From Roseibium sp. TrichSKD4 (GTDB taxonomy: Bacteria; Pseudomonadota; Alphaproteobacteria; Rhizobiales; Stappiaceae), in the NCBI RefSeq assembly GCF_000148725.1, contig NZ_GL476320.1:506317-555298 (forward strand): 48,982 nucleotides of DNA. The letters run 5' to 3'. Positions within the stretch are counted from its first letter, which is position 1. Each line of letters opens with the position of its first letter. The position numbers and the translations under genes were made by a program. This document shows, one piece after another, positions 1 through 48,982 of the stretch. Below the pieces are notes generated by a model that worked only from the letters and a program-made list of their open reading frames with translations, ran no database searches and had not been told where the DNA came from.

Positions 1-406
1 AAGTGGCAAAGGTGACACCTTCCATGCTGGCAACACCGCCCCAATGGTCCGGGTGCTCATGACTGACATAAGCTGTATGAACTGGCTTGCCGGTTGATTT
101 AATCAATGCGTTGACCTCGGCAGCCGTTGGCGGAAGCATTGTGCTGTCTGCCACAAGCAATTGATCACCGAGCTCAACCACATGGCTGGTCACATTGACC
201 GCTTGCGCAGGCGAGACATAGCTGTGAAAGGTCACGCCGTTTTTGGTGAAACTATGGACCGTCCCGGCAGGCAATGCACCTTGAGCCTGAGCAGGTTGTG
301 GTGCGAAGTTGGCCTTGAGAAGCGCAATGGCGCCAGCCGACAATGCAGCGCCTTTAAGCAAGCTACGGCGTGAGAGGTGATCAGGCATCTTGAAAATGTC
401 CTTCAT
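1..406 (-). CDS. MBL-fold metallo-hydrolase, Tat-exported (C-terminal part outside window)
   Basis: Only the first ~135 residues are in the window; the gene runs off the left edge. The N-terminus carries a twin-arginine signal (SRRSLLKG) followed by a hydrophobic stretch and an AQA-type cleavage region. Near the window edge is SHEHPDHWGG, the metal-binding HxHxDH motif of the metallo-beta-lactamase fold. The protein is therefore probably an exported zinc hydrolase; the substrate is unknown. A second start at 388 (MPDHLSRR) has a better-placed AAGGA and may be the real one. It is divergent from the HxlR regulator at 491, with a palindrome between them, so it is probably that regulator's target. 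A more distant MBL-fold protein with the same Tat layout lies at 27631-28584. Confidence 0.85.
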   Translation of the reverse strand, partial: MKDIFKMPDHLSRRSLLKGAALSAGAIALLKANFAPQPAQAQGALPAGTVHSFTKNGVTFHSYVSPAQAVNVTSHVVELGDQLLVADSTMLPPTAAEVNALIKSTGKPVHTAYVSHEHPDHWGGVASMEGVTFAT

Positions 407-421
407 AATTTGATTTTCCAA

Positions 422-443
422 ACTTACGATGCGATATGTAAGT
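422..443. promoter_or_regulatory. Probable HxlR operator
   Basis: Perfect inverted repeat ACTTAC-N10-GTAAGT in the 84-bp gap between the divergent MBL-fold and HxlR genes. Operators of HxlR/QorR-type regulators commonly have TACTTAC/GTAAGTA half-sites, so this fits autoregulation plus control of the MBL gene. Binding is inferred. Confidence 0.65.
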
Positions 444-490
444 GATGAATAATATAATGAAGTCAAGAAGTTTCATTAAAGGCACTAGGT

Positions 491-856
491 ATGGTCAAGG
501 ATACCATTGAGCGTGATATGGAGATCGAGAACTGCCCAATCCGAAACATTCTGGATAGGGTCGGCGACAAGTGGTCAGTCTTGATTATCAGCATGTTGGC
601 AGACGAGCCGAGGCGCTTTAACGAGCTGAAACGCATGATTGGAGACATAACACAGCGCGTGCTGACATCGACGCTCAGAAAGCTGGAAGCGGACGGCCTG
701 ATCTCTCGGCATGTAGAGCCCAGCTCCCCGCCCAAGGTCACTTATGCGCTGACAGATCTTGGACGCGATTTGCTAGAGACCTTGAAGCCCCTGATTATCT
801 GGGCGAAGGATAATTTCGACGATATTCTGCTAAGCCGCAGCCAGTTTGAAGGTTGA
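491..856 (+). CDS. HxlR family winged-helix transcriptional regulator
   Basis: A protein of 121 residues, the normal size for the family. The HxlR hallmark is present: a cysteine at residue 15 in ENCPIRNIL, followed by GDKWSVLII and a winged helix-turn-helix (RRFNELKRMI, ITQRVLTSTLRKLEADGLI). Family members often sense electrophiles or oxidants through the N-terminal cysteine and act as dimers. The start codon follows an AAGG sequence. It is divergent from the MBL-fold gene and shares a palindromic operator with it, which suggests local control of that exported hydrolase. The effector cannot be read from the sequence. Confidence 0.9.
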   Translation: MVKDTIERDMEIENCPIRNILDRVGDKWSVLIISMLADEPRRFNELKRMIGDITQRVLTSTLRKLEADGLISRHVEPSSPPKVTYALTDLGRDLLETLKPLIIWAKDNFDDILLSRSQFEG

Positions 857-865
857 GGTTGACGA

Positions 866-894
866 AATAAAAAACGGCGAGCCTACGCCCGCCG
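866..894 (-). terminator. Rho-independent terminator of metG
   Basis: On the minus strand, 27 nt after the metG stop codon, an 8-bp stem (CGGCGGGC/GCTCGCCG, one G-U pair) with a GTAG loop is followed by six T residues. It also lies just after the convergent HxlR gene. Confidence 0.8.
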
Positions 895-920
895 CTCAAT
901 AATGAAGTTTAAAGGCGTTG

Positions 921-2453
921 TTACGCTTCGGGTGCTGCGACCCTTGGGAACAAAGAGGTCAGTTCGCCGAGAGTGTTGCCGCCTGGAAGCTTGTCGAGTT
1001 CCGCCTTCCAGGGAGCGGCTGGGGCTGGAACGTTCAGCATCGCAAGCGCCTTGGTTGCAGACGCAGGGATGACCTGCATCAGGGCCTCAAACAGGATGCG
1101 TTGGCAGTCCAGCGCCACATAGAGCACTGTCGCACAGCGCTCGCGGGTCTCTTCGTTCTTGAAGAGGGACCACGGAGCCTGTTGATCGATATACTCGTTC
1201 ATGGCGTCCGCGGCGGAAACAAGCGCCTGAATGCGTGCCGGGATATCAGGCATGTTGATCCACTCACCAAAGCCCGAAGTCGCCTCCAGAACCTGCTTGC
1301 GCAGCGCTTCGTCTTCGGCGCTCAAAGCACCGGGTGTTGGCACCTTGCCGTCAAAGTTCTTGTTAGAGAACTTGGCAACGCGCGACAGGAGATTACCGAT
1401 CTTGTTGCCCAGTTCGCCATTATAGGTCTGGCGGATCAACTCGACAGATATCTGGCTGTCGCTGTCAGCGCGCATGTGGCGGGCGAGATACCAACGCAGA
1501 GCATCCACACCCATCAGGTCCATGACTTCGTTCGGATCGACAACGTTGCCGATGGACTTCGACATCTTCACGCCGCCTTCACCCGTCCAGTGACTGTGAA
1601 CCGAGAGTTTCTTCGGTAGAGGCAGACCGGCGGCCATGAGCATGATCGGCCAGTAAACCCCGTGGGGCTTGAGGATATCCTTGCCGATCAAGTGCTCACA
1701 CTCGGCCCACCAGGCGGAATAGTCACCGTCCGGCCAATTGATATTGGTCAGGTAGTTTGCAAGCGCATCAAACCAGACATAGGTCACAAAGTCCGGATCA
1801 AACGGAAGGTTAACACCAAGCGTGACGCGGGCCTTGGGCCGTGAGATACACAGATCTTCCAACGGCTCGGATAGCATCTGCTTCAGCTCGTTGCGGAAGG
1901 CTTTCGGCTGCACGAAATCCGGATTGTCCTCAATGTGTTGCAGCAAGCGCTCGCGGAACGGTTCCATCTTGAGGAAGTAATTGACTTCCTTGCTTTCCTC
2001 GATCTCCATGGTCGGGTGCAAAGCGCATTTCCCATCCTCTGTCAGATCGGTGTCGCGCTTGAACTCTTCGCAGCCTTTGCAGTACTTGCCGGTGTATTCC
2101 TTCTTGACGATCAGATCCTTGTCGAAAATCGTCTGCTCCATGGCAGCAACGGCCTGTTTGTGGCCGTCGCGGCTGGTGCGCACGAAATAATCGTAGTCGA
2201 CATCAAAGAGATCAAAAACCTCGCGGAATTCCTTACAGCGCATGTCGAGATACGCTGCCGCATCCATACCAAGAGCAGCTGCAGCTTCCTGGTTCTTCTG
2301 GCCGTGCTCGTCCACACCGGTGGACAGCATCATCTCATACCCCAAAGCGGTCCGGTTGCGCTTCATGATATCGGCGACAATCGACGTGTAGGCGTGGCCG
2401 ATATGCGGCGAGCCATTGACGTAATAGATCGGGGTCGTGATGTAACTTTTCAT
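921..2453 (-). CDS. metG: Methionyl-tRNA synthetase
   Basis: A class I aminoacyl-tRNA synthetase of 510 residues that charges tRNA-Met in the cytoplasm. HIGH is at residues 17-20 and KMSKS at 296-300. One zinc knuckle is visible in the CP domain (C125, C128, C143, H146). There is no C-terminal EMAP/Trbp111 domain, as is usual for the ~510-residue form. From memory, the housekeeping alphaproteobacterial MetG usually sits beside tatD and DNA-replication genes. Here it stands alone between an HxlR regulator and a RiPP-like locus, and its sequence seems unlike the common rhizobial form. It may therefore be a second, accessory MetRS; that is inference and needs the rest of the genome. Confidence 0.93.
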   Translation of the reverse strand: MKSYITTPIYYVNGSPHIGHAYTSIVADIMKRNRTALGYEMMLSTGVDEHGQKNQEAAAALGMDAAAYLDMRCKEFREVFDLFDVDYDYFVRTSRDGHKQAVAAMEQTIFDKDLIVKKEYTGKYCKGCEEFKRDTDLTEDGKCALHPTMEIEESKEVNYFLKMEPFRERLLQHIEDNPDFVQPKAFRNELKQMLSEPLEDLCISRPKARVTLGVNLPFDPDFVTYVWFDALANYLTNINWPDGDYSAWWAECEHLIGKDILKPHGVYWPIMLMAAGLPLPKKLSVHSHWTGEGGVKMSKSIGNVVDPNEVMDLMGVDALRWYLARHMRADSDSQISVELIRQTYNGELGNKIGNLLSRVAKFSNKNFDGKVPTPGALSAEDEALRKQVLEATSGFGEWINMPDIPARIQALVSAADAMNEYIDQQAPWSLFKNEETRERCATVLYVALDCQRILFEALMQVIPASATKALAMLNVPAPAAPWKAELDKLPGGNTLGELTSLFPRVAAPEA

Positions 2454-2867
2454 CTGACGCTTTCAGGTTTGGGGAACGGCGACGAATAAGCCAAGTGCCA
2501 CAAATGGGCATCGGCTTCAATGCAATCAACCGGTCCGGAAAATCTCGTGCTGGCTATATTCCATAGACAGCAGGCAATGAAAAGGTCCGCAATGGGTATG
2601 AGACTTGCTGATTACGGGTTATCGAGCGAACTGTGAACCTCTATTTTTGATTGAAGTACTTCGTTATTTAAATAGCCGAAATCAGTCACTTTTAGTTGGA
2701 TGAAATCTGCACTATTCCAGAGGGTCTCCGGTGTGAATTTGCACACTCATTTCACAGTGAATTCACTTAGTATTTCTTGCGATGAGTGTTCCCATCATTG
2801 CGGGTTTTGAGTGGTTTAAAACCCATTCCTACCCGTTTCTCAATGGAAGTATTTTAGGAGAAATATT
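2454..2867. promoter_or_regulatory. Long AT-rich intergenic leader upstream of the peptide gene
   Basis: 414 bp with no credible gene (only ORFs of a dozen or so codons). It contains several symmetric elements before the peptide gene: GTGTG-N6-CACAC at 2731-2746, the perfect palindrome GTGAATTCAC at 2757-2766, and a possible hairpin GGGTTTT-N9-AAAACCC at 2802-2824. TTCAC/GTGAA occurs repeatedly between 2731 and 2766, which looks like an operator region. A good AGGAG lies 9 nt before the peptide start. No regulator gene is adjacent, so the factor is unknown. Confidence 0.5.
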
Positions 2868-3071
2868 ATGTCACAACGTGAGACACCGGATCTTTCACAC
2901 CTGTCCGGACGCGAAGTTGAAAAAGTTGCTGAAGCAATAGGGGCCGGCCCGCTTCGGTCATTGCTTGCAAACAAAGATGCAATTGCTGCACTCAATGTAG
3001 ACGATGTGAACAAGCTAGCCGAACTAGCAGCAGCATCACGGGCCAACTGTGGCGGTATTGGTTGCGGTTAA
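2868..3071 (+). CDS. Putative RiPP precursor peptide with C-terminal Cys-X4-Cys core
   Basis: A 67-residue peptide with a strong Shine-Dalgarno (AGGAG). Residues 1-58 are a charged, helical leader-like segment (LSGREVEKVAEAIG, NVDDVNKLAELAAA). The last seven residues are CGGIGCG, with its only two cysteines at C61 and C66. A long leader, a short Gly/Cys tail and a radical SAM/SPASM enzyme immediately downstream are the standard signature of a ribosomally made, post-translationally modified peptide. A strong hairpin separates the two genes. I do not recognise the precursor family. The product could be a thioether-linked (sactipeptide/ranthipeptide-like) peptide or a peptide-derived cofactor; the cysteines are the likely modified residues. 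No transporter or protease is adjacent. Confidence 0.75.
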   Translation: MSQRETPDLSHLSGREVEKVAEAIGAGPLRSLLANKDAIAALNVDDVNKLAELAAASRANCGGIGCG

Positions 3072-3080
3072 TTGTGATGA

Positions 3081-3112
3081 GCGGCACCTGTTTCGGGTGC
3101 CGCTTTATTTTT
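3081..3112 (+). terminator. Attenuating terminator between precursor and maturase
   Basis: Perfect 8-bp stem GCGGCACC/GGTGCCGC with a 7-nt loop, followed by TTTATTTTT, 9 nt after the peptide stop codon and 30 nt before the maturase start. It would let the peptide be made in excess over the enzyme, as in many RiPP operons. Confidence 0.85.
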
Positions 3113-3142
3113 GTAGGATCTTTTTAAGAATTTAGGTGTCCC

Positions 3143-4612
3143 ATGTCTTTTGAAGTGAAAAATCCGCAAGGTATCGGTGAGAGATTCACTATTGTGTCCG
3201 CTGGCAATGATGATTTTTTATTCTTGCCTTCCGTCACAGGTCTTTACTCTTTGCCTTCGCAGTTAAAGTCTGAACTGGCGGGCTTTCGATCTGACAGTTT
3301 TTTGCAGAATTTGCCCGGTGAAAGAGAATACCAGGCCGGAATTCAAGCATTTTTTTCCGACTTTCTCGCTTCTCACAATGCGCCGAGTACCAATGACGTC
3401 TCGTGGCCAACCGAAAATAAAATAGAAGACTTGGTGCTCAACATCAGCCAGATATGCAATCTTGCATGTAGCTATTGTTATGCTGACGATTTGAATAGCG
3501 CAGGCAAAATAATGTCGAAGTCCGTGTGTCAGGAGGCATTGGACAGAGCTTATCAAATGAGTGACACCGGCCTGAAAAGCCTGAAATTTCTGGGCGGAGA
3601 GCCGACACTGGCTTTTGAAGAAATCAAGTATGCAGTTGAATATGCAGAGACCATATGCGCCGCTGAAGGTTATCGGCTGCCATCCTTTGTAATTGTTACA
3701 AATGGCACGAAAATAAATGCGGAAATGGCTCAGTTTTTTGCGAGCAAGAATTTCTATGTGCTGGTCAGCATGGACGGCCCACAAAGTATCCATAATCTTT
3801 TGAGGCCCTTTACTGGAGGGCGTGGTTCATATTCCAAGGCGTTGGATGCAATCGTTGAATTGAAGAAAAAGAATGTTGAGGTCGCCATTGAGGCTGTTTA
3901 CACGCAAACGCATTACAAAAATGGTGTCTCAATCCGCTGCCTTCTCGACCATTTCCTCGAGATTGGCATTCGCGAGATGCAGATTACTTTGGCTCTTGGG
4001 ACTTGGCATGGCGAGAATACGCAGTCGGAGATAAAAGAGGTTGCGTCTGACTTCGCGGCCGCTGCTCGCCGCTGTATCAGGTCTTTTCTGACAGATGATC
4101 CGTTTTTGCTACGCGGAATTCAATTCGTTATCGACGGATTTGCAAATAAAAAGAAGAATTCGCATGTCTGTGGAGCAGGTCGCACGTTTATGGCTGTAAA
4201 CTACGATGGCGCCGCCTATCCATGTTACCTTTTGGAGACATCGGAAACGGCATATGGTTTCGTGGGTAAAGAATGGAATGAAGAACGCTACGCGCTCATT
4301 TCTTCGAAATTCATGGAAAATGGCAAAGAGTATCATGACACTTGCAAAAAATGCTGGGCGAAAGAGATATGCCAGTCCTGTTTAGGGTCGTCTTTTCTAA
4401 TCGACAAGCAGATCTCTAAACCCCCAGCTTGGTTCTGTGCCACGCAAAAAACACTGATATCAAGCGTATTGGGTGAAATTGCTTCCGCTCTTCAAGGTGA
4501 GCAGAAAGAAGCATTTTTGGCAAACCTTTCCCATTTCTTGAAACCTCGTAAATTTGAGGAACGCGGAGAGGGTACAATTAAAGATCAAACGTTCGACAAG
4601 GCCATTGTTTAA
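3143..4612 (+). CDS. Radical SAM/SPASM peptide maturase
   Basis: 489 residues. Residues 1-90 resemble the N-terminal peptide-recognition (RRE/PqqD-like) region of RiPP maturases (FLFLPSVTGLYSL). The radical SAM CX3CX2C cluster is C105, C109, C112, followed by GGEPTL at 151-156 and a TNGT strand at 186-189. The C-terminal SPASM domain for auxiliary Fe-S clusters has C343, a GX4C at C361, then C401-X2-C404-X5-C410-X2-C413 and C432. Such enzymes make thioether, C-C or epimerised residues in peptides. Its substrate is almost certainly the Cys-X4-Cys peptide encoded upstream. The gene is visibly more AT-rich than its neighbours (poly-T runs, ATA/AAA codons), suggesting horizontal acquisition. The exact chemistry cannot be read from sequence. 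Confidence 0.92.
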   Translation: MSFEVKNPQGIGERFTIVSAGNDDFLFLPSVTGLYSLPSQLKSELAGFRSDSFLQNLPGEREYQAGIQAFFSDFLASHNAPSTNDVSWPTENKIEDLVLNISQICNLACSYCYADDLNSAGKIMSKSVCQEALDRAYQMSDTGLKSLKFLGGEPTLAFEEIKYAVEYAETICAAEGYRLPSFVIVTNGTKINAEMAQFFASKNFYVLVSMDGPQSIHNLLRPFTGGRGSYSKALDAIVELKKKNVEVAIEAVYTQTHYKNGVSIRCLLDHFLEIGIREMQITLALGTWHGENTQSEIKEVASDFAAAARRCIRSFLTDDPFLLRGIQFVIDGFANKKKNSHVCGAGRTFMAVNYDGAAYPCYLLETSETAYGFVGKEWNEERYALISSKFMENGKEYHDTCKKCWAKEICQSCLGSSFLIDKQISKPPAWFCATQKTLISSVLGEIASALQGEQKEAFLANLSHFLKPRKFEERGEGTIKDQTFDKAIV

Positions 4613-4649
4613 AAAAATACTGCAGGAATAGGCGTTCGGTCATCCTTAG

Positions 4650-5645
4650 CTACCCAAACAGCCAGATGCCGCCGAGCACAAAGAGTGCAAGAAACGCGGT
4701 TTGTGTGATCACCAGCCAGATGGCAGGGCCGCCGACTTCCAGCAGTTTCGGGATTGAGGTTTTCATGCCGACCGCTGCAATGGCCGCCAATAAAGCCCAG
4801 CGGGAGATATGACTGGCCGCATCGCGTACGACTTCGGGGATCAGCCCGAAGGAGTTTAAAGTTGCAAGTGCCAGAAATGCCAGCACAAACACCGGAATGA
4901 GAGGCGGGCGCTTTGTGCCCGGCTCCACTTGGCTGCGCAAGAGAAGAGCTGCAATGAAAACCACCGGGGCCAGCAAGGTGACCCTGATCAGTTTCACCAA
5001 GGTTGAAAGGTCTCCGGTTTCTTCGGACACCGAAAAGCCAGCCCCGACGACCTGAGCCACATCATGGATCGTGCCGCCCAAAAAGACCCCTGTTTGTTCG
5101 ATTGTCAGGCCCATTGAGGCGGTCAGGAGCGGGTAGATAATCATGGCAAGCGTGGAGAGTACCGTCACGGTGATGACAGTGAAGGCAAGGTCGCGCTCCG
5201 CATGTTCCCGTTTTGGCAGGATCGAACCTATAGCCATGGCCGCTGAGGCCCCGCAGATCGCAACTGCCCCGCCAGAAAGGAAGGAGAACAAGCGGTCCCG
5301 GCCGAATAAACCGCCGATGATAAGGGAAAAGCCGATGGTCGCTGCAACACCGGCAATGATAACCATCAACATGGGAAGACCGAGCGTTTGCACCATTTCC
5401 ACGCTGATCCGCACGCCCAACAGTGCCACCCCGATCCGCAGCAGGGTCTTGCCGGAAAAGGCAATGCCGGCTGCGGTTTTTTGCCCCTCTTCGGAAAGAA
5501 AATTGAGTGGCATGCCCAAAAGGATGGCCATCAGCATGGCTGGCGCACCGTAATGCTCGTTTAGGAACTGCGCCGAAATCGCGACCAGTCCGGCAATGGC
5601 GATACCAGGAAAAAGCTCTGCTACCTGTTCTTTGAGGGAGGGCAT
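4650..5645 (-). CDS. YeiH/UPF0324 family putative sulfate (sulfite) exporter
   Basis: A membrane protein of 331 residues with about 9-10 hydrophobic segments. Family motifs include LGVRISVE, GAVAICGASAAMAIG and GGTIHDVAQVVGAG. The family (Cons_hypoth698, YeiH/YeeH) is annotated as putative sulfate exporters and is often linked to sulfonate or taurine catabolism. I use the start MPSLKEQ at 5645, preceded by AAAGG, not the longer 365-residue reading frame. It begins 13 nt after the broken peroxidase gene and is probably cotranscribed with it. Its place between a sulfonate-type operon and the RiPP locus suggests export of sulfite or sulfate, but the substrate is inferred. Confidence 0.8.
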   Translation of the reverse strand: MPSLKEQVAELFPGIAIAGLVAISAQFLNEHYGAPAMLMAILLGMPLNFLSEEGQKTAAGIAFSGKTLLRIGVALLGVRISVEMVQTLGLPMLMVIIAGVAATIGFSLIIGGLFGRDRLFSFLSGGAVAICGASAAMAIGSILPKREHAERDLAFTVITVTVLSTLAMIIYPLLTASMGLTIEQTGVFLGGTIHDVAQVVGAGFSVSEETGDLSTLVKLIRVTLLAPVVFIAALLLRSQVEPGTKRPPLIPVFVLAFLALATLNSFGLIPEVVRDAASHISRWALLAAIAAVGMKTSIPKLLEVGGPAIWLVITQTAFLALFVLGGIWLFG

Positions 5646-5658
5646 GGATTGGATACCT

Positions 5659-7042
5659 TTACTCAGGCTGATCGATGGGCAGGCCGCTTGGCACCCGGGC
5701 AGGCACACCAAAGGGCGGTGTGTCGACTGTGGAACCGGTAAGACCATTCAGAAACGCAATCAGGTCGGCAATTTCCGGATCGGACAGGGCAACCGGATCT
5801 ATGTCCAGTATGCGCTTCTGGCGCTCCATCTCCAACCGGTCCTTCCAGACCACGAAATCAATTGCCTCCAGCCACGGGCCGAGGCAATGCGCAAGTTCTC
5901 GTGTCAGCTTGCAAAGGCGTCTTTCGATCAAGGTGATGCGAGATACTTCAGCGTCGATAAGCGCCGTTGTGACCATAGGGAGCTGTCAGGGCCACGTTCC
6001 GCAGCATGGGTGTGCGAAAGCGGTAGGAGTCTTCCAACTGGTCACTTTCCCCCATGCGGCCCACATCGCGGACCATTGGGTCAAAACGCCGTGTGCGTCC
6101 CGGCCCAAATGGCGGCAAGCCGAGTGCATGAAATCTTTGATCACTCATGAGTTTACCGGAATGGCAGGCCGCGCAGTTGGCCTTGCCATAAAAGAGCAAG
6201 AACCCCCGTTTTTGTGCCTCCGTCAGAGCTTCCTTCTCGCCGCTGAGATACGCATCAAAAGGGCTGTCATAGCTGGTCCATTCCAGCGCCATGAAGGCAG
6301 CAAGCGCGTTGGCAATCTCGGTGATTGTCACCTGATCCGGACTGTTGATGTGATCGAAGGCTTCGACGAACATCTCACCATATTCAGGGATGACGCGCAC
6401 GCGTTTGGCCAAGATTGGCCATGCTGCATCAATCCGGTCATGGATCGCTCCGGCGATCTCGTTTTCCTTAGGGTTGCCCGCCATTTCAAACTGGGCAACG
6501 AGCGGAAAGATCGCCTGTGTGGCAAGGATCGAATTGAAGCCTTCTGGAAGCCACTCTTCAGCTGGTGAGTTGAAGCCGTTCTCAAAGGTCTCCGCAACGG
6601 ACAGGCGGCCATCATGGAAAAAGACCCGAAGATCTTTGGCGCCAAGGTTCCAAAGGCCCGGCGCATTGCGCGGGATGCGTTTTTTGATCCGGTCATCCCC
6701 TGTCCCGGCTGTGCGGGTGGGGCCAAGGCCGACACCGCCTTCACCAATTCCAAGGGACAGACCGTCAGACGTGCCGAATTCTGGATGATGGCAGGTCGAA
6801 CAGGCGATATTTCTGTTTCCAGACAGGATCTTGTCATAAAAGAGAAGTTGACCGATCTTGGCTTGTTGTCTGTCAAAGGGAAGAAAGTCATCGGCGGTCA
6901 AGGGCTCGGGCAGGGAGGTTGCCTGAGCCATCGGGGCAGAAGTAAGCCCCAACGCTAAAATGCTGAGGAGGAGCGCCCAACAATGTCTGCCATTCGTCTG
7001 CTTTTTGCTGGAGTATTCCTGCTGTGGCTCGCGCCCGCTCAT
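5659..7042 (-). pseudogene. MauG/cytochrome c peroxidase family dihaem protein, frameshifted
   Basis: Two c-type haem sites (CSTCHH and CAACHS) and the typical IPRNAPGLWNLG and RTPMLRNVALTAPYGHNGAY segments identify a periplasmic BCCP/MauG-type dihaem peroxidase with a signal sequence ending AQA. The main frame stops at 5948 just after GHNGAY. The expected C-terminal part (DFVVWKDRLEMERQ..., LSDPEIADLIAFLNGLTG) continues in another frame to 5659. At least one +1/-2 frameshift therefore lies near 5948-5980, and the segment between is hard to align in any frame. The start is uncertain; ATG 7042 (MSGREPQQ) would overlap the divergent Sel1 gene. The gene may be truly decayed or reflect a sequencing error. 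It sits directly upstream of the YeiH exporter. Confidence 0.8.
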
Positions 7043-7465
7043 GCGGAAATCGAACATGCGCGTGATTTGATGGAAGAGGGGCAGTTTGAAAAGGCGATGG
7101 AAGAGCTTTGGCCCGCAGCCCGCTCGGGCAATGCGGATGCCGAAGAGCTGATCGGCGTGATGTACGCCATGGGGCTCGGCGTTGAACGGGACGATCAGCG
7201 CGCGTTTGACTGGTATTTGCGCAGCGCCATGAAAGGCCATCCGGGCGCGCAATCTGGTGTTGGCTGGTATTATGAAGTCGGACGAGGTTTGCCTGCACCC
7301 GATCTTGTGCGGGCTTACATGTGGTACACGCTCTCTGCCATCGGAGGTGATCCCGATGCCGCCGTTTCTCTTGAAGAAGTGGTCAAGAAGATGACCAAGG
7401 CCGAAATCGAGAAAGCGCATATACTGGTCGCAGATTACAAGGTCTGGATGTACCCGTTTCGATAA
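6983..7465 (+). CDS. Sel1-repeat (TPR-like) periplasmic protein
   Basis: 160 residues, with a clear signal peptide (LLFAGVFLLWLAPAHA) and then Sel1-like repeats (AEELIGVMYAMGLGVERDDQRAFDWYLRSA; AQSGVGWYYEVGRGL). These form alpha-solenoid protein-interaction surfaces. GAGGAG lies 11 nt before the start. The 5' end overlaps the likely start of the peroxidase gene on the other strand, so the two are divergent or one start is misplaced. Function beyond protein binding is unknown. Confidence 0.85.
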   Translation: MSAIRLLFAGVFLLWLAPAHAEIEHARDLMEEGQFEKAMEELWPAARSGNADAEELIGVMYAMGLGVERDDQRAFDWYLRSAMKGHPGAQSGVGWYYEVGRGLPAPDLVRAYMWYTLSAIGGDPDAAVSLEEVVKKMTKAEIEKAHILVADYKVWMYPFR

Positions 7466-7467
7466 GG

Positions 7468-7490
7468 GGACAGCGGGAGGCCCGCTGTCC
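7468..7490. terminator. Bidirectional terminator hairpin
   Basis: Perfect 10-bp stem GGACAGCGGG/CCCGCTGTCC with an AGG loop, between the convergent Sel1-repeat gene and the TRAP substrate-binding gene. TTGTTTGAT follows on the plus strand; the minus side has TTAT. Confidence 0.8.
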
Positions 7491-7500
7491 TTGTTTGATA

Positions 7501-8559
7501 TTAGTTCAGATCGGCGTCGCGGGCTGCGTTGATTTCGCCTTCCGCTTCTGCGACCGCGTCGGTTAATGCGGTGAAGATTTCATCGCCGCGTGCAACATTG
7601 GATTTGAACCAGTCATAGACCGGTGTTGCCGCTTCCTTGAACGCTGCTTTTTCAGCCGGTGTTGGAACGTAGAGGTCACCACCACCTGCAACAAAGTCTT
7701 CATAAGCCTTGATAGACTTGCGCTTCGGTGAGGCGAAAGTTGCCTGTTGAAGGGCATAGAAGCCATCCACGACCACGCGGCGCATGTCTTCCGGCATGCC
7801 GGTGAACTTCTCGTTATTCATCCACCACAGCGCACCCATATAGGCGTGGCCATCAAGTGTTACATATTGAAGACCAGCATCCGGGAACTTCATGCCCATG
7901 ATGTCTGTAATGCCATTCTTGGAGCCTTCAACAACACCTGTCTGGAAGGAGGTGAAGAGTTCCGGCCACGGGATCGGGGTTGGAGACGCACCAAGGGCCT
8001 TGACCAGCTCTTGCGGAAGATCGGCAACAACGGTCCGGATTTTCAGGCCTTCCATATCGGAGGGAGACGCAACGCGGCGCTTGGTGTTGGCAAAGTTCCG
8101 CCAGCCACCGGTGTTGCCGATGGTCATCAGGCGAACGGCCCCGCCAGAATCTTCCAGCGCCATGTCGCGCATTTTGCGGGTGAAGTCGCCCTGCAGAACA
8201 GCTTCTGCAACACGGTCATCCGCCATCAGATAGGGGAGGTCGAGCACCTGCACATAAGGGAAAATGCCTGAAGCGCCGCCAGATGTGGAGATGTAGATAT
8301 CGATGGAGCCGTCAGCGATGCCTTGCAGGCACTCCGCGCCATTGGAGCAAAGCTGGGTGCCGATGAAGAGTTCAACTTCGATAGCGCCGTTGGACGCGGC
8401 TTCCACATAGTTTTTGAAAACAACCAGACCGTCATAGTCCTCGTCATTTTCGTTGGAGTTGGCCGTTGCGCGCAGGGTGTAGTCAGCCGCGGTCGCGCTC
8501 AAGGCGGAGCCAGCCAGCATGGCCGCCACCGTCAGGTATTTCAGGGTTGATTTGAGCAT
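7501..8559 (-). CDS. TRAP transporter solute-binding protein (DctP family)
   Basis: 352 residues with a signal peptide (MLKSTLKYLTVAAMLAGSALSATA). DctP-family features are present: FPYVQVLDLPYLM, GGWRNFANTKRRVASPSDMEGLKIRT and the FTSFQTGVVEG region, where the conserved Arg binds carboxylate or sulfonate. It is the last gene of an operon reading smoC-B-A, dctQ, dctM, dctP, 26 nt after dctM. The context points to a sulfonated sugar such as sulfoquinovose or its glyceryl glycoside as ligand. Known TRAP binding proteins handle C4-dicarboxylates, taurine and other sulfonates; the ligand here is inferred. Confidence 0.92.
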   Translation of the reverse strand: MLKSTLKYLTVAAMLAGSALSATAADYTLRATANSNENDEDYDGLVVFKNYVEAASNGAIEVELFIGTQLCSNGAECLQGIADGSIDIYISTSGGASGIFPYVQVLDLPYLMADDRVAEAVLQGDFTRKMRDMALEDSGGAVRLMTIGNTGGWRNFANTKRRVASPSDMEGLKIRTVVADLPQELVKALGASPTPIPWPELFTSFQTGVVEGSKNGITDIMGMKFPDAGLQYVTLDGHAYMGALWWMNNEKFTGMPEDMRRVVVDGFYALQQATFASPKRKSIKAYEDFVAGGGDLYVPTPAEKAAFKEAATPVYDWFKSNVARGDEIFTALTDAVAEAEGEINAARDADLN

Positions 8560-8585
8560 CTTGGTTCCTCCCTTGAAATGCTCGG

Positions 8586-9875
8586 TTAATCCGCAAATCC
8601 GGTCAAACGCGGAACTGTCATGGAAATGGCCGGGAAATAGGTCACGAGAAAGATCACCAGCACCTCCACAGCGAGAAATGGCAGAATCGCCTTGGCGATT
8701 GTCTCCACTCGCTCCTTGGAGACGGACGCTGCCACAAAGAGAACCAGACCCATGGGCGGCGTTGCAAGTCCGATCGTCAAATTGACACTCATGATGATGG
8801 CAAAGTGGATCGGATCAACGCCAAGGCTCAGGAAGATTGGCCCGAGAATGGGCCCAAGAATGATAATCGCCGGACCTGCATCCAAAAACATGCCCACGAC
8901 AAACAAAAGCAGGTTGATCAGGAACAAGAGGATCAACGGATTTTCCGACAAGCTGAGAATGAAGGCAGCCAGCTGTTCCGGTGCGTGAGAAAGCGACACA
9001 ACGGTCTTGAAGGCCATAGCAGCCCCCACAAGCAACAGCACAACCGCTGACGTGATGCCAGCCCGGTTCAGAACGTCCGGAATTTCGGAGATCTTCAGTG
9101 TTTTGAGAACAAACAGTCCGATCACAAGGGCATAGGCCACGGCAACAGCGGCCGCCTCAGTTGGCGTGAAGATACCGCCCAAAATGCCACCGAGAATGAT
9201 GACGGGTGTCAGCAGCGGAAAGAACGCTTTGAGGCTGGCTTGACCGCGTTCGCCCCAAGTTGCCTTTTTGGTCGCAACGGGAAAATCATACTTGTCCGCC
9301 ATCACCTTGACCATCAACATCAGTCCGATGCCAACCATGACGCCAGGCACGATACCGGCAAGGAACAGCGCTGCAACGCTTTCCCCCATGACATAGGCAT
9401 AGATAATCATGATGCCGGACGGCGGAATAATCGGGCCGATGACCGAGCTGGCCGCCGTAATTGCCGCTGCGAATTTACGCGTATAGCCCTGTTTTTCCAT
9501 GGCCGGGATGAGCATCGATCCGAGCGCGGAGGTGTCAGCAACCGCAGACCCTGAAAGCCCCGCAAACAACATGGAGGACAGCACGTTGACATGGGCCAGA
9601 CCACCGCGCAGGTGCCCCATCATGGCTTGTGAAAATTCCACCAATCGCAGCGTGATCCCGCCTTTGTTCATCAGCTCGCCAGCGAGCATGAAGAATGGAA
9701 TCGCCATGAGAGGAAAACTGTCCATCCCATTGTAAACATTGCGATAGAGAAGAGTGATGTCTTTCTCTTGGCCGTTGAGCCACAACAGCAAGCCGGGAGC
9801 GGCCAAAAGGCCAAAAAACACAGGTAGGCCGATTAGCAGGAAGAGGAGGAAGAGCGGAAGAAACCAAACCAGCAT
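8586..9875 (-). CDS. TRAP transporter large permease (DctM)
   Basis: 429 residues with about 12 membrane segments, the standard DctM length. Typical motifs are PLMAIPFFMLAGELMNKGG, AVADTSALGSMLIPAMEKQGY, GPIIPPSG and GILGGIFTPTEAAAVA. It drives sodium-coupled uptake together with the small permease and binding protein. Its ATG overlaps the dctQ stop by one base, showing translational coupling. Confidence 0.95.
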   Translation of the reverse strand: MLVWFLPLFLLFLLIGLPVFFGLLAAPGLLLWLNGQEKDITLLYRNVYNGMDSFPLMAIPFFMLAGELMNKGGITLRLVEFSQAMMGHLRGGLAHVNVLSSMLFAGLSGSAVADTSALGSMLIPAMEKQGYTRKFAAAITAASSVIGPIIPPSGIMIIYAYVMGESVAALFLAGIVPGVMVGIGLMLMVKVMADKYDFPVATKKATWGERGQASLKAFFPLLTPVIILGGILGGIFTPTEAAAVAVAYALVIGLFVLKTLKISEIPDVLNRAGITSAVVLLLVGAAMAFKTVVSLSHAPEQLAAFILSLSENPLILLFLINLLLFVVGMFLDAGPAIIILGPILGPIFLSLGVDPIHFAIIMSVNLTIGLATPPMGLVLFVAASVSKERVETIAKAILPFLAVEVLVIFLVTYFPAISMTVPRLTGFAD

Positions 9876-10465
9876 TATTCTGCCCCCGCCATGTCAGCAT
9901 CTGCGATTTGAGGCAGTTTTTCAGAACCACCGAAGAGCCTAATAATTGAGCGCAGCACGAGTTCGATGTTCACAAGGATCAGCAGACCAACCCCCACAAA
10001 CAGCGACATCATCATCCACTTGCGCGGAACCCGCATCCACTCGGAGAAAGTGACGTCGATGGGCACATAAAGAGAGGCTGTGGCAAAGCGCCCGCCGAAG
10101 CCGTTGACCTCAGACCAGCCGATTTGAAAGGCTACCACAAGCACAAGAAGGCTAATCACCAAGAGAAAGAGGTGGACCAGTTCGCCGAGGGCTTTGGGCA
10201 ACAGATGTCCGAACATGTCGATGGCGACAAAGCCGCCGCGCCGGAACGCGGTTGGAGCCATGAGGCCAGCCATCCAGAGCATACAAAAGCGTGCAGCTTC
10301 GTCCGGCCAGGGAAGGGCGTTGTTGAGCACATATCTGAAGAACACTTGAATGAGGATCGCGACAACCATCATCGCAATCGCAAACACGCCTATGCCGCGG
10401 CCAATGCGAAGCAAAAACGCGTTCACTCCTCCAAGCAGCGAAACCGCTGCCAACAATGCCCCCAT
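9875..10465 (-). CDS. TRAP transporter small permease (DctQ)
   Basis: 196 residues with four hydrophobic segments, and the DctQ motif RYVLNNALPWPDEAARFCMLWM. It partners the DctM subunit encoded next, whose start overlaps its stop codon. It begins 46 nt after the flavin reductase gene, with GGAGG immediately upstream, and so belongs to the monooxygenase operon. Confidence 0.93.
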   Translation of the reverse strand: MGALLAAVSLLGGVNAFLLRIGRGIGVFAIAMMVVAILIQVFFRYVLNNALPWPDEAARFCMLWMAGLMAPTAFRRGGFVAIDMFGHLLPKALGELVHLFLLVISLLVLVVAFQIGWSEVNGFGGRFATASLYVPIDVTFSEWMRVPRKWMMMSLFVGVGLLILVNIELVLRSIIRLFGGSEKLPQIADADMAGAE

Positions 10466-10511
10466 ATGGGCTCCTCCCGTCCGTGACTGACTGTTTTGTC
10501 AGCCTACTTGG

Positions 10512-11027
10512 TTATTTCGGCGCGATTTGACCGATTTTACCAGCAAAAAATGTCAGCGCGTCTCCCTCGCGCATTTCTGCCCGTAGTACTCGGCCCAGAA
10601 CAATCAGATGATCGCCCCCCTCGTAGGCCGCGACACGTTGGCATTCAAATCGGGCCAGACAGCTCCCAATCAGCGGAACGCCCTCTTCGTTCCGTGTCAG
10701 ATCCAGTCCGTCAAAGGCATGCGCATCTTTCGCAAAGCCATGGCAGAGCGCAGACTGCTCGTTGCACAGCACATGGATGGCATAATGTTCGGCTTGCTCA
10801 AAATAGCGAAACCGCCGCGATCCCTTGTCCGGGGCCCAAAGCACGAGCGGCGGGTCCAAAGACACAGAAGAAAAGCTGTTTGCGGTAATCCCGACCGGAC
10901 CGTCCTCGCTCTGCGTTGTGACGATCGTAACGCCCGTTGCAAATCGTCCGAAGGCATCACGCAGCAGGCGGGTGTTCTCCGCATCCGGTTGAAACGTGAC
11001 AGGATGATCGGTGGTCTGCATATTCAT
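10512..11027 (-). CDS. smoA: Flavin reductase, SmoA-like partner of the LLM monooxygenase
   Basis: 171 residues of the flavin reductase-like FMN-binding family (DAFGRFATGVTIVTTQ, VGITANSFSSVSLDPPLVLW, ARFECQRVAAYEGGDHLIVLGRV). The role is to supply reduced FMN to the two-component monooxygenase encoded two genes upstream. Its start overlaps the stop of the aldo/keto reductase by one base. The trio flavin reductase, aldo/keto reductase and LLM monooxygenase is the diagnostic gene set of the sulfoquinovose monooxygenase (sulfo-SMO) pathway. The symbol is given on context as well as family. Confidence 0.75.
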   Translation of the reverse strand: MNMQTTDHPVTFQPDAENTRLLRDAFGRFATGVTIVTTQSEDGPVGITANSFSSVSLDPPLVLWAPDKGSRRFRYFEQAEHYAIHVLCNEQSALCHGFAKDAHAFDGLDLTRNEEGVPLIGSCLARFECQRVAAYEGGDHLIVLGRVLRAEMREGDALTFFAGKIGQIAPK

Positions 11028-11917
11028 CAGGGAACCTCTTTCCCAAGCGCGGCCTCATAAAGCCGGAACCAAGTTGGCCGATCCAGCTTGACCTTCAACG
11101 CATCGGAAATCCGCGCAATCCGGCCGATGTTGTTGGTGCCGAGAACGGGTAGAATGCCAGCCGGGTGGGCCAGAAGGAATGCGACCGCCACAGCGGCACG
11201 ATCCACTCCAAAGGCGCCAGCCAATTCATCCAGCACGGATGCCACCTTGCCACTGCCGGTCATCAATGAGCCGCCACCAAGCGGCGACCAGGCCATCAAA
11301 TGCGTCCCCAGCCGTTGGTGAAAGGCCAGATCGCCATTGGTGAAGGGTGAAATCTCCGAAAGGCTGATCTCGATCTGGTTGGTGACCAGTTTTGCGGTCA
11401 TCGCTGATTGCAGCAGCTCCCAATCCCAGGGGCGGAAGTTGGAAACGCCGACATTCTTCACCTTGCCGCTTTTGATCACTTCACCCAGTGCAGCGCCGGT
11501 TTCATGATGGTCCATCAAGGGGTCTGGGCGGTGGATGAGCAGAAGATCGATTGTGTCGATTGACATCTCCGACAAAGAGGCGTCGACCGACTTCAGGATG
11601 TGCGCGCGGGACGTGTCATAATACTTGCCCGGTGCATCCGCATAACGTCCGGCAGGGGCAACGATATCGCACTTGGTGACGATCTCCATCTTGTCCCGCA
11701 AGGACGGATTTGCTTTCAGAGCTGTGCCCAGCACACCTTCCGCTTCATAGCCGCCATAGATATCGGCCTGATCGAAAGTGGTGATGCCCTGATCCAGACA
11801 GGTCTGGATTTTGCGCTCCACATGAGCGGCCGACGTATCGGTATCATCGCCAAGGCGCCACATCCCATAAACAAGGCGGCTCATTTCCAGCGACGGGGAC
11901 AGCGAAACACGTTGCAT
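11027..11917 (-). CDS. smoB: Aldo/keto reductase, SmoB-like (6-oxo-glucose reductase candidate)
   Basis: 296 residues of the YdhF-type aldo/keto reductase family. Catalytic tetrad regions are visible: D in GITTFDQADIYGGYEAE (Asp, Tyr), the Lys in MEIVTKCD and the His in LLLIHRPDPLMD. VKNVGVSNF is the family signature. In the sulfo-SMO pathway SmoB uses NADPH to reduce 6-dehydroglucose, formed by oxidative desulfonation of sulfoquinovose, to glucose. One-base overlaps with both neighbours show tight coupling. The substrate is inferred from the neighbouring LLM monooxygenase and flavin reductase. Confidence 0.78.
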   Translation of the reverse strand: MQRVSLSPSLEMSRLVYGMWRLGDDTDTSAAHVERKIQTCLDQGITTFDQADIYGGYEAEGVLGTALKANPSLRDKMEIVTKCDIVAPAGRYADAPGKYYDTSRAHILKSVDASLSEMSIDTIDLLLIHRPDPLMDHHETGAALGEVIKSGKVKNVGVSNFRPWDWELLQSAMTAKLVTNQIEISLSEISPFTNGDLAFHQRLGTHLMAWSPLGGGSLMTGSGKVASVLDELAGAFGVDRAAVAVAFLLAHPAGILPVLGTNNIGRIARISDALKVKLDRPTWFRLYEAALGKEVP

Positions 11918-13071
11918 TAGCGGCGAACTCCATTGCCGAGAGGGGTGGCCGGCGTTTGGGCCGGGACCCTGTTATACGCATGGGGCAGGGAACAGGTTTT
12001 CAGGTTTGGCAAAACGCGTTTGCCGAAATGCTCTGCCTCGTCAAGGTGAGGGTAGCCGGAGAATATGAAGGCACGAATACCCATCTTCTGATAGTTCTCG
12101 ATCTTGCTCATCACCTGATCGGTGGAGCCGACGAGCGCAGCTCCACAGCCAGATCGGGCACGCCCCACGCCCGTCCAAAGATGCGGCTCGATAAAGCCGT
12201 ATTCGTCGGCAATATCGCGGTTTTTCGATTGGTGGCTGACACCGAGAGACTTGGCATCCAGGGCGCGTTCGCGAATGCTGGTGCCTTTGTCATCGTCCAG
12301 CTTGGAGACGATGTAGTCGGCGTATTCTTTCGCCTCAGCTTCTGTGTCGCGCACGATCATATGCACACGAAGACCATAATCGAGGGTTCGTCCGTATCGT
12401 TCAGCCACCGAATGAACGGCCTTCATGCGGCCTTCCAGTTCCTCGACCTTTTCCGGCCACATGAGATAGACATCGCAGTGCTCGCCGCAGAGCTTCAGTG
12501 CATCAGGTGAGTAGCCACCGAAATAGAGCAGGGGGCCGCCAGTCTGATAGGGCTTCGCGGGATCGGCCGTCAGATTCTCGAACTGGTAGACCTCGCCCTT
12601 GTGGTTTATTTCGTCCTGGGTCCAGGCCTGTTTGAGGATTTCGACCACTTCGCGGGAACGCTGATAGCGGTATTTGCTATCCTCCTTTTCACCCGGAAAG
12701 TCGGATGAGATGATGTTGACCGTCAAACGGCCCTCCAGCATGTGGTCCAGCGTTGCAATAGTCCGCGCCAGCATGATGGGCTGCATCTCACCGCATCGAA
12801 CAGCCGCCAGCATGTTGATCTTGTCCGTAATCGGTGCGCAGCCTGCCACAAAGGACAGGGTGTCCTGTCCGACCTGATAAGACGACGGGCACAGAATGTT
12901 CCTGAAGCCGAGGTCTTCCGCCTTTTTCACGATGGACGAGCAATGAGCCCAGGATGAGCGCAAGTCGCCGTCTGGAACACCGAGAAATTGATAGTCATCG
13001 GAGCAAAGCGCGGCGAACCAGGACACTTCTGCGGCATCCAGATCCGGTGATGTGACCGGTACGACCGTCAT
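11917..13071 (-). CDS. smoC: LLM-class flavin monooxygenase, SmoC-like sulfoquinovose monooxygenase
   Basis: 384 residues, a bacterial-luciferase-like FMNH2-dependent monooxygenase related to SsuD. Recognisable segments are EVSWFAALCSDDYQFLGVPD, RLTVNIISSDFPGEKEDS, LLYFGGYSPDA, CDVYLMWPE and LWTGVGRARSGCGAALVG. In memory these resemble Agrobacterium SmoC more than SsuD. The reaction would be oxidative C-S cleavage of sulfoquinovose to 6-dehydroglucose plus sulfite. I choose ATG 13071, with GGAGG 8 nt upstream, over the longer frame. It is first in an operon with smoB, smoA and the TRAP genes and is divergent from the GntR regulator. A different sulfonate substrate remains possible. Confidence 0.78.
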   Translation of the reverse strand: MTVVPVTSPDLDAAEVSWFAALCSDDYQFLGVPDGDLRSSWAHCSSIVKKAEDLGFRNILCPSSYQVGQDTLSFVAGCAPITDKINMLAAVRCGEMQPIMLARTIATLDHMLEGRLTVNIISSDFPGEKEDSKYRYQRSREVVEILKQAWTQDEINHKGEVYQFENLTADPAKPYQTGGPLLYFGGYSPDALKLCGEHCDVYLMWPEKVEELEGRMKAVHSVAERYGRTLDYGLRVHMIVRDTEAEAKEYADYIVSKLDDDKGTSIRERALDAKSLGVSHQSKNRDIADEYGFIEPHLWTGVGRARSGCGAALVGSTDQVMSKIENYQKMGIRAFIFSGYPHLDEAEHFGKRVLPNLKTCSLPHAYNRVPAQTPATPLGNGVRR

Positions 13072-13170
13072 CCAATTTCCTCCAAAACGCCGTCTGCTTT
13101 TTTTCTTGCGTATCACCCGCAATGATGTAGATCAATAGTGTATCAATTTTTTATTTGGCCGCATCTGAGG
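13072..13170. promoter_or_regulatory. Divergent promoter region smoC / gntR
   Basis: About 100 bp between divergent starts. GTATCA occurs twice (13110-13115 and 13140-13145), with an ATGATGTAGATCAAT segment between. This is a plausible site for the adjacent GntR regulator, but no full palindrome typical of HutC-type operators is clear. Confidence 0.4.
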
Positions 13171-13911
13171 ATGCCGATGACTGACCAGAAAACCGCAAGC
13201 CATAATCCGAATGCGCTGCCCCTCTACGTTCAAATCAGCGAATTGTTGATCCGCGATATTGCTGCCGGGCGTCTGATTGATGGAGAGCGCCTGCCGCCAG
13301 AACGGGAAATGGCCGAGGGCCTTGGAATTTCTGTCGGAACTCTGCGCAAGGCTCTGGCTGATTTGACGAAACGCGGATTGTTGATGCGCATTCAGGGGTC
13401 AGGAAACTACATTCAGCAGGGTGGGGAAACCGACAGCGTTTACGGCATGTTCAGGCTGGAGTTGCATTCCGGTGGTGGCTTGCCCCGCGCGACTTATCTT
13501 GATGTGTCCCGGCAAAATATCCCAAAGGGGCTTGCGACGTTGGGGCCTACATCATTCGGTAAGGAAGCTTGGGGAACGCGCATCCGCCGCCTCCGTTTTC
13601 TGAATGATACGGTCATTGCGGTGGAGGAAATCTGGCTGGATGGCAGTGCCGGAGAAGTCGCGCCGGATCTCCTATCCGATTCCCTTTATCGCTACTATCA
13701 GAAACAACTCGGTTTCTGGATCAACCGTGCCGAGGATCGGGTCGCGATTGGGCAATCCCCGCAATGGGCGCCCAAGGAGTTCCCAAGGGCTGCCGGCAGT
13801 CCAACAGGATACATTGAGCGCTTGAGCTGGTCTGACGGCCCTGAGCCAATTGAATTTTCGAAAACTTGGTTTGACCCGGACAAGGCGCTTTATGTGCAGC
13901 GCCTCAAATAG
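13171..13911 (+). CDS. GntR family (HutC/UTRA) transcriptional regulator
   Basis: About 246 residues. The N-terminal winged helix is classical: PLYVQISELLIRDIAAGRL, GERLPPEREMAEGLGISVGTLRKALADLTKRGLL, RIQGSGNYI. The C-terminal UTRA domain binds a small ligand. ATG 13171 or 13177 follows TGAGG; the GTG at 13138 lacks a good ribosome site. It is divergent from the smoCBA-TRAP operon, in the position of SmoD in sulfo-SMO clusters, and is probably a sulfoquinovose-responsive repressor. It is followed after 9 nt by the Gfo/Idh gene. The effector is inferred. Confidence 0.88.
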   Translation: MPMTDQKTASHNPNALPLYVQISELLIRDIAAGRLIDGERLPPEREMAEGLGISVGTLRKALADLTKRGLLMRIQGSGNYIQQGGETDSVYGMFRLELHSGGGLPRATYLDVSRQNIPKGLATLGPTSFGKEAWGTRIRRLRFLNDTVIAVEEIWLDGSAGEVAPDLLSDSLYRYYQKQLGFWINRAEDRVAIGQSPQWAPKEFPRAAGSPTGYIERLSWSDGPEPIEFSKTWFDPDKALYVQRLK

Positions 13912-13920
13912 GAGTACGGA

Positions 13921-15042
13921 ATGTCCGCCACTGTGAATTATGGCGTCATCGGCTGCGGCATGATGGGGCAGGAGCATTTGCGCAATATTGCTCTGCTGGA
14001 GGGCGCGCAGGTGCGGGCAATCTATGAGCCTGACGCCAACATGGCTGCCGCTGCTGCTGCAATCGCACCGCAGGCTGAACTGATGTCCTCAGTGGCGGAA
14101 CTTCTGGACACGCCGGACCTTGATAGCTTGCTGATAGCCAGCCCCAATCACTGCCATATCGATCAGATGGAGGAAATCCGCCGCAAGCGGCCCTTGCCGT
14201 TGCTGGTGGAAAAACCGCTTTTCACGGATGCTGCGGATGAGGCCCGGATCAAATCCTTTTCCATGACCTATCCGGCCCCTGTTTGGGTCGCGATGGAGTA
14301 TCGCTACATGCCGCCTATCAGCGCCTTGATTAAGGAGGCAGGCGAGGCAACTGGCGGCGTTACGATGCTGACCATCCGTGAACACCGCTTTCCGTTTCTG
14401 CCCAAGGTCGGTGACTGGAACCGCTTTAATCGGTACACCGGCGGTACCTTTGTCGAAAAATGCTGTCACTTCTTTGACCTGATGCGGCTGATAATCCAGT
14501 CAGAGCCAGTGCGGGTCATGGCGTCCGCAGGGCAGGCGGTCAATCATCTGGATGAAACCTATCAGGGCGAAGTGCCAGACATTCTCGACCATGGCTATGT
14601 GCTCGTTGATTTCGAAAATGGGGCGCGTGCCATGCTGGAACTCTGCATGTTTGCAGAAGGCTCTCGTTATCAGGAAGAAGTGAGTGCAGTCGGCAGGAAC
14701 GGCAAGATTGAGGCTTTTGTTCCCGGTCCCGGTCGCTTTTGGCCTTCTCATCTTGGACAGCCGCCCGTGCCGCAAGTCATTGTCAGTCCGCGTAATCCCA
14801 AGGGGCCTCGGCAGATGGATGTGCCCGTTGATCCAAATTTGCTGGAGGCTGGCGACCACAATGGGTCAACCTTTTATCAGCATGAGCAATTTCTCGCGCT
14901 GGTTCGCGGTCAGCGGACAACACCGGAAGTCAGCCTCGAAGACGGCCGCAAAGCCGTCGCGATGGGCCTTGCCGCACAAGAATCCGCCCGCACGGGCGAA
15001 GCCGTTCAGCTGAATCCGGACAGGCTGACTTCAGTAGCATAA
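13921..15042 (+). CDS. Gfo/Idh/MocA family protein, candidate NAD+-dependent sulfoquinovosidase
   Basis: 373 residues. The N-terminal Rossmann fold has GVIGCGMMGQEHL; the EKP motif is in LLVEKPLF; the second domain has RYTGGTFVEKCCHFFDLMRL, with the usual lysine and histidine of the family. AGGAG precedes the start. It is cotranscribed with the GntR gene and faces the smoCBA operon. The cluster shows no GH31 sulfoquinovosidase. A family of NAD+-dependent sulfoquinovosidases (GH188) that work by transient C3 oxidation is known from such SQ clusters lacking GH31, and this gene would fill that role by releasing sulfoquinovose from its glycerol glycoside. A plain sugar dehydrogenase is the alternative. 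Confidence 0.8.
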   Translation: MSATVNYGVIGCGMMGQEHLRNIALLEGAQVRAIYEPDANMAAAAAAIAPQAELMSSVAELLDTPDLDSLLIASPNHCHIDQMEEIRRKRPLPLLVEKPLFTDAADEARIKSFSMTYPAPVWVAMEYRYMPPISALIKEAGEATGGVTMLTIREHRFPFLPKVGDWNRFNRYTGGTFVEKCCHFFDLMRLIIQSEPVRVMASAGQAVNHLDETYQGEVPDILDHGYVLVDFENGARAMLELCMFAEGSRYQEEVSAVGRNGKIEAFVPGPGRFWPSHLGQPPVPQVIVSPRNPKGPRQMDVPVDPNLLEAGDHNGSTFYQHEQFLALVRGQRTTPEVSLEDGRKAVAMGLAAQESARTGEAVQLNPDRLTSVA

Positions 15043-15049
15043 AACAAAT

Positions 15050-15075
15050 GCGGCGCCTGAATGAACAGGCGCCGC
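15050..15075. terminator. Bidirectional terminator hairpin
   Basis: Perfect 10-bp stem GCGGCGCCTG/CAGGCGCCGC with a 6-nt loop between the convergent Gfo/Idh gene and soxF. On the minus strand it is followed by ATTTGTTTTAT, making it the terminator of the sox operon. Confidence 0.8.
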
Positions 15076-15105
15076 GTAATTATTAGAAGCGGTATGCTTG
15101 ACGGA

Positions 15106-16383
15106 TCAAGCGCCGAAGATGTCGGCGGTGATGCCGTTGTACCAGCCAACAGACTCTTCATACGTTCGCTGGCGAAGAGCTGTGTCTTCTCCGGTCTGGC
15201 TGATGAACTTCGACGTGGACGCGATTTTCTCGTCGGTCGGGGCGTATTGTGCGCCAACCTTCACACCGTCATTGGTTTCAATCAGGCTCCAGCAAGTGTT
15301 GGAGTATTTTGCTGGGAAGACACGAGAACCGGTCAGATCGCCGCGGATGGCCATAGCGGCAACCTTCGCCTGGCTGTTCGCGGAGAAACCAGATTTCGGC
15401 ATATCGCCCGCGATACACGCGTCACCGATGACAAAGATGTTCTCATCATTTTGCGAACGCATGGACTTCGGATCGATCGGGCAGAATCCGCTGTCGTTGG
15501 TCAGACCGGCTTTTTGAGCAATCATGCCAGCTTTCTGAGCCGGAATGACGTTGACCAGATCGCCCTGGAACGTGTCCAGGTCAGTTTCGACTTCACCGGT
15601 CGACGGATCAACACCCACGATGCCGCCATGCACGTCCGGGCCGTACCATTCAATCATGCCTGCATAGTGTTTGTTCCAACCTTCCTGGAAGAGGGCCTGT
15701 TTGGAGAATTTCGGCTTCGGGTCGATCACGAAGATCTTGCTGTCGGTGAAGCCTTTCTCATTCAGGACGTGCGCAAACATGGACACGCGCTCGTAAGGTC
15801 CAGGAGGGCAGCGGTATGGGTTCGGCGGAGCTACCATCACGATGTTCTGGCCGTTTTCCAGAGCGTCCAGCTTGGACTTCAAAAGCTGTGTCTGAGGTCC
15901 GGCTTTCCAGGAGTGCGGCATGATTTGCGCAGCTTCTTCGGAATAGCCCTGAACACTTTCGTAAATCAGGTCAATGCCAGGTGCGACGACCAAGCGGTCG
16001 TAAGGAACCTTGGAGCCATCCGCCATGATGACTTCCTTGGCGTCCCGATCAACCATTGCCGCCATGCCATTGACGACAGTGATGCCGTAGTTTGACGCGA
16101 GCTTGTCATAGCTATGGGTGATGGACTCGTAAGAGCGATAACCACCGATATAAAGGTTGGAAAAGAAGCAGGTCGTGTAGGTCGAGTTTGCTTCAATCAG
16201 GGTGACATCAAGATCGTCACCGCCATCCTTGGCAAGATAACGGGCTGCTGTTGCACCGCCGGCACCACCACCGATCACAACCGCGCGCGGTTTGCCTGCG
16301 GCACGGGCATAAAACGGCATCGCAAGAGAAGCGGCCCCTGCACCGGCCAAAAGGCCGAAACTGCGTCTGGTAAGTTTGGTCAT
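15106..16383 (-). CDS. soxF: SoxF, flavocytochrome c sulfide dehydrogenase flavoprotein subunit
   Basis: 425 residues, Tat-exported (TRRSFGLLAGAGAASLA). The FAD-binding GGGAGGATAARYLAK dinucleotide fold, IGDACIAGDMPKSGFSANSQA near the C-terminus and redox cysteines (TTCFFSN; CPPGPYER) match FccB/SoxF. It oxidises sulfide and, in Paracoccus, stimulates the Sox system. ATG 16383 is chosen because GGGAGG lies just upstream. It is the last gene of the sox operon, directly after its probable haem partner soxE. Confidence 0.93.
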   Translation of the reverse strand: MTKLTRRSFGLLAGAGAASLAMPFYARAAGKPRAVVIGGGAGGATAARYLAKDGGDDLDVTLIEANSTYTTCFFSNLYIGGYRSYESITHSYDKLASNYGITVVNGMAAMVDRDAKEVIMADGSKVPYDRLVVAPGIDLIYESVQGYSEEAAQIMPHSWKAGPQTQLLKSKLDALENGQNIVMVAPPNPYRCPPGPYERVSMFAHVLNEKGFTDSKIFVIDPKPKFSKQALFQEGWNKHYAGMIEWYGPDVHGGIVGVDPSTGEVETDLDTFQGDLVNVIPAQKAGMIAQKAGLTNDSGFCPIDPKSMRSQNDENIFVIGDACIAGDMPKSGFSANSQAKVAAMAIRGDLTGSRVFPAKYSNTCWSLIETNDGVKVGAQYAPTDEKIASTSKFISQTGEDTALRQRTYEESVGWYNGITADIFGA

Positions 16384-16433
16384 TCTTCTAGTCCTCCCAT
16401 ATATGTATGGTTGAGATACGAGTTCCATACATA

Positions 16434-17210
16434 TTACTGCGGTTCAAGGGAACCGTAATAGGCAGCCAAAGCTGCAATTTCCTCATTTCCCATATTCACG
16501 GTCATGTTTTGCATCACCTGATTGGTGCGCAAATTGACCTTGTATTCAAACAAGGCCCGGATGAAGGCGTCCTTTGGCCAGCCCACAATGGAAGGAATCC
16601 CGTCGGCGCGTCCCGACGTTTGATGGCAAGTGACGCATTCGGTCGCAAGGTATTCACCGTAGGCAATATCACCCTCTAGCGCCATCGCAGCCGCTCCGAT
16701 CTCAGGTCGGGCATCTGTCGCTGGAGCATTTGCCTCATCTGAGGGAGCTGCTTCCGTGCTTTGCTTGAGATAAGTGATCAAATCAGCGCGGTCTTCAGCT
16801 TTTTTCAGACCGAGAAAGGACATTCTGGTCCCGGGTACGAACCCACGCGGCTTTTCAAGATAGGCATCAAGACTGGTTTCATCCCAGACCAGACCTTCTT
16901 CGCCTTTTTTCTTGAGCGCTGACGAGTATTTGAAGCCTTCAAGGGTGCCTGCTGTCCGGCCAAACAGACCGTCAAGGTGAGGGCCAACCCCATTCTTGGC
17001 GCCCTCGCCAAGCTCATGGCAGGCGCGGCACTTCTTGTAGACCGATGCTCCGCGCTCGGCATCCGATGCTGATGCAGCATTCCCGGTTAAGCCAACTGCT
17101 GCAGTCACGGTCAAAACATGCAGCAGGTTTTGCGTCCGAATTTGCAGTTCGGAAAATCTGATGTCCGCAACCTTTCTGGAAACGGTCTCCGTCCATGCAC
17201 CTAGCCTCAT
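16434..17210 (-). CDS. soxE: SoxE, dihaem c-type cytochrome
   Basis: 258 residues with two haem sites, CRACHE in a class I cytochrome c550-like N-terminal half and CVTCHQ in an FccA-like C-terminal half, joined by an Ala/Glu/Pro-rich linker. The GGAGGAAG ribosome site supports the ATG at 17210. This gives an unusually long polar stretch of about 27 residues before the hydrophobic signal segment (LLHVLTVTAAVGLTG). It is probably the electron acceptor for SoxF. The N-terminal half resembles the first half of SoxD encoded next door, suggesting domain sharing by duplication. Confidence 0.88.
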   Translation of the reverse strand: MRLGAWTETVSRKVADIRFSELQIRTQNLLHVLTVTAAVGLTGNAASASDAERGASVYKKCRACHELGEGAKNGVGPHLDGLFGRTAGTLEGFKYSSALKKKGEEGLVWDETSLDAYLEKPRGFVPGTRMSFLGLKKAEDRADLITYLKQSTEAAPSDEANAPATDARPEIGAAAMALEGDIAYGEYLATECVTCHQTSGRADGIPSIVGWPKDAFIRALFEYKVNLRTNQVMQNMTVNMGNEEIAALAAYYGSLEPQ

Positions 17211-17238
17211 AAAGGCTTCCTCCTAGGTGTTTTCATGT

Positions 17239-17263
17239 GTGGCGGGCACGAAGTGTCCGCCAC
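17239..17263 (-). promoter_or_regulatory. Hairpin between soxD and soxE
   Basis: An 11-bp stem GTGGCGGGCAC/GTGTCCGCCAC with one G-U type mismatch and a GAA loop, in the 86-bp gap between soxD and soxE. No T-run follows. It may act as an mRNA stabiliser or attenuator; role inferred. Confidence 0.5.
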
Positions 17264-17296
17264 GATTGTCTTTGTGTTTGGTCCTTTTAGGACGGA

Positions 17297-18406
17297 TCAA
17301 TCGACTGCGCCAACACCGGCGCTGTCGTCACCCCCATCTTCAGGTGTCACATCAAGGATGGCAGCCCGCATGGTGATTTCGATCGGATCAGCCTTACAGT
17401 CTTTCATGCAGGGTTCGGACTTTTCTGCATAATGCGGTTCTTCATAGCGTGCGTCTGGAATGAAGTTTTCCTCATTCGGCAACCGCACTTCCAAGAAGTT
17501 CTCATTGGAGAGCACAAATTCCTCATCATCCACGATGTCGTTGAGATAAAGGAGGTAGGCGGTGATGGCGTAAACGTCATCATCAGACAACGACCGTGCA
17601 TTGCCAAAGGGCATGGCGCGCCGCACGTAATCATAGACAGTCGACAGATATGGCCAATAAGAACCGATTGTCTTTTCAGGGCGATCATCAGTCAGTGTGT
17701 CATGTCCACCGGCCAGTATCGGCCAACGGCCAACGCCTTCACCGAAATCGCCATGACAGACTGCGCAGTTGTCTGTGTAGATCGGCTCGCCATCCGCAAC
17801 GCTGCCCGATCCAACAGGCAGACCTTGACCATCCGGACGGATGTCGATGTCCCAAGCCGCAACCTCCGCATCGGTCGCTTTTCGGCCAAGGCCAAACACA
17901 CCGCCCTCACGGGTGTTTGAGGTCGGCGCAGAGGTGGCAGCTGCGGTTTGAAGCGCTTCTTTTTCTGCCGTTGGCTCGGCACTGCTACTGTCCGAGCCGG
18001 ATGATGGGGCCGCGCTGGAGAACGTTGCGAGATACGCAAGAATGTTCTCCATGTCTGCGTCTTTGCGAAGACCGGCAAAGGCCATTTTGGTGCCTTTGAC
18101 GAAGTCCTTCGGCTTTTTCAGATATTGGGTCAGGCTATCTTCATCCCACACCAGACCATCAGTACCTGCTGCGATCATGGCCTTGGAATATTTGTAGCCT
18201 TCTATGGACCCGGCAGCACGACCATAGATTTCGTTCAGCTGCGGACCGACCTTGTTCTTCGCGCCGTCACCGACGGCATGACAGGCCTTGCATTTTTTAA
18301 AGACCTTTTCGCCTTTGGCCGCATCGCCTGCCGACGCCGAACCAGCGACCATCGCAGAGGCAACCAGAGCTGAGGTGAGGGCGAGTGACTTAACCAACTT
18401 CGACAT
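17297..18406 (-). CDS. soxD: SoxD, dihaem subunit of sulfane dehydrogenase SoxCD
   Basis: 369 residues. Signal peptide MSKLVKSLALTSALVASAMVAGSASA; two c-type haem sites, CKACHA (cytochrome c550-like domain) and CAVCHG (SoxD C-terminal domain), separated by a Ser/Ala/Glu-rich linker. It accepts electrons from SoxC during six-electron oxidation of the SoxY-bound sulfane sulfur. The start at 18406 lies inside the end of soxC (17-bp overlap), showing translational coupling; the upstream in-frame extension is rejected because it overlaps soxC and has no signal sequence. Confidence 0.95.
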   Translation of the reverse strand: MSKLVKSLALTSALVASAMVAGSASAGDAAKGEKVFKKCKACHAVGDGAKNKVGPQLNEIYGRAAGSIEGYKYSKAMIAAGTDGLVWDEDSLTQYLKKPKDFVKGTKMAFAGLRKDADMENILAYLATFSSAAPSSGSDSSSAEPTAEKEALQTAAATSAPTSNTREGGVFGLGRKATDAEVAAWDIDIRPDGQGLPVGSGSVADGEPIYTDNCAVCHGDFGEGVGRWPILAGGHDTLTDDRPEKTIGSYWPYLSTVYDYVRRAMPFGNARSLSDDDVYAITAYLLYLNDIVDDEEFVLSNENFLEVRLPNEENFIPDARYEEPHYAEKSEPCMKDCKADPIEITMRAAILDVTPEDGGDDSAGVGAVD

Positions 18407-19673
18407 TTTCAACCGTCCCGTCTTTTTGGACATACCACGTCTGGATGCCGTTATTGTGGTAGATCGAATTCTCGCCGCGGGCGGCTCTGAGTTCGTTTTT
18501 GGTGGGCTGATAGAAGCCATGCTCGTCCATCGCGCGGGACTGGAGAAGAAGTTCAGACCCGTCCCAGTCAATGTCGAGATAGAAGCGATGCAGGGACTTG
18601 GAGAGGCTTAGCCCGTCAATCCGCGCTGTAGTCCAGTTCCGACCCCCGTCAATGGAGACATCCACACGCTTGATACGGCCGTTCCCTGACCAAGCGAGGC
18701 CGGAAATCACCAGCGGACCCTTGCCGTGGGAGATCGGCATTTGCGGGCTTGGCGAGGTGATAACGGACTTTGGATCCATGACCCAGGTAAAGCGACGGGC
18801 TTTGCCGGTATCCAGAAGGTCGGTGTATTTGGAAGTCTCTTCGCGGTGATGCCAAGGCTGATCGCCCACTTCGAGACGTCGGAGCCATTTGACCCACATG
18901 TTGCCTTCCCAACCGGGAACAACCAGACGCAGTGGATAGCCCTGTTCCGGGCGCAGCGCTTCGCCATTCATTTTCCAAGCAACCAGACAGTCGTCCAGCG
19001 CTTTTTCCATCGGCACGGAACGGGTCATGTGTGAGGCATCCGCGCCTTCCGGCAGCACCCATTTGCCGTTGGTTTTGACGCCAGCTTCTTCCAAAAGCGT
19101 CTTCAGCTTTACCCCGGTATACATGACGTTGTGCACCATGCCGTGGGTGAACTGGCAGCCATTAAGCTGCGAGCCGCGCCATTCCATGCCGCCATTGGCC
19201 GCGCATTCGAGGAAGTAGACGTGGTTTTCACGTGGGAACCGCTTCAGGTCGTCCATGGTGAAAACAAGCGGCGTATCCACCAAGCCGTTGATCATCAGGC
19301 GATGATCTTGGGGACGGATTTGGGCAACCCCGCCATGGTGGCGCTCAAAGCACAGGCCGTTCGGCGTGATGATCCCGTCCAGCTCATGAAGCGGTGTGAA
19401 GTTGATGGAGGCAACTGCATCAGCGGTCAACCACGGAACATTCCGGCGCACCACTTCTGATTCAAACTCGGACGGCAGTCCGTAAGGGGCTGCATCAACG
19501 CCATCACCAAGATAGCGGTTCCAGTCCTGAATTTCGGTGATGACGGGATCGCCCTCAGCGCGGGCACCTGTTGCCGTGACCCCGGCAACAGCAGCGCCGC
19601 CAGTGGCAAGTCCGGCCTTGAGAAGCGACCGCCGGGAGAGGGACGGGGAGCCCTTGTCCTTTGTCTCAGTCAT
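18390..19673 (-). CDS. soxC: SoxC, molybdoprotein of sulfane dehydrogenase
   Basis: 427 residues of the sulfite oxidase family. Tat signal SRRSLLKAGLATGG; molybdenum-ligand cysteine C157 in YFLECAANGG; typical MEWRGSQLNGCQFTHGM and GAQ-independent dimer-domain strands towards the C-terminus. With SoxD it oxidises the outer sulfur of SoxY-cysteine persulfide in the periplasm. ATG 19673 follows GAGGA. The presence of soxCD means thiosulfate can be oxidised fully to sulfate without sulfur globules. Confidence 0.96.
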   Translation of the reverse strand: MTETKDKGSPSLSRRSLLKAGLATGGAAVAGVTATGARAEGDPVITEIQDWNRYLGDGVDAAPYGLPSEFESEVVRRNVPWLTADAVASINFTPLHELDGIITPNGLCFERHHGGVAQIRPQDHRLMINGLVDTPLVFTMDDLKRFPRENHVYFLECAANGGMEWRGSQLNGCQFTHGMVHNVMYTGVKLKTLLEEAGVKTNGKWVLPEGADASHMTRSVPMEKALDDCLVAWKMNGEALRPEQGYPLRLVVPGWEGNMWVKWLRRLEVGDQPWHHREETSKYTDLLDTGKARRFTWVMDPKSVITSPSPQMPISHGKGPLVISGLAWSGNGRIKRVDVSIDGGRNWTTARIDGLSLSKSLHRFYLDIDWDGSELLLQSRAMDEHGFYQPTKNELRAARGENSIYHNNGIQTWYVQKDGTVENVEVG

Positions 19674-19699
19674 GTGTTTGTCCTCAGGTCTTTGAGAAA

Positions 19700-21397
19700 T
19701 CAAATGCCAACCACCTTCACGGACTTGTTGTCCGGAAGCTTCACGGTCGGGTTCTTGGTGATGTGGTTTTCGACAACGTCCCAGATGGCCGGACCTTCCG
19801 TGCCTTCATTGACAGACGCCCAGCCAGCCACGACATATTCCTTTTGAGGGTCGATGGCTTCGCCGGTCGAGAGCAGGGTCATGTCGGTGATCCGCTCTCC
19901 GATATCCCTGTTCGGCGCAATCGTGTAACCCATGCCTCCAACGCGAACCATGTCGCCGCCCTGCTGATAATAGGGGTCCTTGTTGAAGAGGTTGTCGCCA
20001 ACATCTTCCAGGATTTCCTTCAGCATCTGGCCTGTCATCTTCGACCGATAGGCCGCCGGATATGTCATGGCGCAGGCGTTGTGCAGGTCTTCAAACGTGA
20101 TGTCTTGTCCCGGCAAGAGCGAGGTGCCCCATCTAAATCCAGGCGAAAGAGCAATCTGCGCGTCCCGCTCTTCAATCAGGGCCTGACAAATCAGATCATC
20201 AAATGTGCCGTTGAAGTTGCCTCTGCGATAAAGAAGGCTTTCGGTCGTGCCCAGCTTGCGAGCAAGATCGGCTTCATAAGGCGCGCGCACTTCATCGATC
20301 AGCGCTGCCATTTCCGCGTCAGGTGTGATGACGTCCGAGAAAATCGGGATCAGACGATACCCGTACCCGGCAACCTTGCCGTCCTTCACATCGAGGTCCA
20401 CACGGGAGACGAACTTGCCGTTGGAGCCGGATGCAATGACCAGCGTGTTGTTCACAATCACTGGCTCTGGCAGGGCGTCATGCGTGTGGCCGGTCAGGAT
20501 CACATCAATGCCATCCACCCGAGATGCAAGTTTGCGATCCACGTCGAAGCCATTGTGGGAGAGGAGAACCACAATATCTGCGCCTTCCGAACGGGCTTCT
20601 TCGACATGGGTCGCAATATCTTCCTCGCGAATGCCAAAGGACCAGCCGGGGATCATCCAGCGAGGATTGGCAATCGGAGTGTAGGGGAACGCCTGACCAA
20701 TGACCGCGACCTTGGAACCGCCGCGTTCAAACATTTTCCAGGCTTCAAAGGCGGGTTCATCCCACTCATTGTCGTAAATGTTCGATCCAAGGAACGCGAA
20801 GGGAAGTTCGTCAATCACCTCCTGAACACGGTCCTGACCATAGGTGAATTCCCAGTGGCCAGTCATGGCGTCCGGGTTCAGCGCATTCATCACCGTGATC
20901 ATGTCCTGACCTTCGGTGACGTTGGACGTGTAGCTGCCTTGCCAGGTGTCGCCGCCGTCGAGCAGCAGCACATTGTCGTTGCCGCGTTCGGCCCGAATGC
21001 GCTTGATGACCGTTGCCACACGGTCCATGCCGCCAACCTTGCCATAGGATTGGGCAAGCGCGGCAAAGTCGTCGGAGGTTAATGCGTGTGCATCTGGCGA
21101 GCCGGGCTGAATGTTGTAAAGTTTCAAAAAGTCCGCACCGGTCACATGCGGCGGCTTGCCTTCAACATCTCCAATTCCGAGGTTGATGGAAGGTTCGCGG
21201 AAATAGATCGGCTTCAACTGCGCATGAATATCGGTGATATGTATGAGTGTCAGGTTGCCGGTTGGCTGCATGGAAAGCAGCGCATCTTCGGTCAATCCCT
21301 GTTGCGCCATCAGGCGGGACCAGTTGCCAGCCATACCAGACCCTAGAAGGGCACTTGTGGCCGTCGCAGCCATCAGGAATTCGCGTCTTGAAAACAT
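19700..21397 (-). CDS. soxB: SoxB, thiosulfohydrolase
   Basis: 565 residues, Tat-exported (MFSRREFLMAATATSALLG). Dimanganese metallophosphoesterase-like domain motifs are HITDIHAQLKP, LLLDGGDTWQGS, GHWEFTYG, LLSHNGFDVD and GHTHDALPEP, followed by a 5'-nucleotidase-type C-terminal domain. It hydrolyses the sulfone group from SoxY-S-thiosulfonate as sulfate. The stop is 26 nt upstream of the soxC start. Confidence 0.97.
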   Translation of the reverse strand: MFSRREFLMAATATSALLGSGMAGNWSRLMAQQGLTEDALLSMQPTGNLTLIHITDIHAQLKPIYFREPSINLGIGDVEGKPPHVTGADFLKLYNIQPGSPDAHALTSDDFAALAQSYGKVGGMDRVATVIKRIRAERGNDNVLLLDGGDTWQGSYTSNVTEGQDMITVMNALNPDAMTGHWEFTYGQDRVQEVIDELPFAFLGSNIYDNEWDEPAFEAWKMFERGGSKVAVIGQAFPYTPIANPRWMIPGWSFGIREEDIATHVEEARSEGADIVVLLSHNGFDVDRKLASRVDGIDVILTGHTHDALPEPVIVNNTLVIASGSNGKFVSRVDLDVKDGKVAGYGYRLIPIFSDVITPDAEMAALIDEVRAPYEADLARKLGTTESLLYRRGNFNGTFDDLICQALIEERDAQIALSPGFRWGTSLLPGQDITFEDLHNACAMTYPAAYRSKMTGQMLKEILEDVGDNLFNKDPYYQQGGDMVRVGGMGYTIAPNRDIGERITDMTLLSTGEAIDPQKEYVVAGWASVNEGTEGPAIWDVVENHITKNPTVKLPDNKSVKVVGI

Positions 21398-21591
21398 TCA
21401 AGCCTCCGGTCAATCGGCGCACCTGAAAGGGGAGGTTGGTCAGGCATACTTTTCCCGTTAGCGCATAACAAAATCAGCACCTGAAACGGAAAAACCGATG
21501 TGTGTTCAATAATTTGGGCTTTGTGCCCGGTTATGGGTGCGGCAGCCTTGCCGCCGCACCATGGACGCGTTTTAGCGCCCAATCTCGCTCG
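21398..21591. promoter_or_regulatory. soxA-soxB intergenic region with hairpin
   Basis: A 194-bp gap, unusual within a tight operon. It contains a perfect 8-bp stem GGTGCGGC/GCCGCACC at 21536-21560, 31 nt after the soxA stop, with no T-run. This suggests mRNA processing or a second promoter before soxB; no clear -35/-10 pair is seen. Confidence 0.45.
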
Positions 21592-22458
21592 TTACTGGCG
21601 AACCGCAGGTGTTTCGACCGAAAGGCCGGCTCCTCGCCATGCCAAGTATAGTTCAAGTGCAGTAAACTCGTCGGAACCCCGCTTGTAGGGCACTGCACGG
21701 ATGTTTTTCATGCACCCCGAAAAGCGGCGGTGGATGGAGCCGAGCCCTTGCCATTTCAAGCGATAGGTCGGGAACCCGTTGATCTGACCCTGACTTAGGT
21801 GGTCAGCCCGGATCATGTTGCCATAATTGTCTTCGTGACAATTGGAGCAAGCCATATCGAGCTGGCCGACACGCGTATAATAGAGGTCCTTGCCCTTATC
21901 GAACCACTCGGCAGCCGGACCATCAACCTTGACGTCAACCGCCATGCCTCTGGACTGAAGGCCCAGATACGCGGTCATCGCTAGCATCTCAGAGCTTTCC
22001 CATTTCCATGGCTCTGCGCCCTGATGTTCCTTGCGGGACCAGTTGATGTGGTCTTCGAGGGTCATCAAAGTGCCCTCGCCCTCATGCCATTTTGGCATAG
22101 ATGCGCGAAGACCCTTCATGCTGTCCTCGGCAGCCCCGTGACAGGATGCGCAGGACTTGCCCGAAGACCCTTCAGCTGTGTCCCAGAGCTCTGCGCCATA
22201 GTCGACAGCAGTGAAACCTGGGTTGTCGAAGTCGTCTGTCTGCAGAGCCTGCGTTTCAACGGAACGAAACCGCCAGCCCGATAGAATTTCGTCCAGCGGA
22301 TGATCTTCAGGTGCAGCCGTTTTCGTTACTATTTCCACCCCATCAATGCTGAGTTCAGCATTCTCATCCGACAATGCCGGTTGAACGATGAGCGAAGCGG
22401 TCAGCCCGGCGCAGATAAGGGCAACCCACTGACGTCCATTCTTCAAAAGTTTAGTCAA
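21592..22458 (-). CDS. soxA: SoxA, dihaem subunit of the SoxXA cytochrome
   Basis: 288 residues using a TTG start at 22458, chosen because GGGAGGAG lies 5 nt upstream and a signal peptide (WVALICAGLTASLIVQPALS) follows; the ATG-led longer frame runs through soxZ. Haem sites are C103-X2-CH and C204-X2-CH, and C249 in FSGCMKNIRA is the cysteine that forms the catalytic persulfide haem ligand. With SoxX it attaches thiosulfate oxidatively to the SoxY cysteine. Confidence 0.94.
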   Translation of the reverse strand: MTKLLKNGRQWVALICAGLTASLIVQPALSDENAELSIDGVEIVTKTAAPEDHPLDEILSGWRFRSVETQALQTDDFDNPGFTAVDYGAELWDTAEGSSGKSCASCHGAAEDSMKGLRASMPKWHEGEGTLMTLEDHINWSRKEHQGAEPWKWESSEMLAMTAYLGLQSRGMAVDVKVDGPAAEWFDKGKDLYYTRVGQLDMACSNCHEDNYGNMIRADHLSQGQINGFPTYRLKWQGLGSIHRRFSGCMKNIRAVPYKRGSDEFTALELYLAWRGAGLSVETPAVRQ

Positions 22459-22513
22459 ATCGTCTCCTCCCGATCTGAAGCGTCGTCGGGCCGCGTCCTG
22501 CCCGCCGCAATCG

Positions 22514-22843
22514 TCAGTTGACCTTGATGTTCTTTTCGGTCTCGTACACGGAGCCATCATCGTCCACCCAAGTGAACTTGAAGGTGCCGGCTTCGTTGAC
22601 CTTTGCGTTGAACTGCAAATACGGATTCGCAGAAACCGCCGGATCGAGATCACATGAAAATACAATCTGACCGTTAAACTCGCAGGTGAACTTGTTGATG
22701 ATTTTGCGTGGAATCAATTCGCCGGTTTTCTTGTCTTTGCGCTGCCCGGATTCCATTGGATGGCTGATCAGGGTCTTGATCGTGATGACTTCGCCCTTGT
22801 CTGCCTTTTTTGGGACCTTAACGCGCGGTTTTGGAGTTGCCAT
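22514..22843 (-). CDS. soxZ: SoxZ, scaffold partner of SoxY
   Basis: 109 residues, an immunoglobulin-like beta protein with no signal peptide, exported with SoxY. Typical family strands: EVITIKTLISHPMESGQRKD, IPRKIINKFTCEFNG, GTFKFTWVDDDGS. It forms the SoxYZ carrier. It lies 24 nt after soxY. Confidence 0.97.
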   Translation of the reverse strand: MATPKPRVKVPKKADKGEVITIKTLISHPMESGQRKDKKTGELIPRKIINKFTCEFNGQIVFSCDLDPAVSANPYLQFNAKVNEAGTFKFTWVDDDGSVYETEKNIKVN

Positions 22844-22867
22844 AACTTGGTTCCTTTATCCCTGTCC

Positions 22868-23317
22868 TTAGCCGCCGCAGCCGCCGATGGTGACCTTGAC
22901 TTCTTTTCGGTCGATGAAGGTCGAACCGTCATTCATTTTCGCGACAGCAACGACGTTTTGCGTCTTGGCCAGACGAATACGTGTTTTCGCTTCGGCATCA
23001 CCGCTTATGGCGCTGAAGTGGAAGGTAGCCACTGCCGGGTTCGGATTTCCGTCTGCCAGAATGAGTACAGATGCGACGTAGCTGTCGGCCGTCATTGGGC
23101 TGTCCACTGTGACGCCAACTGGAACGGTATTTCCGTTTTCAGCGATTTCAGGCGTATCGAGTGAGATTTTGCCTTCAGCAGGAGTTGCCCCGCCAGTGAA
23201 TTCCATGATTGCAGCTTCGGTTGCGTCGGCATTAGCAAAGCTTACCTTCGTCCCGATGGCGAGGAAGGCTGCGGCACCGGCTGAAAGGCCGAGCGCTTCG
23301 CGTCTTGTGAGGGTCAT
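22868..23317 (-). CDS. soxY: SoxY, sulfur-carrier protein
   Basis: 149 residues. Tat signal (MTLTRREALGLSAGAAAFLA), Ig-like carrier domain and the C-terminal GGCGG swinging arm (C147), which carries all Sox intermediates covalently. SoxZ follows immediately. Confidence 0.97.
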   Translation of the reverse strand: MTLTRREALGLSAGAAAFLAIGTKVSFANADATEAAIMEFTGGATPAEGKISLDTPEIAENGNTVPVGVTVDSPMTADSYVASVLILADGNPNPAVATFHFSAISGDAEAKTRIRLAKTQNVVAVAKMNDGSTFIDRKEVKVTIGGCGG

Positions 23318-23336
23318 CCCTTACTCCTTGTGAGCC

Positions 23337-23801
23337 TTAGTTTTCTTTCAGTGTGAGCAAGTAGGCCACGACGTCTTCCACCTCTTGAGCGGAAAGAATG
23401 GTCTTGCCCTGAAACTTGTCGGTTACGCGAACGCCGAGGTCTGTGGTGTAGAACCCTGGCATGATCGTCTGATCACCGAATACTTCCTTGCTATTTATCA
23501 CAATGGCGCGCAACTGTTCTGCCGACCACCGGTCTGCCGCGCCGTTTAGTTCAGGGCCGACTTCACCATGAAACAGCTGTTCAGAAAGATCAGCATTTGC
23601 ATGGCACGCCAGACAGTTACCTTTCTTTCTGTCCGCAAAGGTCTCGCGTCCGGCGCCAGGGTCACCAGCCGCGCCAGTTAGCGAAGCTTTCACTTCCATG
23701 TCGACGATCTCGACTGTGTCCGGCGCTACAGTTCCTGCCTGAGCGGTGAGCCCAAACGTCATTGTTGCGACGGCGAGCGAATAAATCAGGCTCTTTGTCA
23801 T
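23337..23801 (-). CDS. soxX: SoxX, monohaem cytochrome c
   Basis: 154 residues. Signal peptide ending AQA, haem site C63-X2-CH67 (NCLACHA), and the probable axial methionine M114 in TIMPGFYT. Subunit of SoxXA. ATG 23801 is preceded by GAGGAGGA. It is first in the soxXYZAB block after a 172-bp gap holding a possible SoxR site. Confidence 0.96.
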   Translation of the reverse strand: MTKSLIYSLAVATMTFGLTAQAGTVAPDTVEIVDMEVKASLTGAAGDPGAGRETFADRKKGNCLACHANADLSEQLFHGEVGPELNGAADRWSAEQLRAIVINSKEVFGDQTIMPGFYTTDLGVRVTDKFQGKTILSAQEVEDVVAYLLTLKEN

Positions 23802-23886
23802 TGTGTCGGTTTTCCTCCTCAAAACGGATAATTGTCTCCGTTCCAATGCCGATTATTGAGTCTCGGCACTCTCCTCATTTAGAAAG

Positions 23887-23904
23887 ATATGAAATTTTGA
23901 ATGT
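23887..23904. promoter_or_regulatory. Candidate SoxR operator in the soxW-soxX gap
   Basis: ATATGAAATTTTGAATGT is an imperfect inverted repeat close in form to those at 25405-25424 and 28600-28617. It lies about 85 bp upstream of soxX in the gap where SoxR binds in other sox clusters. Operator role inferred. Confidence 0.5.
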
Positions 23905-23973
23905 GTTGTCGAGGCCCTTCGTTTGGCCGATGCGAACGCAGGTTAAACAACGCCCTATTTCTGCCAATCGGAC

Positions 23974-24561
23974 TTATTCACCCGACAGTCGACCTTCTTC
24001 CCGCAATTGGTTGATGATGCGAGCATGGTACTTCTGGAAGTGCTCGTCGCTCTCATAGCCCTTTTCATTGACCCATTTGAACATGTTCAAGAAGGTCCAT
24101 TTTCCGAAGGATCCGGGCATAGTTGCAACGGCCGCTTCGGCAACGGTCTTGTCCTCCGGAACGTCTTCCGGCAGAAACACGACAGTTGGCGTGAAGACAA
24201 AACCCCATTTACGAGCCGCCGATTTTTCGGAAAGTTCCGAGCCATCAAGGTCAATGACTTCCTCGTCGCCAAACATGTTGTATTGAACGACAATGAAGTT
24301 CTCTTTGATGTAGTCGGCGACTTCGGGATCGGAGAGGACTTTCTCATGCATCTTGGCGCAGTAGATGCAGCCCCGCTGTTCAAAGACCAGAGCTAGTCGC
24401 TTTCCATCTTCTTTCGCAGTTTCAATATCTTCAGCGATATCCTTGAATGTGATTGTGAACCAGTCCTGCTTGTGCAGTCCATCTTCGCCCATGGTCGCGG
24501 CGGACAACGGGCTGGCCACCACAGCAAATGCGAACATCAATCCAGCAAGTGTCTTCCACAT
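23974..24561 (-). CDS. soxW: SoxW, periplasmic thioredoxin
   Basis: 195 residues with a signal peptide and the redox motif C65-I-Y-C68 (RGCIYCAK), plus a cis-proline loop (FTPTVVFL). It receives electrons from SoxV and keeps Sox components reduced. The ATG at 24561 follows GAGGAGG; the in-frame TTG just before it is less likely. Confidence 0.93.
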   Translation of the reverse strand: MWKTLAGLMFAFAVVASPLSAATMGEDGLHKQDWFTITFKDIAEDIETAKEDGKRLALVFEQRGCIYCAKMHEKVLSDPEVADYIKENFIVVQYNMFGDEEVIDLDGSELSEKSAARKWGFVFTPTVVFLPEDVPEDKTVAEAAVATMPGSFGKWTFLNMFKWVNEKGYESDEHFQKYHARIINQLREEGRLSGE

Positions 24562-24624
24562 CAATCAACCCTCCTCAAAGATCTGCAGTCGTTTGGACTG
24601 ATGATCGGGTCTCCACAAAAGTCC

Positions 24625-25359
24625 TCAGCCGACCTGACTGAAGATCGGAAATGTATCGAGCAGCCAATAGGCAATTGCTGACATTTGACCTGTCACGAAC
24701 AAGATGCCGGTGAGCACCAGAAAGCCGCCCATGATCTTCTCAACGGTGCCCATGTGCTTGCGGAAGTTGCCCGCCCATTTGAGAAATCGACCCGCGAAAG
24801 CGCCGGCAAGGATGAATGGAATTCCAAGGCCCATGGCATAAACGAACAGCAGCCCGGCACCATTCCAGATGGTCTCGGATGAGCCAGCGACAAAGAGAAC
24901 CGCAGCCAGAACAGGTCCAACGCACGGCGTCCATCCGAATGCAAATGCAAGGCCCATCACAAAGGCTCCAACGAGCCCGGCAGGCTTACTATCCACCTGA
25001 ACACGCGCTTCCCGATACAGAAGACCAATGCGAAAAACGCCGAGGAAATGAAGGCCCATGATGATGATGATGATGCCGGCAATGATTGAGAGCGTATCGA
25101 AGTGCTGGGCAATCGACTTGCCCACGACGCTTGCTGTTGCGCCAAGCGCCACGAAGACAACTGCAAAGCCGAACACAAAGGCGATGGACGAGTAAAGCAC
25201 CCGCCGACTGGTCTCAGCTGTTGCCGCTTCTCCCTTGAGCTCTTCAACACTGACACCGGCAAGATAGCAGAGATAAGGTGGGACAATTGGCAATACACAA
25301 GGCGAGACGAAAGACAAAAGCCCCGCCAGAAACGCCGCCCAGATGGAAACATCCAGCAT
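24625..25359 (-). CDS. soxV: SoxV, CcdA-type thiol:disulfide membrane transporter
   Basis: 244 residues with six membrane segments. Redox cysteines follow prolines: C21 in FVSPCVLPIVPPYLC and C146 in GWTPCVGPVLAAV. It passes electrons from cytoplasmic thioredoxin to periplasmic SoxW. ATG 25359 follows GAGGAG; the longer frame would extend into the divergent promoter. Confidence 0.95.
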   Translation of the reverse strand: MLDVSIWAAFLAGLLSFVSPCVLPIVPPYLCYLAGVSVEELKGEAATAETSRRVLYSSIAFVFGFAVVFVALGATASVVGKSIAQHFDTLSIIAGIIIIIMGLHFLGVFRIGLLYREARVQVDSKPAGLVGAFVMGLAFAFGWTPCVGPVLAAVLFVAGSSETIWNGAGLLFVYAMGLGIPFILAGAFAGRFLKWAGNFRKHMGTVEKIMGGFLVLTGILFVTGQMSAIAYWLLDTFPIFSQVG

Positions 25360-25404
25360 TTTGTGCCACTCCTCACGCACCACACACAATTGTATGAGTT
25401 CAAA

Positions 25405-25424
25405 ATATTCAAAAACTAATATAT
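25405..25424. promoter_or_regulatory. Candidate SoxR operator in the soxS/soxV divergent promoter
   Basis: An AT-rich imperfect inverted repeat, ATATTCA-N5-TAATATAT, sits centrally in the 112-bp gap between soxV and soxS. SoxR is known to bind the soxS-soxV intergenic region in other alphaproteobacteria. Similar repeats occur at 23887 and 28600. Confidence 0.5.
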
Positions 25425-25471
25425 ATTGCAATCCAAGAATTGTTCCGGGCCGTAGAGGCTTGAAATTTCAA

Positions 25472-25834
25472 ATGGCGACGATGATGCGAAACTGGATTTA
25501 CGGACTGGTTTTTCTACTCTGCTCAAGTTTTGGTGCTGGCGCAGCTGAGTTGCTGATTCTGGAGCAGCCGGGATGCCACTGGTGCGAGCGCTGGGATGAG
25601 GAAATCGGTCAGGCCTACCCGAAAACCAACGAGGGGCAGGTTGCCCCTTTGCGCAGGGTGGATATCACAGACCCTTGGCCGGATAATTTGGCCGATGTTC
25701 GACCGGAGCGCATGACGCCTACCTTCATTCTGGTCGAAAACGGAAAGGAAGTTGACCGTCTGCGCGGATATCCAGGAGAGCATTTCTTCTGGCCGATGCT
25801 GCAGCAGATGCTGGCAAAGCTTCCGTCCAACTAG
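25472..25834 (+). CDS. soxS: SoxS, periplasmic thioredoxin-like protein
   Basis: 120 residues with a signal segment (YGLVFLLCSSFGAGAA) and the motif C35-H-W-C38 (PGCHWCERWDEEIG), followed by MTPTFILV. SoxS reduces and reactivates SoxYZ in Paracoccus. ATG 25472 is used because the region upstream is the divergent promoter. It is followed by soxR on the same strand. Confidence 0.93.
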   Translation: MATMMRNWIYGLVFLLCSSFGAGAAELLILEQPGCHWCERWDEEIGQAYPKTNEGQVAPLRRVDITDPWPDNLADVRPERMTPTFILVENGKEVDRLRGYPGEHFFWPMLQQMLAKLPSN

Positions 25835-25947
25835 GTATTCGATGCGGCTGGCTCACCTCATAACCTTTGACGGGTAACGAACTGATCCGGCCACCTAGCA
25901 TTATATTAATCGAAAGTGTTATAGTTATCGCCTTCGGAACAAACGAT

Positions 25948-26340
25948 ATGGACACACCGGCAAATCGTATGAACTTCCCCGTCCTGAACAAGGATATCGA
26001 GCCCGCAGAGTTTGACGCACTTGTCGAACAGGCTCGCAAGGCAAGTGATCTGTTAAAGGCGCTTTCTCATGAGGTGCGCCTGCTGATCCTGTGTCTGCTG
26101 TCCGAAGGCGAGAAGTCGGTTTCCGAGCTTGAAGATGTGCTGTCCATGCCGCAGGCCGCTGTCTCTCAGCAATTGGCGCGCTTGCGTCTAGAAGGACTGG
26201 TCAAGTCTCGCCGTGAAGGCCGGATGATCTACTACAGCCTTGAAAACAAGGAAGTCAGTTCGATCATCTCCACGCTCTACGAGTTGTTTTGCCGGGAAGT
26301 TAGGCAGCCTGCCGAAGATATGCCTCTGGCCGCAGAATAA
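25948..26340 (+). CDS. soxR: SoxR, ArsR-family sulfur-responsive repressor
   Basis: 130 residues with an ArsR winged helix (LKALSHEVRLLILCLLSEGEKSVSELEDVLSMPQAAVSQQLARLRLEGLV). Two cysteines, C49 in the recognition domain and C115 near the C-terminus (ELFCREV), match the sensing pair of SoxR/sHdrR repressors, which form a sulfur bridge when sulfane sulfur is present. Probably represses the divergent sox operons and the neighbouring transporter genes. The start could also be the inner ATG (MNFPVL). Confidence 0.93.
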   Translation: MDTPANRMNFPVLNKDIEPAEFDALVEQARKASDLLKALSHEVRLLILCLLSEGEKSVSELEDVLSMPQAAVSQQLARLRLEGLVKSRREGRMIYYSLENKEVSSIISTLYELFCREVRQPAEDMPLAAE

Positions 26341-26499
26341 GCGTAAAAACAGCCTCTTATCCAATCGTCTAAGCTGCACTGCACCACGGCAAATGTTTGC
26401 CGGGGGCATATCATCTTGCTAGTCTCCGCTACGGAATATTTCCACTGTCGGGCGTGAGGATGCCAGACAAGTGAATAGAGGAGGCGACAGGGCGCTGAT
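26341..26499. other. Intergenic region upstream of soxT-like gene
   Basis: 159 bp with no ORF. It holds a small symmetric sequence (GGAATATTTCC, about 26431-26441) and a GAGGAGG about 20 nt before the next start. No clear match to the candidate SoxR sites was seen. Confidence 0.3.
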
Positions 26500-27600
26500 A
26501 TGGATTGGCTGGACCCTCTATATGTTTTGCCGTTCGCAGGAATTGCGGCAGGGGCCGTGATCGGGTTTCTCGCGCGCCGAAACCATTTTTGCACCCTTTC
26601 AGCCTTGGAGAGACACTGGTACGCAGGTGACAGCACAGGCCTGCGGACTTGGGTCTTGGCGGCCATGACCGCGCTGTTGACAACACAGGTGCTGGTGCAT
26701 TTGGGGTTGGCCGATACAGCTTCTTCCTTTTACCTCTCTTCGTCGTTTCCCCTGACAGGTGCAATTGCAGGCGGTGTCATGTTTGGTTTTGGCATGGCGC
26801 TTGTTGGAACCTGTGGGTTTGGCGCGGTCATTCGCCTTGGAGGCGGTAGCTTGAGAGCACTGGTTGTGCTGACCGTCATTGGTCTTGCTGCTCTCGCAAC
26901 ACAGCGCGGTATTCTGGGCGTTGTTCGGGTTCCTCTGGTGGACGATATGGCGCTTGATCTGAGTTCCGTCGGCGGGCAATCAATGGGCAGCCTTGCGTCC
27001 TATATGGTGGGCGCGGACATAACGTGGCTCGTCGCTCTGGCGGTCTGCGCAGCTGGTTTTATCTGGATTTTTCGATCACGGACCTATCGATCAGAGTGGA
27101 CGCATATCGGTACCGGCGTTGCAATTGGTCTGGCCATCTCATTTGGTTGGGTGGCAACGACTTGGGCATCAAAGTCAGCACTAGACCCCGTACAGATCGA
27201 GGCTGGCTCCTTTGTGGTACCGGTGGGCGATACGATCTTGCAATTGATCACGTACACGGGCGTCTTGCCCGACTACGGCGTCGGCTTGATTGTGGGTGTG
27301 CTTTTCGGCGCTGTCACCGCAGCCGTGTTGAAAAAGGATATTCGCTGGGAAGCTTGCGATGATGCGCGGGAACTGGGGCGGCACATTCTTGGTGGCACGC
27401 TGATGGGTATCGGTGGTGTTGTGGCGATGGGCTGCACAATCGGGCAGGGCATCTCAGGCTTTTCAACCCTCGCAATTTCGGCACCAATCGTGTTGCTCTC
27501 CATCGGGCTTGGGGCACGAATGGGGCTTTCTTGGCTTCTCGAGGGGTCAATTCTTGCAGCTTTCCAGCTAAACAGTGGGAGCACGTCAGCGGCGGAATAA
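26500..27600 (+). CDS. YeeE/YedE family sulfur-compound transporter (SoxT-like)
   Basis: 366 residues with about nine hydrophobic segments and two inverted repeats of the YeeE/YedE fold. Each has a glycine-rich loop with the conserved cysteine: GMALVGTCGFGAVIRLGGG and GGVVAMGCTIGQGISG. Members import thiosulfate by cysteine relay, and sox-linked members are called SoxT. The location directly after soxR supports import of a sulfur compound into the cytoplasm. A decayed second copy with the same architecture lies at 28728-33956. Confidence 0.9.
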   Translation: MDWLDPLYVLPFAGIAAGAVIGFLARRNHFCTLSALERHWYAGDSTGLRTWVLAAMTALLTTQVLVHLGLADTASSFYLSSSFPLTGAIAGGVMFGFGMALVGTCGFGAVIRLGGGSLRALVVLTVIGLAALATQRGILGVVRVPLVDDMALDLSSVGGQSMGSLASYMVGADITWLVALAVCAAGFIWIFRSRTYRSEWTHIGTGVAIGLAISFGWVATTWASKSALDPVQIEAGSFVVPVGDTILQLITYTGVLPDYGVGLIVGVLFGAVTAAVLKKDIRWEACDDARELGRHILGGTLMGIGGVVAMGCTIGQGISGFSTLAISAPIVLLSIGLGARMGLSWLLEGSILAAFQLNSGSTSAAE

Positions 27601-27630
27601 ACCGCCGCCTCACAGGCGCGGTCTCGCTAC

Positions 27631-28584
27631 TCAACCAGCGACGAATTTATAAGCATCACCATTGCGCTCAGCATAGCCGTGTCCCGGATGGGGCAGGTGG
27701 TAGCCAATCAAGCGTGTCTTGTCGGCGGCAAGGCGGTCCAGAAGGACCTTGCGGGTTTGAATGCCTTGGGCGGTATCGTGATCTGAACCGGAGTTCCAAC
27801 CGGGCTTTTCAAACGAAATGATAGCGTTGCTGATCGCATCGCCAATTACCATGGCACTCTCACTGCCGCCATGAATGACATAGGACATATGGCCGGGCGT
27901 ATGGCCTGCAGTGTCCACCGCCTCAACGCCCGGAACTACTTCCGTGCCCGGTGGGACCATTTCAACTTGATCGGCAATGGCCTCAAAGCGGCTTTGAGCT
28001 CCAACCACGAATGATTTCCGTTCATCTGGCATGTTCTCCAGCGTGTTGGCATCCATCCAGAAATCCCATTCACCCTGTGGCACCCAGTATTGGGCTTCGT
28101 AGAACAGCGGGTCGTCAAAGTCATCCAGAACGCCCCAAAGGTGATCTGGATGAGCATGCGTGAAAATCACATCTGTCACGTCACCCGGATCAATACCAGC
28201 GTCTTCCAGATTAGCGAGAAGTTGACCGGCGGAGGACATGAAGTTTGCGCCGGAACCAACGTCAAACAGGACGAGGCGATCACCGCGGCGCATGAGTGTG
28301 ACGTTACAGTCTGGCGTCAAGGTTTCAGTGCTCAGTACGTGCGGTGACAAAAGCTCTTTGATCTCTTCCTCGCTCCGGTCAGGCAGGATGAAATTCATGG
28401 GCATGCTCAGCGTGCCGTCACTGAATACGGAAATCTCCGCATCTCCGAGCGTCAAGGTCGGAGAAGAGGCGAGTGACGGTGTGCCGGAAAGCAGGCCAGT
28501 GCCAGCTGCCGCTACGGCTGTTGTTCCAGCAACACCTTTCAGGAAGTTTCGTCGGTCAAGCCGATAGGAATTGATATCTGACAC
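27631..28584 (-). CDS. MBL-fold metallo-hydrolase, Tat-exported, sox-linked
   Basis: 317 residues with a GTG start at 28584, chosen because GGAGGAG lies 6 nt upstream (the longer GTG frame would include its own ribosome site). Tat signal DRRNFLKGVAGTTAVAAAG; metal motif THAHPDHLWG, then AGHTPGHMSY, VIGDAI and YHLPHPGHGY. It is a periplasmic zinc hydrolase; MBL proteins such as SoxH occur at this place in other sox clusters. Substrate unknown. An inverted repeat resembling the candidate SoxR sites lies just upstream. Confidence 0.9.
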   Translation of the reverse strand: MSDINSYRLDRRNFLKGVAGTTAVAAAGTGLLSGTPSLASSPTLTLGDAEISVFSDGTLSMPMNFILPDRSEEEIKELLSPHVLSTETLTPDCNVTLMRRGDRLVLFDVGSGANFMSSAGQLLANLEDAGIDPGDVTDVIFTHAHPDHLWGVLDDFDDPLFYEAQYWVPQGEWDFWMDANTLENMPDERKSFVVGAQSRFEAIADQVEMVPPGTEVVPGVEAVDTAGHTPGHMSYVIHGGSESAMVIGDAISNAIISFEKPGWNSGSDHDTAQGIQTRKVLLDRLAADKTRLIGYHLPHPGHGYAERNGDAYKFVAG

Positions 28585-28599
28585 GCTGCTCTCCTCCAC

Positions 28600-28617
28600 A
28601 TATTCAATTATTTGAAT
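28600..28617. promoter_or_regulatory. Candidate SoxR operator before the MBL gene
   Basis: ATATTCAA-TTA-TTTGAAT contains the perfect inverted repeat ATTCAAATAA-like half-sites ATTCAA/TTGAAT separated by 4 nt. It is the most symmetric of three related sites and lies between the divergent MBL gene and the soxT-like pseudogene. Confidence 0.55.
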
Positions 28618-28727
28618 TTATCCATGCTTCCTTGAGGGACGTCAATGCGAAACCGGAGTTCAAGCGGGATGAATGCGCAAGAGCCGCAGCGTCAGGCGCG
28701 GTGCGCAATCATAACTGAGATTGAACA

Positions 28728-29483
28728 ATGGACCTCACATATTTCCTTGAACATTATTCCGAGCCCCAAATTCTGGCTGCCGGTGGATTGCTTGTCGGGA
28801 TTGTGTTTGGCGCGTGTGCCCAGCAGAGCCGGTTCTGTTTGCGGGCAGCCGCGCTGGATTTCGCGCATGGGGTCTTTGGAATACGGCTGTCGATCTGGTT
28901 GCTCGCGTTCTCATCTGCCGTGCTGGCCACGCAGGTTCTCGTCGCAACCGGTTTTGCGCAGGTGCACGAAGCGCGCCAGCTTGCATTCCCACAAAGCCTG
29001 TCAGGTGCTGCCATCGGCGGGCTGATGTTCGGGGGCAGGGATGGTTCTGGCGCGCGGATGCGCAAGTCGGTTGCTTGTGTTGTCCGCAACTGGAAACTTG
29101 AGGGCGCTACTGTCCGGTTTGGTGTTTGCAGTGGTGGCTCAGGCCAGTTTGCGGGGGATTTTGAAGCCGGGACGCGAATGGGTCGCGGGATGGTGGACGA
29201 CAGCAGATATAGGTGGCAATGACTTGGCGGCCCACCTCTCATTATCCTCCTCCTTCACCATTGGGTTTGCGCTTGTTTGGTTTGCTACAGGAGTGTTCTT
29301 CGTTTTGCGCGCCAAGACCCCGTTCTGGCAGGCTGTGGCAGCGTGTGGGGCAGGTCTCGCCATTCCCCTTGCGTGGAGCTTCACATCATCCATGGCGTCG
29401 CAAGCTTTTGATCCTGTGTAGGTCGAAGGCGTGACCTTCACTGGCCCATCGGCTGATACACTCATGCTCTTTCTGTCTCCACC
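28728..29483 (+). pseudogene. Second soxT-like (YeeE/YedE) gene, 5' part, decayed
   Basis: The first ~100 residues read normally (MDLTYFLEHYSEPQILAAGG, ACAQQSRFCLRAA). A G5 run at 29031-29035 has one base too many: removing one G gives FGAGMVLARGCASR, the conserved cysteine loop, which otherwise is read in the +1 frame. The frame then runs to 29419-29421, where TAG stands at the place of a CAG Gln codon in the intact paralogue (DPVQIEAG versus DPV-stop-VEG). Reading through, it continues to 29483, where an IS66 element begins. Three independent lesions make loss of function certain unless the first is a sequencing error. Confidence 0.92.
29476..29483. repeat. 8-bp target-site duplication, left copy (TCTCCACC)
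   Basis: TCTCCACC directly abuts the left end of the IS66-family element and is repeated exactly at 33603-33610. Eight bp is the usual IS66 duplication. Confidence 0.93.
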
Positions 29484-29529
29484 GTGACCGTCCGGCGAAG
29501 GCGCTCTGGCGCGACACCGATGCGGCCTG

Positions 29530-31056
29530 TTACGCTGCCTGAGCAGCGTAACGCCAGGGCAGAAGTTCGTCGAGGCGTGTGATTTTGTGGTCGGCGACTT
29601 GACCGAGGACCCAGGTCAGCCAGGCCTGAGGGTCAACACCGTTGAGCTTGGCCGTTTCGATCAGGGTATAAGCGATAGCCATGGCTTTGCCGCCGCCTTG
29701 GGAGCCTGAGAACATCCAATTTTTGCGTCCGATGGCGACGGGTTTAACGGCGCGCTCGGCGGTGTTGTTATCCAATTCCAGATGGCCGAGCTCAAGGTAT
29801 GGGCGTGCTTTCGGCATTCGGCCCAAGGCATAGCGGATGGCCTGCGCGAGTGGTGACTTTCCCGAGATTTTGGGCAATTGCGTCTGCAACCATTCTTCCA
29901 AGGCGTCAAAGATCGGTTTTGCCCTAGCCTGCCGGATGGTAGCGCGGTCTTCGGGGGGCATGCCCCTGATCTCTTTCTCGATAGCGTAAAGCTCAGCAAT
30001 CCGGCGGATGACTTCTTCGGCAATGGCGCTGCCCTGCGAGGAGAAGACATCCACGAACTTGCGTCGTACATGCGCCATGCAGGCCATCTCATCGGCTTTG
30101 TCGTCACCGAACACACCGTTGAACCCGGAATATCCATCCGCATGGACCCAGCCCTTGTATCCCGACAAATGAGCAACGGGATGCTCTCCTTTGCGATCCA
30201 CCGTGAACTGATACCATGCACAGGGTGGCGATTGGCCAGACCAGGCACGCTCATCCCGCACATAGGTCCAGACCCGCGCCGTTTTGGTCTTCTTGTTGCC
30301 GGGGGCCAGCATTTTGATGGGCGTATCGTCGGCAAAAAGCGCAGGTCCTTGCCGCACCATCCGTCCGATGGCATCGGCAAGAGGTTCCAGCAGGGCCGTC
30401 GAGCGACCAACCCAGTCGGCCATGGTCGAGCGGTCCAGATCGACGCCTTCACGGGCAAAGATCTGGCTCAGGCGATAGAGGGGTAAATGATCGGCATATT
30501 TGCTTACCAGAACATGGGCCAACAATCCCGGTCCGGGCCGCCCACGCTCAATGGGGCGCGATGGCAGCGGCGCTTGCACAATCGCCTCGCACCATGAACA
30601 GGCTTTGCGGGGCCGGATGATCCGCTTCACCTTGAAGCGTCCCGGCACGTATTCCAACTCTTCGGTGACATCCTCACCCAGGGTGCGCAAGTTGCCACCA
30701 CAACGACCGCATTCATCACCGGGAGAGAGCTCCTCGTCTTCCCGATCCAGATGATCCGGCAAGGGCTTGCGGCTGTGTTTGCGCTTCGGCTTTGGATCAA
30801 CTCCCTCCTGCGACGGGGCGGGCTGTTTTGCCTGGTCTTCAGCGGCCTCAACAATCTCGGCGTCCTCGAGCAGATCGAGATTGAGCTGATCCAGACCCTC
30901 AGACTTGGAGCCGAACCGATGCCGATTGGCCCCGTGCAACTGGTGTTGAAGCTGCTCGACCTTGAGGCTCAGAGCCTTGACCTCGTCGGCCAGAAGGCGG
31001 TTCACCGCCCTCAATTCGGCGGGGTCCTCCGGGGTGATATCAAGGTCCTTCAGCAT
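29530..31056 (-). CDS. tnpC: IS66 transposase TnpC
   Basis: 508 residues. N-terminal coiled-coil ([21 protein letters not shown]), zinc finger-like CGRCGG ... CSWCEA, then the DDE domain ([48 protein letters not shown]). Complete. The nested insertion lies about 13 bp upstream of its start, so expression may now depend on another promoter. Confidence 0.95.
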
Positions 31057-31068
31057 CTTCGATCTTAT

Positions 31069-31073
31069 ATCAG
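31069..31073. repeat. Target-site duplication of nested element, left copy (ATCAG)
   Basis: ATCAG repeated at 32730-32734, flanking the nested element. IS1380 elements usually duplicate about 4 bp, so the exact end may differ by one base. Confidence 0.65.
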
Positions 31074-32729
31074 CCCGGATTTCCCAAGTAGTCAGCTGAT
31101 TTAGCTTCTTCTATCCTATTTTTCTCTTTATATTACAGCGTGTTACTTGATGACGGAGGGCTGAAAAATGGCACACCCAACGGGTGCGGGTTCTGAGAGC
31201 GATTTTCGGCTGGATTTTGACCCTCGGGTGCGGTTGGAATTCCACGGTTCAAAGATCAGTTCTGATGGCGGTCTTCTGCTTTACCGGGAGCTTGATGACG
31301 CCCTTGGCCTTTTCGGCAAAGCGGTTCGGTTCCTTCGGGATACCCGCAAAGGTAAGAATGGCGTTCACACCTTGATGGGCCTGCTGCGCCAATCGATATT
31401 TGGTCGCCTTGCGGGCTATGAAGATGTGAATGATGCCGTGCGTCTGTCGCGTGACCCGGTAATGCGCCAGATTATCGGGGGCCGTGCCGTTGACACTCAG
31501 GCGGCATCCTCCTCCCAGATGGGCCGCTTTGAGACTGAGGTGCTCGCGACTGCCGCCAACAGGGAAGCCTTGGCCGATATGCCCGGTCAATGGATTGATG
31601 CGGTGCATGGTCGCCAAGGACTGAACTACATCACCTTGGACATGGATAGCTCTGTCAGCCCCACCCATGGCGCTCAGGAGGGAACCGCATGGAACGGGCA
31701 TTTCGGCTGCAACTGCTATCACCCATTGTTCATCTTCAATCAGTTTGGCCACTTGGAACGCTGTGCCCTGCGCAATGGCAGCGTCCACAGCGCGGATGAC
31801 TGGAAGGCTCTTCTGATACCCGTCATTGCGCGCTATGCAGAGCGCGACATCATGCGCTTCTTTCGCGCTGATGCCGCCTTTGCCATTCCGGAACTTTACG
31901 AGACTTTAGAGGCTGAAGGGTACCGCTACGCCATCCGCCTCAAAAAGAACGCTGTGCTGGAAGAGAAGATCAGCCATCAGCTGACCCGCCCCGTGGGACG
32001 TCCCTCAAAGACAAAGATCAAGCGCTTCTATGAGGTTTTTGAGTATCAGGCTGCTTCATGGAGCAAGCCCCGTCAGGTGGTTGCCAAGATCGAATGGTAT
32101 CCCGGTGATCTATTCCCTCGCGTGGGTTTTGTCGTCACCAACTTGCCGATGGAGCCGGAATGGATCATCCGCTTCTACAATCAGCGCGGCACAGCCGAAC
32201 AGCACATCAAAGAAGGCAAGAACGCCATCACTTGGACCCGCCTGTCCTGCAAGCGGTTCTGTGACAATGAGGTCCGGCTTCAGCTTCACGCATTGGCGTA
32301 TAACCTTGGTGTCTTCCTGCAAGGGCTAGACCTCCCGGAAGAGGTCGCCGACTGGTCGCTGACAAGTATCCAGAGCCGCCTCATCAAAATCGGGGCAAAG
32401 GTCGTACGCCATGCGCGCAAAATCACGTTCCAACTGGCAGAGGTGGCTGTATCAGGCTACGTCTTCGGACGAATCCTCGCCGCAATCCGCGCCCTCAAGC
32501 CCCCGCCGAGGCCTGCATGACGCTCCAAACAACGAAACCAACACAAATGCGGCTCCACAGCTGTGTCTTGTCGCAGCCCAAACGGGATAAAGTCCACGAA
32601 AAGCTCAAAAACCGCGCTTACGTAACCGTCAAAATCGATAATCGCCCCGACAACGCTGCCGTCAGAGTTGCAAACGTCCGTGAAAACGGTCAACCTCGTC
32701 GCAACACACAGTTACTTGGGAAATATCCG
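31074..32729 (+). mobile_element. IS1380-family insertion sequence nested in IS66
   Basis: 1656 bp, the usual IS1380 size, with one transposase. The ends share an inverted repeat containing ATTTCCCAAGTA (left 31079-31090; right as TACTTGGGAAAT at 32713-32724). ATCAG flanks both sides. It was inserted after the IS66 element, between tnpB and tnpC. Confidence 0.85.
31168..32520 (+). CDS. IS1380-family transposase
   Basis: 450 residues. Characteristic segments are KISSDGGLLLYRELD near the N-terminus, ITLDMDSSVSPTHGAQEGTAWN around the first Asp, FRADAAFAIPELYE around the second, and YNQRGTAEQHIKEGKNA with the catalytic Glu. Apparently intact. GGAGG lies upstream of the ATG at 31168. Confidence 0.95.
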   Translation: MAHPTGAGSESDFRLDFDPRVRLEFHGSKISSDGGLLLYRELDDALGLFGKAVRFLRDTRKGKNGVHTLMGLLRQSIFGRLAGYEDVNDAVRLSRDPVMRQIIGGRAVDTQAASSSQMGRFETEVLATAANREALADMPGQWIDAVHGRQGLNYITLDMDSSVSPTHGAQEGTAWNGHFGCNCYHPLFIFNQFGHLERCALRNGSVHSADDWKALLIPVIARYAERDIMRFFRADAAFAIPELYETLEAEGYRYAIRLKKNAVLEEKISHQLTRPVGRPSKTKIKRFYEVFEYQAASWSKPRQVVAKIEWYPGDLFPRVGFVVTNLPMEPEWIIRFYNQRGTAEQHIKEGKNAITWTRLSCKRFCDNEVRLQLHALAYNLGVFLQGLDLPEEVADWSLTSIQSRLIKIGAKVVRHARKITFQLAEVAVSGYVFGRILAAIRALKPPPRPA

Positions 32730-32786
32730 ATCAGATCAAGGGCGTAAGTTGAATCCCGAGAGGCGCGCAAACGCCAATATATTGGC
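32521..32786. other. 3' part of IS1380 element and IS66 tnpB-tnpC gap
   Basis: No gene. Holds the IS1380 right terminal repeat (32713-32729), the target duplication and the short remaining IS66 sequence before the tnpB stop codon. Confidence 0.6.
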
Positions 32787-33134
32787 CTATCCGACGCTCA
32801 GGGGCCGCCATGTTTTTTGCGGCATCCGCCAGTCTATGCCTTCAAGCAACATCGACAATTGCGCGGGCGTCACGCTGACCTTACCGTCCTTCGCAGCAGG
32901 CCAAACAAACCGGCCCTTCTCAAGGCGCTTGCTGAACAGGCATGCGCCCTGTCGATCCCACCAGATGATCTTCAGCAGATCACCGCGCCGTCCCCGGAAC
33001 ACAAACAGATGTCCAGAATAGGGATCAAGCTCCAGAACCTTCTCCGCCTGAGCCGCCAAAGTGTTGAACCCGCGCCGCATGTCCGTCACCCCGGCAGCCA
33101 GCCAAACCCGCGCGTTGGACGGCACGGGGATCAC
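32787..33134 (-). CDS. tnpB: IS66 accessory protein TnpB
   Basis: 115 residues, the normal length. Family signature [63 protein letters not shown]. Its start overlaps the tnpA stop by four bases. Required with TnpA and TnpC for transposition. Confidence 0.96.
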
Positions 33135-33538
33135 GGCATTAGACCTTCAACCAAAGCCAGCACCGTCGGCAGCGCCGTCGTCCCTTCCACCAATACCCGC
33201 CGCCCGTCCGACAGCGTGATATCAACCCGCTGAGCCGACAACGGCATATCCGAGGCAAGCGCCGCGATCTGGTGGCCTGGTGCGGCCTGCGGGCCCTCTA
33301 TCTCCACTGGTAGAAACGCCGCTCCATCAAGGACGCAATCGCTGTCTTCTGGCGCAAACCGCTCATCACGCAGCCAGTTGTGGATCAGGTTCGCATTCAT
33401 CGCAGAGCGGCGCGCAACCTGCGCAACCGAAACCCCCGGCACTCTGGCCTGCAAACAGATCGACCGCTTCTCGTCATCCGACCAAAACCGCTTCTTGCTG
33501 CCCTTCTTCGTACCCAAAATGTGCCTCACAATGTCCAT
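33131..33538 (-). CDS. tnpA: IS66 accessory protein TnpA
   Basis: 135 residues with an N-terminal helix-turn-helix ([43 protein letters not shown]). First gene of the IS66 operon; overlaps tnpB. Confidence 0.94.
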
Positions 33539-33602
33539 TAACGAAAATGGACATTATCACCCCACCGCGCTCCCCGTCAGAGCGGGAATACCGAACGCTC
33601 AC

Positions 33603-33956
33603 TCTCCACCCGGGTCCGTATTTGATTTTGATATCGGTTTGGTGCCCGGCGTATTTCTGGGATCGTTTTTGGCAGCGCTGCTGACACGAGAACTTGCGCT
33701 TCAAGGCTTTGAAGGTGGTCGCTCAATGGCGCGATATCTGACGGGGGCCGCACTGATGGGCTTTGGTGGCATGTTGGCCGGTGGCTGCGCCGTTGGTGCT
33801 GGTGTTACAGGTGCTTCCATTTTTGCTGTGACCGCCTGGATCACGCTCACAGCCATCTGGCTCTCTGCTGCTGTGACGGACCGAATAATCAATCGTCCAT
33901 CGAAAGCTTCCACGACATCTCTATCCTCCAAGCCGGAGGTTCAGCCTGCCACTTAG
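33603..33956 (+). pseudogene. Second soxT-like gene, 3' part after IS66
   Basis: The right duplication TCTCCACC (33603-33610) is followed by the C-terminal part of the YeeE/YedE protein. When the element and one duplication copy are removed, the codons join in frame (SPPGSVFDFDIGLVPGVFLG), and the second conserved cysteine loop, GFGGMLAGGCAVGAGVTG, follows. The stop is at 33954-33956. No separate start is needed; the longer reading frame on this side enters IS66 and is not a gene. Confidence 0.92.
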
Positions 33957-33975
33957 GCGCAATGGAGACTGCCTC

Positions 33976-34437
33976 TTAGACTGGCAGAGGCCGCGCGTCA
34001 GCGATAGCTTCCATGGTCATGTAGGATGTGACCGTGTCCAGATCGACCTTCTCGATAATCCGTTGATAGACCCGGTCAAAGGCGTTCATGTCCTTTACGG
34101 CGACTTTCAGCATGTAGTCGTAGTCACCCGCGATCCGGTAAAAGTCGATGATATTCGCGATCGCCAGAATTTCCTTTCGAAATTGCTCAAGCCATTCTTT
34201 TGAATGGTGACGGGTGCGGACCATCATGAAGACGGTGAGCGGTAATCCCACTTCTGCCGAGTCCAGACGCACGGTGTGGTTTTTGATCAGCCTTCTTTCA
34301 TCCAGCGCCTTGAGGCGGCGCCAGCAGGCATTTTGGGAAAGCCCGATTTTGTCAGCCAGGTCGCGCTGCGACAGGCGCGAATCTTCCTGAAGTGCATTCA
34401 GGAGGCGACGGTCAATTTGATCTAGTTCCTTCATCAT
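33976..34437 (-). CDS. Lrp/AsnC family transcriptional regulator
   Basis: 153 residues. N-terminal helix-turn-helix (LDQIDRRLLNALQEDSRLSQRDLADKIGLSQNACWRRLKAL) and C-terminal RAM effector domain (AGDYDYMLKVAVKDMNAFDRVYQRII). Such proteins sense amino acids as octamers. Divergent from the aminotransferase-amidotransferase pair at 34543, which it probably controls. Start may be the second ATG (34434). Confidence 0.93.
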   Translation of the reverse strand: MMKELDQIDRRLLNALQEDSRLSQRDLADKIGLSQNACWRRLKALDERRLIKNHTVRLDSAEVGLPLTVFMMVRTRHHSKEWLEQFRKEILAIANIIDFYRIAGDYDYMLKVAVKDMNAFDRVYQRIIEKVDLDTVTSYMTMEAIADARPLPV

Positions 34438-34542
34438 AATCGTTCATATGACACAACATTAGTAAAAGTTCGATCAAAATAGGTGAGGAATTCAACGTGA
34501 AGCCTATCATAAATTCTCCCCACTAGATGAGGGGTAGATCAA
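34438..34542. promoter_or_regulatory. Divergent promoter Lrp / aminotransferase
   Basis: A 105-bp AT-rich gap. GAGGGG lies 9 nt before the aminotransferase start. No definite Lrp consensus could be assigned by eye. Confidence 0.35.
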
Positions 34543-36009
34543 ATGACACATATGGCCGGTACAGCGCTTGATGATTTCAAAGCCAGTCTAAAACGAGATG
34601 ACCTGGTGGAATGGCTGCGCGCTGGTCTCATTGGGGACGGCATTGAGTTTGAAACGCCTTTTGGCCCCAAGGAACTGATCTATGCCGATTATGTGGCGTC
34701 GGGCAGGGCGCTGCGCCAAATCGAAGATTTCGTCATGGAACGGGTTTTGCCGTTTTACGCCAACAGTCACACCGAGGCGTCCCATGTTGGTGGGACAATG
34801 ACCCGGATGCGCGAGCAAGCCCGCAGAGAGATTGCTCGCATTGTTGGTGCGGATGACGACACTGTTGTGGCCTTTGCAGGCTCAGGTGCAACGTCCGGGA
34901 TCAACCGGTTGGTGCATCTTCTGGGCGCGTCGGACGCAAGCGGTGGCGCTGAAAGGCCTTGGGTCGTAATCGGGCCCTACGAGCATCACTCCAACATCTT
35001 GCCATGGCGCGAAAGCGGAGCGGAAGTGGTTGAAATTGCGGAGGCTCCTACTGGTGGGCCCGACCTTGATGAACTGGAAAACGTGCTTGCAAGTGCCGGA
35101 CAGTCTCGGTTGAAAATTGGCGCGTTTTCCCAAATGTCCAATGTCACAGGCATTGTCACTGATGTGGATGCAGTGACCCGAATTTTGAACAGGCACGGCG
35201 CACGCAGCTTGTGGGACTGCGCAGGCAGCGGATCCTATTTGCCGATTTCTATGGACTTAGCGAAGGACACCCAAAAGGATGCTCTTGTCTATTCGCCGCA
35301 TAAATTCATCGGTGGGCCGGCTGCAACGGGGGTCATCGTTTTGCGCAAAGAAGTCGTGATGCGCGCGCAGCCGGTGTTTCCAGGCGGCGGGACTGTCCGC
35401 TTTGTGTCTCCGTGGGCGCATGATTACAGCGACAATATCGCAACGCGTGAAGAGGCGGGCACACCGAATGTCGTCGGTGATATCCGTGCTGCGCTTGTGT
35501 TTTTGGTGCGTGAAGCTCTTATGAAAGCTGGAATGCATGAGCGTCACAAGGCTTTGAGAGCGCGTGCTATGTCTGTCTGGGCGAAAAACCCTGCGATAGA
35601 AATCATGGGCAATGAAGATGCGGACATGCCATTGCCGATCTTTTCGTTCCGGGTGCGGGATATGAAAAAGGGGGGATACCTCCACCAACAGCTTGTCACT
35701 CGCATGCTATCGGATCTTTATGGTGTTCAGGCACGCGGTGGTTGCGCCTGTGCTGGGCCCTATGCGCACCGCTTGCTTGGAATGAATGAAGCGGAATCGG
35801 AAAAATTGCGTGCCGAGATCTTGTCAGGAAAAGAGACCCTCAAACCCGGATGGACCAGATTGAACCTGAGTGTCTTGCATAGCGGTGAAAAAGCGGACCG
35901 GATCATTCATGCAGTGGATGAACTGGCGACCGATCCCTATCCAATGTGCGATTGGTATGAGTGCGATCATACGACCGCGCGGTTCCGTCCTGTTGTGGAG
36001 GCAGCTTAA
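34543..36009 (+). CDS. PLP-dependent class V aminotransferase (SufS/cysteine desulfurase-like)
   Basis: 488 residues, somewhat longer than SufS (~400-ish). PLP-binding signals are the Asp in WDCAGSGSYLP and the Schiff-base lysine K254 in YSPHKFIGG. A cysteine pair C401/C403 in ARGGCACAGPYAH takes the place of the SufS RxGxxC loop. The first 48 residues contain the NIFS-like substrate region IYADYVASGRALRQIE. It could be a cysteine or selenocysteine desulfurase, or a C-S lyase. Its stop codon overlaps the start of a class II glutamine amidotransferase (TAATG), so the two act together. Confidence 0.88.
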   Translation: MTHMAGTALDDFKASLKRDDLVEWLRAGLIGDGIEFETPFGPKELIYADYVASGRALRQIEDFVMERVLPFYANSHTEASHVGGTMTRMREQARREIARIVGADDDTVVAFAGSGATSGINRLVHLLGASDASGGAERPWVVIGPYEHHSNILPWRESGAEVVEIAEAPTGGPDLDELENVLASAGQSRLKIGAFSQMSNVTGIVTDVDAVTRILNRHGARSLWDCAGSGSYLPISMDLAKDTQKDALVYSPHKFIGGPAATGVIVLRKEVVMRAQPVFPGGGTVRFVSPWAHDYSDNIATREEAGTPNVVGDIRAALVFLVREALMKAGMHERHKALRARAMSVWAKNPAIEIMGNEDADMPLPIFSFRVRDMKKGGYLHQQLVTRMLSDLYGVQARGGCACAGPYAHRLLGMNEAESEKLRAEILSGKETLKPGWTRLNLSVLHSGEKADRIIHAVDELATDPYPMCDWYECDHTTARFRPVVEAA

Positions 36010-36788
36010 TGTGCCGTTGGGCCGCTTGGCACGGTGAGCCGAAATACCTCGAAACCCTGATTTACGACCCGGTTCACTCCCTCGTCGATCAGAGCAAAAA
36101 CGCGCAGGAATGCAAGACCTCCATCAACGCTGATGGATTTGGATTAGCCTGGTACGGTGAACGTGAAACACCGTGTGTTTACAAGGATATCCGTCCAGCC
36201 TGGTCTGATGCCAATTTGTTGCAGTTGGCGGGGCATGTGTCCTCGCCATTGTTCCTGGCCCATGTGCGAGCGTCGACGGGCACGGCAACAACACGCGACA
36301 ATTGCCACCCTTTTTCGGTCGGTCGCTGGTCATTCATGCACAATGGGCAAATCGGCGACTATGATCGCATTCGCAAGCTATTGGACGGTCTGATCCCGGA
36401 CGAGCTTTATCATGAGAGACAAGGCACGACAGACAGCGAGGCACTGTTCTTGATCGCGCTTGGCGAGGGACTGGACGACGATCCGATTGGCGCCATGTCC
36501 CGAACTGTTTTGAAATTGCAGAAGGTCGCTGAAGAAAAGGGTGGTGTGCCAGCAATGCGCTTTGCTGCGTGCTGGTCAAATGGTCGGCAAATCTTTGCAG
36601 CGCGTTATGCCTCGGATCATCTGGCCCCAAGCTTGTTTTACCGGCAGTTTGAAGAAGGCGTCAGTGTCGTGTCAGAGCCTTACGACGAAGTGCTTGGGTG
36701 TTGGGAAGAAGTCCGTCCGGGTGAGGCGATAGAAATATCAAACCAAACGGTGACTGTTCACCCGTTCTTGCCTATGAGCCAAACCTAA
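36009..36788 (+). CDS. Class II glutamine amidotransferase (YafJ/EgtC-like)
   Basis: 259 residues. The N-terminal nucleophile is C2 after Met removal (MCRWAAWHG), with NADGFGLAWYG, LAHVRASTG, NCHPF and FMHNGQIGDY, the standard Ntn glutaminase residues. No synthase domain follows, so it is either a stand-alone amidohydrolase acting on gamma-glutamyl amides, as EgtC does in ergothioneine synthesis, or a glutaminase for an unknown partner. Start ATG 36009 overlaps the aminotransferase stop; the longer frame is rejected. Confidence 0.9.
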   Translation: MCRWAAWHGEPKYLETLIYDPVHSLVDQSKNAQECKTSINADGFGLAWYGERETPCVYKDIRPAWSDANLLQLAGHVSSPLFLAHVRASTGTATTRDNCHPFSVGRWSFMHNGQIGDYDRIRKLLDGLIPDELYHERQGTTDSEALFLIALGEGLDDDPIGAMSRTVLKLQKVAEEKGGVPAMRFAACWSNGRQIFAARYASDHLAPSLFYRQFEEGVSVVSEPYDEVLGCWEEVRPGEAIEISNQTVTVHPFLPMSQT

Positions 36789-36804
36789 GGTCAGACCCCC
36801 AAAA

Positions 36805-37425
36805 TCAGCAAGAGTTAGACTTGGCTTTTTGGGTGTCCGCGATTTTTGCGGTAACTCGGTCGACCTGTTCGCGAATTTGCGCAAGCACAGGATGGCGGCT
36901 TGTCTGACTGGTTCCATAGCCAAGATTGAACGCGAAATCGATGTCCGGGTTTTCGGGCGTCAAATTGTGCTGGAGCATGGTTTCGATCTTGTCGAGCCCC
37001 TTCGCTACAACAGCTTCCGGCGTTGAACCATCACTATATTCCTGCCAGAGATCGAGAATTTCGTTTCTCAGCTCCACAGGCAGCGGCGCGCATAAGGTTT
37101 CAAGGTCCTGCCTTTCGCGTGCGTCTCGGTCGTCGCTCGCTTCCTGCGCGATGGCCGGGATATCGCCGCGCAAGGCTTCACCGAGGTCATGGACAAGGCA
37201 AAGCTTTAAAAGTTTCAGTTGGTCAATGGAGGTGTCACCTTGGGTGACCACCGTGGCAAGCAACGCCAAACGCAAGGAATGGTCTGCAACGCTCTCACGC
37301 CTGCCACCGCGTGTTGAGCCGGATCGCGTTTGATCCTTCAACCGTTCCGCTTCTTGGATAAAGGACAAAAGCCCGGTCAGTTTCTCATTAGTAAAAGGGG
37401 TGCCCGAATGGTTGTAGGTTATCAT
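36805..37425 (-). CDS. HD-domain hydrolase (YfbR/HDDC2-like)
   Basis: 206 residues. The metal-binding HD pattern is visible: H in RESVADHSLRLALLA, HD in CLVHDLGEALRGDIPA and D in LDKIETMLQHN. Relatives dephosphorylate 5'-deoxynucleotides. It begins 5 nt after the TetR stop, so the two are cotranscribed, which is an unusual pairing. Substrate inferred only from family. Confidence 0.88.
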   Translation of the reverse strand: MITYNHSGTPFTNEKLTGLLSFIQEAERLKDQTRSGSTRGGRRESVADHSLRLALLATVVTQGDTSIDQLKLLKLCLVHDLGEALRGDIPAIAQEASDDRDARERQDLETLCAPLPVELRNEILDLWQEYSDGSTPEAVVAKGLDKIETMLQHNLTPENPDIDFAFNLGYGTSQTSRHPVLAQIREQVDRVTAKIADTQKAKSNSC

Positions 37426-37430
37426 GCAAT

Positions 37431-38006
37431 CTAGGTATCTGAAAGGCGGGCGAGGAACATTTGTACAGCTAAATCAAAGCTTTCCGGGTTTTCGTTTAAC
37501 CGAGCAGAGATTTGAGCACCTTCGACAAGCGCCAGCGTACTGGCAGCCTCCAACGCGGGGTCTTCAAGGTTTTTAATGCTGCCAGTTTTCAGGGCTTCTT
37601 CAAAGCGCTGTTGCAGCCAGGACAGTACCCGTTTCCTGAAATGCCCAATGGCTTGTTGAGTGCCTTCAGCCAATTCACTCTTCGTGACCGTATAGGCCAC
37701 ACACATGCAAAGCGTATCTCCACCCTGCAGAGCATCGCGGTAAAAGGACACAAAATCGCGCAGCTGTTGTGCGGTGCTGGAGCCGTTTGCGGTGTAGCCC
37801 TCCAGTGTGTCCATCACGCGTTGGTCATAGCGTTGCATAATGGCAGTGAGCAGATCTGCTTTCGCTGGGAAATGGTGATGAATACTGGCCTTGCGAATGC
37901 CAACCACATTGCTCAAATCCGAATAGCTGAAACCGTCGGCTCCCTTGTGGCGAACAAGGTGCTCGGCAACGTCCATCAATTTGGTTTTAGTGTCTTTTTT
38001 CGTCAT
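37431..38006 (-). CDS. TetR family transcriptional regulator
   Basis: 191 residues. The N-terminal helix-turn-helix is typical (KLMDVAEHLVRHKGADGFSYSDLSNVVGIRKASIHHHFPAKADLLTAIM); the C-terminal ligand domain includes a cysteine pair (DTLCMCVAY) seen in AcuR/NemR-like electrophile sensors. Downstream of the GST-cupin pair on the same strand and directly upstream of the HD gene. It may control both. Confidence 0.9.
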   Translation of the reverse strand: MTKKDTKTKLMDVAEHLVRHKGADGFSYSDLSNVVGIRKASIHHHFPAKADLLTAIMQRYDQRVMDTLEGYTANGSSTAQQLRDFVSFYRDALQGGDTLCMCVAYTVTKSELAEGTQQAIGHFRKRVLSWLQQRFEEALKTGSIKNLEDPALEAASTLALVEGAQISARLNENPESFDLAVQMFLARLSDT

Positions 38007-38150
38007 TCGGATCGCATCTGGGCAGTGGTTACGAATGGAATCGGCTGAATTTCAGTTTGAGAAACTAGCCAATCCCATTCCTGTAACTTGATGTCAGATG
38101 AGACAAAAGGTCAATTCGTGCAGAGCACCAATTGTGGAGAGTTCTGACAA
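38007..38150. promoter_or_regulatory. Promoter region of tetR
   Basis: 144 bp between the cupin stop and the tetR start, with a small inverted repeat AGTTT-GAG-AAACT at about 38055-38067, a possible autoregulatory site. No gene. Confidence 0.35.
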
Positions 38151-38819
38151 TCACACATCTGGAGCTTCAGCAAAGGGCAGATGGCCGGTTTTGACCCAAA
38201 TACGAGTGCCGTCAGATGTTGCTTTTGCGCTCAGGTGCTCTCCAACGGGAATCCGAATCCAGCTGCCTTTTTCCAGATTGTCGGGACCGGCGTTTACCGA
38301 GCCTGAGAGAACCAGCGCTTCGAGTCCGCCCTCTGCAGTGATCTCCAGTTCCGCATCCTTGTTCAGGCCGTAAAAGGTGACAATTTCACGGTCATCCTTG
38401 TGAAGCTCGGCTTTAGCGACGCCATTTTCAAAGTTGCTAAGCTCCGCTTCCATGTCTTTGCGAAATTGGGTGCGATCATCCATGTCGAACTGCCAAAGTT
38501 TCACAAAGATCACACAACCATCATCGGACCGTGGTGTATGGCTGGTGGTTGGCGGGTTACGGACATAGGTGCCAGCTGGGAAGTCACCGTGTTCATCCTG
38601 AAAAACACCCTCCAGAACAATGAATTCCTCACCGCCGGTGTGCGTATGCGCTGAAAAGTGGCTTCCGGGAGCATAGCGCACAATGGTCGTGGCTCTGGCA
38701 ACTTCCTCGCCAATGCGATCCAGCATCCGGCGCTCAACGCCCTTCATGGGGGAGGCATGCCAAGGTTCTTGTTCGGAGTGAACCAGCTCCTTTTGGGAAA
38801 AGTCTGAGCGAATTTCCAT
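38151..38819 (-). CDS. Double-cupin (ChrR-like) protein
   Basis: 222 residues. Two cupin_7 domains: the first has the metal ligands [37 protein letters not shown]; the second ([28 protein letters not shown]) looks to have lost the histidines. Related to the anti-sigma factor ChrR cupin domain but lacks the zinc-finger part. ATG 38819 follows GGAGAC. Encoded 23 nt after the GST gene; the context suggests detoxification of reactive electrophiles. Confidence 0.87.
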
Positions 38820-38842
38820 GGTAAGTCTCCATCCTGATAGGA

Positions 38843-39463
38843 TTACGCGTTGATGCTTGGGCGAGCTGCAACCTTTTTGCGCCAAGCCGACAGATGTGTA
38901 AGTTCCGCGGGAATTTCGATTTTTGCAAAATCCGCAAAAGCCAGACCGGCAAAAACCGTGATATCGGCCATGGAGAAGGTATCTCCCGCGACGTAAGTAC
39001 GGCTCTTCAGGGTGTCATCAAGATACCGCATGGTCTCTATCGCTTTGCTCTTCCGCAATTTGCCCCAATCTGCAACCTGATTGGTTTCCAGTGTAGGTCC
39101 GAGGCCCGGAGTGGCGTGGTGAAAATAGTCTCCAACAGCGTCCAACAGGCCATTTTCTGCGCGCCTGTTCATCATATGAATGATAGCTCTTTCCTTGGGC
39201 GATTGACCACATAAGCTGGCCCCTGAATAGGTGCCGTCAATATACTCGGTAATGGCTGTGCACTGGGATAGGTACGTGCCATCGTCAAGCTCAAGAAGCG
39301 GGACGGATGCATCCGGGTTTTTGGAGACGTATTCGGCTGACCGATGCTCTCCGTTCATCACATCAACAGAAACGAACTGGACATCATCAACCGCTCCTTT
39401 TTCAGCCAAGGCAATTCGAACTCGTGCCGGATTTGGAAAGCCTTCAACATCGTACACTCTCAT
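38843..39463 (-). CDS. Glutathione S-transferase
   Basis: 206 residues. N-terminal thioredoxin-like domain with the GSH-binding strand ([28 protein letters not shown]) and an all-helical C-terminal domain ([20 protein letters not shown]). ATG 39463 is preceded by GGAGAA. First gene of the GST-cupin pair. Conjugates or reduces electrophiles in the cytoplasm; substrate unknown. Confidence 0.93.
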
Positions 39464-39486
39464 AATGTTCTCCTTCAGTTCAAAAA

Positions 39487-39573
39487 ACAACCAACTAGAA
39501 GGTAGTGAATTTTCCAGAAATTGAAAGAGAAAATTTTGTAAAACTCAAAAGACAAATTAGATCAGTTGGTTGT
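39487..39573. promoter_or_regulatory. Pair of inverted 10-bp sites upstream of the GST gene
   Basis: ACAACCAACT at 39487-39496 and its exact complement AGTTGGTTGT at 39564-39573. The first lies in a near-palindrome, ACCAACTAGAAGGT, centred on CTAG. The spacing of 67 nt fits two operator copies bound by one regulator, possibly the TetR protein, better than a hairpin. Confidence 0.5.
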
Positions 39574-39615
39574 GGTGCTTTAGTCAGGTGATGAAATGAT
39601 CATCTGCGCTCAGCG

Positions 39616-40242
39616 CTATCGGTACTTCTCGATGAACGCGTCAATGCTCAGCGACCGGAAATCCGGTAGACGGCTTTTCAGGGTCTCGTGATCCCAGTCC
39701 CACCAGGCCATCTCCTGAAGCGCAATTGCCTGGGCTTCGGTGAAGCGTCGCTTGATTTCCTTGGCAGCAACACCGCCGACAATTGTATACGGCGCAACGT
39801 CTTTTGAGACGACAGCCCCGGCAGCAAGGATCGAACCTGTTCCAACCGTAACGCCTGCAAGGATTGTCACACCGTGACCGACCCAAACATCATGTCCTAA
39901 TGTCACCCAGTCCTTTTTGCGCCACTCAAAAAAATCCTTGTCATCGTCTCCAAGGTCATAGGCGGCTGCTCGATAGGTGAAATGGTGTTGCGAGGCGCGC
40001 CATGTGGGGTGATTGCCGGGGTTCATCCGCACGTTTCGGGCAATGGAGCAGAATTTTCCAATTGTGGTCCATACCACGTCGCCGCCCTGAACGATGTAGG
40101 AATAGTCATCCATTGACGACTGCCGCATTTCGGTAAAGGCGCCAACTTCAGTCCAATAGCCAAGCTCGCAATCCAGAACAAGAGCGTCCGGATGGATGGA
40201 CGGATCAGACGATAGGGAAGGTTTCTCAGCGGGAGATGACAT
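39616..40242 (-). CDS. Hexapeptide-repeat transferase of phosphonate loci
   Basis: 208 residues. Left-handed beta-helix acyltransferase repeats (SYIVQGGDVVWTTIGKFCSIARNV, GHDVWVGHGVTILAGVTVGTGSILAAGAVVSKDV), with NPGNHPTWRASQHHF typical of the transferase family found in phosphonate operons (TIGR03308-like). ATG 40242 is used; the longer frame lacks conservation. A PHO-box sequence upstream on its own strand and phnC on the other side of an IS element support a role in phosphonate metabolism, probably N- or O-acetylation. Confidence 0.88.
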   Translation of the reverse strand: MSSPAEKPSLSSDPSIHPDALVLDCELGYWTEVGAFTEMRQSSMDDYSYIVQGGDVVWTTIGKFCSIARNVRMNPGNHPTWRASQHHFTYRAAAYDLGDDDKDFFEWRKKDWVTLGHDVWVGHGVTILAGVTVGTGSILAAGAVVSKDVAPYTIVGGVAAKEIKRRFTEAQAIALQEMAWWDWDHETLKSRLPDFRSLSIDAFIEKYR

Positions 40243-40303
40243 CACGGACTTTCCGGAAAAACAGGGCGATTTCGCATAACTGGGCGTAATTGCAGCGAGC
40301 AGT

Positions 40304-40321
40304 GTTACAGCTTCATGACAG
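40304..40321 (-). promoter_or_regulatory. PHO box of the hexapeptide transferase
   Basis: On the minus strand CTGTCAT-GAAG-CTGTAAC, a 7-4-7 direct repeat matching the alphaproteobacterial PhoB consensus (CTGTCAT/CTGTCAT) in 12 of 14 positions, 62 bp upstream of the start. Predicts induction by phosphate starvation. Confidence 0.75.
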
Positions 40322-40343
40322 TCTACGGACTGGTGTTTAAAAT

Positions 40344-40347
40344 ACAG
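40344..40347. repeat. Probable target-site duplication of IS5-type element, left copy (ACAG)
   Basis: ACAG flanks the element on both sides (40344-40347 and 41831-41834). Four bp is usual for this family. The repeat actually extends to TACAGAGTTCGC on both sides, see the finding on this element. Confidence 0.55.
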
Positions 40348-41830
40348 AGTTCGCGCTGAAAAACCCCTTAACTGATTGAAGAGTATGGATACCCATTGGG
40401 TTTTGGATGTGTGAATATGCCGGTTAGTTGATCCGAAGCACGCATTTTCTGGCATATTCTCATGAGACCTTCAAAACGCAACAAACGGTGTGGCGATCTG
40501 TTCAAGGAACGCCTGGCCGCAATCATCGATATGAACCATTCGTTGGTGCGGCTGTCTGGTCTGATGCCTTGGGATGAATTTGATGCGGAGTTCGGCAGGC
40601 ATTATCGCCCCTTGGGACGACCGGCCAAACCAACGCGTCTGATGGCCGGGCTGCACTTTCTCAAGCACATGTACGATCTTTCCGATGAAGAGACGGTTGA
40701 GCGTTGGGTTGAAAACCCCTACTGGCAGTCTTTCTGCGGTTTTGAGTTTTTCCAGCACCAATTCCCCATTGATCCCTCAACCATGACCCGCTGGCGCAAA
40801 CGGATTGGTCCTGAGGGAATGGAAAAGCTTCTTTCTGCTACGGTAGGTGTTGCGATTGAGAGCGGGACGATCAAGAAGAGCAGCCTTGAGCGGGTCTTGG
40901 TTGATACGACCGTTCAACCCAAAGCCATTGCCCATCCCACCGATAGCCGTCTTTATCACAAGGCCTTGCAGCTTCTGGTGCGCCAGGCCAAGAGGGCCGG
41001 CATCATCTTGCGTCGCAGCCATACCAGAGTTGCCAAAAAGGCGGCCTTGATGGCGGGCCGTTATGCCCATGCCAAACAGTTCAAGCGGATGCGCCGGGAA
41101 CTCAAAAAGCTGAAGACCTATCTGGGCCGGGTCTATCGCGACATCTCCCGCAAGATCGCAGGCAACGAAGGTCTTGAGCACCGGTTCTCCCGTCTGCTGG
41201 GACTGGTGGAGCGGCTTCTGGCCCAGACCCCCAAGGACAAAAACAAGATTTATTCCATGCATGCGCCGGAAGTGGCCTGTATTGCCAAGGGCAAGGCGCG
41301 AACACCTTACGAGTTCGGGGCCAAGGTTGGCATTGCCACGACCAATCGGGAAGGATTGGTTCTTGCGGCGAGGGCTTTTGAGGGCAATCCCTATGATGGG
41401 CACACCTTGAATGACACCATCAGTCAGGCTGAGAAAGTCTGCGGCACCAAAGCTGAGCGTGTCTATGTGGACCGTGGCTATCGGGGGCATGATTATGAGG
41501 GCGACGCCAAGGTCATGATCTCCGGCCAGAAGCGCGGGCTGACGGCACAGATGAAGCGTGAGCTGAAACGACGATCAGCGATCGAGGCCACCATCGGCCA
41601 CATGAAAACAGATGGACGACTTGACCGGAACTTCCTCAATGGCAAAAATGGCGATGCCATCAACGCCCTGCTGGCCGCAGCCGGTCATAACCTGCGTCTG
41701 ATCCTCAATGCACTGATCATTTTGCTGCTCTGGATCACAAACCCCATCCCCAAACCGGTCAAATCGAATATTTGCGTATTGCTTCGGCCACGCGCAACAT
41801 CAATGGCTTAGACGTTGTTCAGGGCGGACT
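40348..41830 (+). mobile_element. IS5-type insertion sequence
   Basis: 1483 bp with imperfect terminal inverted repeats: left AGTTCGCGCTGAAAAAC and right, on the opposite strand, AGTCCGCCCTGAACAAC (14 of 17 identical). It holds one transposase gene and lies between the divergent hexapeptide transferase and phnC, leaving both promoters intact. Confidence 0.8.
40462..41811 (+). CDS. IS5-family transposase
   Basis: 449 residues. Typical DDE segments are LVDTTVQPKAIAHPTDSRLYHKALQLL (first Asp), KAERVYVDRGYRGHDYEG (second Asp) and RRSAIEATIGHMKTDGRLDRN (Glu). N-terminal part has GLMPWDEFDAEFGRHY and HFLKHMYDLSDEETVERWVENPYWQSFCG. Apparently intact. Confidence 0.94.
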   Translation: MRPSKRNKRCGDLFKERLAAIIDMNHSLVRLSGLMPWDEFDAEFGRHYRPLGRPAKPTRLMAGLHFLKHMYDLSDEETVERWVENPYWQSFCGFEFFQHQFPIDPSTMTRWRKRIGPEGMEKLLSATVGVAIESGTIKKSSLERVLVDTTVQPKAIAHPTDSRLYHKALQLLVRQAKRAGIILRRSHTRVAKKAALMAGRYAHAKQFKRMRRELKKLKTYLGRVYRDISRKIAGNEGLEHRFSRLLGLVERLLAQTPKDKNKIYSMHAPEVACIAKGKARTPYEFGAKVGIATTNREGLVLAARAFEGNPYDGHTLNDTISQAEKVCGTKAERVYVDRGYRGHDYEGDAKVMISGQKRGLTAQMKRELKRRSAIEATIGHMKTDGRLDRNFLNGKNGDAINALLAAAGHNLRLILNALIILLLWITNPIPKPVKSNICVLLRPRATSMA

Positions 41831-42024
41831 ACAGAGTTCGCAAATCTGGGGTGTCTGGTGTTTTTGAGGCGCTTATTGAAGTTAAAGAGGTGTTTAATAA
41901 GTTTAGTCGACAAAATGAATATCGTATTTCCCTCCTATACTTCAAATAATGATCAAAACAAGACAGGCGAAATTTCACAGAACAGACGAAAACCTGTCAT
42001 TTATATGTAACACAACCATGGCTC
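41831..42024. promoter_or_regulatory. phnC upstream region
   Basis: 194 bp after the IS right end with no gene. It contains the second ACAG, followed by AGTTCGC, then an AT-rich stretch and a PHO-box-like sequence at 41994-42011. An ATG at 42018 opens only a seven-codon frame and is not the phnC start. Confidence 0.6.
41994..42011 (+). promoter_or_regulatory. PHO box of phnC
   Basis: CTGTCAT-TTAT-ATGTAAC; the first half-site is perfect, the second weaker, 13 bp before the phnC start codon. Close to the site before the divergent transferase, which ends in the same TGTAAC. Confidence 0.65.
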
Positions 42025-42903
42025 TTGTCTTCGCTGGATAAGCAAAACAACGGACAGGGCCATCCCTTGATTCAGTTCGATAACGTTACAAAGACCTTTG
42101 GCGCTCGCACAGCGGTGAACAAAGTCAGCTTCACGATCGACAAGCCGCAGATGATTGGTGTGATCGGACGCTCCGGGGCGGGTAAATCGACGCTTTTGCG
42201 TATGATCAACCGTCTGACGCCAGCCACATCAGGTCAGATCCTGTTCAACAACATGAACATTCTCGCGCTGAAGGGCGCACAGATGCGGCGCTGGCAGCGG
42301 GATTGCGCCATGGTTTTCCAGCAATTCAACTTGGTCCCGCGTTTGGATGTTGTAACCAACGTCATGCTGGGACGCCTAAACGGTCACGGTGCGTTCAAGA
42401 GCCTTTTCAATGTGTTCAGCGCAGACGACGTAACGACGGCGCTGAATGCTCTGGACCGCCTCGGCATTGCGCAAGAAGCCAGCAAGCGGGCTGAAGAATT
42501 GTCCGGCGGGCAGCAACAGCGCGTGGCCATTGCCCGCGCGCTCATGCAGGACCCGCAGATGATTTTGGCCGATGAGCCTATCGCGTCGCTGGATCCGATG
42601 AACGCCAAGATCGTTATGGACTCGCTGCGCGAAATCCACGAGCGCGACAACAAGGTCGTGCTGTGCAATCTGCATACTCTAGACACCGCACGGGCCTATT
42701 GCGACCGCGTCATTGGCATGCGTGATGGGGATATCGTGTTTGATGGTGTGCCTGAAGCCCTGACAACAGACGTCGCCAGAGACATCTACGGCGCCGACGA
42801 GAGCTTTAATGAAGCGGCCACTTCGACAGCCATCGAAACCGACACCTCCAGAACCACCCATTCCGCCGGGACAGTGACCCCGGCGGTCGCCGTCGCAGTT
42901 TGA
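42025..42903 (+). CDS. phnC: PhnC, phosphonate ABC transporter ATP-binding protein
   Basis: 292 residues. Walker [13 protein letters not shown] signature [15 protein letters not shown], Walker [14 protein letters not shown] and H-loop CNLHTLD. Energises phosphonate uptake. Start appears to be TTG 42025; a later TTG at 42067 (MIQFDNV) is possible. The last ~45 residues are a Thr/Ala/Val-rich tail beyond the usual PhnC end. First gene of phnC-D-E1-E2. Confidence 0.95.
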
Positions 42904-42956
42904 TCTGCGTGAGCGACATAGTCATTGTTTCCAATTACTTACGGGGAGTCTCCCAA

Positions 42957-43880
42957 ATGAAACGCGTCTCCAAACTTGCTGCGCTCGCCGCAGTCAGCAT
43001 GCTCGCCTTGAACGCCACATCTGCAGCAGCAGATGATCAGAAGATCAACGAATTCCGCATTGGTATCCTTGGCGGTGAAAACGCGTCAGACCGTCTGCGC
43101 GCCTACACTTGTCTTGAAGAAAAAACAGCTGACCTTCTTGGCGTAGACGTCAAACTCTTCGCTCCGGCTGACTATAACGGCGTTATTGAAGGTCTTCTCG
43201 GTGGCAACCTTGATCTGGCATGGCTGGGCGCGTCTAGCTACGCCAAAGTTTACCTGACTGACCCAGAAGCCGTTGATCCGGTACTCGTCAAGGTCAATGT
43301 TGATGGTGGTTACGGCTACTATTCTATCGGTTTTGCCCGCACAGACAGCGAGATCAACTCTCTGGACGACATGAAGGGCAAGGTTTTCGGCTTTGGTGAC
43401 CCGAACTCCACATCCGGTTACCTGATCCCGTCCATCGCCATCCCGCAGCAGGGCTACTCCATGAAGCCGGGCGAATACTTTGGCGAAGTGAAGTTCACTG
43501 GTGGCCACGAGCAAACCATCGTTGCGGTCGCAAATGGCGACATCGATGCTGGTGTTACCTGGGCGGACGGTCTTGGTGAGTGGGAAGACGGATATAACTC
43601 CGGCGCCCTGCGCAAGGCTTCTGATGCAGGTCTGGTTGACATGACCGAGATGACACAAATCTGGCAATCCCCGGTCATCCCGGAAGGCCCGATCGTTCTG
43701 TCCAAGAAGCTGCCGGAAGACGTTAAAATCAAGATGACGGGTCTGATTGCGTCCATGAACTCTATCGATCCAGACTGCGCATACAACATTGCAGCTGGTG
43801 AGACCAAGGGCTTCATGCCGATCACACACGATGCTTACGTGAACATCATCGAAGCTCGTAAAGCCAAGAACAAAAACTAA
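42957..43880 (+). CDS. phnD: PhnD, phosphonate-binding periplasmic protein
   Basis: 307 residues with a signal peptide (VSKLAALAAVSMLALNATSAAA). Characteristic PhnD segments: FRIGILGGENASDRLR, DLAWLGASSYAKVY, DPNSTSGYLIPS, GGHEQTIVAVANGDIDAGVTW. The DPNSTSG and GASSY loops bind the phosphonate group. ATG 42957 follows GGGGAG. A hairpin separates it from phnE1. Confidence 0.96.
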   Translation: MKRVSKLAALAAVSMLALNATSAAADDQKINEFRIGILGGENASDRLRAYTCLEEKTADLLGVDVKLFAPADYNGVIEGLLGGNLDLAWLGASSYAKVYLTDPEAVDPVLVKVNVDGGYGYYSIGFARTDSEINSLDDMKGKVFGFGDPNSTSGYLIPSIAIPQQGYSMKPGEYFGEVKFTGGHEQTIVAVANGDIDAGVTWADGLGEWEDGYNSGALRKASDAGLVDMTEMTQIWQSPVIPEGPIVLSKKLPEDVKIKMTGLIASMNSIDPDCAYNIAAGETKGFMPITHDAYVNIIEARKAKNKN

Positions 43881-43898
43881 GCTCTTTTGTTTGGTTTG

Positions 43899-43928
43899 AA
43901 CGCGGGTCGGACGTCTGACCCGCGTTTT
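43899..43928 (+). terminator. Attenuating hairpin between phnD and phnE1
   Basis: A 10-bp stem AACGCGGGTC/GACCCGCGTT with an 8-nt loop, followed by TTCTGTCTT. It likely keeps the binding protein more abundant than the permeases. Confidence 0.7.
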
Positions 43929-43974
43929 CTGTCTTGACGTTTCAGTTCCTAAATTTGCCCCGAAGGAAAATCCA

Positions 43975-44826
43975 ATGGCCGGTGTTGCCGCCCTTGAGCA
44001 GGAAATCATGTCGCTCCGCAAGCGGCGTCAGCTTTACTCCCTGATTGGAGTGTTGCTGGTGATCGCGGTTCTTGTCTCCGGCTATTCGAAATCCAACACA
44101 ATGAACTCCGGGAATTTTCTGGACGGGCTTTCAAAATTCTTCGACTACCCGAGCGAAATTGTCATAGAGGCCTGGGAGGCGGGGCCAGCGTTCTTTGGCC
44201 TGATTCTGACTTATCTTCCAGCCATGCTCGAAACGCTCAATATCGCGGGTGTTGCAACGCTTTTGGGCGGAGCTATGGCCGTAGTTTTGGCGATGGCGTC
44301 ATCTCGCAATGTAGACAGTTGGGGGCCGGGTATTCCGGTTGTGCGCCGGGTGATGGATATCATGCGCGCGTTTCCCGAGCTCATTATCGCTTTGTTTTTG
44401 ATTTTTGTTCTGGGCTCTAGCCCTGTTCCTGCGATGATCGCCGTTGCCTTTCACACCGCGGGCGCGCTTGGAAAGCTGTTCTCTGAAGTAAACGAGAATA
44501 TTGATCGCAAGCCGATTGAGGGGCTGTCAGCCTGCGGGGCCAGCTGGATGCAGCGCATTCGCTATGCGGTCATGCCACAGGTTGCGCCGAATTATCTCAG
44601 CTATTTCCTGCTTCGCCTTGAAATCAACGTGCGCGCTTCTGCTATTCTGGGCTTTGTTGGCGCTGGTGGGATTGGTCAGGAACTCCGGCGGACCATTGGT
44701 TGGGGGCAGGGGGCTGGCGATGAAACGGCGGCCATCTTCGTTCTCTTGTTTGTCACCATCATGCTGATTGATCAGGCCTCGTCTTACCTTAGGGGTAAGC
44801 TGGTAGGATCTGGCCGTGCGCACTGA
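43975..44826 (+). CDS. phnE: PhnE, phosphonate ABC transporter permease 1
   Basis: 283 residues with six predicted membrane segments and the BPD permease motif: FHTAGALGKLFSEVNENIDRKPIEGLSACGASWMQRIRYAVMPQVAP. Followed 10 nt later by the second permease with which it pairs. Confidence 0.95.
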   Translation: MAGVAALEQEIMSLRKRRQLYSLIGVLLVIAVLVSGYSKSNTMNSGNFLDGLSKFFDYPSEIVIEAWEAGPAFFGLILTYLPAMLETLNIAGVATLLGGAMAVVLAMASSRNVDSWGPGIPVVRRVMDIMRAFPELIIALFLIFVLGSSPVPAMIAVAFHTAGALGKLFSEVNENIDRKPIEGLSACGASWMQRIRYAVMPQVAPNYLSYFLLRLEINVRASAILGFVGAGGIGQELRRTIGWGQGAGDETAAIFVLLFVTIMLIDQASSYLRGKLVGSGRAH

Positions 44827-44836
44827 GGAGGCCGAG

Positions 44837-46174
44837 ATGAGCATTGATACTTTCAACGAGCCCGTAATTGACCGCGCGGACGTTCTGGCAGCCGTCAGAA
44901 AGCGCGCCAGATGGACAATTGCGGTTCCGCTGTTGATCCTTGCCTATTTGACCTACACGTGGTTTGCCTTTGGTGTGCCTGACCTGTTGTCACGCGCCCA
45001 ACCTGACCGGGCCTTGATCCTTGCAACGGACTCAGTTGCCTACAAGGTACATGTCACCAAGTTGCTGCGCCGGGACATTCTGGAAGTCGCGATTGAGGGC
45101 GAGCGCCGGGCAACCTATGGCGATGAGGATTTACCTGAATGGGTAACGGTAGACGGAACCAACTCTGTCATTGATCTCGGTGAGGGCTACATCGTCGACA
45201 TTGCCGGCAAGGTGATGCAGTTCACTGTTCCGGACTATGGTGTGATCAAAGTGACAGCCACCAACTCTGGCGTCACAACCGAGTTGCCACCCGGAGACGT
45301 CCCGGACTGGGTGTCTGATAATCCGAAGAAGTTTGACGCCCGCCCAACGCTAGACCGCCGTGTGCAGGTCACCCGCACCAAAATCGAAGTGCACAACTAC
45401 TTTGGTGGCTGGGAGAACTTCTGGTTCCCGTTTGGATCACCTGTTTACGGCATGTCTTTCGGTGAGGTTGTTGCTGCGGTCTTCAGCGATGTCCGCATCG
45501 ATCCGGACCAATCCAATGCCAGCCTGATCCTGCACGAGTTTTGGGAAAATCCTGACTGGCAGCATGGCGCAGTGTTTATCGCACTTCTTGAAACCATCAT
45601 GATGGCCGTATTGGGAACCTTGACGGCAGCAGCCTTTGGTTTGCCGCTGGCGTTTTTGGCAGCCCGCAACTTCACACCATCCATGATCTTGCGGTTCTCG
45701 ACACGGCGTCTGTTTGATTTCCTGCGTGGGATCGACATGCTGATCTGGTCGCTGATTTTCATTCGCGCTTTCGGCCTTGGGCCGCTCACAGGAGCCCTGG
45801 CAATCGCTTTCACCGATACCGGTTCCTTGGGCAAACTGTTCTCCGAGGCACTGGAGAACATCGACAACAAGCAGGTAGAGGGCGTGCGTGCCACCGGGGC
45901 CACCCAGTTGCAGCGCTACCGTTATGGCGTCATCCCGCAAATCTTGCCGGTTTTCGTGTCTCAGGTGCTCTACTATCTGGAGTCCAACACACGCTCGGCA
46001 ACAGTCATCGGAGCATTGGGCGCTGGCGGCATTGGCCTCATGTTGGTTGAGACGATGAAAACGTCTCGCGACTGGGAAAACACCAGTTACATTATCATCC
46101 TGACGATTGTTGTCGTCATCGCCATGGATCAGGCATCCGGTTGGCTGCGCCGCAAACTGATTCAAGGCAAATAG
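44837..46174 (+). CDS. phnE: PhnE, phosphonate ABC transporter permease 2 (long form)
   Basis: 445 residues. One membrane segment near residue 30, then a soluble region of about 190 residues predicted to be periplasmic (SRAQPDRALILATDS ... VQVTRTKIEVHNYFGG) and a C-terminal permease domain with EAA loop FTDTGSLGKLFSEALENIDNKQVEGVRATGATQLQRYRYGVIPQILP. This long form is common in alphaproteobacterial phnE2. ATG 44837 follows GAGGAG. Confidence 0.94.
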   Translation: MSIDTFNEPVIDRADVLAAVRKRARWTIAVPLLILAYLTYTWFAFGVPDLLSRAQPDRALILATDSVAYKVHVTKLLRRDILEVAIEGERRATYGDEDLPEWVTVDGTNSVIDLGEGYIVDIAGKVMQFTVPDYGVIKVTATNSGVTTELPPGDVPDWVSDNPKKFDARPTLDRRVQVTRTKIEVHNYFGGWENFWFPFGSPVYGMSFGEVVAAVFSDVRIDPDQSNASLILHEFWENPDWQHGAVFIALLETIMMAVLGTLTAAAFGLPLAFLAARNFTPSMILRFSTRRLFDFLRGIDMLIWSLIFIRAFGLGPLTGALAIAFTDTGSLGKLFSEALENIDNKQVEGVRATGATQLQRYRYGVIPQILPVFVSQVLYYLESNTRSATVIGALGAGGIGLMLVETMKTSRDWENTSYIIILTIVVVIAMDQASGWLRRKLIQGK

Positions 46175-46218
46175 AGGCAATTTTCCTGAGTTTTGACCGT
46201 GATTGTGAGAAATCTAAG

Positions 46219-46255
46219 CGCCGCTGCGGGGAAACCTCCACAGCGGCGTTTTTTT
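46219..46255 (+). terminator. Rho-independent terminator of the phn operon
   Basis: Perfect 8-bp stem CGCCGCTG/CAGCGGCG followed by seven T residues, about 45 nt after the phnE2 stop codon. Confidence 0.88.
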
Positions 46256-46313
46256 GCCGCAATTCACCTCACCATGGGGAAGGAATTCAGGTTTCTGAAT
46301 CTTAGGGGGCAGT

Positions 46314-47519
46314 ATGCCGAATTTCGCGCCACGCCAATTGTCTCGCTTCACGCTCGCACTGCCGCTTGCGTTCGGCCTCACAGCTCTTTCTCAGCCTGCG
46401 AGCGCGATTGAAAACTGCGTTGCATCCTTGAAGAAGCAGGCAATAGCATCGGGCGTAAAGCCGTCAGTTGCGGAAAACATGCTTGCAAAGGCGACTTACG
46501 ACAAGAAAGTCGTTCGGTTTTCCAAAAGCCAACCCGAATACAAAACCCCGATCTGGGACTACATGGCCTTTCTGGTCGACCCAAAACGGATTGAAGATGG
46601 CAAGGCGCGGCTGAAACAGCATCGCTCGACGCTCTCTTCCATTGAAAAGCGCTATGGTGTGTCGGGCAATGTCGTCGTGGCTGTATGGGGTATTGAAAGT
46701 GACTTTGGTCAGTTTCGAGGCGATTTTTACACCCCCCACGCGCTGGCAAATCTTGTGTGTGCAGGTGGGCGGCGGTCGAAGTATTTCCGGGGTGAACTGA
46801 TCAAGACCCTTCAGATTGCGTCCCGTGGAGACGTGCCAGCGCGTGATTTTCGCGGCTCCTGGGCGGGAGCTTTTGGTCAAACCCAATTCATGCCGACGAC
46901 CTACACGAAACTTGCCGTGGATCATGACCGGGACGGTCGCAAGGATCTGGTGAATTCAGTGCCGGATGCACTCGCGTCAACCGCCAATTTTCTCAAGGAT
47001 GCCGGATGGCGCAATTCGCGGCCTTGGGGCTACGAGGTCAAGGTGCCAAAAGGCTATTCGGGGCCTTCTGGACTTAAAAGAAGAGCGTCACTTAGCACAT
47101 GGGGCAAGCGTGGTTTTGCGGATATGTCCGGAAAGCGTATGTCCGGTAAAACGGAGGCCGCTCTCATCGGTCCAGCAGGGGCAAGTGGGCCTGCTTTTCT
47201 TGTAACCCGAAATTTCAATGCGCTGCGCAGCTACAATGCCTCGACGTCTTACGGCTTGGCGATAGCCTTGTTATCTGAATTGATTGTTGGCAATGAACCG
47301 TTCAAGACACCATGGCCGACGAACAATCCTGGTCTATCTCGTGCGCAGCGGCTGGAACTGCAGCATCTTTTGAACCGGAACGGGTTCGATGTTGGAGAAG
47401 CCGATGGGAAGGTTGGACCTGCCACCCGAGCTGGCATCAAAAAGGCGGAATCCAAATACGGCATGCCTGTCACCGGTCGGCCTGCATGGAACATCTACTA
47501 CGCTTTGGGCGAGCGCTAG
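46314..47519 (+). CDS. Lytic murein transglycosylase (MltB family) with peptidoglycan-binding domain
   Basis: 401 residues. Signal peptide (LALPLAFGLTALSQPASA); SLT_2 catalytic domain with glutamate E128 in VVAVWGIESDFGQFRG and SWAGAFGQTQFMPTTY; C-terminal PG_binding_1 domain (LQHLLNRNGFDVGEADGKVGPATRAGIKKAE). It cleaves peptidoglycan glycan strands with 1,6-anhydro product. No lipobox, so soluble periplasmic rather than a lipoprotein. Confidence 0.95.
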   Translation: MPNFAPRQLSRFTLALPLAFGLTALSQPASAIENCVASLKKQAIASGVKPSVAENMLAKATYDKKVVRFSKSQPEYKTPIWDYMAFLVDPKRIEDGKARLKQHRSTLSSIEKRYGVSGNVVVAVWGIESDFGQFRGDFYTPHALANLVCAGGRRSKYFRGELIKTLQIASRGDVPARDFRGSWAGAFGQTQFMPTTYTKLAVDHDRDGRKDLVNSVPDALASTANFLKDAGWRNSRPWGYEVKVPKGYSGPSGLKRRASLSTWGKRGFADMSGKRMSGKTEAALIGPAGASGPAFLVTRNFNALRSYNASTSYGLAIALLSELIVGNEPFKTPWPTNNPGLSRAQRLELQHLLNRNGFDVGEADGKVGPATRAGIKKAESKYGMPVTGRPAWNIYYALGER

Positions 47520-47545
47520 CCAATATTATCTCATCGGATATTGGC
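47519..47545 (+). terminator. Weak terminator-like hairpin
   Basis: Perfect 8-bp stem GCCAATAT/ATATTGGC overlapping the transglycosylase stop codon; only TTGG follows, so termination would be weak. Confidence 0.4.
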
Positions 47546-47622
47546 TTGGTCCAAGGTGGACTTGCTAAGTAAATTGTTGCAGTGCAATATTCTCTTCATC
47601 AACCTTTGAGGAAGGGATTCGC

Positions 47623-48264
47623 ATGTCGGGCCGGATATTGACTGTTGCACAGCAAAAAGGCGGGTCAGGCAAAACAACCTTGAGCGCACACCTGGCTGTT
47701 GCGCTGGCTCGCAAAAGCGGGGAACCTGTCGCTATTCTGGATGTTGATCCGCAAGGCTCGCTCGGTACTTGGTTTGAGGCGCGGGAAGAAACGCTGGGCG
47801 AAGATGCCACCGGCCTGTCCTTTCGCACAGCTTCGGGGTGGGGTGCGCGCCGGGAAGCTCGTTCCTTAGCCAAATCACACGGTTTCGTGGTGATCGACAC
47901 GCCGCCGAAAACTGATACGGACGCGCGGCCGGCGATTGAGGTGGCGGATTATGTGTTTGTTCCGATCCAGCCCACACCGGTTGATGTGTGGGCGACAGAG
48001 CAGACGATTGAGCTGGCTGCACGAGAAAAAACACCCGCCTTACTCGTTTTGAACCGTGTTCCGTCCCGAGCATCCCTGACACATGAAATGGAAGAGGCCA
48101 TTCGGTCCTCCGGCTATCAAGCGCTGACCAGTCGCTTGGGCAATCGCACAGGCTTTGCTGCCTCCATGGGGCAGGGGATCACAGTGATGGAGCAGGCCCC
48201 ATCGTCCAAGGCCGCCGAGGAAATGTCTCTCCTGATTGACGAGATTCTCGGGCACATCGAATAA
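47623..48264 (+). CDS. ParA-family ATPase
   Basis: 213 residues. Deviant Walker A KGGSGKTT at residues 12-19, Walker A' DVDPQGSLGTW and Walker B VVIDTPP. Shorter than chromosomal ParA and with no DNA-binding N-terminus and no parB nearby, so an orphan ParA/MinD-like protein positioning an unknown cargo. AGGAAGGG precedes the start. Confidence 0.93.
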   Translation: MSGRILTVAQQKGGSGKTTLSAHLAVALARKSGEPVAILDVDPQGSLGTWFEAREETLGEDATGLSFRTASGWGARREARSLAKSHGFVVIDTPPKTDTDARPAIEVADYVFVPIQPTPVDVWATEQTIELAAREKTPALLVLNRVPSRASLTHEMEEAIRSSGYQALTSRLGNRTGFAASMGQGITVMEQAPSSKAAEEMSLLIDEILGHIE

Positions 48265-48372
48265 CTCGGTTTAGAGAAAACGTTGCGTCCGCCCTGTTGC
48301 CATCCGTTCGACACGATCTCATGATGGGATCAACAAGCATGAGTTGTTGAACGACGCTGGGAGGAACAGGTC
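48265..48372. other. Intergenic region before the PAN-domain gene
   Basis: 108 bp, no gene. GAGGAACAGG provides the ribosome site for the GTG at 48373. Nothing else recognised. Confidence 0.3.
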
Positions 48373-48982
48373 GTGATCGGTTTTCGTTTCAAAAAGCATT
48401 TTTCCATCAATCATTTGAATCTGGCGGGCTATCTTGCAGCCGTGGCCTTGATTGGCGGCGTTGCAACCGCCGATGCTGCGGAGCGGCGCATTGTCACCAT
48501 CGAAGATGCGGATTATTTCGGGGCAGATTACCGAACCGTCAAAGATGTCGACCTGGAGGCCTGCAAAGCGGTTTGCCTTCAGGACAATCAATGCCGTGCC
48601 TTTACATTCAACACATCAGCCGGTTGGTGTTTTCTGAAATCAGACACCGGGCATTTGCAGAGCTTCGCAGGCGCGGTGGCAGGCCGTGTTCTGGAAGTAA
48701 GTGCGCCGCGCGAAACTGCTGAGGCCGAGCGCAGCAAGGAACTGACCTTCCTGACTGCCAGCCAGCTGCAAGCAGCCAAAACCTTTGAAGTCAAACTCAA
48801 GGACACCATACGGCCCGGAGCTGCCTCAGCAGAAAGCCTGAAACAGGCAGGAACCACTGCCTTGTCACAAGGCGATGGACGAGCCGCAGAAAACGCTTTT
48901 TCTGAGTTGGCAGTCCTTCAGCCCAGCGAAACTCTGGCGTGGGTCGGTCTAAGTCGCGCGTACGCAATCCAGTCTCCTGACA
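48373..48982 (+). CDS. PAN/Apple-domain plus TPR protein, N-terminal part (possible alpha-2-macroglobulin)
   Basis: 203 residues are in the window and the gene continues past the right edge. GTG start with GAGGAACAGG upstream; a hydrophobic signal segment (GYLAAVALIGGVATADA) follows. A PAN/Apple domain is visible (CKAVCLQDNQCRAFTFN, GWCFLKSD), then helices ending in a TPR-like unit (GDGRAAENAFSELAVLQPSETLAWVGLSRAY). This order resembles rhizobial periplasmic alpha-2-macroglobulin homologues, which trap proteases, but the diagnostic part is outside the window. Confidence 0.78.
   Translation, partial: MIGFRFKKHFSINHLNLAGYLAAVALIGGVATADAAERRIVTIEDADYFGADYRTVKDVDLEACKAVCLQDNQCRAFTFNTSAGWCFLKSDTGHLQSFAGAVAGRVLEVSAPRETAEAERSKELTFLTASQLQAAKTFEVKLKDTIRPGAASAESLKQAGTTALSQGDGRAAENAFSELAVLQPSETLAWVGLSRAYAIQSPD

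Follow-up and report, generated by a model that had tools for sequence, protein, structure and literature searches.

A conserved Cys/Gly-tailed peptide beside a radical SAM/SPASM enzyme in Roseibium sp. TrichSKD4: a candidate RiPP precursor/maturase pair outside the named families tested

Unassigned pairs of a putative RiPP precursor with a radical SAM enzyme are numerous, and one of them, in Roseibium sp. TrichSKD4, raises the question of whether a short peptide is the substrate of the enzyme encoded beside it and, if so, what bond is made and where the product acts. The pair lies in a stretch of 48,982 nucleotides, here called the window, which is the whole of the DNA analysed. The gene for the candidate precursor peptide (2868..3071, + strand) has an ATG start, preceded at a distance of 6 nt by a Shine–Dalgarno-like AGGAGA (2856..2861, +), and encodes 67 residues ending in NCGGIGCG. 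The gene for the enzyme, the proposed maturase of the peptide (3143..4612, +; 489 residues), starts 71 nt 3' of it on the same strand. An earlier note, made from the sequence alone, had described a peptide of this length ending in CGGIGCG with Cys only at positions 61 and 66; the reading of the open reading frames agrees, and relatives of the peptide occur in three further genomes.

The tail CGGIGCG (codons 61–67; 3048..3068, +) is the proposed site of modification and is the same in all four peptides. It contains no Asp or Glu, the nearest acidic residue being Glu52, and sequence reading finds no GG-type cleavage site N-terminal to it. A structural model of modest quality (mean pLDDT 60) places helices at residues 14–26, 28–34, 36–40 and 44–60 and leaves residues 61–67 unstructured. 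Pfam gave no match to the peptide at E up to 1, and NCBIfam gave only two meaningless ones (E 0.023 and 0.05), both far below cut-off.

Exact eight-residue patterns from the enzyme found no relatives in genome_contigs, a set of one genome per species for 84,980 species; in viral_contigs single-sequence enzyme patterns found none, and patterns taken from the family alignments matched nothing. A scan of the 84,980 species of genome_contigs for the peptide tail, using the degenerate pattern CGG[I/V/M]GCG followed by TAA or TGA, matched 100 stretches. Three of these hold relatives of the peptide by tblastn, namely Hoeflea MAG M_23 (L112), Hoeflea MAG-81 (L122) and Roseovarius sp. A-2 (L083), each aligning over most or all of the peptide at 73–76% identity. 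The other 97 gave no convincing tblastn match to the peptide (one reached E 0.37, away from the tail), and the tail scan of viral_contigs gave 46 stretches with no convincing relative among them. The enzyme is also encoded in the same three genomes, at 62 and 61% identity in the Hoeflea MAGs and 56% in Roseovarius sp. A-2, and is absent at E up to 1e-20 from four other genomes that have chance tail matches only.

In an alignment of the four peptides, of which the two from Hoeflea are the same protein sequence, 44 of the 67 columns are invariant and all four sequences end in the ten residues RANCGGIGCG. Comparison of the lineages gives a pS of 0.73–0.87 against a pN of 0.15–0.17, synonymous sites being near saturation despite the high identity of the peptides, and the ten tail codons carry 5–6 synonymous changes and no amino-acid change. 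By these ratios the peptide is under purifying selection. Conservation of the tail across genomes, on which the earlier note had staked its reading, was thus found in all four, with the reservation that the search pattern itself demanded CGG[I/V/M]GCG. Since the tail served to find the relatives, both its conservation and the pairing are in part a matter of ascertainment. The pattern fixed CGG-x-GCG and permitted I, V or M at position 64, so that the choice of Ile, residues R58–N60 and the leader are free of this bias, and these residues outside the pattern are likewise conserved.

The enzyme belongs to the radical SAM/SPASM class. It scores 62.0 bits against Radical_SAM (cut-off 29.5) and 22.1 bits against SPASM (cut-off 21.5), in keeping with the earlier placing of such an enzyme directly downstream of the peptide. 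Its radical SAM cluster motif is CNLACSYC (codons 105–112; 3455..3478, +) and its SPASM domain spans Cys 343–432 (4169..4438, +). The CX3CX2C of residues 105–112 and seven SPASM Cys (343, 361, 401, 404, 410, 413 and 432) are invariant in all four family members. NCBIfam returned 75 matches at E up to 1. The best 25 of these all fall short of their curated cut-offs. The top five models are PapB (NF047865), with the best score of 180.8 bits against a cut-off of 340, the Nif11 maturase NlpM (TIGR04064), second with 147 against 518.7, CcpM (138.5 against 500), QhpD/PeaB (TIGR03906; 137.7 against 453) and the SCIFF maturase (TIGR03974; 137.3 against 425). GggB (103.6 against 650), CefB (69.3 against 600) and GrrM (GrrM/OscB; 67.6 against 310) also fall short, and the mycofactocin and Xye maturase models lie outside the best 25 of the 75 matches and hence score below those. 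The other three family enzymes match mostly the same models; on best E-values only, the PapB match of the window enzyme is the best of the four.

The closest solved structure to the enzyme is 5WGG, which we take to be CteB. With three sequences as input, AlphaFold gave a poor model (mean pLDDT 47), in which the N-terminus comprises strands at 16–20, 23–28 and 33–36 and then helices at 39–49 and 61–77, and three strands followed by two helices is the order expected of an RRE. Profile comparisons of the N-terminus by hhalign were not significant in four cases out of five (QhpD, SCIFF, PapB and a Thermococcus enzyme), the fifth being a weak match (P 0.005) with a pair of halogenase-cluster enzymes. 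Model and comparisons together do not confirm the ‘RRE-like N-terminus’ of the earlier note. A role in anti-phage defence was considered and rejected, the only matches there being weak ones to three viperin models (best 50.4 bits) via the radical SAM core.

The best NCBIfam score invites the reading that the enzyme belongs, as a divergent member, to the PapB ranthipeptide family. The PapB/PapA system (freyrasin) also has a precursor gene adjoining a radical SAM/SPASM maturase, and in both a Cys is presumed to be the sulphur donor. The links in PapA, however, are made in CX3D motifs, and replacement of PapB Arg372 by Ala abolishes activity, models putting this Arg near the substrate carboxylate (PMC9413430). 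The ligands of auxiliary cluster 1 in PapB are C352, C370 and C421 (PMC10470005), and by this published numbering Arg372 is the Arg of a CHR motif, two residues past the ligand Cys370. The motif starting at the Cys of the first SPASM block is CHR in eight of nine reference enzymes and CHQ in the SCIFF-type one. It is CYL in the window enzyme (codons 361–363; 4223..4231, +), in its three relatives and in a more distant sister discussed below, and CNM in a Methylocystis enzyme, so that Leu363 of the window enzyme occupies the place of Arg372. The last SPASM block is CX2CX5CX2C in six enzymes (the family, the sister and Methylocystis), a spacing also reported for AhbD (PMC10452713), against CX2CX5CX3C in all nine references. 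The ‘full SPASM cysteine set’ of the earlier note therefore stands as regards the seven Cys, but its last block is one residue shorter than in any of the references. With the curated cut-off missed, no CX3D/E in the tail, Leu in place of Arg372, a different SPASM spacing and an Anaerococcus PapB (itself above cut-off) on the far side of a 99/99 branch, membership of the PapB family is very improbable. The three PapB features tested fail and all of the best 25 NCBIfam matches are below cut-off, so the earlier failure to assign the pair to a named class is borne out within the models tested. A Leu at the Arg372 place and a tail lacking Asp and Glu agree with each other; the acceptor should therefore not be a carboxylate residue.

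The branch just mentioned comes from a 15-row tree, in which the four enzymes group at 100/99, the sister joins them at 81/72, and these five with the Methylocystis enzyme are parted at 99/99 from the nine references (two QhpD, NlpM, SCIFF-type, PapB, two halogenase-cluster, Thermococcus and Rhizobium enzymes). The PapB row (Anaerococcus) was identified by HMM at 359.1 against the cut-off of 340; NlpM and one of the QhpD carry these names in their records, and the others were identified by their neighbours. Because long branches meet and the rows were picked by similarity, the tree is a guide only.

This isolation bears on the chemistry. The peptide could be a true substrate for something other than thioether formation, such as a C–C bond, epimerisation, Cys oxidation or assembly of a redox cofactor. 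Radical SAM enzymes of RiPPs catalyse several reactions (PMC8326336), the Arg essential to the thioether-forming PapB is replaced in the window enzyme, and the enzyme stands apart, on long branches, from QhpD, the SCIFF-type enzyme, PapB and NlpM. Against this, three of the five best-scoring models (PapB, QhpD and SCIFF) are thioether formers in the accounts consulted, and Cys is present in the tails of both types found here. Other chemistry is thus unlikely, if far from fanciful. The reading that we favour, and consider probable, is that the two genes form an unnamed RiPP precursor/maturase cassette whose enzyme would make a Cys thioether within the C-x-G-[I/V]-G of the tail, with the product staying inside the cell.

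The sister pair was reached from the side of the enzyme. A profile of the four enzymes, run at E up to 1e-35 against 249 genomes of the phylum, gave two matches, a known Hoeflea and G1273, which belongs to a different class (the 48 genomes of the G1273 class exclude Hoeflea). The sister enzyme (G1273, L162 1498–2775, − strand) is 29% identical to the window enzyme over 367 columns. A 62-residue open reading frame, preceded by GAGGAGAG, lies 69 nt past it, and the Cys of the encoded peptide are confined to its tail, NFCCSGVG. In local alignments with the sister peptide, 1 of 1000 shuffles attained the score of the window peptide, 2 that of the Roseovarius peptide and 23 that of the Hoeflea peptide; for the leaders alone the counts were 5, 18 and 30 of 1000. 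The window and sister tails have C-[GS]-G-[IV]-G in common and differ in the position of the second Cys; the pair that has equivalents in either type of tail is C61 and I64. Searches of the G1273 family (1 match in 4 genomes), the G1273 class (1 in 48) and, with a joint profile, the Hoeflea class (1 in 385, apparently the same draw as in the earlier enzyme search) gave known members only. Beside the Methylocystis enzyme, which is more distant and has the short SPASM block, no such peptide was seen. The pair is known from only three lineages and one distant sister. The sister adds to the case for pairing made in the earlier note, since a Cys/Gly-tailed peptide gene adjoins an enzyme found enzyme-first by profile.

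A peptide conserved in this manner need not be modified. It might be a regulatory or metal-binding peptide whose Cys serve a metal or a disulphide, while the enzyme acts on something else. The leader is indeed conserved like a folded domain, CGGIGCG could conceivably bind metal, and the pairing is partly a product of selection, three of the four genomes having been chosen via the peptide tail. Set against these points are the absence of the enzyme from the four genomes with chance tails, the finding that peptide and enzyme are the only genes in common between the loci, and the sister enzyme, which was found without a peptide query and still adjoins a Cys/Gly-tailed peptide. An unmodified peptide is accordingly improbable.

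Whole-genome searches with the enzyme were run at E up to 1e-60 (the first) or 1e-50 (the others), the order and class sets being samples of larger groups. Matches were found in 1 of 390 genomes of the Roseovarius order, 1 of 397 of the Hoeflea order and 1 of 385 of the Hoeflea class, and in 2 of 18 Hoeflea-genus and 1 of 84 Roseovarius-genus genomes. These enzyme-first searches by order, class and genus gave no new close copy; because every match belongs to the three known genomes, the cassette looks rare and scattered. No close copy of the enzyme without the peptide was seen, a weak test in that the three genomes had been found via the peptide tail. The enzyme matched 236 plasmid and 96 phage records and the sister enzyme 134 plasmid records, all at <60% identity, and the window and sister peptides gave only chance-level matches to plasmids. 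Three plasmid loci opened first proved to be two halogenase-cluster enzymes (Bradyrhizobium and Mycetohabitans) and one Methylocystis orphan. In the open-licence literature CGGIGCG was found only in lamprey keratin-associated proteins, and searches for radical SAM or RiPP work with Roseovarius or Hoeflea returned unrelated work only, although the pair may still be described.

Nowhere in the window is GC lower than in the cassette: the enzyme gene has 45.2% against 54.6%, and 1 of 190 windows of 1500 is equally low. In the relatives, too, the enzyme gene has less GC than the DNA around it, at 59.2 against 64.7% in Hoeflea and 54.6 against 62.5% in Roseovarius. This low GC suggests that the cassette was acquired by horizontal transfer. 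As a separate observation, SoxB is 65–67% identical to its best eight plasmid copies, all of them alphaproteobacterial, which points to a host in that class.

Peptide and enzyme genes are adjacent in three of the four genomes, the window and the two Hoeflea, the gap in the latter being 75–76 nt. In Roseovarius the genes lie on two contigs: the last codon of the peptide precedes the end of contig 7 by 126 bases, and in contig 11 the enzyme match lies 238 bases short of the end. Both contigs terminate in inverted ends (TTAA-CCCGGATAATTCA and TGAATTATTCGGG-TTAA, one mismatch), and the enzyme starts 63 nt from the TTAA on its side. The peptide gene and the enzyme gene thus seem to be parted by an insertion sequence that duplicated TTAA; we infer its presence, as the element itself is missing from the assembly. 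At its end contig 7 shows 78% identity to part of a Dinoroseobacter plasmid, located some 2.5 kb from an IS1380-family transposase gene, a faint hint as to the kind of element.

The surroundings of the pair vary. A comparison of all window open reading frames of at least 60 aa with those in the 16–20 kb surrounding the copies in Hoeflea and Roseovarius left the enzyme as the only protein in common; the peptide, hidden in this comparison under longer overlapping frames, was added from the separate tblastn matches. No gene besides these two is common to the window, Hoeflea and Roseovarius neighbourhoods, and the two Hoeflea neighbourhoods resemble each other in their surroundings. In the window the neighbours are a methionyl-tRNA synthetase (tblastn matches named metG) and, by Pfam, an HxlR regulator, a PF03601 membrane protein, a MauG-like peroxidase, a Sel1 protein and a TRAP transporter. 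Pfam identified a PfkB kinase and an open reading frame of no family in Hoeflea, and CcmE in Roseovarius. None of the seven window neighbours scanned with Pfam is a QHNDH subunit. Among the ten neighbours put to Pfam there is no dedicated peptidase or peptide exporter, which, with the want of any further shared gene, accords with the earlier remark that neither transporter nor protease is encoded nearby.

Many RiPPs rely on proteases encoded elsewhere, and an exported RiPP, either a bacteriocin or a signal, could be processed and secreted by a protease and transporter encoded elsewhere in the genome. The scattered distribution and low GC, which suggest a mobile, niche trait, would suit such a compound. 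No GG-type cleavage site precedes the tail, however, the ten neighbours include no exporter or peptidase, let alone a shared one, and the free tail would make a very small product. Export has some chance of being correct, yet a small one. As the copies share no protease or transporter gene and the whole peptide is conserved, the product is probably intracellular.

Between the two genes lies a hairpin of 12 pairs (8 of them G–C) followed by a T-run (3079..3105, +), found by terminator scan and folding and probably an attenuator or a stabiliser of the mRNA end. The scan alone is no evidence, having found 1 terminator-like site in the region against a shuffle mean of 2.7. The folding energy of the gap was reached by only 1 of 200 dinucleotide shuffles in the window, by 3 and 0 of 200 in Hoeflea and by 4 of 200 in Roseovarius, where the stretch from the insertion end to the enzyme was folded. 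Hairpins of unrelated sequence thus occupy the gaps of all three lineages. Such a hairpin fits with a substrate made in excess over its enzyme. A simple pattern for an iron-type (IscR/RirA-like) box matched upstream at differing places in the window and Hoeflea and found none in Roseovarius.

The favoured reading, a thioether-forming cassette, suggests the following course of events. The first gene would give the 67-residue helical substrate protein, probably in excess, the hairpin lowering read-through into the enzyme gene. The enzyme would bind the helical part of the peptide, which would guide the C-terminal tail into the enzyme. A 5'-deoxyadenosyl radical would then abstract hydrogen at a carbon atom of Ile64 or of a Gly, much as PapB does by this radical at its substrate Asp (PMC10470005). 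Coupling of this carbon to the sulphur of Cys61 would give a thioether with a non-acidic residue of C-x-G-[I/V]-G, the best guess for the acceptor being Ile64 (C-alpha or C-beta) and the alternative a Gly C-alpha. An auxiliary cluster may also play a part. Cys66 could take part in a second link, remain free or be a metal ligand. Once modified, the protein would keep its leader, remain in the cell and act there. A bolder proposal, in which Cys is crosslinked to an unactivated Ile or Gly carbon, the tail is a built-in cofactor or sensor on a helical carrier, and CGGIGCG and CCSGVG are two branches of one scattered, horizontally moved intracellular family with a non-polar residue at the steering place of the enzyme, is tentative and on balance doubtful.

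Several known systems offer partial parallels. For SCIFF (CteA/CteB type), which provides the closest solved structure, a non-carboxylate acceptor, Thr, has been reported (PMC8326336). SCIFF differs in having six Cys in 45 residues, against two in 67 for the window peptide, and the SCIFF-type reference from Acetoanaerobium, labelled via an adjoining Cys-rich open reading frame rather than by HMM, combines CHQ with CX2CX5CX3C. QhpD (PeaB), which acts on QhpC, is a SPASM thioether former whose target continues to function within the cell, as a component of a protein; it joins Cys to Asp or Glu (PMC8326336), and the two QhpD references keep CHR where the window enzyme has CYL. The Nif11-type system of NlpM shares the plan of a leader and a short core, but the window enzyme misses its cut-off and the window peptide has no Pfam match. 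Streptosactin, the product of GggB, has small thioether rings within a Gly-rich core, as is proposed here. It is a streptococcal, antimicrobial sactipeptide without the usual hairpin topology (PMC8326336), and the window enzyme scores far below the GggB cut-off.

The locus thus provides a compact and rare precursor/maturase pair, with a core of seven residues, outside the named families tested. It also yields a candidate rule, that the second residue past the auxiliary-cluster Cys may help to predict the acceptor. This residue is Arg in PapB and QhpD, which use Asp or Glu acceptors, Gln in the SCIFF-type enzyme and Leu in the window enzyme, with the caveat that Arg is also present in the NlpM, Thermococcus, halogenase-cluster and Rhizobium enzymes, whose acceptor is not established. 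If its product is indeed intracellular, the pair would join the few RiPP-like proteins that function as cellular components and not as secreted products.

In Roseovarius sp. A-2, to judge from the ends of contigs 7 (L160) and 11 (L159), an insertion sequence flanked by a TTAA duplication appears to have entered where the peptide gene has its stop codon. The reading frame of the peptide seems to have been left intact, while the enzyme gene appears to have been separated from it. About 6 kb upstream of this peptide gene, ORFs resembling pqqE, pqqC and pqqB were recognized by eye (L160 6761–9787). PQQ synthesis has a SPASM enzyme of its own, and the pqq-like ORFs have no counterpart close to the window cassette.

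Near that cassette, on the opposite strand, lies a gene for a MauG-like di-haem cytochrome c peroxidase (PF03150; window 5948–7420). Enzymes of this kind complete protein-derived cofactors in other systems; comparison of the neighbourhoods showed that the peroxidase is common to neither those of Hoeflea nor that of Roseovarius. Further along, the region at window 16434–29222, which resembles by eye one for thiosulfate oxidation, holds a SoxB relative (19700–21397), the one protein of the region that was compared, together with several exported-looking proteins. It is followed at 29530–33956 by a group of ORFs that look like IS66-like transposase genes, again by eye.

The short CX2CX5CX2C block is also present in an orphan SPASM enzyme on plasmid pMpar-2 of Methylocystis parvus (L003 3989–5116). 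This gene is surrounded by transposition genes, no adjoining peptide with a Cys/Gly tail was seen, and an NCBIfam search at 1e-40 gave no match to the enzyme. QhpD-like radical SAM enzymes are encoded on plasmids of Bradyrhizobium septentrionale (L001 3932–5278) and Mycetohabitans endofungorum (L002 3923–5287), in similar operons with a ferritin-like protein, two hypothetical proteins and a tryptophan 7-halogenase; the L001 enzyme, the one of the pair that was scored, reached 335.9 bits against the QhpD HMM, under the cut-off of 453. The PapB ranthipeptide maturase of an Anaerococcus plasmid (locus L173) scored 359.1 bits, above its cut-off of 340, and the Cys/Asp-containing ORF of 50 aa immediately upstream of it (109–261) is likely to be a PapA.
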